DNA from: Caldilineales bacterium | GTDB taxonomy: Bacteria; Chloroflexota; Anaerolineae; J102 | DNA length: 47,007 nt | NCBI GenBank assembly: GCA_019695115.1 | Contig: JAIBAP010000046.1 | Span: 1-47,007 of the forward strand | Reading direction: 5' to 3' | Shown here: positions 1 to 47,007 of the stretch, piece by piece | How positions within the stretch are numbered: position 1 is the stretch's first letter | How the letters are laid out: every line of letters begins with the position of its first letter | The notes under the pieces: generated by a model | What the model saw: the letters and a program-made list of their open reading frames with translations, nothing else | The model's database searches: none | What the model was told of the DNA's origin: nothing | Translations under genes and position numbers: made by a program

Positions 1-119
1 CCGCTGCCATGAATCTGACCAGTGCGGTTGCCTGGCTTCGTGGCAATACTCGCTCCACCACTCGACGCTCATCCTTCGCTGCTCTTGCATTGGCTACTTG
101 ACTATAAATAAACCAACGG

Positions 120-300
120 TATCTGTTCAGTAATCAGTGTTCAGTAATCAGTGGTCAGTAATCAGTAATCGGTGTCAGTAATCAGTGTTCAGTAACCAAT
201 AACCAGTAACTACAAGTCAACAATCAACAATCAACAATCAACAATCAACAATCAACAGTCAACAGTCAATACGCAACACGCAACACGTAACACGTGAAAC
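120..300. repeat. heptad short tandem repeat array upstream of proC
   Basis: The whole stretch reads as consecutive 7-bp units that drift in sequence: CAGTAAT/CAGTGTT types first, then at least five TCAACAA units, then TCAACAG, then GCAACAC and GTAACAC, ending in GTGAAAC just before proC. The period stays 7 with only rare slips. It is non-coding. Bases 1-119 hold no gene I can support, only a start-less 42-codon open frame on the minus strand. Confidence 0.85.
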
Positions 301-314
301 GCAGGAAACCCCAC

Positions 315-1160
315 ATGTTCGATAACACCACCATCTCCTTCATCGGCGGCGGCAACATGGCCGAGGCGATGATCAAAGGCATCCTGGGCAAGGGCCTGGT
401 CCCGGCCGATCGCATCATCGTCTCAGAGCCGCGGGCCGAACGCTGCGAACAATTGCGAGCCGCCTATGGCGTCCAAGCCGTCAGCGATAATCGCGCCGCC
501 GCCCGGCAGGCCGACATCCTCATCCTCAGCATCAAACCGCAGGTGCTGAACAAGGTCATGGATGAAATCCATCTCGATCTGACCCCCAATGCGCTTGTGC
601 TTTCCATCATCGCTGGCGCCCGCATTAGCGTGATGTCGCACGGACTGCAGCACGGCGCCATCGTGCGCTCGATGCCCAACACGCCGGGACAGTACGGCGT
701 TGGCATGACGGTGTGGACTTGCACCCGCCATGTGACCGAAACGCAGCGCCTGCAGGCCCAGCAGATATTGCAGGCGCTGGGCAAAGAGATCTGGATGGAG
801 GACGAGGAGTATCTGGACATGGCCACCGCCCTCAGCGGCACCGGGCCGGCCTATGTCTTCCTCTTCATCGAGGCGCTGATCGACGCCGGCGTACACATGG
901 GCTTTGCCCGCCATATTGCCGAAACGCTGGTCTTGCAGACCATCGAAGGCTCGCTCAAGGTCGTCAACGAGATGGAGCGGCATCCCGCCACCCTGCGCAA
1001 CATGGTCACATCGCCCGGCGGCACCTCGGCGGCGGCGTTGTATGAACTGGAAAAGGGCGGCTTCCGCACCATCCTCTCGAAAGCCATTTTTGCCGCCTAT
1101 CGCCGCTCGGTCGAACTGGGCGAGGCGTCAGAAGCAAAACTCGGCAAAAGCGAAAGATGA
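315..1160 (+). CDS. proC: pyrroline-5-carboxylate reductase
   Basis: Catalyses the NAD(P)H-dependent reduction of 1-pyrroline-5-carboxylate to L-proline, the last step of proline synthesis, in the cytoplasm. The 281-residue protein begins with a Rossmann nucleotide-binding motif (ISFIGGGNMAEAM), has the mid-protein ALSGTGPAYVF segment, and ends with the P5CR signature (PGGTSAAALYELEKGGFR). Length is usual for the family. I chose ATG 315 because AGGA lies 8-9 nt upstream and the Rossmann strand follows directly; an in-frame GTG at 294 would add seven basic residues that fall inside the upstream heptad array. The stop overlaps the next gene (yggT) by ATGA, so the two are probably translationally coupled. 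The pairing of proC with yggT is common in bacteria. Confidence 0.96.
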   Translation: MFDNTTISFIGGGNMAEAMIKGILGKGLVPADRIIVSEPRAERCEQLRAAYGVQAVSDNRAAARQADILILSIKPQVLNKVMDEIHLDLTPNALVLSIIAGARISVMSHGLQHGAIVRSMPNTPGQYGVGMTVWTCTRHVTETQRLQAQQILQALGKEIWMEDEEYLDMATALSGTGPAYVFLFIEALIDAGVHMGFARHIAETLVLQTIEGSLKVVNEMERHPATLRNMVTSPGGTSAAALYELEKGGFRTILSKAIFAAYRRSVELGEASEAKLGKSER

Positions 1161-1414
1161 ACACATTCCTGGCAAATTTCGTCGACCTGCTGTTTTCTGT
1201 ACTCTATTTCGCCATTCTGGTGCGCATCCTGCTCAGTTGGATACCCATGAGCCAGGATAATGCCCTCATCCGGCTGCTGAACCAGATCACCGATCCGATC
1301 CTGGCCCCGGCGCGGCGGCTCATCCCGCCGATGGGCGGGGTCGATTTTTCGCCCATGGTCGTGCTGATGGCGCTCTACATCGGCCAACGGCTGCTCGTCT
1401 CCTTCCTTCGCTAA
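1157..1414 (+). CDS. YggT family small membrane protein
   Basis: An 85-residue integral membrane protein. A first hydrophobic helix (about residues 5-27, NFVDLLFSVLYFAILVRILL) is followed by the family-typical SWIP segment, a polar stretch with TDPILAPARRLIPPMGG, and a second hydrophobic helix (about 63-84). This two-helix layout with the DPIL-P-R-IP-GG motif defines the YggT family, linked elsewhere to cell division site or membrane organisation but without a settled biochemical role. It overlaps proC by 4 nt (ATGA), which argues for one operon. The following lipoprotein gene begins 3 nt after its stop. Confidence 0.93.
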   Translation: MNTFLANFVDLLFSVLYFAILVRILLSWIPMSQDNALIRLLNQITDPILAPARRLIPPMGGVDFSPMVVLMALYIGQRLLVSFLR

Positions 1415-1417
1415 ACC

Positions 1418-1840
1418 ATGCCCGCCCGTCTCTTGCCCATCGTTTTGCTCATGCTGATGCTGGCGGCCGGCTGCGCCCCGCCCGTTGCTCTCCCTGCCCC
1501 AACCGACATGACCCCACCCCCCGCCGTGTCCACGCCTTCTCCTGCGCCCACCGAAGCGATCGTCGGCCAGCCCGCCGCCCCAGCCGACGCTTTGCAGGTC
1601 GCAGGGGCGGCCGCCGTGCAGGTGGTCGCCTCTGCCCTGGGCCTCAGCCCGGCCGAGATCACCGTCACTGCCATCGAGGAGATGGAGTGGAGCGACGCCT
1701 CGTTGGGTTGCCCCCAGCCGGGCTATGCCTATGCCCAGGTGATCACGCCCGGCTATCGGGCCACGGTGCAAGCCGGGGGCCAGACCTACGCCGTCCACAT
1801 GGACGACCAGGGCTATGGGCTGGTCTGTCCGCCGCCCTGA
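1418..1840 (+). CDS. small secreted lipoprotein, function unknown
   Basis: The 140-residue product starts with a lipoprotein signal peptide (MPARLLPIVLLMLMLAAGC); the lipobox LAAGC predicts lipidation at Cys19. A Pro/Thr-rich linker follows (about 20-50), then a compact C-terminal domain (about 60-140) with the phrases SLGCPQPGYAYAQVITPGY and GQTYAVHMDDQGYGLVC, including two cysteines that could form a disulfide. I know this domain type from Chloroflexota and cyanobacterial lipoproteins but not its function. It starts 3 nt after yggT, so it likely belongs to the proC operon. It converges with the minus-strand gene ending at 1847, with only 6 nt between them and no visible terminator. Confidence 0.85.
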   Translation: MPARLLPIVLLMLMLAAGCAPPVALPAPTDMTPPPAVSTPSPAPTEAIVGQPAAPADALQVAGAAAVQVVASALGLSPAEITVTAIEEMEWSDASLGCPQPGYAYAQVITPGYRATVQAGGQTYAVHMDDQGYGLVCPPP

Positions 1841-1846
1841 CGCACC

Positions 1847-2443
1847 CTAGCGCGTCTCGCTGATGTCGCGCTGCCAGTGCTGCGGCTGCCGGGCCACGCC
1901 GCCGGATGCGATCGTCTCGCCCATGTAGGCGCCAAAGCAGGCCAGTTCCTTGCTAAAAATCGTCTCGCGTTGGTCGAGATAGACGCCGATGCGGGTGAAG
2001 ATAGTCGCCAGGTCGGGGCAGGACTGGCCATTGCGCAGGTCGATGAGCCATTTGCCTTTGAACAGGGGCGGGTTGAGGTCGAGGCGTCGATTGACCCGCA
2101 GCTTGGGCATCAGGAAGAGATCGACGACGGTGAAGAGAAAATAGAGGCGGCGGAGGTTATCGCGAATGACCAGGCCGGCGTTGGGCGCAAAGGCCAACAC
2201 GCGGCGGGCAGCTAGGTCGTCGATGATGAAGAGATGCTCCTCGGCGATGCCGGCGCCGGGCCAGTTTTTCGGGTTATAGTGTTGTCTTTTCTCTTTGGCG
2301 TCGAAGCTGAAGTAGCGTTTCTGCCCGATGTCGCCAAAGCCAAAATCCAGCCGCATGAAGCGCGTCTCGCCCTCCACATGCTGGTGGAAGGGGATGCTGT
2401 GCTGGCGGAAGTGGGCGAGGAGTTCTTGCTCGAGGGAGAGCAT
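1847..2443 (-). CDS. PD-(D/E)XK-like protein, candidate restriction endonuclease partner of the adjacent methyltransferase
   Basis: A 198-residue protein I do not recognise by family name. It starts MLSLEQELLAHF and has a segment resembling a PD-(D/E)XK nuclease core: Asp33 in MRLDFGFGD, then Asp48-Ala49-Lys50 in FSFDAKEKR, with a predicted strand and turn between them. The spacing (14 residues) fits the D...(D/E)xK pattern. The start codon lies 16 nt after the stop of the DNA methyltransferase gene on the same strand, and small endonucleases often follow their cognate methylase. I chose ATG 2443 because upstream codons in frame are low-complexity and antisense to the methyltransferase. The nuclease assignment is inferred from motif and neighbourhood; it could be another DNA-associated protein. 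Confidence 0.6.
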   Translation of the reverse strand: MLSLEQELLAHFRQHSIPFHQHVEGETRFMRLDFGFGDIGQKRYFSFDAKEKRQHYNPKNWPGAGIAEEHLFIIDDLAARRVLAFAPNAGLVIRDNLRRLYFLFTVVDLFLMPKLRVNRRLDLNPPLFKGKWLIDLRNGQSCPDLATIFTRIGVYLDQRETIFSKELACFGAYMGETIASGGVARQPQHWQRDISETR

Positions 2444-2459
2444 GGGCAGGGGACAGTGG

Positions 2460-3374
2460 TCAGTGGTCAGGGGGCGGGGAGGGGGAGTAGCGCGGGAGGG
2501 CGGCGATGCGGGTGCGGGCCAGGTCGGCGTAGGTGGGGTCGATCTCGTAGCCGACGAAGTGGCGTCCGCTCTGCCGGGCGGCCACGGCGGTGCTGCCGCT
2601 GCCCAGGAAGGGGTCGAGGACGATCTCATCCTTGCAGGTGTACAGTTCGATCAGGCGACGAGGAAGCTCGACCGGAAAAGGCGCCGGATGGCCGACTCGG
2701 GTGGCCGATTCGGTGGGAAAGCGCCAGATGCTCTTGGTCAGTTCCAGGAAATCGTCGCGGCTGATGGTGGCTTCACGGCCGGCGGTGGGCCGGCGGAAGC
2801 GCCCCTTGCCGAAGATGAGGATGTATTCATGGACATCACGGATGGTGGGGTTGCTGGGCGACCGCCAGCTGCCCCAGGCCGTGGAGGAACCGGCGCTGCT
2901 GCCCTTGTCCCAGATGATCTCGCCCCGCATCAGGAATCCCGCCTCGATCATGATCTGGTTGACGAAGCTGCTGAGGGGGATGTAGGGCTTGCGGCCCAGG
3001 TTGGCGATGTTGATGCAGGCGCGGCCGCCGGGCGTCAGCACACGATGGGTTTCGCAGAGGACATCGCGCAAGAGGTCAAGATACTCGTCGAGCGTGAGGT
3101 CGGCATCGTAGTCTTTGCGGGCATTGTACGGCGGCGAGGTGACCATCAGATGGATGCAGGCATCGGGCAACTCCCGCATCGTCCGGCTATCCCCCACCAG
3201 CACCGCGTCGAGGGCGCCGGCCGGGACCGGGTTTTCGTGATAGGGCGCATCGTCCTCGGCTGCGTCCTGGTCGCCATACAGCCGGCCGGCATAGAAATGG
3301 CTGGCGTCGTGGCTGACTCGGCCAGGTGAGCCGAAGGCCGTTGTCTGCGTGCCGGGGCTGCGTTTCGATGCCAT
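2460..3374 (-). CDS. site-specific DNA methyltransferase, beta class (N4-cytosine or N6-adenine)
   Basis: Transfers a methyl group from S-adenosylmethionine to an exocyclic amino group in DNA. The 304-residue protein has catalytic motif IV first (MVTSPPYN, about residues 82-90) and the SAM-binding motif I late (DPFLGSGSTAVAA), followed by GYEID. This IV-before-I order defines the beta class, and the SPPY form favours N4-cytosine. Between them lies the target-recognition region (IIWDKGSSAGSS...WGSW and HEYILIFGKG). ATG 3374 is 5 nt past the stop coordinate of tag on the same strand, so the two are almost certainly cotranscribed. Its last codons and stop (TGA) fall in a short TGACCAC heptad repeat. 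Likely part of a restriction-modification unit with the gene at 1847-2443, or an orphan methylase. Confidence 0.9.
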   Translation of the reverse strand: MASKRSPGTQTTAFGSPGRVSHDASHFYAGRLYGDQDAAEDDAPYHENPVPAGALDAVLVGDSRTMRELPDACIHLMVTSPPYNARKDYDADLTLDEYLDLLRDVLCETHRVLTPGGRACINIANLGRKPYIPLSSFVNQIMIEAGFLMRGEIIWDKGSSAGSSTAWGSWRSPSNPTIRDVHEYILIFGKGRFRRPTAGREATISRDDFLELTKSIWRFPTESATRVGHPAPFPVELPRRLIELYTCKDEIVLDPFLGSGSTAVAARQSGRHFVGYEIDPTYADLARTRIAALPRYSPSPPPDH

Positions 3375-3379
3375 CGGCT

Positions 3380-3955
3380 TCAGCGGCCCCCACCCAGCTC
3401 GGCATAGCGGAAACAGATGACTACATGGTCGTTCACCATCCCCACCGCCTGCATGAAGGCATAGCAGATGGTGGGGCCAACGAAGCGGAAGCCGCGCTTG
3501 CTCAGGTCTTTGCTCATTGCCTGTGATGCCGCCGTCTCGGCCGGGATGTCGGCCAGGCCCGCCCAGGCGTTCTGCTTCACCCGGCCGTCGACAAAGCGCC
3601 AGATGTAGGCGTCGAAGCTGCCGAATTCCGTCTGCACGGCCAGGAAGGCGCAGGCGTTGCCGATGGCGGCGGCGATCTTGGCCCGGTTGCGGACGATGCC
3701 GGGGTTCGCCAGCAGGTCGGCGACGTTGGCCTCGTCGAAGCCGGCGACGAGGGCCGGGTCGAAACCGGCAAAAGCCGCGCGATAGCCGTCGCGCTTTTTC
3801 AGGATGGTGGACCAACTCAGCCCGGCTTGAGCGCCCTCCAGGATCAGCATCTCGAACAGGAGCCTGTCATCATGGACGGGGACGCCCCAATCGTGGTCAT
3901 GATAGGCGACATAGAGCGGGTCGCTGCCCGCCCATTCGCATCGAGTCTGGGTCAT
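3380..3955 (-). CDS. tag: DNA-3-methyladenine glycosylase I
   Basis: Base-excision repair enzyme that removes 3-methyladenine from alkylated DNA. The 191-residue protein matches Tag throughout: N-terminal TRCEWAGSDPLYVAYHDHDWG, the LLFEMLILEGAQAGLSW helix, RNRAKIAAAIGNA, and C-terminal GFRFVGPTICYAFMQAVGMVNDH. The zinc-ligand set typical of Tag is present (N-terminal Cys6 and a His in YHDHDWG; C-terminal DHVVIC). ATG 3955 has AAGGAG 7 nt upstream and a promoter ending about 15 nt before it. It leads a minus-strand operon with the DNA methyltransferase, which begins within a few bases of its stop. That pairing suggests repair of by-products of methylation, but this is inference. Confidence 0.95.
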   Translation of the reverse strand: MTQTRCEWAGSDPLYVAYHDHDWGVPVHDDRLLFEMLILEGAQAGLSWSTILKKRDGYRAAFAGFDPALVAGFDEANVADLLANPGIVRNRAKIAAAIGNACAFLAVQTEFGSFDAYIWRFVDGRVKQNAWAGLADIPAETAASQAMSKDLSKRGFRFVGPTICYAFMQAVGMVNDHVVICFRYAELGGGR

Positions 3956-3976
3956 AGATGGCTCCTTGATTTGGGG

Positions 3977-4005
3977 ATTGTAGGCATTTCTTGATTTCTC
4001 GCCAA
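3977..4005 (-). promoter_or_regulatory. sigma-70-type promoter for tag
   Basis: On the minus strand, TTGGCG (4005-4000) and TACAAT (3982-3977) are separated by exactly 17 nt. Transcription would start near 3970, giving a 15-nt leader that contains the AAGGAG ribosome binding site of tag. Confidence 0.7.
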
Positions 4006-4053
4006 ATACTCTTGTTGCCACCCGCGTCATGGCGGCGGTTTCGTCACGATCCC

Positions 4054-4082
4054 TTGCAGGAACGCCGTGAGGATGCTATAGT
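4054..4082 (+). promoter_or_regulatory. sigma-70-type promoter for the 4145 gene / HNH nuclease
   Basis: TTGCAG (4054-4059), 17-nt spacer and TATAGT (4077-4082) with an upstream TGC making an extended -10. The predicted start is near 4089, just before an in-frame ATG at 4091, so a leaderless transcript is possible. It stands back to back with the tag promoter. Confidence 0.65.
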
Positions 4083-4144
4083 CCTCGTAGATGGGCTTCG
4101 CGAAAGTCCTGCACGCGACACCTACCTCTCCTGGAACTACGATC

Positions 4145-4546
4145 ATGCAATCAATCACTCTGTCGTTACCAGAGCCGCTGCTTCGTTCAGCCCGGCAAAT
4201 TGCCGAAGTGACTCAGCGTCCAATCGAACATGTGATCGAGGATAGCATTGCCCGCACGCTGCCCCCTCTCGATGATGTGCCACAGGCAGAAGTAGCTGAC
4301 TTAGCCGCGCTGGCTTTGCTGGATGACGCCTCATTGTGGCGTGAATCCAGGGTGATGATGCCGATGAATCAACAGGTCGAGATGAACGAATTGCTCGATC
4401 GCCAGAGTGCAGATGAACTGAACGCTGATGCCGAGGCGAGATTGCAGACATTACTCGATGTCTATGGGCGTCTCACTCTGCACAAATCTCATGCCTGGCT
4501 ACTCCTGGCCCGTCGCGGCTACCGAGTTCCACCACAGGAAAACTAG
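4145..4546 (+). CDS. small protein with ribbon-helix-helix-like N-terminus, partner of HNH nuclease
   Basis: A 133-residue protein not assigned to a named family. Residues 1-35 (MQSITLSLPEPLLRSARQIA then EVTQRPIEHVIEDS) look like a ribbon-helix-helix or antitoxin-type DNA-binding start: one beta strand followed by two helices. The rest is helical and acidic, ending LLLARRGYRVPPQEN. The gene ends 6 nt before the HNH nuclease gene, so the two are cotranscribed. ATG 4145 fits the strand-helix-helix start. An in-frame ATG at 4091 sits about 9 nt downstream of the -10 box and would add 18 residues if the message is leaderless. It may regulate or restrain the nuclease in a toxin-antitoxin-like pair, which is inference from position only. 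Confidence 0.7.
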   Translation: MQSITLSLPEPLLRSARQIAEVTQRPIEHVIEDSIARTLPPLDDVPQAEVADLAALALLDDASLWRESRVMMPMNQQVEMNELLDRQSADELNADAEARLQTLLDVYGRLTLHKSHAWLLLARRGYRVPPQEN

Positions 4547-4552
4547 CGTCAC

Positions 4553-4981
4553 ATGGCGCGAGTCAGCATTCCAACGGCAGTGCGCCGACGCGTGACCGAA
4601 CAGGCTGAATATCGTTGTGGCTATTGCCAGACGCCCCAGTCTTTCACGGCCATGCCCCTGCATGTCGAGCACATTATCCCGTTGGCTGCCGGCGGGTCAT
4701 CCAGCGAGTCCAATCTGTGGCTTGCCTGTCCGCTATGCAATGGGCACAAAGGCGTCCAGACTGTCGCCAGGGATCCTGTCACAGGTATGCAAGTCCCTCT
4801 GTTCGATCCTCGACGTCAACTGTGGTCGGATCACTTTCGCTGGAGCGAGGATGGCATCCATATCGTGGGATCAACGCCTTGCGGACGCGCCACGGTGATT
4901 GCCCTCAAACTGAATCACGCGCATCTGACCGGGGCGCGCCAGCGATGGGTGGCTGTGGGATGGCACCCCCCGAGGACCTGA
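4553..4981 (+). CDS. HNH endonuclease
   Basis: A 142-residue nuclease of the small HNH type. A zinc-binding knuckle CGYC (about residues 22-25) precedes the catalytic strand HVEHIIPLAAGG, an asparagine in SESNLW, and a second CxxC-type knuckle with histidine (CPLCNGHKG). These are the H-N-H elements of the ββα-metal fold; the protein would cut DNA in the cytoplasm. The C-terminal half (LFDPRRQLWSDHFRWSEDG) is typical of the stand-alone HNH proteins found in cyanobacteria and Chloroflexota next to a short upstream gene, as here. Target and biological role are unknown. The phosphodiesterase gene begins 2 nt after its stop. Confidence 0.9.
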   Translation: MARVSIPTAVRRRVTEQAEYRCGYCQTPQSFTAMPLHVEHIIPLAAGGSSSESNLWLACPLCNGHKGVQTVARDPVTGMQVPLFDPRRQLWSDHFRWSEDGIHIVGSTPCGRATVIALKLNHAHLTGARQRWVAVGWHPPRT

Positions 4982-4983
4982 GT

Positions 4984-5637
4984 GTGTCCATGCTCCTCGC
5001 CCTCTTTTCCGACGTCCACAACAACGTGCGCGACCTCGACCGCACCCTGAACTATCTGCAGCAGCGGGGCGTGGATGGCTATCTGCAATTGGGCGATCTG
5101 GGAACCGACCCACTGCGGCTGCTGGAGGGCCTGCCCGTCCGCCACATCTTCGGCAACTGGGAAGTCAGCGGCCTGCCGGCCAACCCAACCGGCCGCTCGG
5201 CCGAGATAGCAGCCTGGCCCGCCCGCCTGACCGGCCCCGGTTGGCTGGCCGCCCATGCCTCGCCCATCCTCCCCGATGGCTGCACCACCACCCTGGCCAC
5301 CCGCCACTTCATGACCCTCCGACAAGTGCGCTGGATGCAAGTCTTCCCCAGCCTGCTGCACGACAAAGGCGCCATCGCCGCCGCCCTTGCTCACCTGGCA
5401 GCTGCCGGCAGCCTGGTCGCCTTTCATGGGCACACACACGTCCAGGCCGTCCAGCAGCTGGGGGCGGACGGACGACTGCGCCGGCTGGCGATGCCGGCAT
5501 TCTCCCTCCCGCCCGAAACCCTCACCCTGGTGGGGATCGGCTCGGTCGGCGTCCCTCGCGACGGCCTGCACCCGCGCTGCGTCCTCTTCGACCCCAACGC
5601 CTCCGCCATCGAACTCATCACCATCCCCGCCCGCTGA
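4984..5637 (+). CDS. calcineurin-like metallophosphoesterase (YfcE/MJ0936 type)
   Basis: A predicted metal-dependent phosphodiesterase of about 217 residues, cytoplasmic. The metal-binding motifs appear in order: FSDVHNN (DxH), QLGDLGTD (GD), FGNWE in place of the usual GNH(D/E), AAHAS, and the terminal FHGHTH. The Trp for His in the third motif is a departure from the canonical set, but this position varies in the YfcE-like branch. GTG 4984 is chosen because GAGGA lies 7 nt upstream; ATG 4990, two codons later, is the alternative. It lies 2 nt downstream of the HNH gene, although the two functions have no obvious link. Substrate is unknown. Confidence 0.85.
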   Translation: MSMLLALFSDVHNNVRDLDRTLNYLQQRGVDGYLQLGDLGTDPLRLLEGLPVRHIFGNWEVSGLPANPTGRSAEIAAWPARLTGPGWLAAHASPILPDGCTTTLATRHFMTLRQVRWMQVFPSLLHDKGAIAAALAHLAAAGSLVAFHGHTHVQAVQQLGADGRLRRLAMPAFSLPPETLTLVGIGSVGVPRDGLHPRCVLFDPNASAIELITIPAR

Positions 5638-5706
5638 TCCCCCCTCCCCCCTCCCTACTCCCTACTTCCTCCTCCCTACTCCCTCCTCCCTACTCCCTCC
5701 CCCCCC
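5638..5706. repeat. CT-rich heptad array
   Basis: Between the phosphodiesterase and rpiB lies a run of 7-bp units of the type TCCCTAC and TCCCTCC, ending in a run of C directly at the rpiB start codon. No ribosome binding site is visible in it. Confidence 0.8.
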
Positions 5707-6168
5707 ATGCGCATCGCTTTTGGCGCCGACGAGCGCAACCACCTCACCGACTACCTTCAAGCCGACCTGATCCAGCGCGGCCATGATCTTGTCCTCTTTG
5801 GCGCCATCCGCCCCGAAGCCACGGCCGGCGACCAGGAAAGCCTGTGGCCGCGGGCGGCGCATCGCCTGGCAGCGGCGGTGGCCGGCGGCGAGGCCGACGA
5901 GGGCATCGTCTGCTGTTGGACGGGGACGGGCGTCAGCATCGCCGCCAACAAAGTCCCCGGCATCCGCGCCGCCCTCTGCACCGACCCCGAAACCACTCGC
6001 GGCGCCCGCCTCTGGAACCGGGCCAACGTCCTCGCCCTCAGCCTGCGCCTGACCAGCGAGCCGCTGGCCAGAGAAATCCTCGAAGCCTGGTTCAGCACCC
6101 CGCCCGGCGAAGACCCGCTCGACCTCGCCTGCGTGGCCTATTTGTCTGAAATCGAAGATAACTCGTAG
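5707..6168 (+). CDS. rpiB: ribose-5-phosphate isomerase B (RpiB/LacA/LacB family)
   Basis: Interconverts ribose 5-phosphate and ribulose 5-phosphate, or a related sugar phosphate, in the non-oxidative pentose phosphate pathway. The 153-residue protein has the N-terminal MRIAFGADERNH strand and the phosphate-binding and catalytic loop GIVCCWTGTGVSIAANKVPG followed by IRAALC, where one of the two adjacent cysteines corresponds to the RpiB active-site Cys. NVLALSLR follows as in the family. The start ATG directly abuts a CT-rich heptad array with no Shine-Dalgarno sequence. A non-homologous RpiA is encoded at 21166, so one of the two may serve another sugar phosphate (allose or galactose 6-phosphate). 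Cytoplasmic. Confidence 0.9.
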   Translation: MRIAFGADERNHLTDYLQADLIQRGHDLVLFGAIRPEATAGDQESLWPRAAHRLAAAVAGGEADEGIVCCWTGTGVSIAANKVPGIRAALCTDPETTRGARLWNRANVLALSLRLTSEPLAREILEAWFSTPPGEDPLDLACVAYLSEIEDNS

Positions 6169-6203
6169 ATTTTATTGATCGCTAGGTTGATTTTTTATGA
6201 ACG

Positions 6204-6275
6204 TCGTGAACCGTGAAGCGTGAAACGTGAGAAAACGCCGGCGATTTTCACGCATCACCCATCACGTTTCATGAC
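6204..6275 (+). repeat. dispersed inverted-repeat element, copy 1
   Basis: Four CGTGAAN-type heptads lead into AACGCCGGCGATTT, followed by TCACGCATCACCCATCACG and TTTCA. The left CGTGA and right TCACG heptads are complementary, so the transcript could form a hairpin. A related copy lies at 15973-16047 in the opposite orientation. Confidence 0.75.
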
Positions 6276-6309
6276 CGAGTATCATTTCTTTATCTAGCCA
6301 TCGATAGTT

Positions 6310-6355
6310 ATTGCGTATTGCGTATTGCGTAGTAGACACGGAATACGCAATACGC
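6310..6355. repeat. heptad array before murF-alr
   Basis: Three ATTGCGT units are followed by units such as ACGGAAT and ACGCAAT, which are partly the reverse complement of the first ones, so the array is also an inverted repeat. It ends about 13 nt before the murF-alr start codon, which has no clear ribosome binding site. Confidence 0.75.
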
Positions 6356-6367
6356 CCCCTCCAACCC

Positions 6368-8989
6368 ATGCCAATCACACTGGATGACTTGCTGAGCGCA
6401 ACTGGGGCCACCGTTTTCGGCCCGGTGCGGGATGCAGCCTGGGAGGACTTCTGCCACGACTCGCGGCTGGCCGAAGCGGGGCAACTCTTCGTTGCCCTGC
6501 GCACCCCCACCGGCGACGGCCACGACCACATCAGCGAGGCCGTGGCCCGCGGCTGCACGGGCATCCTCTGCCAGCGACCGGCGGCACAGCACCCGCCCGT
6601 CACCACCTTGCTGGTCCCAGATGCAGGCGACGCCCTGCGGGCCTGGGCTGCCTACCTCCTCGCCCGTCGCCGGCCCCTGGTCATCGCCATCACCGGCTCC
6701 AGCGGCAAGACCACGGCCAAAGAACTGACCGCCGAGCTGCTCGAAACTCGCTTCCCCGGCCAGGTGTTCAGGAGCCGCGAGAGCTACAACGACCGCCTGG
6801 GCGCGCCGATTGCCCTGGGTCGCCTCCTGCCCCAGCACCGACTGGCCGTGGTCGAGCTTGGCACCGACGCCCACGGCGAGATTGCCGAACTGGCGACCCT
6901 GTTTCCGCCAACCGTCGCGGCCATCACCGTCATCAACGACGCCCATTTTGGCGCTTTCGGCAGCCTGGAAGCCATCGCCGCCGAAAAAACCAGCCTGTTG
7001 GCCGCGCTGCAGCCCGGCGGCGTCGCCATCCTCAACGCCGACGACCCCTTTCAGCGCCCGCTCCTATCTTCGACGGGCCTGCCGGCGCTGGCGCACAGCG
7101 CCGAACAAGCGGCCCCCGTCCGCCTGACCACAGACGCCGGCTCCCCTCAGGCCCGGCTCTGGCTGGATGCGGCTGCGATCCGCTCGCTTGCCCCCGCCCT
7201 GGCCGATGCCCTCCCCCCACCGTCGTTCACAACCGAGCCGGGCGATGGGATCATCCTCGACCACAACCTCGTCCTCACCCCGGCCCTGTCCGCCCCCCTG
7301 CGGGCCGCCATCGCCATTGCCGCCCTCTTTGGCGTCGCCACCGAGGCCATCAGGCGCGTCGTCGCCGAATTTCAGCCGCTGCCCGGCCGGCTGCGCCCGC
7401 TGCCCGGCGTGCATGGCAGCACCCTGCTCGATGACACCTACTCGGCCAACCCGGCCGCCACCGGCGCCGCCCTGCAAGCCCTGGCTGCCTTCTCGCCCCC
7501 GCGTCTGGCCGTCTTGGGCGAGCACAGCGGCCTGGGCAACACCGCCGACAGCCGGTTGCGGCAGCTTGGCCCGGCCATCGCCGCTGCGGCCGATTATCTG
7601 ATCACAGTCGGCCCGCAGGCGCAGGCGCTGGCCGAGGGGGCGCGGGCGGCAGGGCTGGAGGCTGACCGGCTTCTGCAAGCCGATACCCCGCTTGCTGCGG
7701 CCGACCTTGCCCGCAGCTTGATCGGGCAAGGCGGGACGGTGCTGCTCAAGGCCAGCCGCGAGGCCCGGCTGGAGCGATGCGTCGCCGCCCTATTGGCCGA
7801 GCCAGCGGCCAGCCCCGCCGTCCTCGCCCGCCAGAACCCGGCCTGGCAACACCTGCGCCTGCGCAACACCCTGCGCCCCACCTGGGTCGAAATCGACACC
7901 CAGGCCCTGGCCGCCAACCTGGCCGCGGCCCGGCAGCTGTTGCAGCCAGGGGTCAGGCTCATCGCCGTGCTCAAGGCCGATGCCTATGGCCACGGCGCCG
8001 CCACCGTGGGACGGGTGGTGATGCGGGCCGGAGCCGACATGCTGGCGGTAGCCTGTTTGTCCGAGGCCCTGGCCTTGCGGCGGGCCGGGATCGAGGCGCC
8101 CATCCTCGTCCTGGGCTATACCCCGCCCTGGCAGGCGCGCACCGCCCTGGAACTCGACCCGCGCGAGCTGCACCTCACCGTCTACGATGCCGATGTAGCG
8201 GCGGCGCTGAACCAGGCGGGGCTGGCAATGGGCCGGCAGGCACGGGTGCAGGTCAAGGTCGACACCGGCATGGGGCGGCTGGGCTTAACTCCCCACCAGG
8301 CGCCGGCCTTTCTGCGCTTTCTGCGCCAGTTGGTCGGCTTGGAAGTGGCGGGCCTCTTCACACACATGGCCGCCGCCGATGACCCTACCGAGCCGCACAC
8401 CGATGTCCAGCTTGCCCACTTCGACGAGTTGTTGGCCCGCCTGGACGGCGATGGGCTGCGCCCGCCCCTGGTTCATGCCGCCAATACCGCCACCTTGCTC
8501 ACCCGGCCCCTGGCTCAGTACGATGCCGTGCGCATGGGCATCGGTCTCTATGGCCTGGCCCCTTCGCCCGCCCTGCCCCTGCCCGATGGGTTTCGGCCCG
8601 TCCTGGCCTGGCGAACGACCATCGCCCAGGTGAAGGCGCTGCCCCCAGGCTCGCCGGTGGGCTACGGCCTGACCCATCGCACCGCCGGCGCCGCCACCAT
8701 CGCCATCATCCCGGTCGGCTATGCCGATGGCTTCCGGCGGGGGCCGGCCAACTGGGGCCATGTGCTGGTGCACGGCCAGCGGGCGCCGCTGGTGGGCCGG
8801 GTGAGTATGGACCAGGCAGCCATCGATGTCACCCACATCCCCGGTGTGCGCGCTGGCGACGAAGTGACGCTGATCGGCTGTCAGGGCGAGCAATGCCTTT
8901 CGGCGGACGAGGCGGCGGCTCGCCTGGGCACCATCGGCTATGAAGTCGTCAGCACCATCCTCGCCCGCGTCCCCCGCCTGGCCGAATAA
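6368..8989 (+). CDS. bifunctional MurF ligase / alanine racemase fusion
   Basis: An 873-residue fusion of two peptidoglycan-precursor enzymes. Residues 1 to about 475 are MurF (UDP-MurNAc-tripeptide D-Ala-D-Ala ligase): HDSR uridine-binding segment, ATP P-loop ITGSSGKTT (about 108-116), VVELGTDAHGEI, ITVINDAHFGAFGS, and LDDTYSANP in the C-terminal domain. Residues about 500-873 are a PLP-dependent alanine racemase: WVEID start, VLKADAYGHG with the PLP lysine at about 536, VDTGMGRLG, and the catalytic Tyr at about 766 in VGYG. D-Ala made by one half can feed D-Ala-D-Ala for the other. MurF-Alr fusions are known in some phyla. ATG 6368 is chosen because codons upstream come from a heptad array. 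Confidence 0.95.
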   Translation: MPITLDDLLSATGATVFGPVRDAAWEDFCHDSRLAEAGQLFVALRTPTGDGHDHISEAVARGCTGILCQRPAAQHPPVTTLLVPDAGDALRAWAAYLLARRRPLVIAITGSSGKTTAKELTAELLETRFPGQVFRSRESYNDRLGAPIALGRLLPQHRLAVVELGTDAHGEIAELATLFPPTVAAITVINDAHFGAFGSLEAIAAEKTSLLAALQPGGVAILNADDPFQRPLLSSTGLPALAHSAEQAAPVRLTTDAGSPQARLWLDAAAIRSLAPALADALPPPSFTTEPGDGIILDHNLVLTPALSAPLRAAIAIAALFGVATEAIRRVVAEFQPLPGRLRPLPGVHGSTLLDDTYSANPAATGAALQALAAFSPPRLAVLGEHSGLGNTADSRLRQLGPAIAAAADYLITVGPQAQALAEGARAAGLEADRLLQADTPLAAADLARSLIGQGGTVLLKASREARLERCVAALLAEPAASPAVLARQNPAWQHLRLRNTLRPTWVEIDTQALAANLAAARQLLQPGVRLIAVLKADAYGHGAATVGRVVMRAGADMLAVACLSEALALRRAGIEAPILVLGYTPPWQARTALELDPRELHLTVYDADVAAALNQAGLAMGRQARVQVKVDTGMGRLGLTPHQAPAFLRFLRQLVGLEVAGLFTHMAAADDPTEPHTDVQLAHFDELLARLDGDGLRPPLVHAANTATLLTRPLAQYDAVRMGIGLYGLAPSPALPLPDGFRPVLAWRTTIAQVKALPPGSPVGYGLTHRTAGAATIAIIPVGYADGFRRGPANWGHVLVHGQRAPLVGRVSMDQAAIDVTHIPGVRAGDEVTLIGCQGEQCLSADEAAARLGTIGYEVVSTILARVPRLAE

Positions 8990-9016
8990 GTTGAAGTGCG
9001 TCGCACCTCTACGGTA

Positions 9017-9047
9017 TACGAAACACGCACCACGCACCACGTAACAT
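9017..9047. repeat. short heptad array between murF-alr and the anti-sigma gene
   Basis: Four consecutive 7-bp units (ACGAAAC, ACGCACC twice, ACGTAAC) fill part of the 70-bp gap between convergent genes. Confidence 0.7.
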
Positions 9048-9059
9048 CCTGCTAATCCC

Positions 9060-9587
9060 TCAGTTCGCCGTATCGCTCACCGGGGTGGCGGTGGGGAGCG
9101 GGGTGGGGGTCGGTGTGGCCGTGGGGGTGGGCGTGGGGGTTGGTGTGGCGGTCGGCGTCGCCGTCGGTTCGGGGAAGAGGACCGGGGCGTTAGTCTGGGC
9201 CTGGCGGGGGGCCGAGCCGGGGACGACGAAGCGATCGACGCTGAGGCCGCCGCGGAACATGAAGGTCAGGGCCAGGGCCAGAAGCAGGACGGCCGCAGCC
9301 GGGGCCAGCCAGTTGAAGGCGCGTCCGAAATCCGGCCAGGCAAAGCGACGGCGGGGTGCGGGCCGAGCGGCGGCGGCAGTGAGAAAGGCGGAGCGACCGG
9401 GGCGCAGGCCGTGGGGAGGGGGCGGGGCCACGCTCAGGCTCAGGTCCAACTCGCGGGCCAGCGGCAGCAACGCGGCTACCTCTGCCGCGGCCATGTCCTC
9501 GCCGCGCGGGTTCTGGCCCGAAAGCAGGGCGTCGATCGCCCGATCCAGGGCCTGGTCAAGGGCCAGTGTGCGCTCGTCAGGGGTCAT
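9060..9587 (-). CDS. probable membrane anti-sigma factor, non-canonical, Thr/Pro-rich tail
   Basis: A 175-residue single-pass membrane protein encoded directly after an ECF sigma factor gene; start and stop overlap by ATGA, which suggests translational coupling. The N-terminal part (1-80) is cytoplasmic by the positive-inside rule and Ala/Leu-rich. A transmembrane helix spans about 93-110 (LAPAAAVLLLALALTFMF). The outer part is short and ends in a TPTATPTP-type tail (about 138-170). It lacks the HxxxCxxC zinc motif of ZAS-type anti-sigma factors, so the assignment rests on position and topology. It probably restrains the sigma factor at the membrane and senses an envelope signal. Confidence 0.65.
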   Translation of the reverse strand: MTPDERTLALDQALDRAIDALLSGQNPRGEDMAAAEVAALLPLARELDLSLSVAPPPPHGLRPGRSAFLTAAAARPAPRRRFAWPDFGRAFNWLAPAAAVLLLALALTFMFRGGLSVDRFVVPGSAPRQAQTNAPVLFPEPTATPTATPTPTPTPTATPTPTPLPTATPVSDTAN

Positions 9588-10153
9588 AGAAGATCGGCTG
9601 CCGCTTCGGGGTCATTGCTGGCAGGGGCTAACAGGCGGCGGAGGTTGGACAAGGCCCGGCGCTGGAGGGCGCGCACGGCCTCTTCGGTTTTGCCCAGCAA
9701 GCGGGCGGCCTGGGGGGCGGTCATGCCCTCGCCAAAACGGAGGACGATGACATCGCGCTGTTCGCTGGTCAGTTGCTGGATGGCCTGGCGCAGGCGGTCG
9801 CTCTCCAGGCGGCGGCCCACGACGGCATCGGGATGTGAATCGGGGGGCAGAGAAAGCCACTCGTGCAGTTCGGCGGCAGGGCGGCGTTGCTCGTAGCGGG
9901 CTTCATCGATAATCAGGTTGTGGGCGATGCGATACAACCAGGCTTGGAGGGCGTCGTGGGCGAATTTGTCGCGGTCGAGCGCCTCCAGCATCTTGAGGAA
10001 GACGCCGGAGGTCAGGTCTTCGGCGCGGTAGGGGTCGCCCACATGCCGGTAGATGTAGGCGTAAATCTTGGGCGCGTAGGCGTCGTAAATCGAGGCCAGG
10101 GCCTTGGGGTCTCGTTGCCGGGCGGCGTCGAGCAGCGCAACCTGATCGATCAT
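9584..10153 (-). CDS. ECF-type RNA polymerase sigma factor
   Basis: A 189-residue sigma-70 family protein of extracytoplasmic-function size. Region 2 is evident (DPKALASIYDAYAPKIYAYI, then AEDLTSGVFLKMLEALD and WLYRIAHNLIIDEAR), as is region 4 with its helix-turn-helix (LTSEQRDVIVLRF, TAPQAARLLGKTEEAVRALQ). It would direct RNA polymerase to promoters for an envelope or stress response. ATG 10153 places the protein start a few residues before region 2, as usual; an in-frame ATG at 10225 would add 24 unconserved residues. The overlapping downstream gene is a probable membrane anti-sigma partner, and the upstream gene on the same strand encodes a secreted-domain/zinc-ribbon protein 121 nt away. 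Confidence 0.92.
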   Translation of the reverse strand: MIDQVALLDAARQRDPKALASIYDAYAPKIYAYIYRHVGDPYRAEDLTSGVFLKMLEALDRDKFAHDALQAWLYRIAHNLIIDEARYEQRRPAAELHEWLSLPPDSHPDAVVGRRLESDRLRQAIQQLTSEQRDVIVLRFGEGMTAPQAARLLGKTEEAVRALQRRALSNLRRLLAPASNDPEAAADLL

Positions 10154-10274
10154 GGAGGATCGTGGGGATCGCTGGAGCGATCGGACCCCGGCCAGGGCCT
10201 GAGAGGGGAATGCAAGCGTCGCCATTTGGAACTGAGACGGAGGCTGGCGTCAGTTCCGTATGGGCGGGGGCGGG

Positions 10275-11210
10275 TCATTGGTGCGTGGCCCCACACTGGC
10301 GACAGAAGCGGTCGCCGCGCTGGAATTCGGCCCCGCATTGCCGGCAGAAGCGGTCCTGGCTGGGAGAAGGTTGGGGGGGAGCGGTTGGAGCGGTGCGAGC
10401 GCTGCGACCGCTTGCCGGCTGGGATGGAACGGTCGGAGCACTGCGAGCGCTGCGACCGCTTGTGCGCCAGAGGCCATAGACGCCGGCGGCGATGAGGAGG
10501 ATGGCGGCCAGGCCCAGCCCCAGGAGGAGCGGTGTGCGCGAGGAGGAGGCCGCCGGCCGAGCGGCGACCGGGGTGGGGGCGGCGGCTGGGGCCGTGGCGG
10601 CCGGGGCGGTGGTCGCCCGCGCGGTTTCGGAGACGGTGAGGGCGCCGGCGGGGTTGCTGTAACCGATTTGCTGGCTGATGCCCTGCTCGCTGCCGCCTTC
10701 GATCTGCCGCACGAAAAGCTGCCCGCCGCTGGTGCCCGCTCCTTGTGGCTGCATGACCGGGTCGGCGGTCAGGCCGGTGGCGTCGGGCGGGATCAGGGCT
10801 TCGATCGAGACCGTCTTGGCGGCCAGAAAGCCGGCCGGGAGCGAGAAGGCCGCCTGGCGCTGGTCGCCGCTGGTGGTGAGAGGGGCGTAGTATTCGATGC
10901 GAAAGGCCGAGTTTTGCGGGCTGAAGATGACGATCTGGCCATCAGCGCCGGTCTCGGTCTCGTAGGCAGCATTGAGGAAGCCGCCGTCGCTCCCGGCCGT
11001 GGCCACGGCATTCAGTTCGGCGTTGGCAGGGATGGGGACGCGCACGGTGGCGCCGGGCTGGCTGAGGACGCCATCGAGGATGACGAGCAGGCGGGGATTG
11101 TCGAATTCGGGCCAGAGGGCGACGTGTAGGCTTTCCAGTGCGGCCGGGCCTTGGGCGAGGGCGGAAAGGGGAAGGAGAAGGACGACGAGAAGGAGGAAGA
11201 TGAGGCGCAT
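10275..11210 (-). CDS. membrane protein with outer beta domain and C-terminal double zinc ribbon
   Basis: A 311-residue protein without a named function. It has an N-terminal signal peptide (MRLIFLLLVVLLLPLSALAQ), a probably beta-rich outer domain (about 21-185) with RVPIPANAELNAVA and FRIEYYAPL, an Ala/Pro/Thr linker, a transmembrane helix (about 228-247, LLLGLGLAAILLIAAGVYGL), a Ser/Pro-rich cytoplasmic linker and a C-terminal pair of CRQCGA knuckles (FCRQCGAEFQRGDRFCRQCG) that should bind one zinc. Outside-sensing domain plus inside zinc ribbon suggests signal transfer across the membrane. It lies upstream of the ECF sigma factor on the same strand, so a role in that circuit is possible but unproven. 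No good ribosome binding site is seen. Confidence 0.75.
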   Translation of the reverse strand: MRLIFLLLVVLLLPLSALAQGPAALESLHVALWPEFDNPRLLVILDGVLSQPGATVRVPIPANAELNAVATAGSDGGFLNAAYETETGADGQIVIFSPQNSAFRIEYYAPLTTSGDQRQAAFSLPAGFLAAKTVSIEALIPPDATGLTADPVMQPQGAGTSGGQLFVRQIEGGSEQGISQQIGYSNPAGALTVSETARATTAPAATAPAAAPTPVAARPAASSSRTPLLLGLGLAAILLIAAGVYGLWRTSGRSARSAPTVPSQPASGRSARTAPTAPPQPSPSQDRFCRQCGAEFQRGDRFCRQCGATHQ

Positions 11211-11221
11211 AGAGGGCGGTG

Positions 11222-11323
11222 GGTTGAAGGTTGGCGGCGGGCTGGCCGCGGAAAATGGCGTATCGACACTGGTATCGATCTAGAGCGGTTGGTCGGTTGA
11301 AAGTTGGCGGCGGGCTGGCCGCG
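11222..11323. repeat. 29-bp direct repeat, two copies
   Basis: Copies at 11222-11250 and 11295-11323 differ at one base; the core is GTTGGCGGCGGGCTGGCCGC. They are 73 bp apart in a non-coding gap upstream of the zinc-ribbon protein gene, and the spacer contains TCGATA/GTATCGA repeats. Confidence 0.8.
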
Positions 11324-11395
11324 AAGGTGGCCGTGATCAAGGTGGCGGACCGGCGGCAATCATAAGCCGGAGGGGGCGGGGATGCAAGGACGCGC

Positions 11396-11422
11396 AACGC
11401 CCCGGCGAGGGGCCGGGGCGTT
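11396..11422 (-). terminator. hairpin after the Asp-box lipoprotein gene
   Basis: A perfect 11-bp stem (AACGCCCCGGC / GCCGGGGCGTT) with a 5-nt loop lies 25 bp past the stop of the minus-strand gene ending at 11448. No T-run follows, so it may be a processing or Rho-aided terminator. Confidence 0.5.
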
Positions 11423-11447
11423 GGTGAGCGGGAGAGGTGGGGCAAGG

Positions 11448-14400
11448 TCAGGGATGCGGCCGGGGGACGAGGCCATCCGGGCCGAGCCGCCGGACGCGAT
11501 CACTATCGGGGACAAGCGCCTGGTTGGGCCAGCGGCCCTCGCGCAGAGGCCGCCCGGTCTCGACGCCGGTCTCGGCGTCCCCGGTGGCGGCGGCGCCGGT
11601 GATGGTGTAGGTGCGGGTGTAGGCCGAAAGCCCATAGCCAGCGTTGAAGTCGCCGTTCTTGGCTACATAGACATACCAGCCGTAGGGTGTGTCATAGTAC
11701 ATGACGCATTCATCGGCGGCGTCGCTCGTAAGCGTGAAGGAGGTGGAGGCGTGGGGCGCGTTTTCGCCGCAGAATTCCTCGCCGTTTTCGGTCGTGGCCC
11801 ACAAGAAGCGGTCGGAGCCGATACCGCGACCGGTCCAGGTGAAGGTGATGGGCAGATCGCCGGCGTAGTTGTTGGCCGGGGCGGTGAGTTTGACGTCGGC
11901 GATGTCGAAGTTGACGTTCGTGGCCGAGGCGCTGGCAATGGCCTGCGACCACCAGTAGGTCAGGTAGTTGCCGTTGAAGGTGTTGCCGCCAGAGGCGCTG
12001 TTGAGATAGCGGACGTTATAGGCCTGGCTCGCTCCCGGCGCCGACACGCCCGTGAAGCTGTAGTTGCCGCCGCCCGAGGTCGTCTTGTTGTCCTCGATGG
12101 TGCAGTCGCTGCCCTCGCACAACAGCAGTTGGATGTTGAGGCCGTTGACGCCGGCGCCGGAGGCTGTGACCTTGCCGCTGATGCCAGAGCCGGCTGGCGG
12201 AGTGGGCGTGGGGGTGCGGGTGGGGGTGCGAGTGGGGGTGGGTGTGGGGCCGCCGCCGCTGAAGGTGATGCCTGAGTAGTAGTAGGAATCACCGAAGCCG
12301 TTGTTCGTATTCCACGACGAGCCATCGACCACCCAGGCAAACCAGCCGTACTCGGCGCCGTAGCTGCCCTGGCAGGCGCCGGTGAAGGTTGCGGCCGTGA
12401 GCTGATAGCTGGTGGACTGGGCGGGGTTGCTGTAGCATTTGGTCTCGCCGCTTTCCAGGTCGAACAACTCCCAGGCGTAGTACTCGCCCGGCTTGCTGCG
12501 CGCGTCCCAGGTGAAGCTGGCGGGCAGGGTGGTGCTGTCGGCGGTCGGGCCGGTGAGGTTGATGTCCTCGATCTCGGCGTCGCCGCCGGACACGTTGGCC
12601 CCGGCGCTGTAGGAGGTGATATCCTTGCCGAACCAACGCCAGAGATACTTGTCATCGCCGGGGTTGTTGCCGTCGGGGTGGTTGTAGAAGTAGACGAAGT
12701 AGTAGTTGTTGGCGGGCAGGCTGGGGATGTTGGTGAACTGGTAGTAGCCGTTGGCGTCGGTGCTGGTCTCGGCCACCTTGCTGGTTTGCAGCGAGCAGGC
12801 GCCGGAGTTGGGGCAGCGGCGCAGGATCAGGTTGATATCGGCGATGCCCGTCCCGCGGTAGCGGAACTGGCCGTAGATGCCGCGGCGGCCCGACGGGGTG
12901 GCGGTGGGCGGGCGGCGGGTGGGGGTGGGGGTGGCGGTCGGGTCCGCGCCGCTCCGACGCCAGGTGGCCGTCCATTGCACATCGCCCGAATAGGTGCCGC
13001 ACGACTGGCCGAAGTAGACCGACTGGAAGACGGCCGTGCCCTGGGCCTGCGTGCGCGAGGTGAACTGCCCTTCGGCCTCCCACAAGCCGTCTTCGTTCAG
13101 ATCAACGGTGAACGAGAAATGGTTGCTGCTGATGCTCACCGCTTCGGGACTCATCACCCAGGTTTCGCAGCCGGGCACCGGCACGCGAATGCGCACGTCG
13201 TAGGCTTCTTGCTGGTCGCCGGTGACGCCAAAGGTGGCTTTTTCGCCCTCCCATTCGCCGGGCGCCGGGCCAGAGGGCGGCAGGGTGGGTGTGGCCTGGG
13301 CCGGGCCTTTGTCGAATACTTTCCACGATAGCGGCAGCCACAGCTTGCGGGCGTTGGCCCCCAGGGTGGGCGTGGGAGTGGGGGCGGAGCCGGTCAACGA
13401 GAGGCGATAGGCTCCCCGGCCATGCGTCCCGGCCCAGAGTTGGCGGGTGGTGTTGTTCAGTTCCAGGTCATAGATGGGCACATTGGCCAGGCCGGTGTTG
13501 TAGGAGGCCCAGCTACCGCCGTCATTCGTCGAGCGAAAGACGCCGATATCGCTGCCCACATACAGGTGGGTGGGGTTCTGTGGGTCGATGACCACCGTCA
13601 GCAGGGGGATGTCGGGCAGGTTGTTGCTGATGTTCTGCCAGTTATCGCCGCCATCGGTCGTCTTGAAGATGTGGCCGGGTGTGCCGGGCGTGTGGCTGTC
13701 GTAGCCGTTGTAGACGACATAGGCGATATCGGACTTGACGGGGCTGATGGCGAAATCGGAGATGGAGCGGTTGGGAAGAATGGCGGCATTGGATCGGAAC
13801 CAGTTGTCGCCGCCGTTGCGGGTGAGTGCCAGGAAACCATCGGAGGCGCCGGTGAAGATGGTGTTGCCATCGGTGGGCGCGACGGCAATGGTGCTGATGG
13901 CGCCGCCGGTGTCGGCGCCTTTGGTCAGGTCAGGGCTGATCACCTGCCACAGGTCGCCGCGATTGACGGTGCGATACAGTCGGTGTGTGCCGATGTAGAG
14001 AACGCCCTGGCTGGTGCGGTCGAACGCGAACGGGACATAGAACAACATGCGGTCGTTGACATCGATGCCATCGGACTTGAACAACCAGTCGGCTCGCGAG
14101 GCGGTGCCGCCCTTTTCGTTGCGCTGGAAGGAAACGAAGTTGCCCTGCTGGCTAAAGCGGGTGCTGTACCAGATACTGGGGTTGAAGGGATCGATCTCGG
14201 AGTAGCCGCCGTCGCCGGTGTCCAGGCCTTCCCAGCCAGTGCCGTTGTATTTGGCCTTGGCATTGTCCTGCAAGCCGCCAAAGGCGATGTTCGGGTTGGT
14301 GGGGTGGATGCCGATGTTGACAAATTGCAGCGTGGCCAGGTTGCCATTGCGCTCGCTCCAGGTGGCCCCGCCGTTGGTGCTGACGAAGACGCCGCCGTCG

Positions 14401-15902
14401 TTGCCCAACCAGATTTCGTTCGGGTTGGACGGGCGCACGGCAATGGCGTGCAGGTCGGGGTGCACCATCGTATTCACCGACTGGGCTGGGGTGAGGTCAT
14501 CCCAGCTCTGGCCGCCGTTGGTCGAGCGAAAGACGACGCCCGCCCAGCGGCCATCCGGCCCGTTGGCAAAGCTGCCGCCGGCATAGACGATGTTGGCGTT
14601 GGTGGGATCGACGGTGATGATGTTGTCGTAGAAACACTGGCCGCCGCAGTAGTTGGGTGCATTCACCAGTTCCTGCCAGCTTTGGCCGTGGTCGGTCGAG
14701 CGGTAGATCAGGCCCCAGGGCACGACGTTGCCCCCCTGCTGGATGCGGGCATCGAAACCGGCGTAAATAACACCCGCCCCCTGGCCCTTGCCGATCCCCA
14801 GCTCCACCCGGCTGAACCCGCGGTCGGGCAGGCCGTTGGTCAGCTGCGACCAGCTGGCGCCGCCATCGGTGGTGCGATAGATGCCGTTGGCATAGACGCC
14901 GGCATACAGCACCTGCGGATTGCTATCCTCGATCACCAGGTCCGAGAAGCCGCTGCACTCGTCGCAGCCGATCTGGTCTTCCCAGGTCTGGCCGCCGTTG
15001 GTCGAGCGGAAGACAGAGCGGCGGGGATGGTTGGGGCCGCTATCCTGGGTGCGTGAAGTGGTGCTGGCCCACAGCGTAGTGGGATTGGTGGGATGGATGA
15101 CCAGCGAACTGACGATATTGCCGCCAAAGACATTGGCGCCCAATCGCGTCCAGTTCTCGCCGCCGTCGGTCGATTTCAGCACCCCCACGCCGTAGTAGCC
15201 CGAGATCTCGCCCGTCCCGGCGTAGAGGGTGTTGGGGTTGCTGGGGTCGATGACCAGCGAGTGGAAGGCCATCGACGGTTGGTCGTCGGTGAGGGCGGTG
15301 TAGGTGTTGCCGCTGTCGGTCGTCTTCCAGATGCCGCCCGTGGCCGTGGCCAGGTAGACGATGTTGGCGTTGGTGGGATGGAAGGCGATGACCTTGGTGC
15401 GGCCACTCACATCGCTGCGCCAATCACAACTGCCCCCGCCGCATGGATAGAGGCCGATGATGCCATTGGCAATGGGCGCCGGCCCCAGGCTCTGCCACGT
15501 CTGTTCGCCCTCTTGGGCGGCTACCTCCATTGTCTGATCGCGGTGCTCGATCGCCTTCACGTTGGCGTCGGGCGGCACGGTGTCGAGCGGATAGGCGCGC
15601 TGGCTCCAGAACCAGTCGTTGCGCAGATCGGCCACATCGCCGCTCCAGGTGGCGGGCCGGCCGCGGGCCAGGTTGTAGGCGGCTTTCAGTTCGGGAGAAA
15701 TCGCCTGGTTGCGCCAGGTCAGCCCGCTGGCATGGGAATCGGGGACGACGGAGGTGTTGGCGTCGGGCGGTGGGGCGGGCAGATCGATGCCGGTCTTGAC
15801 CACAGGCTTGGGCGGCTGGCAGGCCGCCAGCAGCAAAGCGGACGCCAGGCACAAAGCGAGGGCGCAGAACAGGGCTGGCAGGCGCAGGCTTCGATGTTTC
15901 AT
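11448..15902 (-). CDS. large Asp-box (BNR/sortilin-like) beta-propeller lipoprotein with C-terminal carbohydrate-binding-like modules
   Basis: A 1484-residue secreted lipoprotein. The signal peptide ends in LLLAAC, giving Cys28 as the lipid anchor. Residues about 135-835 form one or two beta-propellers with about eleven Asp-box motifs ((S/T)xDxGxxW), for example KSTDGGENW, RSTNGGQTW, RSTDHGQSW and KTTDGGDNW, as in sortilin/VPS10 and xyloglucanase-type propellers. A LWLP motif (about 852) and a Thr/Pro linker follow; then a beta-sandwich (about 870-985), and two repeats of a CNA-B-like fold plus a FTW-containing domain (about 1005-1215 and 1235-1460), joined by TPTPTRTPT linkers. GAGGGAG lies 8 nt before ATG 15902. 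Likely an extracellular glycan- or protein-binding protein; no catalytic residues were identified. Confidence 0.88.
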   Translation of the reverse strand: MKHRSLRLPALFCALALCLASALLLAACQPPKPVVKTGIDLPAPPPDANTSVVPDSHASGLTWRNQAISPELKAAYNLARGRPATWSGDVADLRNDWFWSQRAYPLDTVPPDANVKAIEHRDQTMEVAAQEGEQTWQSLGPAPIANGIIGLYPCGGGSCDWRSDVSGRTKVIAFHPTNANIVYLATATGGIWKTTDSGNTYTALTDDQPSMAFHSLVIDPSNPNTLYAGTGEISGYYGVGVLKSTDGGENWTRLGANVFGGNIVSSLVIHPTNPTTLWASTTSRTQDSGPNHPRRSVFRSTNGGQTWEDQIGCDECSGFSDLVIEDSNPQVLYAGVYANGIYRTTDGGASWSQLTNGLPDRGFSRVELGIGKGQGAGVIYAGFDARIQQGGNVVPWGLIYRSTDHGQSWQELVNAPNYCGGQCFYDNIITVDPTNANIVYAGGSFANGPDGRWAGVVFRSTNGGQSWDDLTPAQSVNTMVHPDLHAIAVRPSNPNEIWLGNDGGVFVSTNGGATWSERNGNLATLQFVNIGIHPTNPNIAFGGLQDNAKAKYNGTGWEGLDTGDGGYSEIDPFNPSIWYSTRFSQQGNFVSFQRNEKGGTASRADWLFKSDGIDVNDRMLFYVPFAFDRTSQGVLYIGTHRLYRTVNRGDLWQVISPDLTKGADTGGAISTIAVAPTDGNTIFTGASDGFLALTRNGGDNWFRSNAAILPNRSISDFAISPVKSDIAYVVYNGYDSHTPGTPGHIFKTTDGGDNWQNISNNLPDIPLLTVVIDPQNPTHLYVGSDIGVFRSTNDGGSWASYNTGLANVPIYDLELNNTTRQLWAGTHGRGAYRLSLTGSAPTPTPTLGANARKLWLPLSWKVFDKGPAQATPTLPPSGPAPGEWEGEKATFGVTGDQQEAYDVRIRVPVPGCETWVMSPEAVSISSNHFSFTVDLNEDGLWEAEGQFTSRTQAQGTAVFQSVYFGQSCGTYSGDVQWTATWRRSGADPTATPTPTRRPPTATPSGRRGIYGQFRYRGTGIADINLILRRCPNSGACSLQTSKVAETSTDANGYYQFTNIPSLPANNYYFVYFYNHPDGNNPGDDKYLWRWFGKDITSYSAGANVSGGDAEIEDINLTGPTADSTTLPASFTWDARSKPGEYYAWELFDLESGETKCYSNPAQSTSYQLTAATFTGACQGSYGAEYGWFAWVVDGSSWNTNNGFGDSYYYSGITFSGGGPTPTPTRTPTRTPTPTPPAGSGISGKVTASGAGVNGLNIQLLLCEGSDCTIEDNKTTSGGGNYSFTGVSAPGASQAYNVRYLNSASGGNTFNGNYLTYWWSQAIASASATNVNFDIADVKLTAPANNYAGDLPITFTWTGRGIGSDRFLWATTENGEEFCGENAPHASTSFTLTSDAADECVMYYDTPYGWYVYVAKNGDFNAGYGLSAYTRTYTITGAAATGDAETGVETGRPLREGRWPNQALVPDSDRVRRLGPDGLVPRPHP

Positions 15903-16433
15903 GGTGATACTCCCTCAATGTGGGCTTATCGATGGCCAGACAAAGGCCAGACAAAGGAATGCTGTTCGGTATTGAAACGTGATCCGTGATGCGTGAGAAA
16001 TGCCGACGTTCTCTCACGTCTCACGTTTCACGTTTCACGCTTTACGATCCTCATAACAGGTCAACCTGGCGATCGATAAGATGAAATCCTGCCGCACCCT
16101 CCTGCATCAGGAGGGCGGCAGGCCGGCCAAGCATGGCCGCGCGCAACAGTTCGCCGATGCCGGCCGCTGCTCCAAACCCACGGCGCCGCGCCATCGTAGA
16201 GGAGATGCCAATGACGGGGCAACCTAACGCGGCCGGAATCGAAGGGCAAGCGTAGCACAGGTGATCCTGCGGCTGCAAGGAGTTGGGGCTTCGAGATCGA
16301 CCCCGCGCGTCGCCTCTGTGCTTGCCCGTCCCGGCGCCCATCCTGCCCGACCAGCGCCGGCGCGACCCGATCACAAACGGCGCTTGCGATCCCACCCACC
16401 CGCCCACGATCGGGTGGCGTGGCCGGCCGGTTG
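15903..16433. other. gene-poor gap between divergent genes
   Basis: This stretch separates the minus-strand lipoprotein gene from the plus-strand Yip1 operon. It holds an 11-bp direct repeat (GGCCAGACAAA, two adjacent copies near 15933-15955) and the inverted-repeat element at 15973-16047. From 16050 to 16430 I see no gene I can support; a minus-strand open frame there has no recognisable domain. Confidence 0.6.
15973..16047 (-). repeat. dispersed inverted-repeat element, copy 2
   Basis: Read on the minus strand it shows GCGTGAAACGTGA heptads, AACGTCGGCATTT, then TCACGCATCACGGATCACG and TTTCA, matching the copy at 6204-6275 with the same order and a few substitutions and one extra heptad. 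The arms are complementary. Confidence 0.75.
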
Positions 16434-16442
16434 TGCTATAAT
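16434..16442 (+). promoter_or_regulatory. extended -10 promoter of the Yip1/ABC operon, leaderless type
   Basis: TGCTATAAT is a perfect extended -10 element. Transcription would start about 7 nt later, at 16449, which is the A of the ATG start codon, so the mRNA is predicted to be leaderless. No clear -35 is seen, as expected for an extended -10. Confidence 0.7.
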
Positions 16443-16448
16443 GCGCCC

Positions 16449-17252
16449 ATGTCCTTCGCCTTCGACCGCGAAACGATCGCAGCCGCCGCCGCTCCCCCGC
16501 CCGAACGCACCCGGCTGGCGTCGCTCTTGCTTCAGATTTGGGTGCGCCCCCGGCGAGCATTGGCACAGGTGGCCGCCGGGCCGCGCTGGCTGTGGCTGAT
16601 CCCGCTCCTTTTCGCCGTGGCCGCCCTGCTGTTGCGCGCCTTCGTCGCCGCCCCGCTTCAGGCCCAGGCGCAGACGGCGCAGATGGCAGCGCAGATGCAG
16701 CAGGCGCCGGCGCCCGACGGCGAGGCCCTGGCCCCGGTCGAGATCCCTCCCACCCCGGTCAGCGCCGTGTTGACGCCGATGTGGGTGGGCGGGTTGGGCG
16801 CCATCCTCATCGGTTGGGCGCTCAGGGCGTTGATCTTGCAGGTGGGCAGCCTGACCATGGGTGGCAGGCAGAGTTTCGGCCAGGTCTATCGTCTCAGCGC
16901 CTGGGCGGGGTTCCCGCTCGTCCTCCGTGACCTGGTGCAGGCGGCCTATATGCTTGTCAGCGGCCAGGTCGTCGCCGGGCCTGGCCTGTCGGGGCTGGTC
17001 GAAGCGACCGGGCCAGGCGGGGCGGGTGGGCTGCTGGGGCTGGCCGGCCAGGCAACATCTCTGCCGGGCGTCATCCTGGGCAAGATCGACCTCTACACGC
17101 TCTGGTTTCTGGCGCTGCTGGTGGTGGCGATGCAGGTGGGCGGCAGCCTAAAGCGGGGCAAGGCCGTGCTGGTGGTCGCTCTCTATGCGGCGCTGGCGCT
17201 GGCGCCCGGCCTGCTGCTGGCCGCGGCCAGCGGCGCCCTGGCCGGGTTCTGA
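16449..17252 (+). CDS. Yip1-family multi-pass membrane protein
   Basis: A 267-residue inner-membrane protein with about five hydrophobic helices (roughly 44-62, 109-131, 148-170, 212-230 and 238-262) and a Gln/Ala-rich outer loop (about 65-85). The N-terminal cytoplasmic part (LLLQIWVRPRRAL) followed by a helix, then GGRQSFGQVYRLSAWAGFPL, is typical of bacterial Yip1-domain proteins. Its function is not settled; such genes often accompany ABC exporters. It leads an operon: the ABC ATPase gene starts 10 nt after its stop. ATG 16449 coincides with the predicted transcription start. Confidence 0.8.
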   Translation: MSFAFDRETIAAAAAPPPERTRLASLLLQIWVRPRRALAQVAAGPRWLWLIPLLFAVAALLLRAFVAAPLQAQAQTAQMAAQMQQAPAPDGEALAPVEIPPTPVSAVLTPMWVGGLGAILIGWALRALILQVGSLTMGGRQSFGQVYRLSAWAGFPLVLRDLVQAAYMLVSGQVVAGPGLSGLVEATGPGGAGGLLGLAGQATSLPGVILGKIDLYTLWFLALLVVAMQVGGSLKRGKAVLVVALYAALALAPGLLLAAASGALAGF

Positions 17253-17261
17253 ATCCCACCG

Positions 17262-17945
17262 ATGATCGCTATCCGTGGCCTGTGCAAGAGTTATCAGATG
17301 GGGCGCACCGAGGTGCGCGCCCTGGCCGGCGTCGATATCGATGTGCCGCAGGGGGCGTTCATGGCAGTGATGGGGCCTTCGGGGTCGGGCAAATCCACGC
17401 TCCTGAACCTGATCGGCGGGCTGGATCGGCCGACCGCGGGCAGCCTGAACGTGGGCGAGCACGAACTGGCGGCGCTGGATGAGAACGCGCTGGCGGCCTA
17501 TCGTCGCCGCACGGTGGGTTTCATTTTTCAATCCTTCAACCTGATCGGCACGATGACGGCGCAGCAGAACGTCGAATTTCCGATGCTGTTCGCCCAGGTC
17601 GAACGCAACGAGCGCCGGCGACGGGCGCGCTATCTGCTGGAGGCGGTGGGGTTGGGCCAGCGGCTGGAGCATCGACCGACCGAGCTTTCGGGCGGCGAGC
17701 AACAGCGCGTGGCCGTGGCCCGCGCCCTGGCCAATCTCCCGGCCATCCTCCTGGCCGATGAGCCGACCGGCAACCTGGATTCGCGCACGGGCGAGGAGAT
17801 CATGAGCCTGCTGCTGCGCGCCCGTGCGGAGGGTCAGTTGACCGTGCTGCTGGTGACGCACGACCCCGACGTCGCCGCCCATGCCGACCACATCGTACAC
17901 ATGAAAGATGGACGTATCATCGAGACGACGGACGCCCGTCGCTAA
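17262..17945 (+). CDS. ABC transporter ATP-binding protein, MacB/LolD type
   Basis: A 227-residue nucleotide-binding subunit that powers the FtsX-type permease encoded at 19620. Walker A is GPSGSGKST (about 38-46), the Q-loop FIFQSFNLI, the signature [14 protein letters not shown], Walker [14 protein letters not shown], and the H-loop VTHD. The PTGNLD and SFNLI phrases are typical of the MacB/LolD/FtsE branch, which moves lipoproteins, peptides or macrolides, or transmits force across the membrane, rather than classical import. It overlaps the next gene by 38 nt, so the operon is tightly packed. Confidence 0.95.
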
Positions 17946-19608
17946 ACCCGGCGCGGGATTGTGGCTGCTCCTGGGCTTGTTTCTGGCCGCGCTGCTGTTG
18001 GCTGCGCCAGGCAGCCGGGCGCATGCCCAGGACGATACACCCGAACCCCCACCCACCGCCACGCCCGACCCGCGCCGGCCGGTGATCTTCGTCCGCAGCA
18101 GCCACACCGAACCGGCGGCAGTGACGCCTGGCGGCGTGGTCGATCTGTTCGTGGAACTGCACAATGTGGGCGTGGGCGCCGCCGCCAATATCCTGGTCGG
18201 GTTCAGCGGCGAGGGCTTTGTGCCCGAGGGCAGCAGCAGCATCAAGAATGTGCCCGGCCTCGGCCCCGACCAGCACGCCAATCTCTCGCAACGGCTGCGA
18301 GCCACATCCGACCTCAGCGGTGGGCCGCACGCCGTCACCCTGACGATCACCTACCTGGATAACAACGGGCTGAGCTATTCCAGCACCGAGGTGGTGGGGG
18401 TCATCGTGGTTGGGTCGACGCCGACCCCGGCGCCGCGCCCGGCCGGCAAGCCGCAACTGGTGATCGAACAGGTCTCGACCGAGCCGTCCGCGCCCACCAT
18501 CGGCCAACCGTTCACGCTGACCTTGATGATCCACAATGCCGGCGCCGGCGCCGCCCGCAATGTGATCCTGAACAACGACACGCCCAGTTCGTTTGCGGCG
18601 GTGGGGGCGGGCAGCGCCCTGGCGGTGGGGGGCATCGGCTGGCAAGAGACAGTGCAGACGGCAGTCAGCCTGGTGGCCGACCAGACGGCGAAGGTCGGGG
18701 TCAACAACCATCCCATCACCCTCAGCTACACCAACGCCGCCGGCGAAGCGAGCGAGAGCAAACAGAATGTGGCCATCACCGTCAGCGCCTCGACGACCGT
18801 GCAGAGCGCGCCCGAAGCGCTGGTGGTGGTAGATGCCTATGCCACCGAGGTGGCGCCGATCACGCCCGGCCGGCCGTTCACCCTGACGGTGGACTTGCGC
18901 AACGTGGGCGGGGCGGCGGCCAGACAGATCACGGTCGAGTTCAGCAGCGAGACGATCACGCCGCTCGGCTCTGGCAACGTGCGCTTTCTGGCTGGGCTGG
19001 ATGCCGGGGCCGCCGGCCAGGTGCAGGGCCAGTTCATCCTCGACGGCGCGGCCAAGGCGGGTGTGCATCTGATGAAGCTGAAGATCGGTCACGCCGACAG
19101 CAAGGACGCCAAGGGCGAGCCGGTGGTGCGCGAGGAGCAGATCAGTCTGCTGGTGGTGTCGCCGCCGCAACTCCGCTTCAGCTTCTATCGCGACCCTGGC
19201 CCGGCCCTGGTCGGTCAAACGCTCGATCTGCCGGTCGAGGTCTTCAACGTGGGGAAAACGGTGGTGAGCAGCACCCGGGCCGAGTTCATGAGCGACGACC
19301 TGGAGATCATCAGCCCGCCCGGCTTCATCGGTGCGTTGGATGCGGGCGTCTCGGTGACGGTGGATGGTCAGGCCCAGCCGCGTCAGGCGGGGCCGGCCAT
19401 CGTGCGGGTGCGGGTGCACTATCTGGATGACTTCAACCAGGAGAAATTCGTGGACGGCGAGCTGGAGGTGCAGGTCGAAGAGGCGCCGCCGCCCCTCGAA
19501 CCGGGCGTCGTCCCGGCCAACCAACCCGGAAACGCGCCGGCCTCGCCCTCTCGCCCGGCCTGGCTGCGCGCCCTGCGCGGCTTCTTGGGCTTGGGCAGCG
19601 CCGGCTAG
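17908..19608 (+). CDS. secreted protein with four Ig-like (CARDB/COG1361-type) domains, ABC exporter accessory
   Basis: A 566-residue secreted protein. A basic start (MDVSSRRR) and hydrophobic core (about 18-36) form the signal peptide, cleaved near AHAQ. Four beta-sandwich domains of about 110 residues follow, each opening with a variant of P-x-(hydrophobic)-x-Ser/Tyr-x-T-(E/D)-P, then Q/R-PFTLT or GGVVDLFVEL, then HNVG/NAGAGAAR/RNVGGAAA/FNVGKTV, as in CARDB or S-layer-associated COG1361 proteins. They start near residues 57, 172, 305 and 425. A Pro-rich stretch and hydrophobic end close the protein. It lies between the ATPase and permease genes, so it likely works as an extracytoplasmic partner of that complex. 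Confidence 0.85.
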   Translation: MDVSSRRRTPVAKPGAGLWLLLGLFLAALLLAAPGSRAHAQDDTPEPPPTATPDPRRPVIFVRSSHTEPAAVTPGGVVDLFVELHNVGVGAAANILVGFSGEGFVPEGSSSIKNVPGLGPDQHANLSQRLRATSDLSGGPHAVTLTITYLDNNGLSYSSTEVVGVIVVGSTPTPAPRPAGKPQLVIEQVSTEPSAPTIGQPFTLTLMIHNAGAGAARNVILNNDTPSSFAAVGAGSALAVGGIGWQETVQTAVSLVADQTAKVGVNNHPITLSYTNAAGEASESKQNVAITVSASTTVQSAPEALVVVDAYATEVAPITPGRPFTLTVDLRNVGGAAARQITVEFSSETITPLGSGNVRFLAGLDAGAAGQVQGQFILDGAAKAGVHLMKLKIGHADSKDAKGEPVVREEQISLLVVSPPQLRFSFYRDPGPALVGQTLDLPVEVFNVGKTVVSSTRAEFMSDDLEIISPPGFIGALDAGVSVTVDGQAQPRQAGPAIVRVRVHYLDDFNQEKFVDGELEVQVEEAPPPLEPGVVPANQPGNAPASPSRPAWLRALRGFLGLGSAG

Positions 19609-19619
19609 AAGGGGGAGAT

Positions 19620-20942
19620 ATGCGCCCGCTCGACCTGCTGCAACTCGTGGCGGCCAACCTCAACCGGATGCGCGGGCGGGTGGCGTTGACGGCCTTTGGC
19701 GTGGCCATCGGCACGGCGGCGGTGCTGGGGTTGGTGAGCCTGGGCGCCGGCTTGCAGCGCAGCGCCGCGGCCTCATTGGGCAATATCGGCGATCTCAAAC
19801 GCATCGATGTCTACTCCTATCCCACCGGCCCAATCGAAGCGCCGGCGTCGGAAAAGGCAGCTTCGGTGCGATCCAACGAGCCGCAGGGCCTGACGCGCGC
19901 ACGGCTGGACGAGCTGGCCGCCATCGAGGGCGTGCAGGTGGTGGCGCCGGTGGAAGAATTACAGGGCGGCGCCACCTTGCACCTGCGGAAGTACGTTTCC
20001 TATTCGAGCATCGTGGCCTTGTCGCCAGAGGGGATCGCGGCGCTGGGTCTGGCGGCCGCCGTGGGCAAGACGCAGCCGGCGACCGGCGAGGCGGTGGTGG
20101 GGGCGCAGATCCAGCAGACGTTTTTCGACGAGCAGCGCGGCGAACAGGCCGAGGTGGGCGAGTTGATGGGCGAAACCCTGTCGTTGGAAGTGGTTCGCTA
20201 CGACAAGGATGGCAATCCCACCACGCGCACGCTGCGCTTGCGTGTGGCCGGCGTGCTGGCGCAGGAAAGCGCCGACGCCGATTATCAGATTCTCCTCCCC
20301 CAGACCGATGTGCAGAAGCTGAACGACTGGCTGGCAGGGAAGCGCATCGACCGCAAGCGGCAGGGCTACAACCGCGCCATCGTGCTGGTGAACGACAGCC
20401 GCGACGCGCCGGAGATCCAGGAAGCCATCCGCAAGAAAGGCTACGAGGCCTACTCGCCGCTGGACACCCTGCGCGAGATCAACCGCTTCTTTGGCATCTT
20501 GCAGGCCATCCTGGGCGGGATCGGCGCCATTGCCCTGCTGGTGGCGGCCTTCGGCATCATCAACACCCTCAGCATGGCCATCCTGGAACGGACGCGCGAG
20601 ATCGGGCTGATGAAGGCGCTCGGCGCCCGCAACCGCGATGTGATGACCATCTTCCTGGGCGAGGCGGCTTCGATCGGGATGTTGGGCGGTTTGACCGGGA
20701 CGGTGGTAGGCTATAGCCTGACGACCGTTGGCAACATCCTGGCGCGCGGCTACATGGCCCAACAAGGCGGCGACTTCTTGTTTGGCGGCCCCTCCGACCA
20801 GCCTGTCGACCTGATCTACACCCCGCTCTGGCTGGTGCTTTTCGTCATCAGCTTCGCCACCCTTGTCGGCCTGCTCAGCGGCATCTACCCGGCCCTGCGT
20901 GCGGCCACGCTCGACCCTCTGCGGGCGCTGAAGGCGGAATGA
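19620..20942 (+). CDS. ABC transporter permease, MacB/FtsX family
   Basis: A 440-residue permease. An N-terminal helix (about 20-42, VALTAFGVAIGTAAVLGLVS) is followed by a large extracytoplasmic MacB-type domain (about 45-280), then three helices of the FtsX domain: GILQAILGGIGAIALLVAAF (about 298-318), SIGMLGGLTGTVVGYSL (about 345-362) and LVLFVISFATLVGLLSG (about 400-418). The phrases AILERTREIGLMKALGARN and YPALRAATLDPLRALK are diagnostic of the family. AGGGGGAG lies just upstream of ATG 19620. With the ATPase, Ig-like protein and Yip1 protein it forms one export or mechanotransmission operon; the substrate is unknown. Confidence 0.94.
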   Translation: MRPLDLLQLVAANLNRMRGRVALTAFGVAIGTAAVLGLVSLGAGLQRSAAASLGNIGDLKRIDVYSYPTGPIEAPASEKAASVRSNEPQGLTRARLDELAAIEGVQVVAPVEELQGGATLHLRKYVSYSSIVALSPEGIAALGLAAAVGKTQPATGEAVVGAQIQQTFFDEQRGEQAEVGELMGETLSLEVVRYDKDGNPTTRTLRLRVAGVLAQESADADYQILLPQTDVQKLNDWLAGKRIDRKRQGYNRAIVLVNDSRDAPEIQEAIRKKGYEAYSPLDTLREINRFFGILQAILGGIGAIALLVAAFGIINTLSMAILERTREIGLMKALGARNRDVMTIFLGEAASIGMLGGLTGTVVGYSLTTVGNILARGYMAQQGGDFLFGGPSDQPVDLIYTPLWLVLFVISFATLVGLLSGIYPALRAATLDPLRALKAE

Positions 20943-20949
20943 GGGGGTC

Positions 20950-21160
20950 TTGCACGGAACACGAAACACAGAACGCCTCGCACATGAGCGAACACGCTCC
21001 GCCATCCACGCAACACGGAACACGAAACACGAAACGCCTCGCACGTAAGCGCGCTCGCTCCGCCATCCACGCAACACGGAACACGAAACACGGAACACCT
21101 CGCACGTAAGCGCGCTCGCTCCGCCATCCACGCACCACGCACCACGGAACACGGAACACC
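20950..21160. repeat. 61-bp tandem repeat with embedded heptads upstream of rpiA
   Basis: Each unit has three or four heptads (CAACACG, GAACACG, AAACACG) followed by a GC-rich core containing CCTCGCACGTAAGCGCGCTC and CCGCCATCCACG. Two nearly identical units begin at 21011 and 21072 (61-bp period); a diverged unit precedes them, and a final run of heptads ends in C-runs at the rpiA ATG. No ribosome binding site precedes rpiA. Confidence 0.85.
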
Positions 21161-21165
21161 CCCCC

Positions 21166-21870
21166 ATGACCGCGACCTCCTACTACAAACTCGAAGCCGC
21201 CCGCCGCGCCCTAGCCGAAGTGCGTGATGGCATGACGCTCGGCCTGGGGTCGGGCAGCACCAGCGCCATCTTTGTCGACCTCCTGGGCCAGGCCGTGCAA
21301 CAGGGCCAGGTGGCCGGCATCCGCGGCGTGGCCACCTCCGAGAAGACGGCAGCGCAAGCGCGCGGCCTGGGCATCGACCTCATCCCGCTCGCCCAGGCGG
21401 CCCGGCTCGACCTGGCCATCGATGGCGCCGATGAAGTCGATCCGCAGCTTCAACTGATCAAAGGGCTGGGCAAGGCCTTGTTGCGAGAGAAACTGGTCGA
21501 GATCCACAGCGCCCGGCTGCTGATCATCATCGACGAGAGCAAAATCTCGTCCCGCCTGGGCCGGCTCAGCCCTCTGCCGGTCGAGATCGTCCCCTACGCC
21601 TGGGAGAAGACGGTGGCCTGGCTGGCCGCTTTGCAGCCCGACGTCCGGGCCGAGTTGTGGCGGGCGGAGGACGGCGAGCCTTTCGTCACCGACAACGGCA
21701 ACTATCTGGCCCGCTGCTGGTTTGCGGACGGCATCGAGCACCCCCATCGCCTGGCTCGCACCCTGGCCGACCGGCCCGGCGTGGTCGAGCACGGCCTTTT
21801 TCTGGACATGGCCGCCGCCGTGATCGTGGCCGGGGCCAACGGCATCCAGATCTGGGAGCGAAAACGATGA
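21166..21870 (+). CDS. rpiA: ribose-5-phosphate isomerase A
   Basis: Interconverts ribose 5-phosphate and ribulose 5-phosphate in the pentose phosphate pathway. The 234-residue protein shows the RpiA hallmarks: LGLGSGSTSAIFVDLLG (substrate-phosphate loop), GVATSEKTAAQA, AIDGADEVDPQL with the catalytic Asp pair, the KGLGKALLREKLVE segment with the catalytic Glu, and DNGNYLARC near the end. It overlaps rpe by four bases (ATGA), so isomerase and epimerase are made together. The ATG follows directly on the heptad/61-bp repeat region without a Shine-Dalgarno sequence. Confidence 0.96.
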   Translation: MTATSYYKLEAARRALAEVRDGMTLGLGSGSTSAIFVDLLGQAVQQGQVAGIRGVATSEKTAAQARGLGIDLIPLAQAARLDLAIDGADEVDPQLQLIKGLGKALLREKLVEIHSARLLIIIDESKISSRLGRLSPLPVEIVPYAWEKTVAWLAALQPDVRAELWRAEDGEPFVTDNGNYLARCWFADGIEHPHRLARTLADRPGVVEHGLFLDMAAAVIVAGANGIQIWERKR

Positions 21871-22550
21871 GCGCACCCTCCCGAACGAAAATCGCCGCCT
21901 CGATCCTGACCGCCGATTTTGGCCGGCTGGCGGCGGAAGTGGCCGCGGCCGAAGCGGCCGGCGTCGATTGGCTGCACGTCGATGTCATGGACGGCAGCTT
22001 CGTCCCCAACCTGACCATCGGCCCCCTGGTGGTGCGGGCCATCCGCGCCGCCACCCAGCTGCCGGTGGACGTCCACCTGATGATCCACCGGCCCGAGGCC
22101 CTGATCCCGGCCTTTGCCGAAGCCGGGGCCGACCGCATCAGCGTCCATGTCGAAGCCTGTCTCCACCTCCAGCGCACCTTGCAGCAGATCAAAGACCTGG
22201 GTCTGAAGACGGGCGTCGCCCTCAACCCGGCCACCCCCCTGAGCCAGATCGAAGAAGTGCTGGACGACATCGACCTGGCCCTGGTCATGTCGGTGAACCC
22301 CGGCTTTGGCGGCCAGACCTATCTGCCCGGCAGCACCGACAAGATCGCCCGCCTGGCGGCCATGCTGGCGGCGCGCGGCCGGGAGCGGGTGGAAATCCAG
22401 GTGGACGGCGGGATCAAGCTGGAAAACGCGGCGGCAGTGGCGGCGGCCGGGGCGACGGTGCTGGTCATCGGCTCGGCCATCTTCAACCGGCAGGCCAGCA
22501 TCGCCGAAAACATCGCCGGCCTGCGCGCCGCCCTGGCCGGCGGAAGCTGA
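21867..22550 (+). CDS. rpe: ribulose-phosphate 3-epimerase
   Basis: Interconverts D-ribulose 5-phosphate and D-xylulose 5-phosphate, completing with RpiA the link between pentose phosphates. The 227-residue TIM barrel has the metal and substrate residues of the family: IAASILTADFGRL (Ser and Asp/Phe at the barrel top), WLHVDVMDGSFVPNLTIGP (His-Asp metal ligands), VDVHLMIHRPE (second His), VMSVNPGFGGQ, and QVDGGIKLEN followed by VIGSAIF. The start is ATG 21867 in the ATGA overlap with rpiA. No terminator hairpin follows directly; the next 354 bp carry a promoter and a long leader. Confidence 0.97.
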   Translation: MSAPSRTKIAASILTADFGRLAAEVAAAEAAGVDWLHVDVMDGSFVPNLTIGPLVVRAIRAATQLPVDVHLMIHRPEALIPAFAEAGADRISVHVEACLHLQRTLQQIKDLGLKTGVALNPATPLSQIEEVLDDIDLALVMSVNPGFGGQTYLPGSTDKIARLAAMLAARGRERVEIQVDGGIKLENAAAVAAAGATVLVIGSAIFNRQASIAENIAGLRAALAGGS

Positions 22551-22582
22551 ACCGGGCTTAGCGCAGTCCTGTCGGGGCAGTT

Positions 22583-22611
22583 TTGACGGTTCCGGGCACT
22601 TCTTGTAGAAT
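22583..22611 (+). promoter_or_regulatory. sigma-70-type promoter for the 22905 gene
   Basis: TTGACG (22583-22588) and TAGAAT (22606-22611) are separated by 17 nt, a near-consensus arrangement. The start would be near 22618. Confidence 0.75.
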
Positions 22612-22636
22612 GAGAGTTGTCTACGTGCTCCCCTCG

Positions 22637-22648
22637 GAGACATGTCTC
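22637..22648. promoter_or_regulatory. 12-bp palindrome, possible operator
   Basis: GAGACATGTCTC is a perfect palindrome about 20 nt downstream of the predicted transcription start, a position suited to a repressor site. No cognate regulator is identified. Confidence 0.35.
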
Positions 22649-22904
22649 AGGGCGCTCAACGCCTGTTGCAGGGTTTGGTTTCTTTCATTGTCAGGCGCTT
22701 TGGTACGCTAAGTAAACATAGCACCAAATTCATGCTGTCAGCGCGTATGGCAATCACTTTTCCTGCGGAGGTGCATATCATCAGGCAAGCAAAATACCCG
22801 GTCAGGCCGCTTGGCGGTCATCCGCAGTTCTATCGACGTTCTCTTGGCTTCCGTTCCAGCATCGCCAACGATGCGCTCCCACTTCCTTAGAGGAGGAATC
22901 GACT

Positions 22905-24587
22905 ATGACCTATCGTTCACGTTCACTCAACACCCGGCTGCTGACCGGGATCACCGTTCTCGCCGTTTTCGCCTTCGCCTTGGTCCTGGTGTTTGCGGCT
23001 GAGTCGGGGGCCTCGATGGCCGCCGGGAACAACAACAGCCTGGCGCCCGCCACCGATCCGGGCAAAGCCTGTGTCGAAGGCCGCGTGCATGACGTCCTGC
23101 ATGTCGGGTTGGCTGGCTGGACGGTCAATGCCAGCGGGCCGGGCGGAGCATCGCTCAGCACCACCACCAACGCTTTGGGCTACTTCAAGTTCGATAACCT
23201 GGCCGTAGGAAGCTGGACCTTCTCGGTCGTTGTCAAGCCCGGCTGGGTGCCCTATCCCGGCAAACCGGCCTCGCTGACGCTCGACGTCACCACTGCCAAC
23301 CAGTGCGATGGCATCGTCAACGATCTGGACATCAGCTTCAAGTTCGACCAGGGCACGGCCACACCGACCGCCACCGCCACCCCCGGCCCCGATGCCACCC
23401 GCATCCGCGGCTATGTCTATCAACTGACCTGCAGCGGCATGACGCCCGTCAGCCTGGCCACCGTGCGACTGTGGCGCAGCAACGACTCCAACGGCCTGGA
23501 TAGCGTGGTGGCCACCAAACTGACCGACGGAGGCGGCTTCTACAATTTCTACCTGCCGGTGCCGCCCCCGCCCTACTATCACATCGTCATCGAAGCGCCG
23601 CCGGGCCTGATCGCCTTCCAGGCTTCGTCGCTCGAAGGTGTGGTGGTTGGGCCTGACCACATCCGCATCGACGCCCCCGGCTACGAGACCTACGAGGAAA
23701 ACAACTTCATCCTCAAGGACCCGAACCTGAAGTGCGGCACCGATACGCCCACCCCCACGCCCACCGACACCCCCACCGCCACCGACACCCCCACCGCCAC
23801 CCCCACCGACACCCCTACCGCCACGCCCACGCCCGAGATCCCCGGCTGCGCCGATGCCTTCGTGGTGGACGTTGCCAACTTCGGGCTGGCCGGCTGGGAG
23901 ATCCACGCCACGCCTGACGGCTCCGACACCCCGCATCTGGTGGGTGTGACCGACGCTGCCGGTCGGATCAACTTCCCCGATCTCGAACCGGGGCTGTGGA
24001 AATTCTGGATCATCATGATGCCCGGTTGGGAAGCGGTGACACCGGAGATGCTGACGGTCAACATCCCGTCGAGCGACACCTGCCTTCGCATCCGCTTCAA
24101 GGTGGTGCAATCGACGCCGACGCCGACCGACACCCCCACCCCCACCGCCACCCCCACCGTCCCCACCCCCACCATCACGCCCACGCCACTCCCCAACGCC
24201 CTCTACTTCCCGCTGTTGCTGCGGCCGGGCGGCGTCTGCGAGATCGGTCGTCTGCAGGTCATGGTCTGGGGCACGTTCTACAGCTTCGAGATCAACCAGG
24301 ACAACATCGTTCGCTTCGTCGAGCCGCTGCCGTGGCAAAGTCCGACCGTCTTCAACCTGGTGAACTACGAAGGCCCGGTGATCTGGACGCAGTACAAACC
24401 GTACTATGTCAAGCAGTTCGACGGCTACAGCTTCACCTATCCGGGCGGCATGGCGGGCGCCGACTTCAGGCTGTTCGTGCGCACGCTGTGTGGCGTGATC
24501 ATCATCAACACCTCGGTCGATGACCCCACCCCCACGCCCGACCCCGGCCAACCGGCAGCCACCTCCACCCCACCGCCCATCCGCTAA
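22905..24587 (+). CDS. secreted modular protein with CNA-B-like domains, Thr/Pro linkers and a PWQSP domain
   Basis: A 560-residue secreted protein of unknown function. After a signal peptide (about 1-35, ending near AESGASMAAG) come a CNA-B-like domain (about 45-145; CVEGRVHDVLHVGLAGW), a second beta domain (about 160-275; IRGYVYQLTCSG), a TPTDTPTAT linker, another CNA-B-like domain (about 315-400; FGLAGWEIHA), a second linker, the motif NALYFPLLLRPGG (about 428-440) and a C-terminal domain with [20 protein letters not shown] and FTYPGG. The last three modules recur in the same order at the end of the 40194 protein. AGGAGG lies 8 nt before the start, and a clear terminator follows the gene. 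Probably surface-located. Confidence 0.85.
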   Translation: MTYRSRSLNTRLLTGITVLAVFAFALVLVFAAESGASMAAGNNNSLAPATDPGKACVEGRVHDVLHVGLAGWTVNASGPGGASLSTTTNALGYFKFDNLAVGSWTFSVVVKPGWVPYPGKPASLTLDVTTANQCDGIVNDLDISFKFDQGTATPTATATPGPDATRIRGYVYQLTCSGMTPVSLATVRLWRSNDSNGLDSVVATKLTDGGGFYNFYLPVPPPPYYHIVIEAPPGLIAFQASSLEGVVVGPDHIRIDAPGYETYEENNFILKDPNLKCGTDTPTPTPTDTPTATDTPTATPTDTPTATPTPEIPGCADAFVVDVANFGLAGWEIHATPDGSDTPHLVGVTDAAGRINFPDLEPGLWKFWIIMMPGWEAVTPEMLTVNIPSSDTCLRIRFKVVQSTPTPTDTPTPTATPTVPTPTITPTPLPNALYFPLLLRPGGVCEIGRLQVMVWGTFYSFEINQDNIVRFVEPLPWQSPTVFNLVNYEGPVIWTQYKPYYVKQFDGYSFTYPGGMAGADFRLFVRTLCGVIIINTSVDDPTPTPDPGQPAATSTPPPIR

Positions 24588-24646
24588 GGCACTCGGTCGC
24601 CTGCGTCCTTCCGGCGCCGGCTGACCCGCCTCCACCGCCTCACCCC

Positions 24647-24680
24647 AACAGGGCCTGCCTCAAGCAGGCCCTGTTTTTTT
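24647..24680 (+). terminator. Rho-independent terminator of the 22905 gene
   Basis: A perfect 12-bp stem (AACAGGGCCTGC / GCAGGCCCTGTT) with a 5-nt loop is followed by a run of seven T. This is the best intrinsic terminator in the window. Confidence 0.95.
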
Positions 24681-24721
24681 GGCCCCTTGGCAACAGTAAG
24701 CCAACTGTAAGGCAAAGGCTA

Positions 24722-24750
24722 TTGTTCATTACCGCTGGACTCTCTAGAAT
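24722..24750 (+). promoter_or_regulatory. sigma-70-type promoter for the degenerate receiver gene
   Basis: TTGTTC (24722-24727), 17-nt spacer, TAGAAT (24745-24750). The start would be near 24757, only about 9 nt before the ATG at 24766, so the message is nearly leaderless. Confidence 0.7.
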
Positions 24751-24765
24751 GACATTGTTCCCCCT

Positions 24766-25215
24766 ATGTCCACTCCGATTTCTTCGCCTTCGCGTCCCTC
24801 TCAGTTGCCTGGCAACTACCCACACCCCCAGGTTCGGCTAGCCGTGAGATTCCTCCTTCTACCGGCCTCGAATGGCGACGCCGAAGGCAGCCGGTCTCAC
24901 TCCCTCTCCTTCGAGCATCTGTTGCTGCGCGTGGGCAGGCTCAGCCGCCGCCCGCGTCATGAAAAGGAGTGGTCGCAAGAGCTGGACTCCTACGACGTCA
25001 TCTTTCTCGAGATCAAGAACGACACCGATATTGCCTATTGTCATGAACTCAGGCGCCTCTCGCTGAAGCCGCTGTTTTTGTACGGCCGCAATATCCCGGT
25101 TACGACCTGGATTCACGGTCTGCAATCAGGCGCCGACGCTTATCTGGAGTTGCCGACCAGCGAGGAACTCCTGCATGCCAAACTACGGGCGGTGCTCAGG
25201 CGCACACAGTTGTAA
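24766..25215 (+). CDS. stand-alone degenerate (pseudo) response-regulator receiver
   Basis: A 149-residue protein whose residues about 24-147 follow the receiver fold: beta1 (LAVRFLLL), a helix, beta3 (SYDVIFLEIKN), alpha3, beta4 (LKPLFLYGR), GLQSGADAYLELP and a final helix ending LRAVLRRTQL. Key residues are altered: the acidic pair after beta1 is missing, the phospho-acceptor Asp is Glu82, and the usual Lys-Pro is Leu129-Pro130. It therefore probably does not use phosphorylation; Glu could mimic the active state. There is no output domain. It is transcribed from its own near-leaderless promoter, 217 bp upstream of the giant adhesin-like gene, and may regulate this locus through protein contacts. 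That role is inference. Confidence 0.75.
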   Translation: MSTPISSPSRPSQLPGNYPHPQVRLAVRFLLLPASNGDAEGSRSHSLSFEHLLLRVGRLSRRPRHEKEWSQELDSYDVIFLEIKNDTDIAYCHELRRLSLKPLFLYGRNIPVTTWIHGLQSGADAYLELPTSEELLHAKLRAVLRRTQL

Positions 25216-25432
25216 GCCGCTTCGTAACTTTTGGCAGCGGCGGGCGTCTCCATCAACGAAGTCAGCCAGTGGAAACCTGGATGGGGACAGGCGCCCACCA
25301 CGAACGAATCTCCCCCACAAATGTTCACCTTCTGCCTTCGCGGTCAAGGACTGCGCGCGTCCCTCCATATCCGCCATTCTTACCGCACCACGCACAATCA
25401 TCAATCCCAAATCACTGGAGGAAAGTGATCCC

Positions 25433-28400
25433 ATGAAACTTGCACCCTTTAGCGACACCCACCCCCTCAACAAGCCTTTACGCCTGTTGCTGGCGTTGGC
25501 GTTGGCGTTGTCTTCGTTGGCGTTGCCGGGGGCCTTTTTGCCCCGGGTCTTTGCCGGCGACAACGACAGCCCGCTGCAGATGCGCACCGAAGGCAGCTGT
25601 CAGGATGCCTCCGGCCTGGGCGTCCTGAGTTTTGGTCTGGGCATCGACGGCACCGCCCTTGGCGACCCAGACCCCAATGACCCGCTCAACCCCACCAACG
25701 GCACCTTCACCGTGGCGGGCATTCCCGTAGGCGCCACCATCCAGGAAGCCTGGCTGTATTGGAACGGCTCGGACCTGGGCAATGCGCCGGAGGACAACCC
25801 GCTGGCCTTCAACCCGGCGGTCAACGATGGCGACCCCACGGTGACCCTGAACAACGTCCAGGTTCCCTTCGTCCCGGCATCCAATCTCGTGCGCGTCGGC
25901 GGCCCCGCCTTCTGGGGCACATCCGATTTTTCGTATGCCTATCGCTCGAACGTGCTCGCCATCGTCACCGGCAATGGCGCCTATGTACTGAAGGGCATCG
26001 ACAACCTGGATAACTACATCAACGGCGCCGAGCTGGTGGTCGTCTATCGTGACCCGGCCCGGGATCCCTATTACTTCGGTCTGGCCGACGGCATGGACAT
26101 CGTCCAGGGTTCCAGCGGCCCCGCCTCTGGCCCTGGCACCAACGCCGTCATCTACCAGTTCGACCCGGCTGCCACCAGCCGCACCGCCAAAGTGACATTG
26201 TTCCTGGGCGGGGCCGGTTTTGCCAGCGGCGCCAACTCGCTGTGGTACGAGACCGGGAATAATGCCAATCTGCCGCCCGGCCCGCCGCCTTCCAGCAACC
26301 CCACCATCATCGGCCGCGCCACCGCCACCGAGGTGGCCAACCCCTTCACCGGCCTCAACAACCAGAACGCCAACGGTTACTGGGACAGCTACACCTTCAA
26401 TGTCACCGTCCCCGCCGGCGCCACCTGGTTGGCCGTCCAGCCCGATTCCAAGGATGGCGCCGACCCGCAGCGGCTGGAGTGGGTGGGTTCCAACATGGAG
26501 ATGCCGCTGGCCTGTCCTGAGTACACCCTGACCAAGACGCGCACGACCGCGGACTTCGTCCAAGCCGGACAGGCAGTGACCTTCGATATCGTGGTCACCA
26601 ACACCGGCAACACCGACATCATCACCGCCACCCTGCGCGACAACTACGACACCACCTACCTGACCTACGGCTTCGGCGGCAACTTCAGCACCCCCGCCTC
26701 CAACGACAACATCAACGATGGCCAGATCGACTGGGCAACCGGCCAGGGCATCGGCCCCATCCTCTTCGGCCAGGCGAAGACCGTTACTGTGCGTTTCACG
26801 GCCGTACAGAGCACCGAACCGATCGTCGGCCCGCCCGCCGACCGCACCATCAACACGGCTTCGACCTTGACCGTGGCTGACCAGAACGGCGAAGCCGCGC
26901 CCCCCACCAGCGACACCGACGACGTCGAGATCACCAACCCCAGCGTCACCGTCGTCAAAACCCTGCTCATCCCGGCGGATGGCTCGACGGCGGTGGGTGG
27001 GCAAGTGCAGTGGCGGATTCGGGTGACCAACAGCGGCGACACGACGCTGAACACCGTGCCCCTGGCCGACACCTACAACACCACCTATCTGAGCTACGGC
27101 TACAGCGGCAGCTTCAGCAGCCCGGCCAGCAACGACAACACCAACGATGGCACGCTGAACTGGAGCGACATCACCGGCGCTGGCAGCCTGGCCCCCGGCA
27201 ACTTCATCGATGTCACCGTCAACATGACGGCCGTCGCCAGCACCCAGGCCCTGGCCAACGACCAAACGATCAACACCGCCACCGTGTCGGGCGCAGTGGA
27301 CGAAAACGGCGACACCCCGCCCACCGCCTCGGACACCGAACCGGTCGAGATCGGCAACCCGGCCGTGACCGTGCTCAAGACCCTGCTCATCCCTGCCGAC
27401 GGCTCGACTGCGGTCAATGCCCAGGTGCAGTGGCGGCTGCGGGTGACGAACAGCGGCGACACGATCCTCACCACCGTCCCGCTGGCCGACACCTACGACA
27501 CCACCTATCTCACCTACGGTTACGCCGGCAGCTTCAGCAGCCCGGCCAGCAACGACAACACCGACGACGGCGCCTTGAACTGGACCGACATCACCGGCGC
27601 CGGCAGCCTGGCCCCCGGCAACTTCATCGATGTCACCGTCAACATGACGGCCAAAGCCAGCACGCAACTCCTGGCCAACGACCAGACCATCAACACCGCC
27701 ACCGTGACGGGCGCAGTCGATGAGAACAACGACACCGCGCCCACGGCCTCGGACACCGAGCCGGTCGAGATTGGCGGCCCCGGCGTGCGGGTGATCAAGA
27801 CGCTTGTCATCCCGGCCAGCGGCTCGGCCTCAGTAGGCGGGCAGGTGCAGTGGCGGCTGAATGTGACCAACATCGGCGACACCGCCCTGACCACCGTCCC
27901 CCTGGCCGACACCTACGACACCGCTTACCTGATCTATGGCTTCGGCGGCACTTTCAGCACGCCGGTCGCCAGCAATGACAACGTCGACGACGGCGCCCTG
28001 AACTGGACCGACATCACCGGCGCCGGCAGCCTGGCCCCTGGCAGTTCCATTGACATCTTCGTCAACATGACGGCCGAAGCCAGCACGCAAAGCCTGCCCA
28101 ACCAGCAGACGATCAACACCGCCACCGTGACCGGCGCCGTGGACGAAAACAACGACCCCGTCCCACCCTCGACCGATGACGAACCGGTGCGCATCATTTC
28201 TGGTGGCGCCATCGGCGACTATGTGTGGTACGACGCCAACGCCGACGGCATCCAGGATGTGACCGAAGACGGCATCGGCAACGTCACCGTCGATCTGTGG
28301 CTGGATGATGGCGACAACGTGCTCGACCCCGGCGACACCTTCATCGGCACCGAAACCACCGGCGCCGACGGCGGCTACATCTTCAAAGACCTGGGCGCCG

Positions 28401-31400
28401 GCACCTACATCGTCGATGTCACCGACACCAACGGCATCCTCTCTGGCCTGACCCACACCCTCGGCCTCGAAAGCCAGACCGATCCCTTCGTCGTCACCAT
28501 CGGCGTGGGTGAGTTCTACGAGGACGCCGACTTCGGCTATGTCCGCACCCCCACGGCCGGCAACGGCGTCATCGGCGACACGGTCTGGAATGACCAGAAC
28601 CAGAACGGCGTCCAGGATCCGGGCGAACCCGGTCTCCCTGGCGTCACCGTCACCCTCAAGACCCCCGGCCCCGATGGCATCCCCGGCAACGGCGATGATG
28701 TCACCGTCAGTTCCACCACCACCGACCCCAACGGCAACTACTTGTTCAACAATGTGCCGCCGGGAATCTACTATGTGGATGCCACCGCCGGTGTGCCTGC
28801 CGGCCTGACGCCCTCGCCGGCTGCGCCCGACCCGACCACCGTCTTCGTCCTGGCTGCGGGCGACCAGTATCTGGATGCCGACATCGGCTTCTACGATGCC
28901 GGCGTCCAGGATATCCTGGGCACCATCGGCAACCTGGTCTTCCGCGATCTCGGCAACGATGGCGTCTTCAACGTCGGCACCGATAGCCCGTTCGGCGGCG
29001 TCAGCGTCGACCTGATCCGCGACACGGACAACGACGGCGTCTGGGATGCCGGCGAACCGATTGTGGCCACCACGACCACGGCCACCACGCTCGGCCCCAA
29101 CAACAGCAACTACCTCTTCACCGGGCTGACGGCCGGCCGCTACCTGGTGGCCGTCTCCGATACGGCCAACGTCCTGGCCAGCTACAGCCCCACCGTCCTC
29201 GGCGTCGCCAACGTCGACAACAACAGCCAGGCCCAGCCCTATCCCGTCAACCTGGCTGCGGGCGCCAATGTCATCACCGCCGACTTCGGCTACGTTCTCA
29301 GCAGCCCGCCCGGCGATAACGGCGTCATCGGCAACCAGGTCTGGAACGATGTCGATGGCGACGGCATCTACAACCCGGCCAGCGGCGACACCGGCATCGA
29401 AGGCGTCACCATCGACCTGCTCGACAACGCCAACAACGTCCTGGCCACGGTCACAACCGGCCCCAGCGGTGACTACAGCTTCACCGGCTTGCCCGCCGGC
29501 ACCTACAAAGTGCGTGTGACCGACACCGCCAATGTGCTGGCCGGCTACCTGGTCACCACCCTGCCCGCCGACCAGGTTTCGGACAACACCAACAAGCTGC
29601 AAGCCTTTACGGTGGTGTTGGCGGCGGACGAAATTAAGCTGACCGCCGACTTCGGCTACATCCGGCCCGGCGCCATCGGCGATTTCGTCTGGTACGACGC
29701 CAACGCCGACGCCATCCAGGATGTAGGCGAACCCGGCATCCCCTTCGTCACCGTCGATCTGTACGACGCTGGCCCCAACGGCGTGGCGGGCGGCGGCGAT
29801 GATGTCCTGCTGCAATCGACCATGACCGACGCCGACGGCGGCTACATCTTCAAGGACCTGCTCCCCGGCACCTACTATGTCGATGTCACCGACGTCAACG
29901 GCAACCTGAGCGGCCTGACCCACACCATCGGCGCCCAGAGCCAGCCCGACCCCAGCAATCCCATCAGCCTGGGCGTGGGCGAAGTCTACAAGGATGCCGA
30001 CTTCGGCTACTACCAGCAGCCGACCATCCCCGGCAACGCCGTGGTGGGCGACCTGGTGTGGTACGACCAGAACCAGAACGGCATCCAGGACCCCGGCGAA
30101 CCGGGCATCCCCGGCGTAAGCGTGCAACTGATCGACGCCACCACCAATCTGCCCGTCGGCGCCCCGGTTGTCACCGACCAGAACGGCAACTACCTCTTCC
30201 CCAACGTGCCGCCCGGAACCTACTATGTCCAAGCCAGCGGCGCTCCCCTTACCAATCTCACCCCCTCGCCCAACGCCCCCAACCCGACCGCAACCTTCAC
30301 CGTTGGCCCCAATGAGCAGTATCTGGATGCCGACCTCGGCTTCTACGATGCGCCCGGCGGCACCAACGTCCTCGGCACGATCGGCAACCAGGTCTTCAAG
30401 GATGTCAACAAAGATGGCATCTACGGCGCCGGCGACGCGCCCTTCGTGGGCGTCAGCGTCGACCTCATCCACGACCTGGATAACGACAACGTCTGGGATG
30501 TCGGCGAACCGGTCATCGCCACCGACACCACCGACCAGAACGGCCAGTACTCGTTCACCGGCGTCCCTGCCGGCAACTACCTGGTGCACGTTAGCGACAC
30601 CAACGCCGTCCTCCTCGATTACGTCCAGACGGCCACGACCGGCCCCGCCAATGTCGATAACCGCAACCAGCTCGACCCCTACGACGTGACCCTGGCCGCC
30701 GGCGGCACCAACAACACCGCTGACTTCGGTTACTATGCCGCCAACCGCGAGGACATCGGCGTGCTCGGCAACCAGGTCTGGACCGAGAGCGACTACAACG
30801 GCGTCTACGACCCGGCCAGCGGCGACGTTGGTCAGGCAGGTGTGACCGTCGATCTCTACCTGAACGGCTCCTACTACGCCACCACCACCACCGGCGCCAG
30901 CGGCGACTACTCGTTCACCGGTCTGCCGTCGGGCGTGTACAGCGTCGAAGTGACAGACGTGCAGGGCGTGCTCAGCGGCTACGCCGTCACACTCTACCCG
31001 GTCAACCAGACCGCCGACAACAACAACAAGGTGCAGGCCTACGGCATCAACCTGCCGCAGGCGGGCATCAACCTCACCGGCGACTTCGGCTACATCTTGC
31101 CCGGCGCCATCGGCGACTACGTCTGGTACGACGCTAACGCCGACGCCATCCAGGATGTGACCGAGTCGGGTCTGGGCAACGTCACCGTCGATCTGTGGAA
31201 GGACAACAACAACAGTGGCACCATCGATGGCGGCGACACCCTCATCGGCACCAAGACGACCGGTCTCGACGGCGGCTATCTCTTCACCGACCTGCTGCCT
31301 GGCGCCTACATCGTCGATGTCACCGACACCAACGGCATCCTGGCCGGTCTCAGCCACACCACCGGGCTGCAAAGCCAGGTCGATCCCTACGCCCTCACGC

Positions 31401-34400
31401 TCGTTGCCGGCCAGTCCGCTCTGGACGCCGACTTCGGCTACGTGCGCATCCCCACCTCGGGCGGCGTCATCGGCGACACCGTGTGGATGGACAACAACCA
31501 GAACGGCGTCCAGGATCCGGGCGAACCCGGCATCCCCGGCGTCACCGTCACCCTCAAGACCCCCGGCCTCGATGGCATCCCCGGCAACGGCGATGATGTC
31601 ACCGTCAGCTCCACCACAACCAACCCCAATGGCAACTACCTCTTCAGCAATGTGCCGGCGGGAACCTACTATGTGGATGCGACCGCCGGTGTGCCTGCCG
31701 GTCTGACCTCTTCGCCGGCCGCGCCCGACCCGACCACCGTCTTCGTCCTGGCCGCGGGCGACCAGTATCTGGACGCCGACATCGGCTTCTTCGACGGCGG
31801 CACACCCAACACCGGCTCGATCGGCGGCACCGTCTGGAAGGATACGCCGACCACCGACGGCATCCTCGCTGGCGGCGAGCCTCGCTTCCCCGGCGTCACC
31901 GTCGATCTGCTCAGCGGCGGCAATGTCGTCGCCACGGCCGTCACCGACCAGAACGGCGACTTCCTCTTCAGCGGCCTGCAGCCCGGCACCTACCAGGTGC
32001 AGGTGACCGACACGGCCAACGTGCTGGCGAACTACGACCCGACGACGATCATCGGCGGTGTGGCCGACGGCACCAACAAGGCCCAGCCCTACAGCGTCAC
32101 CATCGCCGCCGGCGGCTCTAACACCACCGCCGACTTCGGTTACATCCCCAGCGACAACACCGGCCACGCCGGCGTGATCGGCAACCAGGTCTTCAATGAC
32201 GTGGACGGCGATGGCATCTTCAACCCGGCCAACGGCGACACCGGCATCGAAGGCGTGACGGTCGAGCTGCTGGACGGCGCCAACAACGTCCTCGCCACCA
32301 CCACCACCGGCCCCACCGGCCTCTACATCTTCAACGGGCTGTCGGCGGGCGTCTATCAGGTGCGCGTGACCGACACCGCCAACGTCCTGGCCGGCTACCT
32401 GGTCACCACCCTCGGCCCCACCCCTGGCGCCGACAACAACAACCAGGCCCAGGCCTACACCATCGTCCTGCCGGTCGATGGCATCAACATGACCGCCGAC
32501 TTCGGTTACATCCGGCCCGGCGCCATCGGCGACTTCGTCTGGTACGACGCCGACGCCGATGCCATCCAGGATGTGGGCGAACCCGGCATCCCCTTCGTCA
32601 CTGTCGATCTCTACAGCGTCGGCCCGAACGGCGTCAAGGGCGGCGGCGATGATGTCCTGTTGCAGTCGACCATGACCGACGCCGACGGCGGCTACATCTT
32701 CAAGGACCTGCTCCCCGGCACCTACTATGTCGACGTCACCGACGTCAACGGCAACCTGAGCGGTTTGACGCACACTGTGGGCGCCCAGAGCCAGCCCGAT
32801 AGCAGCAACCCCATCGTCCTCAGCGTGGGCGAGGTGGATAAGACCGCCGACTTCGGCTACTACCAGCAGCCCACCATCCCCGGCAACGCCGTCGTCGGCG
32901 ACCTGGTGTGGTACGACCAGAACCAGAACGGCATCCAGGACCCCGGCGAACTGGGCATCCCCGGTGTGACCGTGCAACTGCGTCGCACCAGCGATAACGC
33001 CCTTATCGCCACCACCACAACCGACCAGAACGGCAACTACCTCTTCCCCAACGTCCCGCCCGAAACGTACTATGTGGACGTGACCGCCGGCGTGCCGGCA
33101 GGGCTGTCGTTCTCGGCTGGCGCGCCCGATCCTACGGCCAGCTTCACCGTCGTCGCCAACCAGCAATACCTGAACGCCGACATCGGCTTCTACGATGCGC
33201 CCGGCGGCACCAACGTCCTCGGCACGATCGGCAACCAGGTCTTCGAGGATGTCGACAAAGATGGCATCTACGCCGGCGGCGACACCCCGTTGGTGGGCGT
33301 CAGCGTCGACCTCATCCGCGACCTGGACAACGACAACGTCTGGGATGTCAACGAACCGGTCATCGCCACCGACACCACCGACCAGAACGGCCAGTACTCG
33401 TTCACCGGCGTCCCTGCCGGCAACTACCTGGTGCACGTCAGCGACACCAACGCCGTCCTCCTCGACTACGTCCAGACGGCCACGACCGGCCCCGCCAATG
33501 TGGACAACCGCAACCAGCTCGACCCCTACGACGTGACCCTGGCCGCCGGCGCCACCAACAACACCGCTGACTTCGGTTTCTACCAGGCCAACCGCGAGGA
33601 CATCGGCGTGCTTGGCAACCAGGTCTGGACTGAGGTTGACTACAACGGCGTCTACGACCCGGCCAGCAAGGACATCGGCCAGGCAGGCGTAACCGTCGAC
33701 CTGTATCGCAACGGTGTGCTGTACGCCACTACAACGACGGGCGCCAGCGGCGACTACTCGTTCACCGGGCTGCCTTCGGGCGTGTACGCGGTGGATGTGA
33801 CCGATGTCCAAAATGTCCTGGCGGGTTACATCGACACCCTGTTCCCGGTCAATCAGACCGCCGACAACAACAACAAGATCCAGAACTACGGCATCAACCT
33901 GCCGCAGGCGGGCGTGAATCTGACCGGCGACTTCGGCTACATCAAGCCCGTCACGATTGGCGACTTCGTCTTCGTCGATCCCAACGCCAACAAGGTGCAG
34001 GATCCGTCGGAAACCACCGGCCTGCCGAACGTGCCCATCACCGCCACCAACCTCAGCACCGGCCAGGTCTTCACCACCCTGACCAGCCCCACCGGCTTCT
34101 ATCAGTTCGTCAACCTGCCTCCGGGCACCTACTCGGTCGCAGCGCCGGCGTCGTTGCCGCTCTATCTGCGCACTACCGACTCGCCGATCGTACGCACCCT
34201 GCCCGCCGGCACGGTTGACAACAACTTCGACTTCGGTTACATCAACCCCACCGCCGTCACCATCGCCAGCCTCTACTCCAGCACCAGCAAGCAAGGCGTC
34301 ACCATCCACTGGAGCACGATCTTCGAGGAAGGCAGCGACCGCTTCTACGTCTATCGCAGTCTCAGCGAGAACGGCCAGCGCACCCTGCTCACCCCGAACG

Positions 34401-34597
34401 GCATCGCTTCTCAGGGCAACCCTGAAGGCGCAAGCTACCAGTACCTGGATGCCACCGCCACCCTGGGCAAGACCTACTTCTACTGGGTCGAGGTGCGGCC
34501 GCAGGGCGACCTGCACGGCCCGGTGGTCGTCTCCTACCTCACACCCGACGCCGGCGCCCTCAAGATCTTCCTGCCCAACGTCGTGCGTCGCCACTAA
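25433..34597 (+). CDS. giant secreted adhesin-like protein: GD-type N-domain, 4 DUF11-like and 17 SdrD_B-like domains
   Basis: A 3054-residue surface protein. Layout: signal peptide (1-41, ending VFA); N-terminal beta-rich domain beginning GDNDSPLQ (about 42-360; EAWLYWNG, VGGPAFW, NGAELVVVYRDP, WDSYTFNVTVPAGATWL); four DUF11-like domains of about 140 residues (about 361-921); 17 SdrD_B-like domains (925 to about 2936), each opening IG(D/N)xVWxD with a Ca-binding-type DxNxDGxxD loop and closing ADFGY; a fibronectin-III-like domain (about 2938-3040; HWSTIFEEGSDRFYVYRS); and a basic tail LKIFLPNVVRRH. There is no LPxTG anchor. GGAGGA lies 10 nt before ATG 25433. The preceding 217 bp hold a leader with a GTCTCCATC/GATGGGGAC stem. 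Probably a long calcium-stiffened surface fibre; the role in adhesion is inferred. Confidence 0.92.
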   Translation: MKLAPFSDTHPLNKPLRLLLALALALSSLALPGAFLPRVFAGDNDSPLQMRTEGSCQDASGLGVLSFGLGIDGTALGDPDPNDPLNPTNGTFTVAGIPVGATIQEAWLYWNGSDLGNAPEDNPLAFNPAVNDGDPTVTLNNVQVPFVPASNLVRVGGPAFWGTSDFSYAYRSNVLAIVTGNGAYVLKGIDNLDNYINGAELVVVYRDPARDPYYFGLADGMDIVQGSSGPASGPGTNAVIYQFDPAATSRTAKVTLFLGGAGFASGANSLWYETGNNANLPPGPPPSSNPTIIGRATATEVANPFTGLNNQNANGYWDSYTFNVTVPAGATWLAVQPDSKDGADPQRLEWVGSNMEMPLACPEYTLTKTRTTADFVQAGQAVTFDIVVTNTGNTDIITATLRDNYDTTYLTYGFGGNFSTPASNDNINDGQIDWATGQGIGPILFGQAKTVTVRFTAVQSTEPIVGPPADRTINTASTLTVADQNGEAAPPTSDTDDVEITNPSVTVVKTLLIPADGSTAVGGQVQWRIRVTNSGDTTLNTVPLADTYNTTYLSYGYSGSFSSPASNDNTNDGTLNWSDITGAGSLAPGNFIDVTVNMTAVASTQALANDQTINTATVSGAVDENGDTPPTASDTEPVEIGNPAVTVLKTLLIPADGSTAVNAQVQWRLRVTNSGDTILTTVPLADTYDTTYLTYGYAGSFSSPASNDNTDDGALNWTDITGAGSLAPGNFIDVTVNMTAKASTQLLANDQTINTATVTGAVDENNDTAPTASDTEPVEIGGPGVRVIKTLVIPASGSASVGGQVQWRLNVTNIGDTALTTVPLADTYDTAYLIYGFGGTFSTPVASNDNVDDGALNWTDITGAGSLAPGSSIDIFVNMTAEASTQSLPNQQTINTATVTGAVDENNDPVPPSTDDEPVRIISGGAIGDYVWYDANADGIQDVTEDGIGNVTVDLWLDDGDNVLDPGDTFIGTETTGADGGYIFKDLGAGTYIVDVTDTNGILSGLTHTLGLESQTDPFVVTIGVGEFYEDADFGYVRTPTAGNGVIGDTVWNDQNQNGVQDPGEPGLPGVTVTLKTPGPDGIPGNGDDVTVSSTTTDPNGNYLFNNVPPGIYYVDATAGVPAGLTPSPAAPDPTTVFVLAAGDQYLDADIGFYDAGVQDILGTIGNLVFRDLGNDGVFNVGTDSPFGGVSVDLIRDTDNDGVWDAGEPIVATTTTATTLGPNNSNYLFTGLTAGRYLVAVSDTANVLASYSPTVLGVANVDNNSQAQPYPVNLAAGANVITADFGYVLSSPPGDNGVIGNQVWNDVDGDGIYNPASGDTGIEGVTIDLLDNANNVLATVTTGPSGDYSFTGLPAGTYKVRVTDTANVLAGYLVTTLPADQVSDNTNKLQAFTVVLAADEIKLTADFGYIRPGAIGDFVWYDANADAIQDVGEPGIPFVTVDLYDAGPNGVAGGGDDVLLQSTMTDADGGYIFKDLLPGTYYVDVTDVNGNLSGLTHTIGAQSQPDPSNPISLGVGEVYKDADFGYYQQPTIPGNAVVGDLVWYDQNQNGIQDPGEPGIPGVSVQLIDATTNLPVGAPVVTDQNGNYLFPNVPPGTYYVQASGAPLTNLTPSPNAPNPTATFTVGPNEQYLDADLGFYDAPGGTNVLGTIGNQVFKDVNKDGIYGAGDAPFVGVSVDLIHDLDNDNVWDVGEPVIATDTTDQNGQYSFTGVPAGNYLVHVSDTNAVLLDYVQTATTGPANVDNRNQLDPYDVTLAAGGTNNTADFGYYAANREDIGVLGNQVWTESDYNGVYDPASGDVGQAGVTVDLYLNGSYYATTTTGASGDYSFTGLPSGVYSVEVTDVQGVLSGYAVTLYPVNQTADNNNKVQAYGINLPQAGINLTGDFGYILPGAIGDYVWYDANADAIQDVTESGLGNVTVDLWKDNNNSGTIDGGDTLIGTKTTGLDGGYLFTDLLPGAYIVDVTDTNGILAGLSHTTGLQSQVDPYALTLVAGQSALDADFGYVRIPTSGGVIGDTVWMDNNQNGVQDPGEPGIPGVTVTLKTPGLDGIPGNGDDVTVSSTTTNPNGNYLFSNVPAGTYYVDATAGVPAGLTSSPAAPDPTTVFVLAAGDQYLDADIGFFDGGTPNTGSIGGTVWKDTPTTDGILAGGEPRFPGVTVDLLSGGNVVATAVTDQNGDFLFSGLQPGTYQVQVTDTANVLANYDPTTIIGGVADGTNKAQPYSVTIAAGGSNTTADFGYIPSDNTGHAGVIGNQVFNDVDGDGIFNPANGDTGIEGVTVELLDGANNVLATTTTGPTGLYIFNGLSAGVYQVRVTDTANVLAGYLVTTLGPTPGADNNNQAQAYTIVLPVDGINMTADFGYIRPGAIGDFVWYDADADAIQDVGEPGIPFVTVDLYSVGPNGVKGGGDDVLLQSTMTDADGGYIFKDLLPGTYYVDVTDVNGNLSGLTHTVGAQSQPDSSNPIVLSVGEVDKTADFGYYQQPTIPGNAVVGDLVWYDQNQNGIQDPGELGIPGVTVQLRRTSDNALIATTTTDQNGNYLFPNVPPETYYVDVTAGVPAGLSFSAGAPDPTASFTVVANQQYLNADIGFYDAPGGTNVLGTIGNQVFEDVDKDGIYAGGDTPLVGVSVDLIRDLDNDNVWDVNEPVIATDTTDQNGQYSFTGVPAGNYLVHVSDTNAVLLDYVQTATTGPANVDNRNQLDPYDVTLAAGATNNTADFGFYQANREDIGVLGNQVWTEVDYNGVYDPASKDIGQAGVTVDLYRNGVLYATTTTGASGDYSFTGLPSGVYAVDVTDVQNVLAGYIDTLFPVNQTADNNNKIQNYGINLPQAGVNLTGDFGYIKPVTIGDFVFVDPNANKVQDPSETTGLPNVPITATNLSTGQVFTTLTSPTGFYQFVNLPPGTYSVAAPASLPLYLRTTDSPIVRTLPAGTVDNNFDFGYINPTAVTIASLYSSTSKQGVTIHWSTIFEEGSDRFYVYRSLSENGQRTLLTPNGIASQGNPEGASYQYLDATATLGKTYFYWVEVRPQGDLHGPVVVSYLTPDAGALKIFLPNVVRRH
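26516..28204 (+). repeat. four tandem DUF11-like repeats, 420-bp period
   Basis: Within the giant gene, units begin near 26516 and at 26936, 27356 and 27776. The last three starts are exactly 420 bp (140 codons) apart. Shared phrases are VVKTLLIPADGSTAV, PLADTYDTTYL, SFSSPASNDN, NWTDITGAGSLAPG and QTINTATV. Units two and three share long identical DNA stretches. Confidence 0.9.
28205..33949 (+). repeat. four tandem copies of a four-domain SdrD_B cassette
   Basis: Sixteen SdrD_B domains fall into four cassettes at 28205-29668, 29669-31102, 31103-32518 and 32519-33949 (1464, 1434, 1416 and 1431 bp). Each has the order A (GAIGD(Y/F)VWYD), B (V(I/V)GD(T/L)VW...NQNG(V/I)QDPGE), C (GTIGN-type, DLIRD) and D (G(V/I)(I/L)GNQV). 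Cassettes 1 and 3 resemble each other, as do 2 and 4: for example, 81 bp are identical at 30511-30591 and 33358-33438. Confidence 0.92.
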
Positions 34598-34610
34598 CAA
34601 CCCCAACCAA

Positions 34611-34643
34611 CGCCCCCAAGGGTTGCATAAGCCCTTGGGGGCG
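34611..34643 (+). terminator. hairpin after the giant gene
   Basis: A perfect 12-bp stem (CGCCCCCAAGGG / CCCTTGGGGGCG) with a 9-nt loop starts 14 nt past the stop codon. No T-run follows, so termination may be Rho-aided or the hairpin may protect the 3' end. Confidence 0.65.
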
Positions 34644-34743
34644 CCGCCTTGACAACACACCGTGTGCGACCAGTCTGCCAAGATTGGCCGCACAACTGGC
34701 CTGTCGGTTCGCCACCGACCACATACCCCAACGGATCCCCCCC

Positions 34744-35814
34744 GTGTCAACTTCTGCCACTAGCACTGCCCTGCCCCACCACCGGCGCCGAAAGGCGGTG
34801 GTCATTCTCGTCCTCCTCCTGGCGCTGCCCACGCTATTGCTCGGCAGCGCCCAGGCCGGAGACGCCGACCGTAGCCTGCAAGTCCGCACCTTGGGCGCCT
34901 GCAACGAAACCGCCGCCCGCGGCGTGGTGATGGCCGCCTTGGGAACTGACCAAGTCAGTGGCGGTACGCTCAATGTGTCCGGCATCCCAACCGGCGCCAC
35001 TGTCGTCGAAGCCTGGTTATATTGGAACGGCGACGACGACGGCAACAATGTCGAAGACGACCCGGCCCTTTTCAACCCAACACTCCATGATGGCGACCCG
35101 ACCATCACGATCGCTGGCATCCAGGCGCCTAACCCGCAGCGCGTGGGCGGCCCGGCCAACTGGGTCGGCGTCCGCAATGTCTATGGCTATGCCTACCGTT
35201 CGGATGTCTCCGGCATTGTCACTGGCAATGGCAGCTATGTGGTCGATGGCATGGACAACTTCAGCGGCGAGCAAGGCTATAACAACGGCATCGAACTGGT
35301 GGCCGTCTACCAACGGCCCAATACAGCGCCCACCTTTGTTGGCCTGGGCGAAGGTCTCGACCTGATCTACGGCAGCAACGGGCCAAACGTCGGGCCGGGC
35401 AGCATCGCCCCCCTCTTCCGCTTCCGGTCGGGGCTGGACAAACGCCAGGCACAGGTGACGGTCTTCCTGGGCGGCGTCGAGCCGGGCGGCCAGACATCGC
35501 TCTGGTATCAGACCGGAATCAACCTGCCCCCCTTCCCCCAAACCTTGCGCATCGCCGGCAACCCCGAAGCGATCGAAGTCAAGAATCCTTTCGACGGCCA
35601 CCACAACCAGAACGACAACGGCTTCTGGGATAGCTACACCGCCGCCGTCACGGTGCCGGCCGGCGCCACCTGGCTGGCGGTGCAGGTCGAATCCAAGAAC
35701 GCGCAGTCGCCACAGACGCCCGCCGTCATCGATTGGGTCGGCGCCGTCGTGCAGATGCCGCTCTCGTGCACCCTCCAGGTCTATCTGCCGCACCTGCTGC
35801 GCAGCCATCATTGA
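34744..35814 (+). CDS. secreted single-domain member of the GD-type family with YLP tail
   Basis: A 356-residue secreted protein that is the minimal form of the family: a signal peptide (about 1-38, ending GSAQA), one N-domain of the GD type (GDADRSLQVRTLGAC; EAWLYWNGDDDGNN; VGGPANWVG; GYAYRSDVSGIVTGNG; WDSYTAAVTVPAGATWLAVQ) and the tail LQVYLPHLLRSHH directly after it. It has no Thr/Pro linker and no SdrD_B modules. The domain is closest to the N-terminus of the giant protein just upstream. I chose GTG 34744 because it gives a normal signal peptide; an in-frame TTG at 34684 is the alternative. No clear ribosome binding site is visible. A TTGACA at 34649 lacks a good -10. Function unknown; probably exposed at the cell surface. 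Confidence 0.8.
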   Translation: MSTSATSTALPHHRRRKAVVILVLLLALPTLLLGSAQAGDADRSLQVRTLGACNETAARGVVMAALGTDQVSGGTLNVSGIPTGATVVEAWLYWNGDDDGNNVEDDPALFNPTLHDGDPTITIAGIQAPNPQRVGGPANWVGVRNVYGYAYRSDVSGIVTGNGSYVVDGMDNFSGEQGYNNGIELVAVYQRPNTAPTFVGLGEGLDLIYGSNGPNVGPGSIAPLFRFRSGLDKRQAQVTVFLGGVEPGGQTSLWYQTGINLPPFPQTLRIAGNPEAIEVKNPFDGHHNQNDNGFWDSYTAAVTVPAGATWLAVQVESKNAQSPQTPAVIDWVGAVVQMPLSCTLQVYLPHLLRSHH

Positions 35815-35815
35815 A

Positions 35816-35859
35816 ACGCCCGGCGTGAAGCATGACACACCATGCCGCACGCCGGGCGT
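35816..35859 (+). terminator. long hairpin between the 34744 and 35877 genes
   Basis: A 12-bp outer stem (ACGCCCGGCGTG / CACGCCGGGCGT) and a 5-bp inner stem (GCATG / CATGC) form an interrupted hairpin that begins 1 nt after the stop codon. No T-run follows. Confidence 0.55.
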
Positions 35860-35876
35860 ATCCCCCCTATCCGACC

Positions 35877-38800
35877 ATGTTTCGAACCCGTCTCTTTCCC
35901 CTGGCGCTGGCCCTGATCACGCTTCTGGTCGGGCTACAACCGGCTTTCGGCGCCAACGCCGCCGCCCTTCCGCCAGCGGCGCCAAAAGTCGTGCCAACGA
36001 TCTCCTACAAGATCATCACCACGGGCGCCGGCCTGTATCAGGTGACGCATACCAACCTGACCGGAGCCGGATTCGATCCGAGCGGCATCGACACCGACAC
36101 CTTCCAGCTTTTCAACGAGGGCGAGGAGGTCGCATTCTTTTTGTACGATGGCGGGGATCACAGCTTCGATCCCGGCGACTACTTCCTGTTCTACGCCGAA
36201 GCCAAACTGACGCGCTATACCAACACCAGTGTCTACTGGTTCACGGCCAACCAGGCCAGCCGCCTGCAGCCAACCAGTCGGGATGGCACACCGGGCGCGG
36301 CGCCGCTGGCCCCCAATTTCTGGCGCACCCTCCATTTCGAGCAGAACAAGGTCTACAAGAGCGCCTTGCCCCTCAGCGGTGAGGCCGACCGCTGGTACTG
36401 GATCTACTTCAAAGCCTGCCCGACCGGCGACCGCACCTGCAACGATACCGACGGCAAGAAAAACTCGCGCAGCCTGACCGCCAACCTGCCTGCCGTCAGC
36501 AGCTCGCCGCACACGGCCACCCTCTCGCCGGTGTTGCGCGGGCAGTCGAATGATTTCGCCAACCCCGACCATCATTTCCTCACCTTCGTCAATGGCACAC
36601 AGGTGGGCGACACCACTTTCGAAGGGGCGATCTCCTATACGGGCAATCTGAGCGTCAATAGCGCCCTGCTGGTATCGGGCAACAACACCATCCGCTTCGA
36701 CATCCCCGCCGACATCAGCGGCGCCAGCAACGACGGCTACATCAACTTCTTCGACATCACCTATCTCAGCGATTTCGCTGCCGATGCCAACCGCCTCGTC
36801 TTCGACGGCGCCTCAGGCGCCTGGCGATACCAGGTCGGTAACTTTACCAATGCCAACATCCTGGCGTTCGACATCACCAACCCCAAACAGCCGGTGATGA
36901 TCACCGGGTTGGCCGTGAGTGGCGGCGGGCCGTTCAGCGCCGCCTTCGAGTCCACCAGCGTCCTCCAGGCCGCCGGCGCCAGCGCCAACAACAGCTACTA
37001 CCTAGTGGCCAACCCCGCCTGGCAGACGCCCACCATCATCGTCGATGCCATCTCCGACCTGCAGTCGTATGCCAACGGCGCCGACTACATCATCATCACC
37101 CATGCCAATTTCATGGCCCAGGCGCAACAACTGGCTGCGTTCCGGGCCGCGGGCAACGGCTTCCGCACCGCCGTCGTCGATGTCCAGGATATCTATGATG
37201 AATTCAACGGCGGTCTGATGTCGGCGGAGGCCATCCGCGACTTCATATTCTACGCCTCGCACTACTGGCAGCCGCCGCGACCGCAGTATGTCGTCCTCTT
37301 TGGCGACGGCCACTATGACTTCTTGAACTCGCTAGGCTCGAACGAACCCATCTACATGCCGCCCTATCTGTTAGGCGTCGATCCCTTCCAGGGCGAGACG
37401 GCGGCGGACAACCGTTTCGTCGATGTTTTCGGCGATGAACAGTACGACAGCGATGGCGACGACACCAACACCGCCCGCAACATCGCCATCACCAACGGCA
37501 TCATGAATCTGGCCGTCGATTTCGGCTTCCATCCCATCGTCTTGGCGCAGTCAGAAGGGACGACAACCACCGCCGCCGAGCAGTCTGGCGACGGGCGTCC
37601 GGCAGCAGCGACGGCGCAGTTGCAGCCGAATCTAGTCAAGGCCTTTGGTGACACAGTCTGGTGGGACGAGGATCGCGACGGCGTCTTCGATGCTGAAGAA
37701 CGCGGCGCGCCGGGCGTCACCGTCAACCTGCTGCAGGGCGGCGCCGTCTATCTTTCGCAAACCACCGACGCCAATGGCGGCTATTCGTTCGAGGATATTC
37801 CCAGCAACGACTACCAGCTAGAATTCGTGTTGCCGGCGGGCTGGTCGTTCACTGCCCGCAATGTCGGCGGCCCCGATTGCGAGATCGCCCACAATGACCC
37901 CGCCATCTGCGACCGCTACGATTCGGACCCTGATCTGAACACCGGTCTGACCGACATCCTGACCTATGTCTATCCTCAGCAGGCGCAAGATAACTGGGAC
38001 GCTGGCCTGGTGCGGCCTGGCACCATTGGCAACCTGGTGTGGCTGGATAGCGACGGCGACGGACTCCAGGATGCGGGCGAAGCCGGCATTGCCGGTGTGC
38101 TGATCGAACTGCTGCAAAACAATGTAGTCATCGACACTGCTTCAACGGATGCCGACGGCTACTACTTCTTCTACGACCTGCCCGATGGCGTCTATGATGT
38201 GCGCGTGGCCGGGTCGAACTTCGGCGGCGGCCCCCTGACCGGGCTTTTCCGCAGCGACTGGGACCAGGGCTTCGACCTGATGCCCGACCTCAGCTTGGGG
38301 CGCTTCCCGGTCAACACCGTCGCCGAGGCCCAGGAGATGGTGAACCGCACCCTGGCCTACCAACTCAACGCCCCGCCGGGCGACTGGAACCAGCACATCG
38401 TCTTCGTCTCCGACAACCCCGACGGTGCTGGCGATTTCTACGCTCACTCGAACGAGGTGGCCGACAACATCTGGCCCTACCCCAGCGGCGTCGAGAAGGT
38501 CTACTACCAGCAGACCCACGCCACCAGCACCGCGGCCAAGGCGGCAATCAAGGCCGGCATCGACGCCGGGGCCTTGTTCGTCACCTACAACGGTCACTCC
38601 AGCAAACGCACCTGGGGCGACCAGCTTTGGGATACGGTCGATGTCGATACCCTGAACAACACCACCTTCCCCATCTTCCTGCCCATGACCTGTCTCGAAG
38701 GCCAGTATATCAACCCTGGCTTCGTCAGCATGGGCGAGAAGTCCGTCCGCACCATTGGCCGCGGCGCCGTCGCCACCTTCTCGCCCACGGGTCTGGGCGT

Positions 38801-40022
38801 GGCCACCGGCCACCAATTCCTCTACGACCAGTTCTTCGAGTCGCTGGTCTACGACGGCGAGACCCAGATCGGCCCCCTGACCGTGAACAGCAAACGCTCG
38901 CTGTTCGAGAGCCACAGCCTGTTCAAGGACCTGCTGGACACCTACGTGCTCTTCGGCGACCCGGCCCTGGTCGTCAACACCCCCCGCCCCGACGTAGCCA
39001 TCACCAAGACCGTGGAACCGTCGGGTACGGTGGCGCCGGGCGACCCCATCACCTACACCCTGACCTATACCAACGTCGGCCAGCTCGACGCCCCCGATGT
39101 CGTCATCACCGACATCCTCCCCAGCCAACTCCAGAACCCCAGCTTCAGCAGCAATCCCCCGTTGACAGCAGACCCTGGATCCCCCTACATCTGGCAGGTC
39201 GGGCTGCTGACGCCAGGCGCCGGCGGTACGATCACCATCCACGCCACCGTCGATCCGAACACTCCCGCCGGCGGCCAGATCGTCAACACCGCTCGCATCG
39301 ACACCAGCGGCGATGACGCCAACCTCAACAACAACGAAGCGACCGTAACCACGCCGGTGGCCGCATCGATCACGCTCGGCGGCAAGACCTGGTATGATGT
39401 CAACGGCAACGGCCTCCGTGAAGGCAGCGAGACCCTGCCCGTCGCCAATGTCCCCATCTCGGTGACACGTCTCAGCACCGGCCAGGTCTTCACCACCCAA
39501 ACGAATCCGAACGGCGACTGGCAGATCACCGGCCTGCCGCCCGGAACCTACCAGATCGGCAGCGCCCTGCCGCCCTTCCTGGCCCGCACGACCCCCTCAA
39601 CGCTTGCTGCCACCGTTGCTGGCGGCGGCTCGGCAACCAACCTTGACTTCGGCTTCATCTCCCCCACCGCCGTCGATCTTGTCGCCTTCACGGCCCGGCT
39701 GGAACCGCAAGGAGCGGAGATTGCCTGGCAGACCAGGTCGGAACAGGGCGTGGTTGGGTTCTATCTCTGGCGCAGCGCCAACGCCGAGGCGCAGGGCGAA
39801 CGCATCAGCGACCTGATCCCGGCCGGCGGCGAAGCCGAAGGCGCAGCTTATCGCTTTACCGATAGCCTGGTGCACGACGCCCACTGGTACTACCGCTTGG
39901 AGGCAGTGCCTGCCTCTGGCGCCAGCCAGTTCTTTGGCCCGGTGGAGCTTGCACCCGGTGATGGCGCTGCTGGTTCGCAGAAGGTGTTCTTTGGCCTGGT
40001 GTTGCGAAGGGCCAGACCCTGA
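35877..40022 (+). CDS. gingipain-type (C25) cysteine peptidase with an SdrD_B insertion and C-terminal surface modules
   Basis: A 1381-residue secreted peptidase. After a signal peptide (1 to about 25, AFG|AN) and a beta-rich pro/N-domain (to about 400), the C25 fold begins with YIIITHANF (about 405), FRTAVVDVQDIYDEF, AIRDFIFYA and VVLFGDGHYDF. It resumes with MPDLSLGRFPVNTVAEAQEM (802 on) and the catalytic dyad His907 (TYNGHSSKRTWGD) and Cys939 (LPMTCLEG), 32 residues apart, as in gingipains (33). In between (about 522-800) lie two SdrD_B-equivalents. Then follow a DUF11-like domain (about 1039-1150), one SdrD_B-like domain, a fibronectin-III-like domain like that of the giant protein, and the tail KVFFGLVLRRARP. 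ATG 35877 gives a proper signal peptide. Probably processes surface proteins; substrate unknown. Confidence 0.88.
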   Translation: MFRTRLFPLALALITLLVGLQPAFGANAAALPPAAPKVVPTISYKIITTGAGLYQVTHTNLTGAGFDPSGIDTDTFQLFNEGEEVAFFLYDGGDHSFDPGDYFLFYAEAKLTRYTNTSVYWFTANQASRLQPTSRDGTPGAAPLAPNFWRTLHFEQNKVYKSALPLSGEADRWYWIYFKACPTGDRTCNDTDGKKNSRSLTANLPAVSSSPHTATLSPVLRGQSNDFANPDHHFLTFVNGTQVGDTTFEGAISYTGNLSVNSALLVSGNNTIRFDIPADISGASNDGYINFFDITYLSDFAADANRLVFDGASGAWRYQVGNFTNANILAFDITNPKQPVMITGLAVSGGGPFSAAFESTSVLQAAGASANNSYYLVANPAWQTPTIIVDAISDLQSYANGADYIIITHANFMAQAQQLAAFRAAGNGFRTAVVDVQDIYDEFNGGLMSAEAIRDFIFYASHYWQPPRPQYVVLFGDGHYDFLNSLGSNEPIYMPPYLLGVDPFQGETAADNRFVDVFGDEQYDSDGDDTNTARNIAITNGIMNLAVDFGFHPIVLAQSEGTTTTAAEQSGDGRPAAATAQLQPNLVKAFGDTVWWDEDRDGVFDAEERGAPGVTVNLLQGGAVYLSQTTDANGGYSFEDIPSNDYQLEFVLPAGWSFTARNVGGPDCEIAHNDPAICDRYDSDPDLNTGLTDILTYVYPQQAQDNWDAGLVRPGTIGNLVWLDSDGDGLQDAGEAGIAGVLIELLQNNVVIDTASTDADGYYFFYDLPDGVYDVRVAGSNFGGGPLTGLFRSDWDQGFDLMPDLSLGRFPVNTVAEAQEMVNRTLAYQLNAPPGDWNQHIVFVSDNPDGAGDFYAHSNEVADNIWPYPSGVEKVYYQQTHATSTAAKAAIKAGIDAGALFVTYNGHSSKRTWGDQLWDTVDVDTLNNTTFPIFLPMTCLEGQYINPGFVSMGEKSVRTIGRGAVATFSPTGLGVATGHQFLYDQFFESLVYDGETQIGPLTVNSKRSLFESHSLFKDLLDTYVLFGDPALVVNTPRPDVAITKTVEPSGTVAPGDPITYTLTYTNVGQLDAPDVVITDILPSQLQNPSFSSNPPLTADPGSPYIWQVGLLTPGAGGTITIHATVDPNTPAGGQIVNTARIDTSGDDANLNNNEATVTTPVAASITLGGKTWYDVNGNGLREGSETLPVANVPISVTRLSTGQVFTTQTNPNGDWQITGLPPGTYQIGSALPPFLARTTPSTLAATVAGGGSATNLDFGFISPTAVDLVAFTARLEPQGAEIAWQTRSEQGVVGFYLWRSANAEAQGERISDLIPAGGEAEGAAYRFTDSLVHDAHWYYRLEAVPASGASQFFGPVELAPGDGAAGSQKVFFGLVLRRARP

Positions 40023-40103
40023 AAAGGTCTCGAAATCTTCTGGGTCTTGATCCCCATTTGCCAAAAGACCATAACTAAAGTAGCTTTCCGCCGTCAAGAG
40101 ATA

Positions 40104-40133
40104 TTGACCATCAGGTTTCGCATAAGCTATAGG
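40104..40133 (+). promoter_or_regulatory. sigma-70-type promoter for the 40194 gene
   Basis: TTGACC (40104-40109), 18-nt spacer, TATAGG (40128-40133). The start would be near 40140, giving a leader of about 54 nt with GAGGAG 8 nt before the ATG. Confidence 0.55.
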
Positions 40134-40193
40134 TGCGCGAAACCGCAACGGCCCTCGTCGTTTGCTGCGCGCCCTTCCTTGAGGAGAAGGACC

Positions 40194-43100
40194 ATGCGTC
40201 TCAGTCATTTCGTACAACGAACAAAAACCCGAGCTTTCGCCTATCGACGCCGCCTGCCGTGGGTTATGGCCGTGCTTGGCGTGGCGGCGATGACATTGGC
40301 CGGGATTATCGGCTTCCTGTCGCAGCCTGCCAGCGCCGGCGATGGCGACAGACCCCTGGAAGCCCGCTACTACGGCAGTTGTCAGGATGCCGACGGCTTG
40401 GGGTTGCTGGTGGCCGGCGATGGTCTCGACGGCGTCACCTCTGGTTCGGTGAATCTCACCGTCCCGGCCGGCAGCACCATCGTCGAAGCGTGGGCCTATT
40501 ACAACGGCGCCGACGATGGCAACCAGCCCGGCCCCAACCCCCTGATCGACAACGGCGACTTCGATGTCACCTTCAGCAACGGCATCAACACCGGTCCCCT
40601 GACGGCCAGCCTCAACGGCGGGCCGGCGCTGTGGACAGTCAACTATTGGAGCTACACCCATCGCGTCGATGTCAAGTCCTTCATCCTCACCGGCGCCCAC
40701 ACCTACACCCTCAGCGACGTCGACGCGCTCGATTTCTACAACAACGGCTGGGAATTGGTGGTGCTCTACTCGAACCCCACCCGCGACCCACACATGATCG
40801 CCGTAGCCGAAGGTCTGGACCTGGCCCAGGGCACCGGCGCGCCGCCCAGCGGCCCCGGCATCAAACCGCTCCTCTTCACCTTTGCCCCTGCCCCGCTTCC
40901 GCGCACCGCTGATCTGACCAGTGTGGTGGGCGGGATCACGGCCGGACAGTCGACTTCGCTGTTCTACCAGGTCGGTTCTGGCGCCCCGCCGGTCGGCGAC
41001 ATCTACGGCAGCGGCATCCTGCAGGCAGCCAGCCCCTTCCAGAGCGCCGAAGGCCCGGTGTGGGATTCCTACGATTGGAACGTCACCATCCCGGCCGGGG
41101 CCACCTGGCTGGTGGTGCAACTGCGTTCGGATAACGTCATCGCCCAGCCGGCGGCGCAGATGGAATGGGTCTTGCAGACCCTGCAAATGGTCGAGTCCTG
41201 CCCCTCGGCCCTGGGCGACTATGTATGGTACGACACCGATGCCGACGGCCTGCAAGATGTCGGCGAGCATGGCATCGACAACATCACCATCGACCTTTGG
41301 CTGGATGACGGCGACAACGTCCTCGATGCTGGCGACACCTTCATCGGCACCGAACCCACTGACTACGACGGCGGTTATCTCTTCACCGACCTGCTGCCGG
41401 GAACCTACATCGTCGATGTCACCGACGCCTTCGGCCATCTGCTGGTGCTCACGCACACCCTTGGCCCAGAGAGCAAACCCGACTACTTCGTAGTGACGAT
41501 CGGCGCCAACGAGACCTACCGCGATGCCGATTTCGGCTATGTGCGCGTGCCCACGGCTGGCAACGCCGTCGTCGGCGATACGGTCTGGTACGACTACGAC
41601 AACGACGGCGTGCAGGACCCCGGCGAACCGGGCATCCCCGGCGTCAGTGTGACTCTAATCGATGTCGGCGCCGATGGCATCCCAGGCACCGGCGATGATT
41701 TCGGCGTCTTCATCACCTCGACTACGTTCAACGGCCACTATCTGTTCCCCGATGTCCCCCCTGGCACGTACTATGTGGATGCCAGCGGCGGCGCGTTGGC
41801 GGGTTTGACCCCCTCCACCAACGCCCCCGACCCCACCGCACCCTTCACCGTCCAGGCCGGCGACCAATATCTCGACGCCGACATCGGCTACTACGATGGC
41901 AACCATCTGGAGCTCCTCGGCATCGTCGGCGACCTGGTCTTCCACGACAAGAACGGCGATGGCGTCTACAACGGCGGCGACCTGCCCATCCCCAGCGTCA
42001 GCGTCGATCTCATTCGCGATACTGACAACGACAGCATCTGGGATGCCAACGAACCGATCATCGCCACCGACACCACCGACCCCAACGGTAACTACCTGTT
42101 CACAGGGGTGCCGGCTGGGAACTATCTGGTGGTGGTCTCGGACACGCAGAACGTCCTTGATGACTACAGCATCGGTCCCCTGGGGCTGGCCAACACCAAC
42201 AACAACAGCCAGGCCCAACCCTACGATGTGACCCTGGTTGGTGGCGGCAGTGTGCTCGTTGCTGACTTCGGCTATGTCCAGGCGGGCACCCAGGGTCTGA
42301 CCGCCCTCATCGGCAGCCAGGTGTGGGTGGAATGGGACCAGGACGGCGTCTACGAGCCAGACGATGGCGAAATCGGCGTGGCCGGCGTCACGGTCGATCT
42401 GCTCGTCAACGGCCAGTTGGTCGAGCGCACCACCACCGGCGCCAGCGGCGACTATGTCTTCACCAGCCTCCCGGCCGGCGCCTATCAGATCGTCGTCAGC
42501 GACATCTACGGCATCCTCACCGGCTATGACCCCACCATCCTGGGCAATCCAACGCTGGACGACACCAACAAGAACATCACCACCCCTGCCACGCCCTATT
42601 CGCTCACCCTGGCCGATGGTGAATACAACCCGAAGGCCGACTTCGGTTACACAGCCGACGCCTCGATCTTGATCGATAAGACGCCCGACCTCCAGGTCAT
42701 CGCCGGCGGCGGCACAGCCACCTTCACCATCGCCGTCACCAACACCGGCAGCGTCACCCTGACCAACGTCACCGTCACCGACCCACTCGCCCCCGATTGC
42801 GACAGCTTCATCGGCACCCTGGGGCCTGGCCAGAGCACCAGCTACACCTGCACGGTAACGAATGTACTTGCCGGCTTCGACAATGTCGCCACCGTCACCG
42901 GCGAACCGCCCATCGGCCCGCCCGTCGAAGATGCCGATAACGGCGTCGTCATCCTGCAGAATACCCCGACGCCAACGCCGACGAGTACCCCGACGCCAAC
43001 GCCAACGAGTACACGGACGCCAACGCCGACGAACACACCGACGCCAACGCCAACGAACACACCGACGCCGACGCCAACCAACACACCGACCAACACCCCC

Positions 43101-44615
43101 ACCCGCACGCCGACGCCGACGAACACGCCGACCAATACACCCACGGCAACACCCACCCCGACGCCGACCAATACCCCGACGCCGACAAACACACCCACTG
43201 GGTCGCCGACGCCAACGCCAACCCCCACGAACACCCCCACGCGCACGCCGACGCCAACGCCGACCAATACGCCGACCAACACCCCCACCCCGACGCCGAC
43301 GCCGACCAATACCCCCACGCCCACGGCCACACCCACCGGCTCGCAGACGCCAACGCCAACGCCGACCAACACACCGACGGCCACACCCACCCCCACCAAC
43401 ACCCCCACACCCACGGCCACACCCACCGGCTCGCTGACCCCGACGCCGACGCCCACCAATACCCCCACCAACACGCCGACGCCGACCAATACCCCGACGC
43501 CGACGCCCACCAACACCCCCACCAACACGCCGACGCCGACCAACACCCCGACGCCGACGCCCACCAACACCCCCACTCGTACGCCGACGCCAACGCCCAC
43601 CAATACCCCGACGCGCACGCCAACGCCGACGAACACACCCACCGGCTTGCCGACCAATACGCCGACGCCGACCAACACCCCGACGCGCACGCCAACGCCG
43701 ACGAACACACCCACCGGCTTGCCGACCAATACGCCGACGCCGACCAACACCCCCACCCGCACGCCGACCCCCACCAGCCCCGCCACGGCCACCCCCACCC
43801 GCACGCCGTCGATCACCCCCACCGCCACACCGACATCGACCCTCCCCGGTTGCGTCGAGGGCCACAAGATCGATGATCTCCACGTCGGTCTGCCCAACTG
43901 GGAAATCCACGCCCGCCCGGCCAACAGCACCCAACCCCACCTGGTCACTTACACCGATGGCACCGGCTACTTCCGCTTCGACAACCTGACGCCCGGCGTG
44001 TGGACCTTCTGGGAAGTGATGAAAGAAGGCTGGCAGCCGGTGACGGCCGAAATGTTCAACGCCACCGTCCGGCCCGGCGACGACTGCATCTACATCCGCT
44101 TCAAGAACCGGCAGGCCACCCCCACCCCCACCCCCACCCGCGTCCTCACCCCCACCGCTACCGCCACCCGCGTGCCCAACGGCCTCTGGCTGCCGATCAT
44201 CGAGCGGCCGGGCGGCGTCTGTGTGGAGGGCCGCCTGCAGGTCACCGTCTTCGACACCTTCTACAGCTTCCAGCTCACGCCTGACGGCAACGTGAAGACC
44301 ATCCGGCCGCTGCCCTGGCAATCGCCGACGGTCTTCCGCCTCGTCAACTACAGCGGCCCTGTCACCTGGACGCAGTACCAGCCCATCTACTTCAAACAGG
44401 TCAACGGCTACGAATTCACCTATCCCGGTGGGCGCTCCGGCGAGACCTTCCGCCTCTGGGTCGAGACAGCCTGCGGCATCATCGTCGTCCAAACCGACAT
44501 CGACGATCCCACGCCCACGCCAACCCCACGCCCCGCGGCCACAGCCACCCCCACCCCCTCCGCCAGTCAGGCCAACAAAGTCTACCTCCCGGCCCTGAAC
44601 AGGAATCGTCCTTGA
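40194..44615 (+). CDS. large secreted modular protein: GD-type domain, one SdrD_B cassette, DUF11, long Thr/Pro linker, PWQSP domain
   Basis: A 1473-residue surface protein. Order: signal peptide (1-48, ending ASA); GD-type N-domain (about 49-337; [44 protein letters not shown]); four SdrD_B domains forming one A-B-C-D cassette (about 339-820); a DUF11-like domain (about 822-920; [19 protein letters not shown]); a Thr/Pro/Asn linker of about 300 residues; a CNA-B-like domain (about 1219-1305; GLPNWEIHA); the motif [13 protein letters not shown] (about 1328); the PWQSP domain (about 1372-1430); a short linker; and the tail [13 protein letters not shown]. The start is fixed by GAGGAG 8 nt upstream. 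It combines the modules of the giant protein and of the 22905 protein. Role inferred as a surface stalk or adhesin. Confidence 0.9.
42961..43846 (+). repeat. Thr/Pro/Asn-coding low-complexity tandem repeat
   Basis: About 890 bp of ACGCCGACG/ACCAACACCCCC-type units encode a TPTPTNTPT linker in the 40194 gene. Longer tandem units are visible, for example a 72-bp period around 43641 and 43713 ([12 protein letters not shown] phrase). Copy number is likely to be unstable. Confidence 0.9.
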
Positions 44616-44663
44616 CCCGCTCCTCGCCTCAGCCCTCCCGCTGACCCTCCCATTCCCACAGGT

Positions 44664-44721
44664 GGGGTGTATGTCCACAACGGTGAGCACGCCGTTCAGG
44701 CATACACCCCATCGTCATTTT
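44664..44721 (+). terminator. nested hairpin with T-run after the 40194 gene
   Basis: An outer 10-bp stem (GGGGTGTATG / CATACACCCC) encloses an inner AACGG/CCGTT stem; a TTTTT run lies a few bases beyond (44717-44721). Likely terminator before the last gene. Confidence 0.6.
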
Positions 44722-44739
44722 TGCCGCTGGAATTGACCT

Positions 44740-47007
44740 ATGCCTCGCCCACATCCACTGTGGTCCCACCTCGGGCGGCCCCCATCCCGACTCCTCGGCG
44801 CCACCGCCCTGGCTGCGCTCGTCCTGGCTGCGCTCATGCTTTTCGTCTGGACGCCGGTGCGGGCAGGCGACAACGACAAACCGCTCGAGACCACCTATTT
44901 CGGCTCCTGCCAGGACGCGGCCGGGCTTGGCATCGTCATGGCCGGGGCCGGGCTTGATGGCAAGACGAGCAGCAGCCTGAGCATCGACGTGCCGGGGACA
45001 GTCATCTCGGCCTGGGTCTACTACAACGGCGCCGACAACGGCAACCTGCCCGGCGATAACCCCAGCCTCAACAACGGCGACTTTGCCGTCACCTTCGATG
45101 GCAACCCCCTCACCGCCACGCTGGCCGGCGGCCCGGCGCTGTGGACGCCTTCCACCTGGACCTATTTGTTTCGGGTCGAGGTCACGGCGCTGGTAGCGCC
45201 GGGGCCGGGCACCTACACCCTGGGCGGGGTAGACGCCTTCGACATCTACAACAACGGCTGGGAGCTGGTGGTGCTCTACGCCGACCCCGTCCGCCGGCCC
45301 CACCTGGTGGGTCTGGCCGAGGGCTTGGACCTGGCCCAAGGGGTAGGTGCACCGCCTAGCGGGCCGGGGATCAAACCCGCCGCCTTTGTCTTCGACCCCG
45401 CACCCATCGCCCGCACGGCCAGCCTGATCACAGCCGCAGGCGGGGCCAGCGCCGGCGCCAACAATTCGATCTACTTTCAAACTGGGACGGGCGCGCCGCC
45501 GCTCACCGACATCTACGGCACCGGCTCACTGCTGGCCGCCGACCCGCTGATGAGCAATGATGGCCCGGTGTGGGACACCTACGAGGCCAGCATCACCATC
45601 CCCGCCGGCGCCACCTACCTGGCCGTCCAGCTCAGTTCCGACATGCCCAACCCCGCCAGCCTGGAGTGGATCCTGCAATCGCTGGAAATGGAGCAGGAGT
45701 GCCCCGACCTGGCCACCTGGACACCGACCCCCACCGCGACCCCCGACGAGACGCCGACCCCTACCCCAACCGCCACCGAGGGGCCGTCACCCACCCCCAC
45801 CGACACCCCCACCGAGACGCCCACCCCTTCGGTCACACCTACCGCCACCGCCACCTTCACGCCTTCGCCCACCCCCACGGCCACCGCCACAGCCACCGCC
45901 ACAGTCACCTTCACGCCTTCGCCCACCGCCACTGTCACCGTCACACCCGGCGCCACAGCCACCGCCACCGGCACGCCCACACCCACGCCCACCCCAACCA
46001 CCTCAGCGACTGCCTCGGCGACGCCCATCCACACCATCACCCCCACACCCACCGTCACCCCCACCTCCGCCATCTGCACCAGCAACGACCCCTTCGAGCC
46101 GAACAACAGCCCGGCCCAGGCCATCGCCCTGCCGCCCGACGGCGCCCCCCACATGCTTGACTTCGGCCTGGCCAACGACCAGGACTGGTTCGTCTTCATG
46201 GCCGAGGCCAGCTCCACCTTCACCATCACCACCTCCAACCTGGGGCCTGGCACCGACACCGTCCTCTTCCTCTTCCAGCCGCCTAACTTCAACGAAGCCA
46301 ATGCCATCGCCGTGAGCGATGACTTTGGCGGCACCCTCGGCAGCCAGATTGTCTGGACCGCGCCCGCCGGCGGGCCGTTCTACTTCATGATCCGCGACTT
46401 CGCCAACGTGGGCAATTGCCACACCTATCAACTCACCTTCAGCCGCAACTACCGTCTCTTCTTGCCCATCATCCTGGGGCCGCAGCCACAGCCTACAGCC
46501 ACCCCCACCCCCACTTTCGGCCCCACCGCCACCCCCACCCCCACGCCGTCGCCCACGCGCACCGTCACCCCGTCGACTACGCCCACGCGCACCGCCACGG
46601 CCACGGCCATCCCCTCCGCCACCGCCACACCCACGCCCACCCGCACACCCACCGCCATCCCCACGGCCACCCCCACCCGCACACCCACGCCCACAGCCAC
46701 AGCTACCTTCACCTTCACCCCCACCGCCACCCGCACGGCCACGGCCATCCCCTCCGCCACGGCCACACCCACGCCCACCCGCACCCCCACCGCCATCCCC
46801 ACAGCCACCCCCACGCCAACGGCAACCTTCACCTTCACCCCCACCGCCACCCGGACGCCGACGGCCACCAACACCCCCACGCGCACAGCCACCCCCACGC
46901 CAACGGCAACCTTCACCTTCACCCCCACCGCCACCCGGACGCCGACGGCCACCAACACCCCCACACGCACAGCCACCCCCACGCCAACAACGACCTTCAC
47001 CTTCACC
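44740..47007 (+). CDS. secreted GD-type protein with PPC-like domain and Thr/Pro tails (partial, runs off the window)
   Basis: At least 756 residues, open to the window end. Signal peptide (1-42, ending VRA); GD-type N-domain (about 43-325; [55 protein letters not shown]), closest to that of the 40194 protein; a Thr/Pro linker (about 327-445); a pre-peptidase C-terminal (PPC)-like beta domain (about 447-567; [33 protein letters not shown]); the motif [11 protein letters not shown] (about 570); then a second Thr/Pro/Ala-rich region still open at 47007. A weak GGA precedes ATG 44740. The very similar GC-rich repeats make the minus strand open too, but the plus-frame domains are clear. Confidence 0.85.
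45720..46063 (+). repeat. Thr/Pro/Ala-coding repeat, first linker of the 44740 gene
   Basis: Repeated ACCCCCACC/GCCACCGCC units encode a linker of TPTPTATP and TFTPSPT phrases between the GD-type and PPC-like domains. Confidence 0.85.
46490..47007 (+). repeat. Thr/Pro/Ala-coding tandem repeat with 84-bp units at the window end
   Basis: The tail of the last gene is repetitive; an 84-bp (28-codon) unit begins at 46801, again at 46885, and a third copy starts at 46969 and is cut by the window end. Phrases [15 protein letters not shown] recur. The array probably continues beyond the window. Confidence 0.85.

Follow-up and report, generated by a model that had tools for sequence, protein, structure and literature searches.

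Our analysis supports the conclusion that the SdrD_B stalk of a giant surface protein from this uncultured Caldilineales bacterium evolved in four-domain steps of ~475 residues and not domain by domain. The window, by which we mean the complete 47,007-nucleotide contig from a 135-contig draft assembly, encodes a protein of ~3054 aa that we consider probably to be a fibrillar-adhesin-like surface stalk, whose length evolves in whole-cassette steps of that size. In this model the protein would be a secreted fibre composed of an N-terminal head, four DUF11 domains, sixteen calcium-type SdrD_B domains of the CnaB fold and a C-terminal retention module. The number of cassettes would shift through tandem duplication or loss of one or two whole cassettes at once, presumably by unequal homologous recombination, and patches would be swapped between cassette copies at a later stage. 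If a single SdrD B domain measures roughly 4 nm, each cassette may contribute ~16 nm of rod, and the 16-domain array would place the head ~65 nm farther out.

Layout of the giant protein

The gene occupies positions 25433–34597 of the forward strand, on which all features described here lie, and is preceded by a GGAGG at 25417–25421. Translation from the ATG at 25433 begins with a hydrophobic, signal-peptide-like stretch, MKLAPFSDTHPLNKPLRLLLALALALSSLALPGAFLPRVFAG; the program-called start of the open reading frame at 25175 gives no signal peptide. The N-terminal head domain of 316 aa (25562–26509), the putative tip, is followed by four DUF11/DUF7507 Ig-like domains (26513–28201), the last three of which are near-copies with a 420-bp period. 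Sixteen SdrD_B and four DUF11 domains together make a long protein with tandem stalk domains. Pfam SdrD_B (PF17210) matched the protein 17 times (E 2e-275, 895 bits, cut-off 29.7), and the NCBIfam SdrD model scored 557 bits, below its cut-off of 2500.

The array consists of cassette 1 at 28211–29674 (A1 28211–28570, B1 28571–28924, C1 28925–29326, D1 29327–29674), cassette 2 at 29675–31108 (A2 29675–30043, B2 30044–30379, C2 30380–30763, D2 30764–31108), cassette 3 at 31109–32524 (A3 31109–31468, B3 31469–31819, the divergent C3 31820–32176, D3 32177–32524) and cassette 4 at 32525–33955 (A4 32525–32893, B4 32894–33226, C4 33227–33610, D4 33611–33955). The domain starts thus bear out the first-pass annotation, which had described sixteen SdrD_B domains as four successive A-B-C-D cassettes measuring 1464, 1434, 1416 and 1431 bp; these lengths were exact, but the array starts at 28211, 6 bp downstream of the 28205 given there. 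The same annotation had regarded a 17th SdrD_B domain (33956–34240) as capping the array. We found instead that this 'cap' is a distinct SdrD_B subtype belonging, together with an FN3-like segment and a C-terminal tail (34241–34594, ending KIFLPNVVRRH), to a conserved module with an xLPxxxR tail that is common to the giant protein and a neighbouring C25 peptidase, and that may serve in surface retention. Neither LPXTG nor another known anchor was found at the C-terminus of the giant protein, LKIFLPNVVRRH, nor was a Ser-Asp repeat region found in its translation.

Predicted folds of stalk and head

An AF2 model of cassette 2 (pLDDT 87, pTM 0.83) predicts a CnaB-type fold, superposing on the B domains of SdrD with Z 17–17.6 and an rmsd of 1.9 over 116 residues, and the best sequence match to SdrD had an E of 3e-26. 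EF-hand-like calcium loops are canonical in the A and B domains, but those of several C and D domains are degenerate. In SdrD, tandem B domains joined by short linkers make up a rigid rod (PMC13174682), and by analogy the stalk would be rod-shaped and stiffened by calcium. Isopeptide cross-links have been reported in some SdrD_B domains (PMC12617251); no lysine is seen in the first strand of the domains that make up the array, and we did not assume such cross-links there.

For the head, AF2 predicted an all-beta, double jelly-roll-like fold (pLDDT 75, pTM 0.81), and orthologues with 55–73% identity occur in Caldilineales and related MAGs. Fold searches with Foldseek and VIA-align brought up all-beta matches of no more than middling quality (Z up to 6.4) and no recognised adhesin fold, while a PDB sequence search using the head alignment gave nothing beyond a chance-level match. 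In the giant protein the head had no Pfam match and no MSCRAMM sequence match; a head paralogue matched DUF3344 weakly. The head may have an adhesin-type role.

Periodicity and domain classes of the array

Comparison of the DNA with itself gave main offsets of 2847, 2850 and 2898, corresponding to an eight-domain period, as the first-pass annotation had anticipated, and further offsets of 420/423, arising from the DUF11 block, and then of 1416/1434/1467. At the protein level, mean domain identity at lags 1 to 12 was 40, 36, 41, 55, 40, 37, 39, 72, 40, 34, 42 and 55%, that is, with maxima at lags 4 (55), 8 (72) and 12 (55) and a flat course elsewhere. Every multi-cassette array had an identity peak at lag 4, and two other SdrD_B-rich proteins, of 25 and 11 domains, showed neither a lag-4 nor a lag-8 peak.

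Identity among the array domains ranges from 26 to 92% in protein, and cassettes 1 and 3 pair with each other (A1/A3 70, B1/B3 86, D1/D3 74%), as do cassettes 2 and 4 (A2/A4 92, B2/B4 69, C2/C4 91, D2/D4 83%). This pairing, proposed earlier, held for the cassettes but not for C3, the sole divergent domain, which is 47% identical to C1 and 51% to D1 and falls on the D side in one tree. In DNA, partner cassettes are 77% and 85% identical and non-partners 68–70%. An identical run between C2 and C4 had been put at 81 bp; self-alignment extends it to 87 bp (30505–30591 in C2, 33352–33438 in C4), which makes it the longest exact repeat in the whole gene. It lies within a ~93–98% identical tract of ~400 bp whose flanks are 62–79% identical, and codon-shuffled C2/C4 alignments reached an identical run of 87 bp in 0.05% of cases.

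The expectation that a tree of the 17 domains would group them by class was borne out in part: class B was well supported and class D fairly so (82/95), but C was weak and A was split by an unsupported branch. Class labels required 3 changes on this tree, the fewest possible, against 9.4 in shuffles (0/200 as low). The outcome named earlier as a refutation, a grouping of neighbours, was not obtained.

The cassette in related proteins

Class HMMs trained on the window alone were then applied to other proteins, and they recovered the A-B-C-D order in 23 of them from three Anaerolineae families, relatives whose collection used a complete cassette as query and was thus biased towards ABCD matches. 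Junction counts in these proteins were A>B 39, B>C 38, C>D 39, D>A 17 and D>cap 6. The complete arrays among the relatives comprise one cassette (n=10), two (n=7) or three (n=3), and the window has four; none of the complete arrays is fractional, all being whole-cassette multiples, in a comparison of one genome per species in which nearly all relatives are draft assemblies. In one relative (G002) the array leaves the end of its contig after 5 domains. Thus, species differ by whole cassettes, in agreement with the earlier view that a multi-domain cassette is the unit of growth. Since the DUF11 block has grown by single domains, this rule is limited to the SdrD_B stalk.

A 68-domain tree without the window recovered A (99/91), B (100/87) and D (100/98), with C weaker (71/50). 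Linkers also follow the cassette: those between cassettes (D>A) measure 5 residues in 18/20 cases, and those within a cassette have medians of 10 (A>B), 9 (B>C) and 10 (C>D) residues. No additional cassettes were found in 400 genomes drawn phylum-wide.

History of the duplication

The cassette tree agrees with the earlier proposal of a duplicated eight-domain block, in that the c1+c2 pair was doubled in the last event. Such a pair occurs in G001, G005 (twice) and G010; in the window, c3 joins the c1 types and c4 joins c2. AU tests rejected sister pairings of window c1+c2 (p 2.7e-55) and of c3+c4 (p 5.3e-55), while c2+c4 were supported as sisters (100/99) and c1+c3 were not rejected (p 0.09), so that the doubling may have come before or after the split from G002; the first cassette of G002 groups with window c1 rather than c3 (99/97). 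A c1-c2 cassette pair was the ancestral array of the family, and the window holds it in doubled form, c1-c2-c1'-c2'.

Judged from synonymous divergence, with dS between cassette partners mostly 0.3–0.7, the eight-domain duplication is old. Divergence is patchy: dS is only 0.10 for C2/C4 and 0.27 for B1/B3, and at the domain level C1+C3 as sisters was rejected (p 4e-4) and B1+B3 was supported (95/95). Single domains were exchanged or converted between copies after the duplication.

Alternative explanations

The protein might be a building block of the filament's outer proteinaceous sheath or of an S-layer rather than an adhesin stalk, a possibility that we take seriously but think rather unlikely. 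A Caldilineae member is reported to have a multilayered envelope with a protein-decorated outer layer, and outer-membrane markers to be absent from the phylum (PMC13319060); moreover, several paralogues with the same head are adjacent and the head contains no known adhesive domain. Against this, a head, stalk and anchor with variable stalk length is the plan of fibrillar adhesins (PMC9210967), whereas constant length is what one would expect of a lattice protein.

It is unlikely, in our estimate, that the stalk works as a periscope-type switch, in which recombination of near-identical cassettes alters its length within a population. Whole-cassette differences between species fit such a switch, and the C2/C4 tract (0.93–0.98 identical over ~400 bp) could seed a crossover of exactly 2.85 kb; however, the repeats of periscope proteins are highly identical (PMC9704523), and cassette divergence in the window implies long persistence of the present copies. 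Because the doubling is old, fast length switching is unsupported, and the earlier suggestion that recombination could change fibre length applies to evolution between species.

We consider it very improbable that single-domain duplications built the array and that selection on position-specific interfaces set the four-class pattern later. The placement of C3 with D in one tree and the split of A would agree with this, as would junction-dependent linker lengths, which suggest that interfaces may be under selection; but the lag-4 peak is present in every multi-cassette array, classes A, B and D each form a single clade across families, complete arrays hold whole cassettes only, and the pairing extends to synonymous sites. 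Finally, that the regular array arose by a tandem duplication in recent times or through misassembly of short reads is scarcely credible, for although the assembly is a draft, the contig ends fall within low-complexity repeats and the 87-bp stretch is identical, partner dS is too high, that longest exact repeat is shorter than common short reads, independent genomes carry the cassette in 1–3 copies and the G002 first cassette sides with window c1, notwithstanding the p of 0.09 for c1+c3.

Comparison with known systems

The favoured reading, a fibrillar-adhesin-like stalk lengthened by whole cassettes, has partial counterparts. Staphylococcus aureus SdrD shares the domain family (PF17210), the fold and the EF-hand-like loop (A and B classes), but it has five B domains where the window protein has 16+1 in four-domain cassettes; and whereas the N2-N3 adhesin domains of staphylococcal Sdr proteins are accompanied by SD repeats and LPXTG, the window protein has an apparently different head and neither SD repeats nor LPXTG. 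Periscope proteins (SasG, Aap, Rib, Sgo0707) likewise are tandem-beta rods in which repeat number sets the reach of the head, the repeat unit of SasG/Aap being the two-domain E-G5 (PMC9704523); unlike their highly identical repeats, a cassette here holds four different domains. In the super-repeats of the nebulin type, with a seven-domain unit, block duplication is likewise seen as lag peaks (PMC1553488). Nebulin, however, is a eukaryotic, intracellular muscle protein, whereas ours is a bacterial surface stalk without introns and with a four-domain unit, and the A-B-C-D cassette, unlike that of nebulin, occurs in proteins with differing heads and tails. GhlA of Litorilinea aerophila (Caldilineae) is similarly a giant bead-on-string, Ig-like surface fibre; its grappling-hook-like filament has 49 DUF11 rather than SdrD_B domains, several chains per hook and no signal peptide, and the sections cited here describe no cassette order (PMC13319060). 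Our literature search found no paper linking SdrD_B with Chloroflexi, and no match describes a four-domain SdrD_B cassette.

Growth of bacterial stalks is usually described as the addition of one domain or one E-G5-like pair each time; in these proteins four diverged domains keep their order across families, and the number of blocks varies. We tentatively suggest a bacterial counterpart of higher-order repeats, in which the cassette is a heritable unit, carried under varied heads and tails in 1–4 copies in register with a constant 5-residue boundary linker, and is maybe also a mechanical unit with a fixed pattern of turn and flex. If true, the latter would account for the missing fractional arrays; a mechanical unit larger than one domain, and the survival of whole units only, are now testable. 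The classes A, B, C, D and cap also provide a vocabulary for annotating a large group of Anaerolineae surface proteins.

Neighbouring genes

Downstream of the giant gene, a gene at 34684–35814 contains a second copy of the head (34867–35763, 54% identical) and ends in VYLPHLLRSHH. It is followed by the C25 (gingipain/PorU-family) peptidase-like protein (35832–40022), which carries SdrD_B and DUF11 domains besides the shared C-terminal module, and by an open reading frame at 40047–44615 with a head at 40347–41189 and a single A-B-C-D cassette at 41211–42671. Paralogues sharing the head domain thus stand side by side.

Organization of the giant surface protein

The contig analysed (G000:C46, 47,007 bp) is the entire window and one among 135 contigs of a draft genome whose near relatives are MAGs of Caldilineales and other Anaerolineae/Chloroflexota. 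Its giant gene most likely runs from ATG 25433 to 34597, a start favoured by GGAGG at 25417-25421 upstream and a signal-peptide-like stretch downstream. In the product, a head of 316 residues (25562-26509) is followed by four DUF11-type domains (26513-28201), 17 SdrD_B domains (28211-34240) and an FN3-like C-terminal segment ending in IFLPNVVRRH. The first 16 SdrD_B domains had been read in the first-pass annotation as four A-B-C-D cassettes of 1464, 1434, 1416 and 1431 bp, lengths that our domain starts matched exactly with positions shifted by 6 bp. Self-comparison of the DNA gave main offsets of 2847, 2850 and 2898, and mean domain identity was 55% at lag 4, 72% at lag 8 and 55% at lag 12 versus 34-42% at all others; neither a lag-4 nor a lag-8 peak was found in two control proteins with 25 and 11 SdrD_B domains (L054 and L026). 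The reported 81-bp identity between cassettes 2 and 4 was present in both copies but is 87 bp long (30505-30591 and 33352-33438); it exceeds the expectation from the pair's own identity, being reached in 0.05% of codon shuffles. The third C domain is divergent, with 51% identity to D1 and 47% to C1.

The DUF11 block grew by single domains, unlike the SdrD_B cassettes: it has a period of 420 bp, and its last three copies are 70-87% identical. By eye, every DUF11 repeat holds a Lys-Asp-Asn set, consistent with an isopeptide bond. On the minus strand, an open frame of 2306 aa (27830-34750) lies antisense to the entire array and is most likely a side effect of the repetitive, GC-rich coding sequence.

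Cassettes in relatives

With one profile per domain class (A, B, C, D, cap), all built from the window sequence alone, we typed every SdrD_B domain in the relatives' loci and found the A-B-C-D order in 23 further proteins, which belong to three Anaerolineae families (f1, f31 and f38). Among confident transitions between classes, A>B and C>D were each seen 39 times, B>C 38 times, D>A 17 times and D>cap six times; other transitions were few. Among proteins with complete arrays, ten have a single cassette, seven have two and three have three, against four in the window; one array running past its contig end (L042) has at least 3.5. No fractional array occurred among complete arrays found with the full cassette as query, a search biased toward ABCD hits; their absence nevertheless carries information, because any partial copy in tandem with a full one would have been noticed. 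A phylum-wide draw of 400 genomes yielded no additional cassette. In a tree of 68 domains from two other families, containing no window sequence, the A, B and D domains formed clades (99/91, 100/87 and 100/98, respectively), and C was weakly recovered (71/50). The cassette is real, old and general to one Anaerolineae group. A single cassette also occurs at 41211-42671, in a nearby gene of the window (ORF 40047-44615). In genome G010 (L019:8734-15168), a two-cassette array hits a stop within its last D domain, followed by an overlapping frame (14970-18404), reflecting frameshift, sequencing error or decay.

Growth by block duplication of nebulin, by seven-domain blocks in eukaryotes (PMC1553488), and the two-domain units of SasG/Aap (PMC9704523) are already described; of a four-domain SdrD_B cassette multiplied in register, its order kept, we found no description in the open-licence literature searched.

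Order and age of the duplications

In a tree of 40 cassettes, the first cassettes of genomes G001, G010 and G005 (twice) clustered with window cassettes 1 and 3 and the first of G002, and their second cassettes with window cassettes 2 and 4. This clustering by type across genomes indicates that the family's ancestral array was a c1-c2 pair, doubled in the window, in keeping with the eight-domain block duplication proposed earlier. Approximately unbiased (AU) tests rejected neighbour pairings (p about 1e-55) and a single clade of all four window cassettes (p 6.5e-5); the doubling may have preceded or followed the split from G002 (p 0.09). Cassettes 1 and 2 of G203 are sisters (100/100), indicating single-cassette duplication in other families, so the unit per event is one or two cassettes. 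The multi-domain cassette thus holds as growth unit, order and whole counts being kept in relatives, with that qualification on the size of each step.

Synonymous divergence (dS) between cassette partners is 0.27-0.66, except for C2/C4 (0.10). Identity between cassettes 2 and 4 is 0.62-0.74 in B, 0.93-0.98 in C and 0.75-0.79 in D. A C1+C3 sister grouping was rejected (p 4e-4), C3 clustering with the first-cassette C of G010, whereas B1 and B3 are sisters (95/95). This unevenness and conflict show that patches were exchanged or converted between copies atop the block duplications. Length change by recombination, taken as recent switching, does not fit: periscope-type coding repeats are highly identical (PMC9704523), whereas the window's partners have diverged.

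Linkers and predicted structure

Counting residues from the last domain motif (DFGY-like) to the next domain's first (IGD-like), we found linkers of 5 residues in 18 of 20 D>A and all six D>cap junctions, as against about 10 (A>B), 9 (B>C) and 10 (C>D) within cassettes; junctions between cassettes are short, mostly with a proline, and those within roughly twice as long. As short B-B linkers make SdrD a rigid rod (PMC13174682), the D-A joint may by analogy be the stiff one. AF2 modelled cassette 2 at pLDDT 87 and pTM 0.83 (alignment of 11 rows, window plus named-locus cassettes). Among solved structures, B domains of SdrD matched it best, led by 8vdk (Z 17.6 and rmsd 1.9 over 116 residues) with 10ps and 4jdz not far behind, and a profile search hit SdrD at E 3e-26. 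Every A and B domain, like the cap, has a clear EF-hand-like loop (DxNxDGxxD); in several C and D domains the loop is degenerate. For the head, the model is all-beta (pLDDT 75), and fold comparison found no clear relative.

A recurrent C-terminal module

The 17th domain, first taken as capping the array, is a separate subtype (cap HMM 201 bits vs 47 for the next best) that recurs in a C-terminal module of proteins with or without cassettes. In more than 20 proteins it directly precedes an FN3-like segment of approximately 100-110 residues, which leads into a tail (for example IFLPNVVRRH, VFFGLVLRRARP or IFIPLVVR); the window's own genome has six full copies, and the C25 peptidase-like protein (35832-40022) bears it too. 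It is best read as a putative C-terminal retention or processing module common to several proteins, and looks like an unnamed Anaerolineae surface-retention or processing signal. With an [FYI][LIVF][PG]xxxR tail, the module lies at 33956-34594 and 39375-40019 and in loci L014, L015, L017, L022, L026 and L049; its bearers are secreted and otherwise dissimilar.

Gene neighbourhood

The order array/stalk protein, second head protein, C25 peptidase-like protein is the same in the window and three relatives' loci (L014, L017, L022), and L020 retains head protein and C25. The C25 (gingipain/PorU-family) protein, with SdrD_B and DUF11, is consistently linked to head-domain genes (35832-40022; L014:118-4239; L017:5752-9885; L020:5154-9272; L022:2888-6964). 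Its PorU-like N-terminus is curious in this phylum, which is not known for type IX secretion. Directly upstream of the giant gene, a 149-aa ORF (24766-25215) has an end resembling a response-regulator receiver domain (GADAYLELPTSEELLHAKLRAVLRR). An intergenic 61-bp tandem repeat spans 20953-21157 (3.4 copies, CACGGAACACGAAACACGG...), and heptamer arrays (TCAGTAA x12, ACAATCA x8) lie by the contig start (127-269). Neighbouring surface genes contain long Thr-Pro-rich linker repeats with 6/18/24/54-bp periods (42959-43850 and 46499-47007); the contig ends within one, likely the cause of the assembly break.
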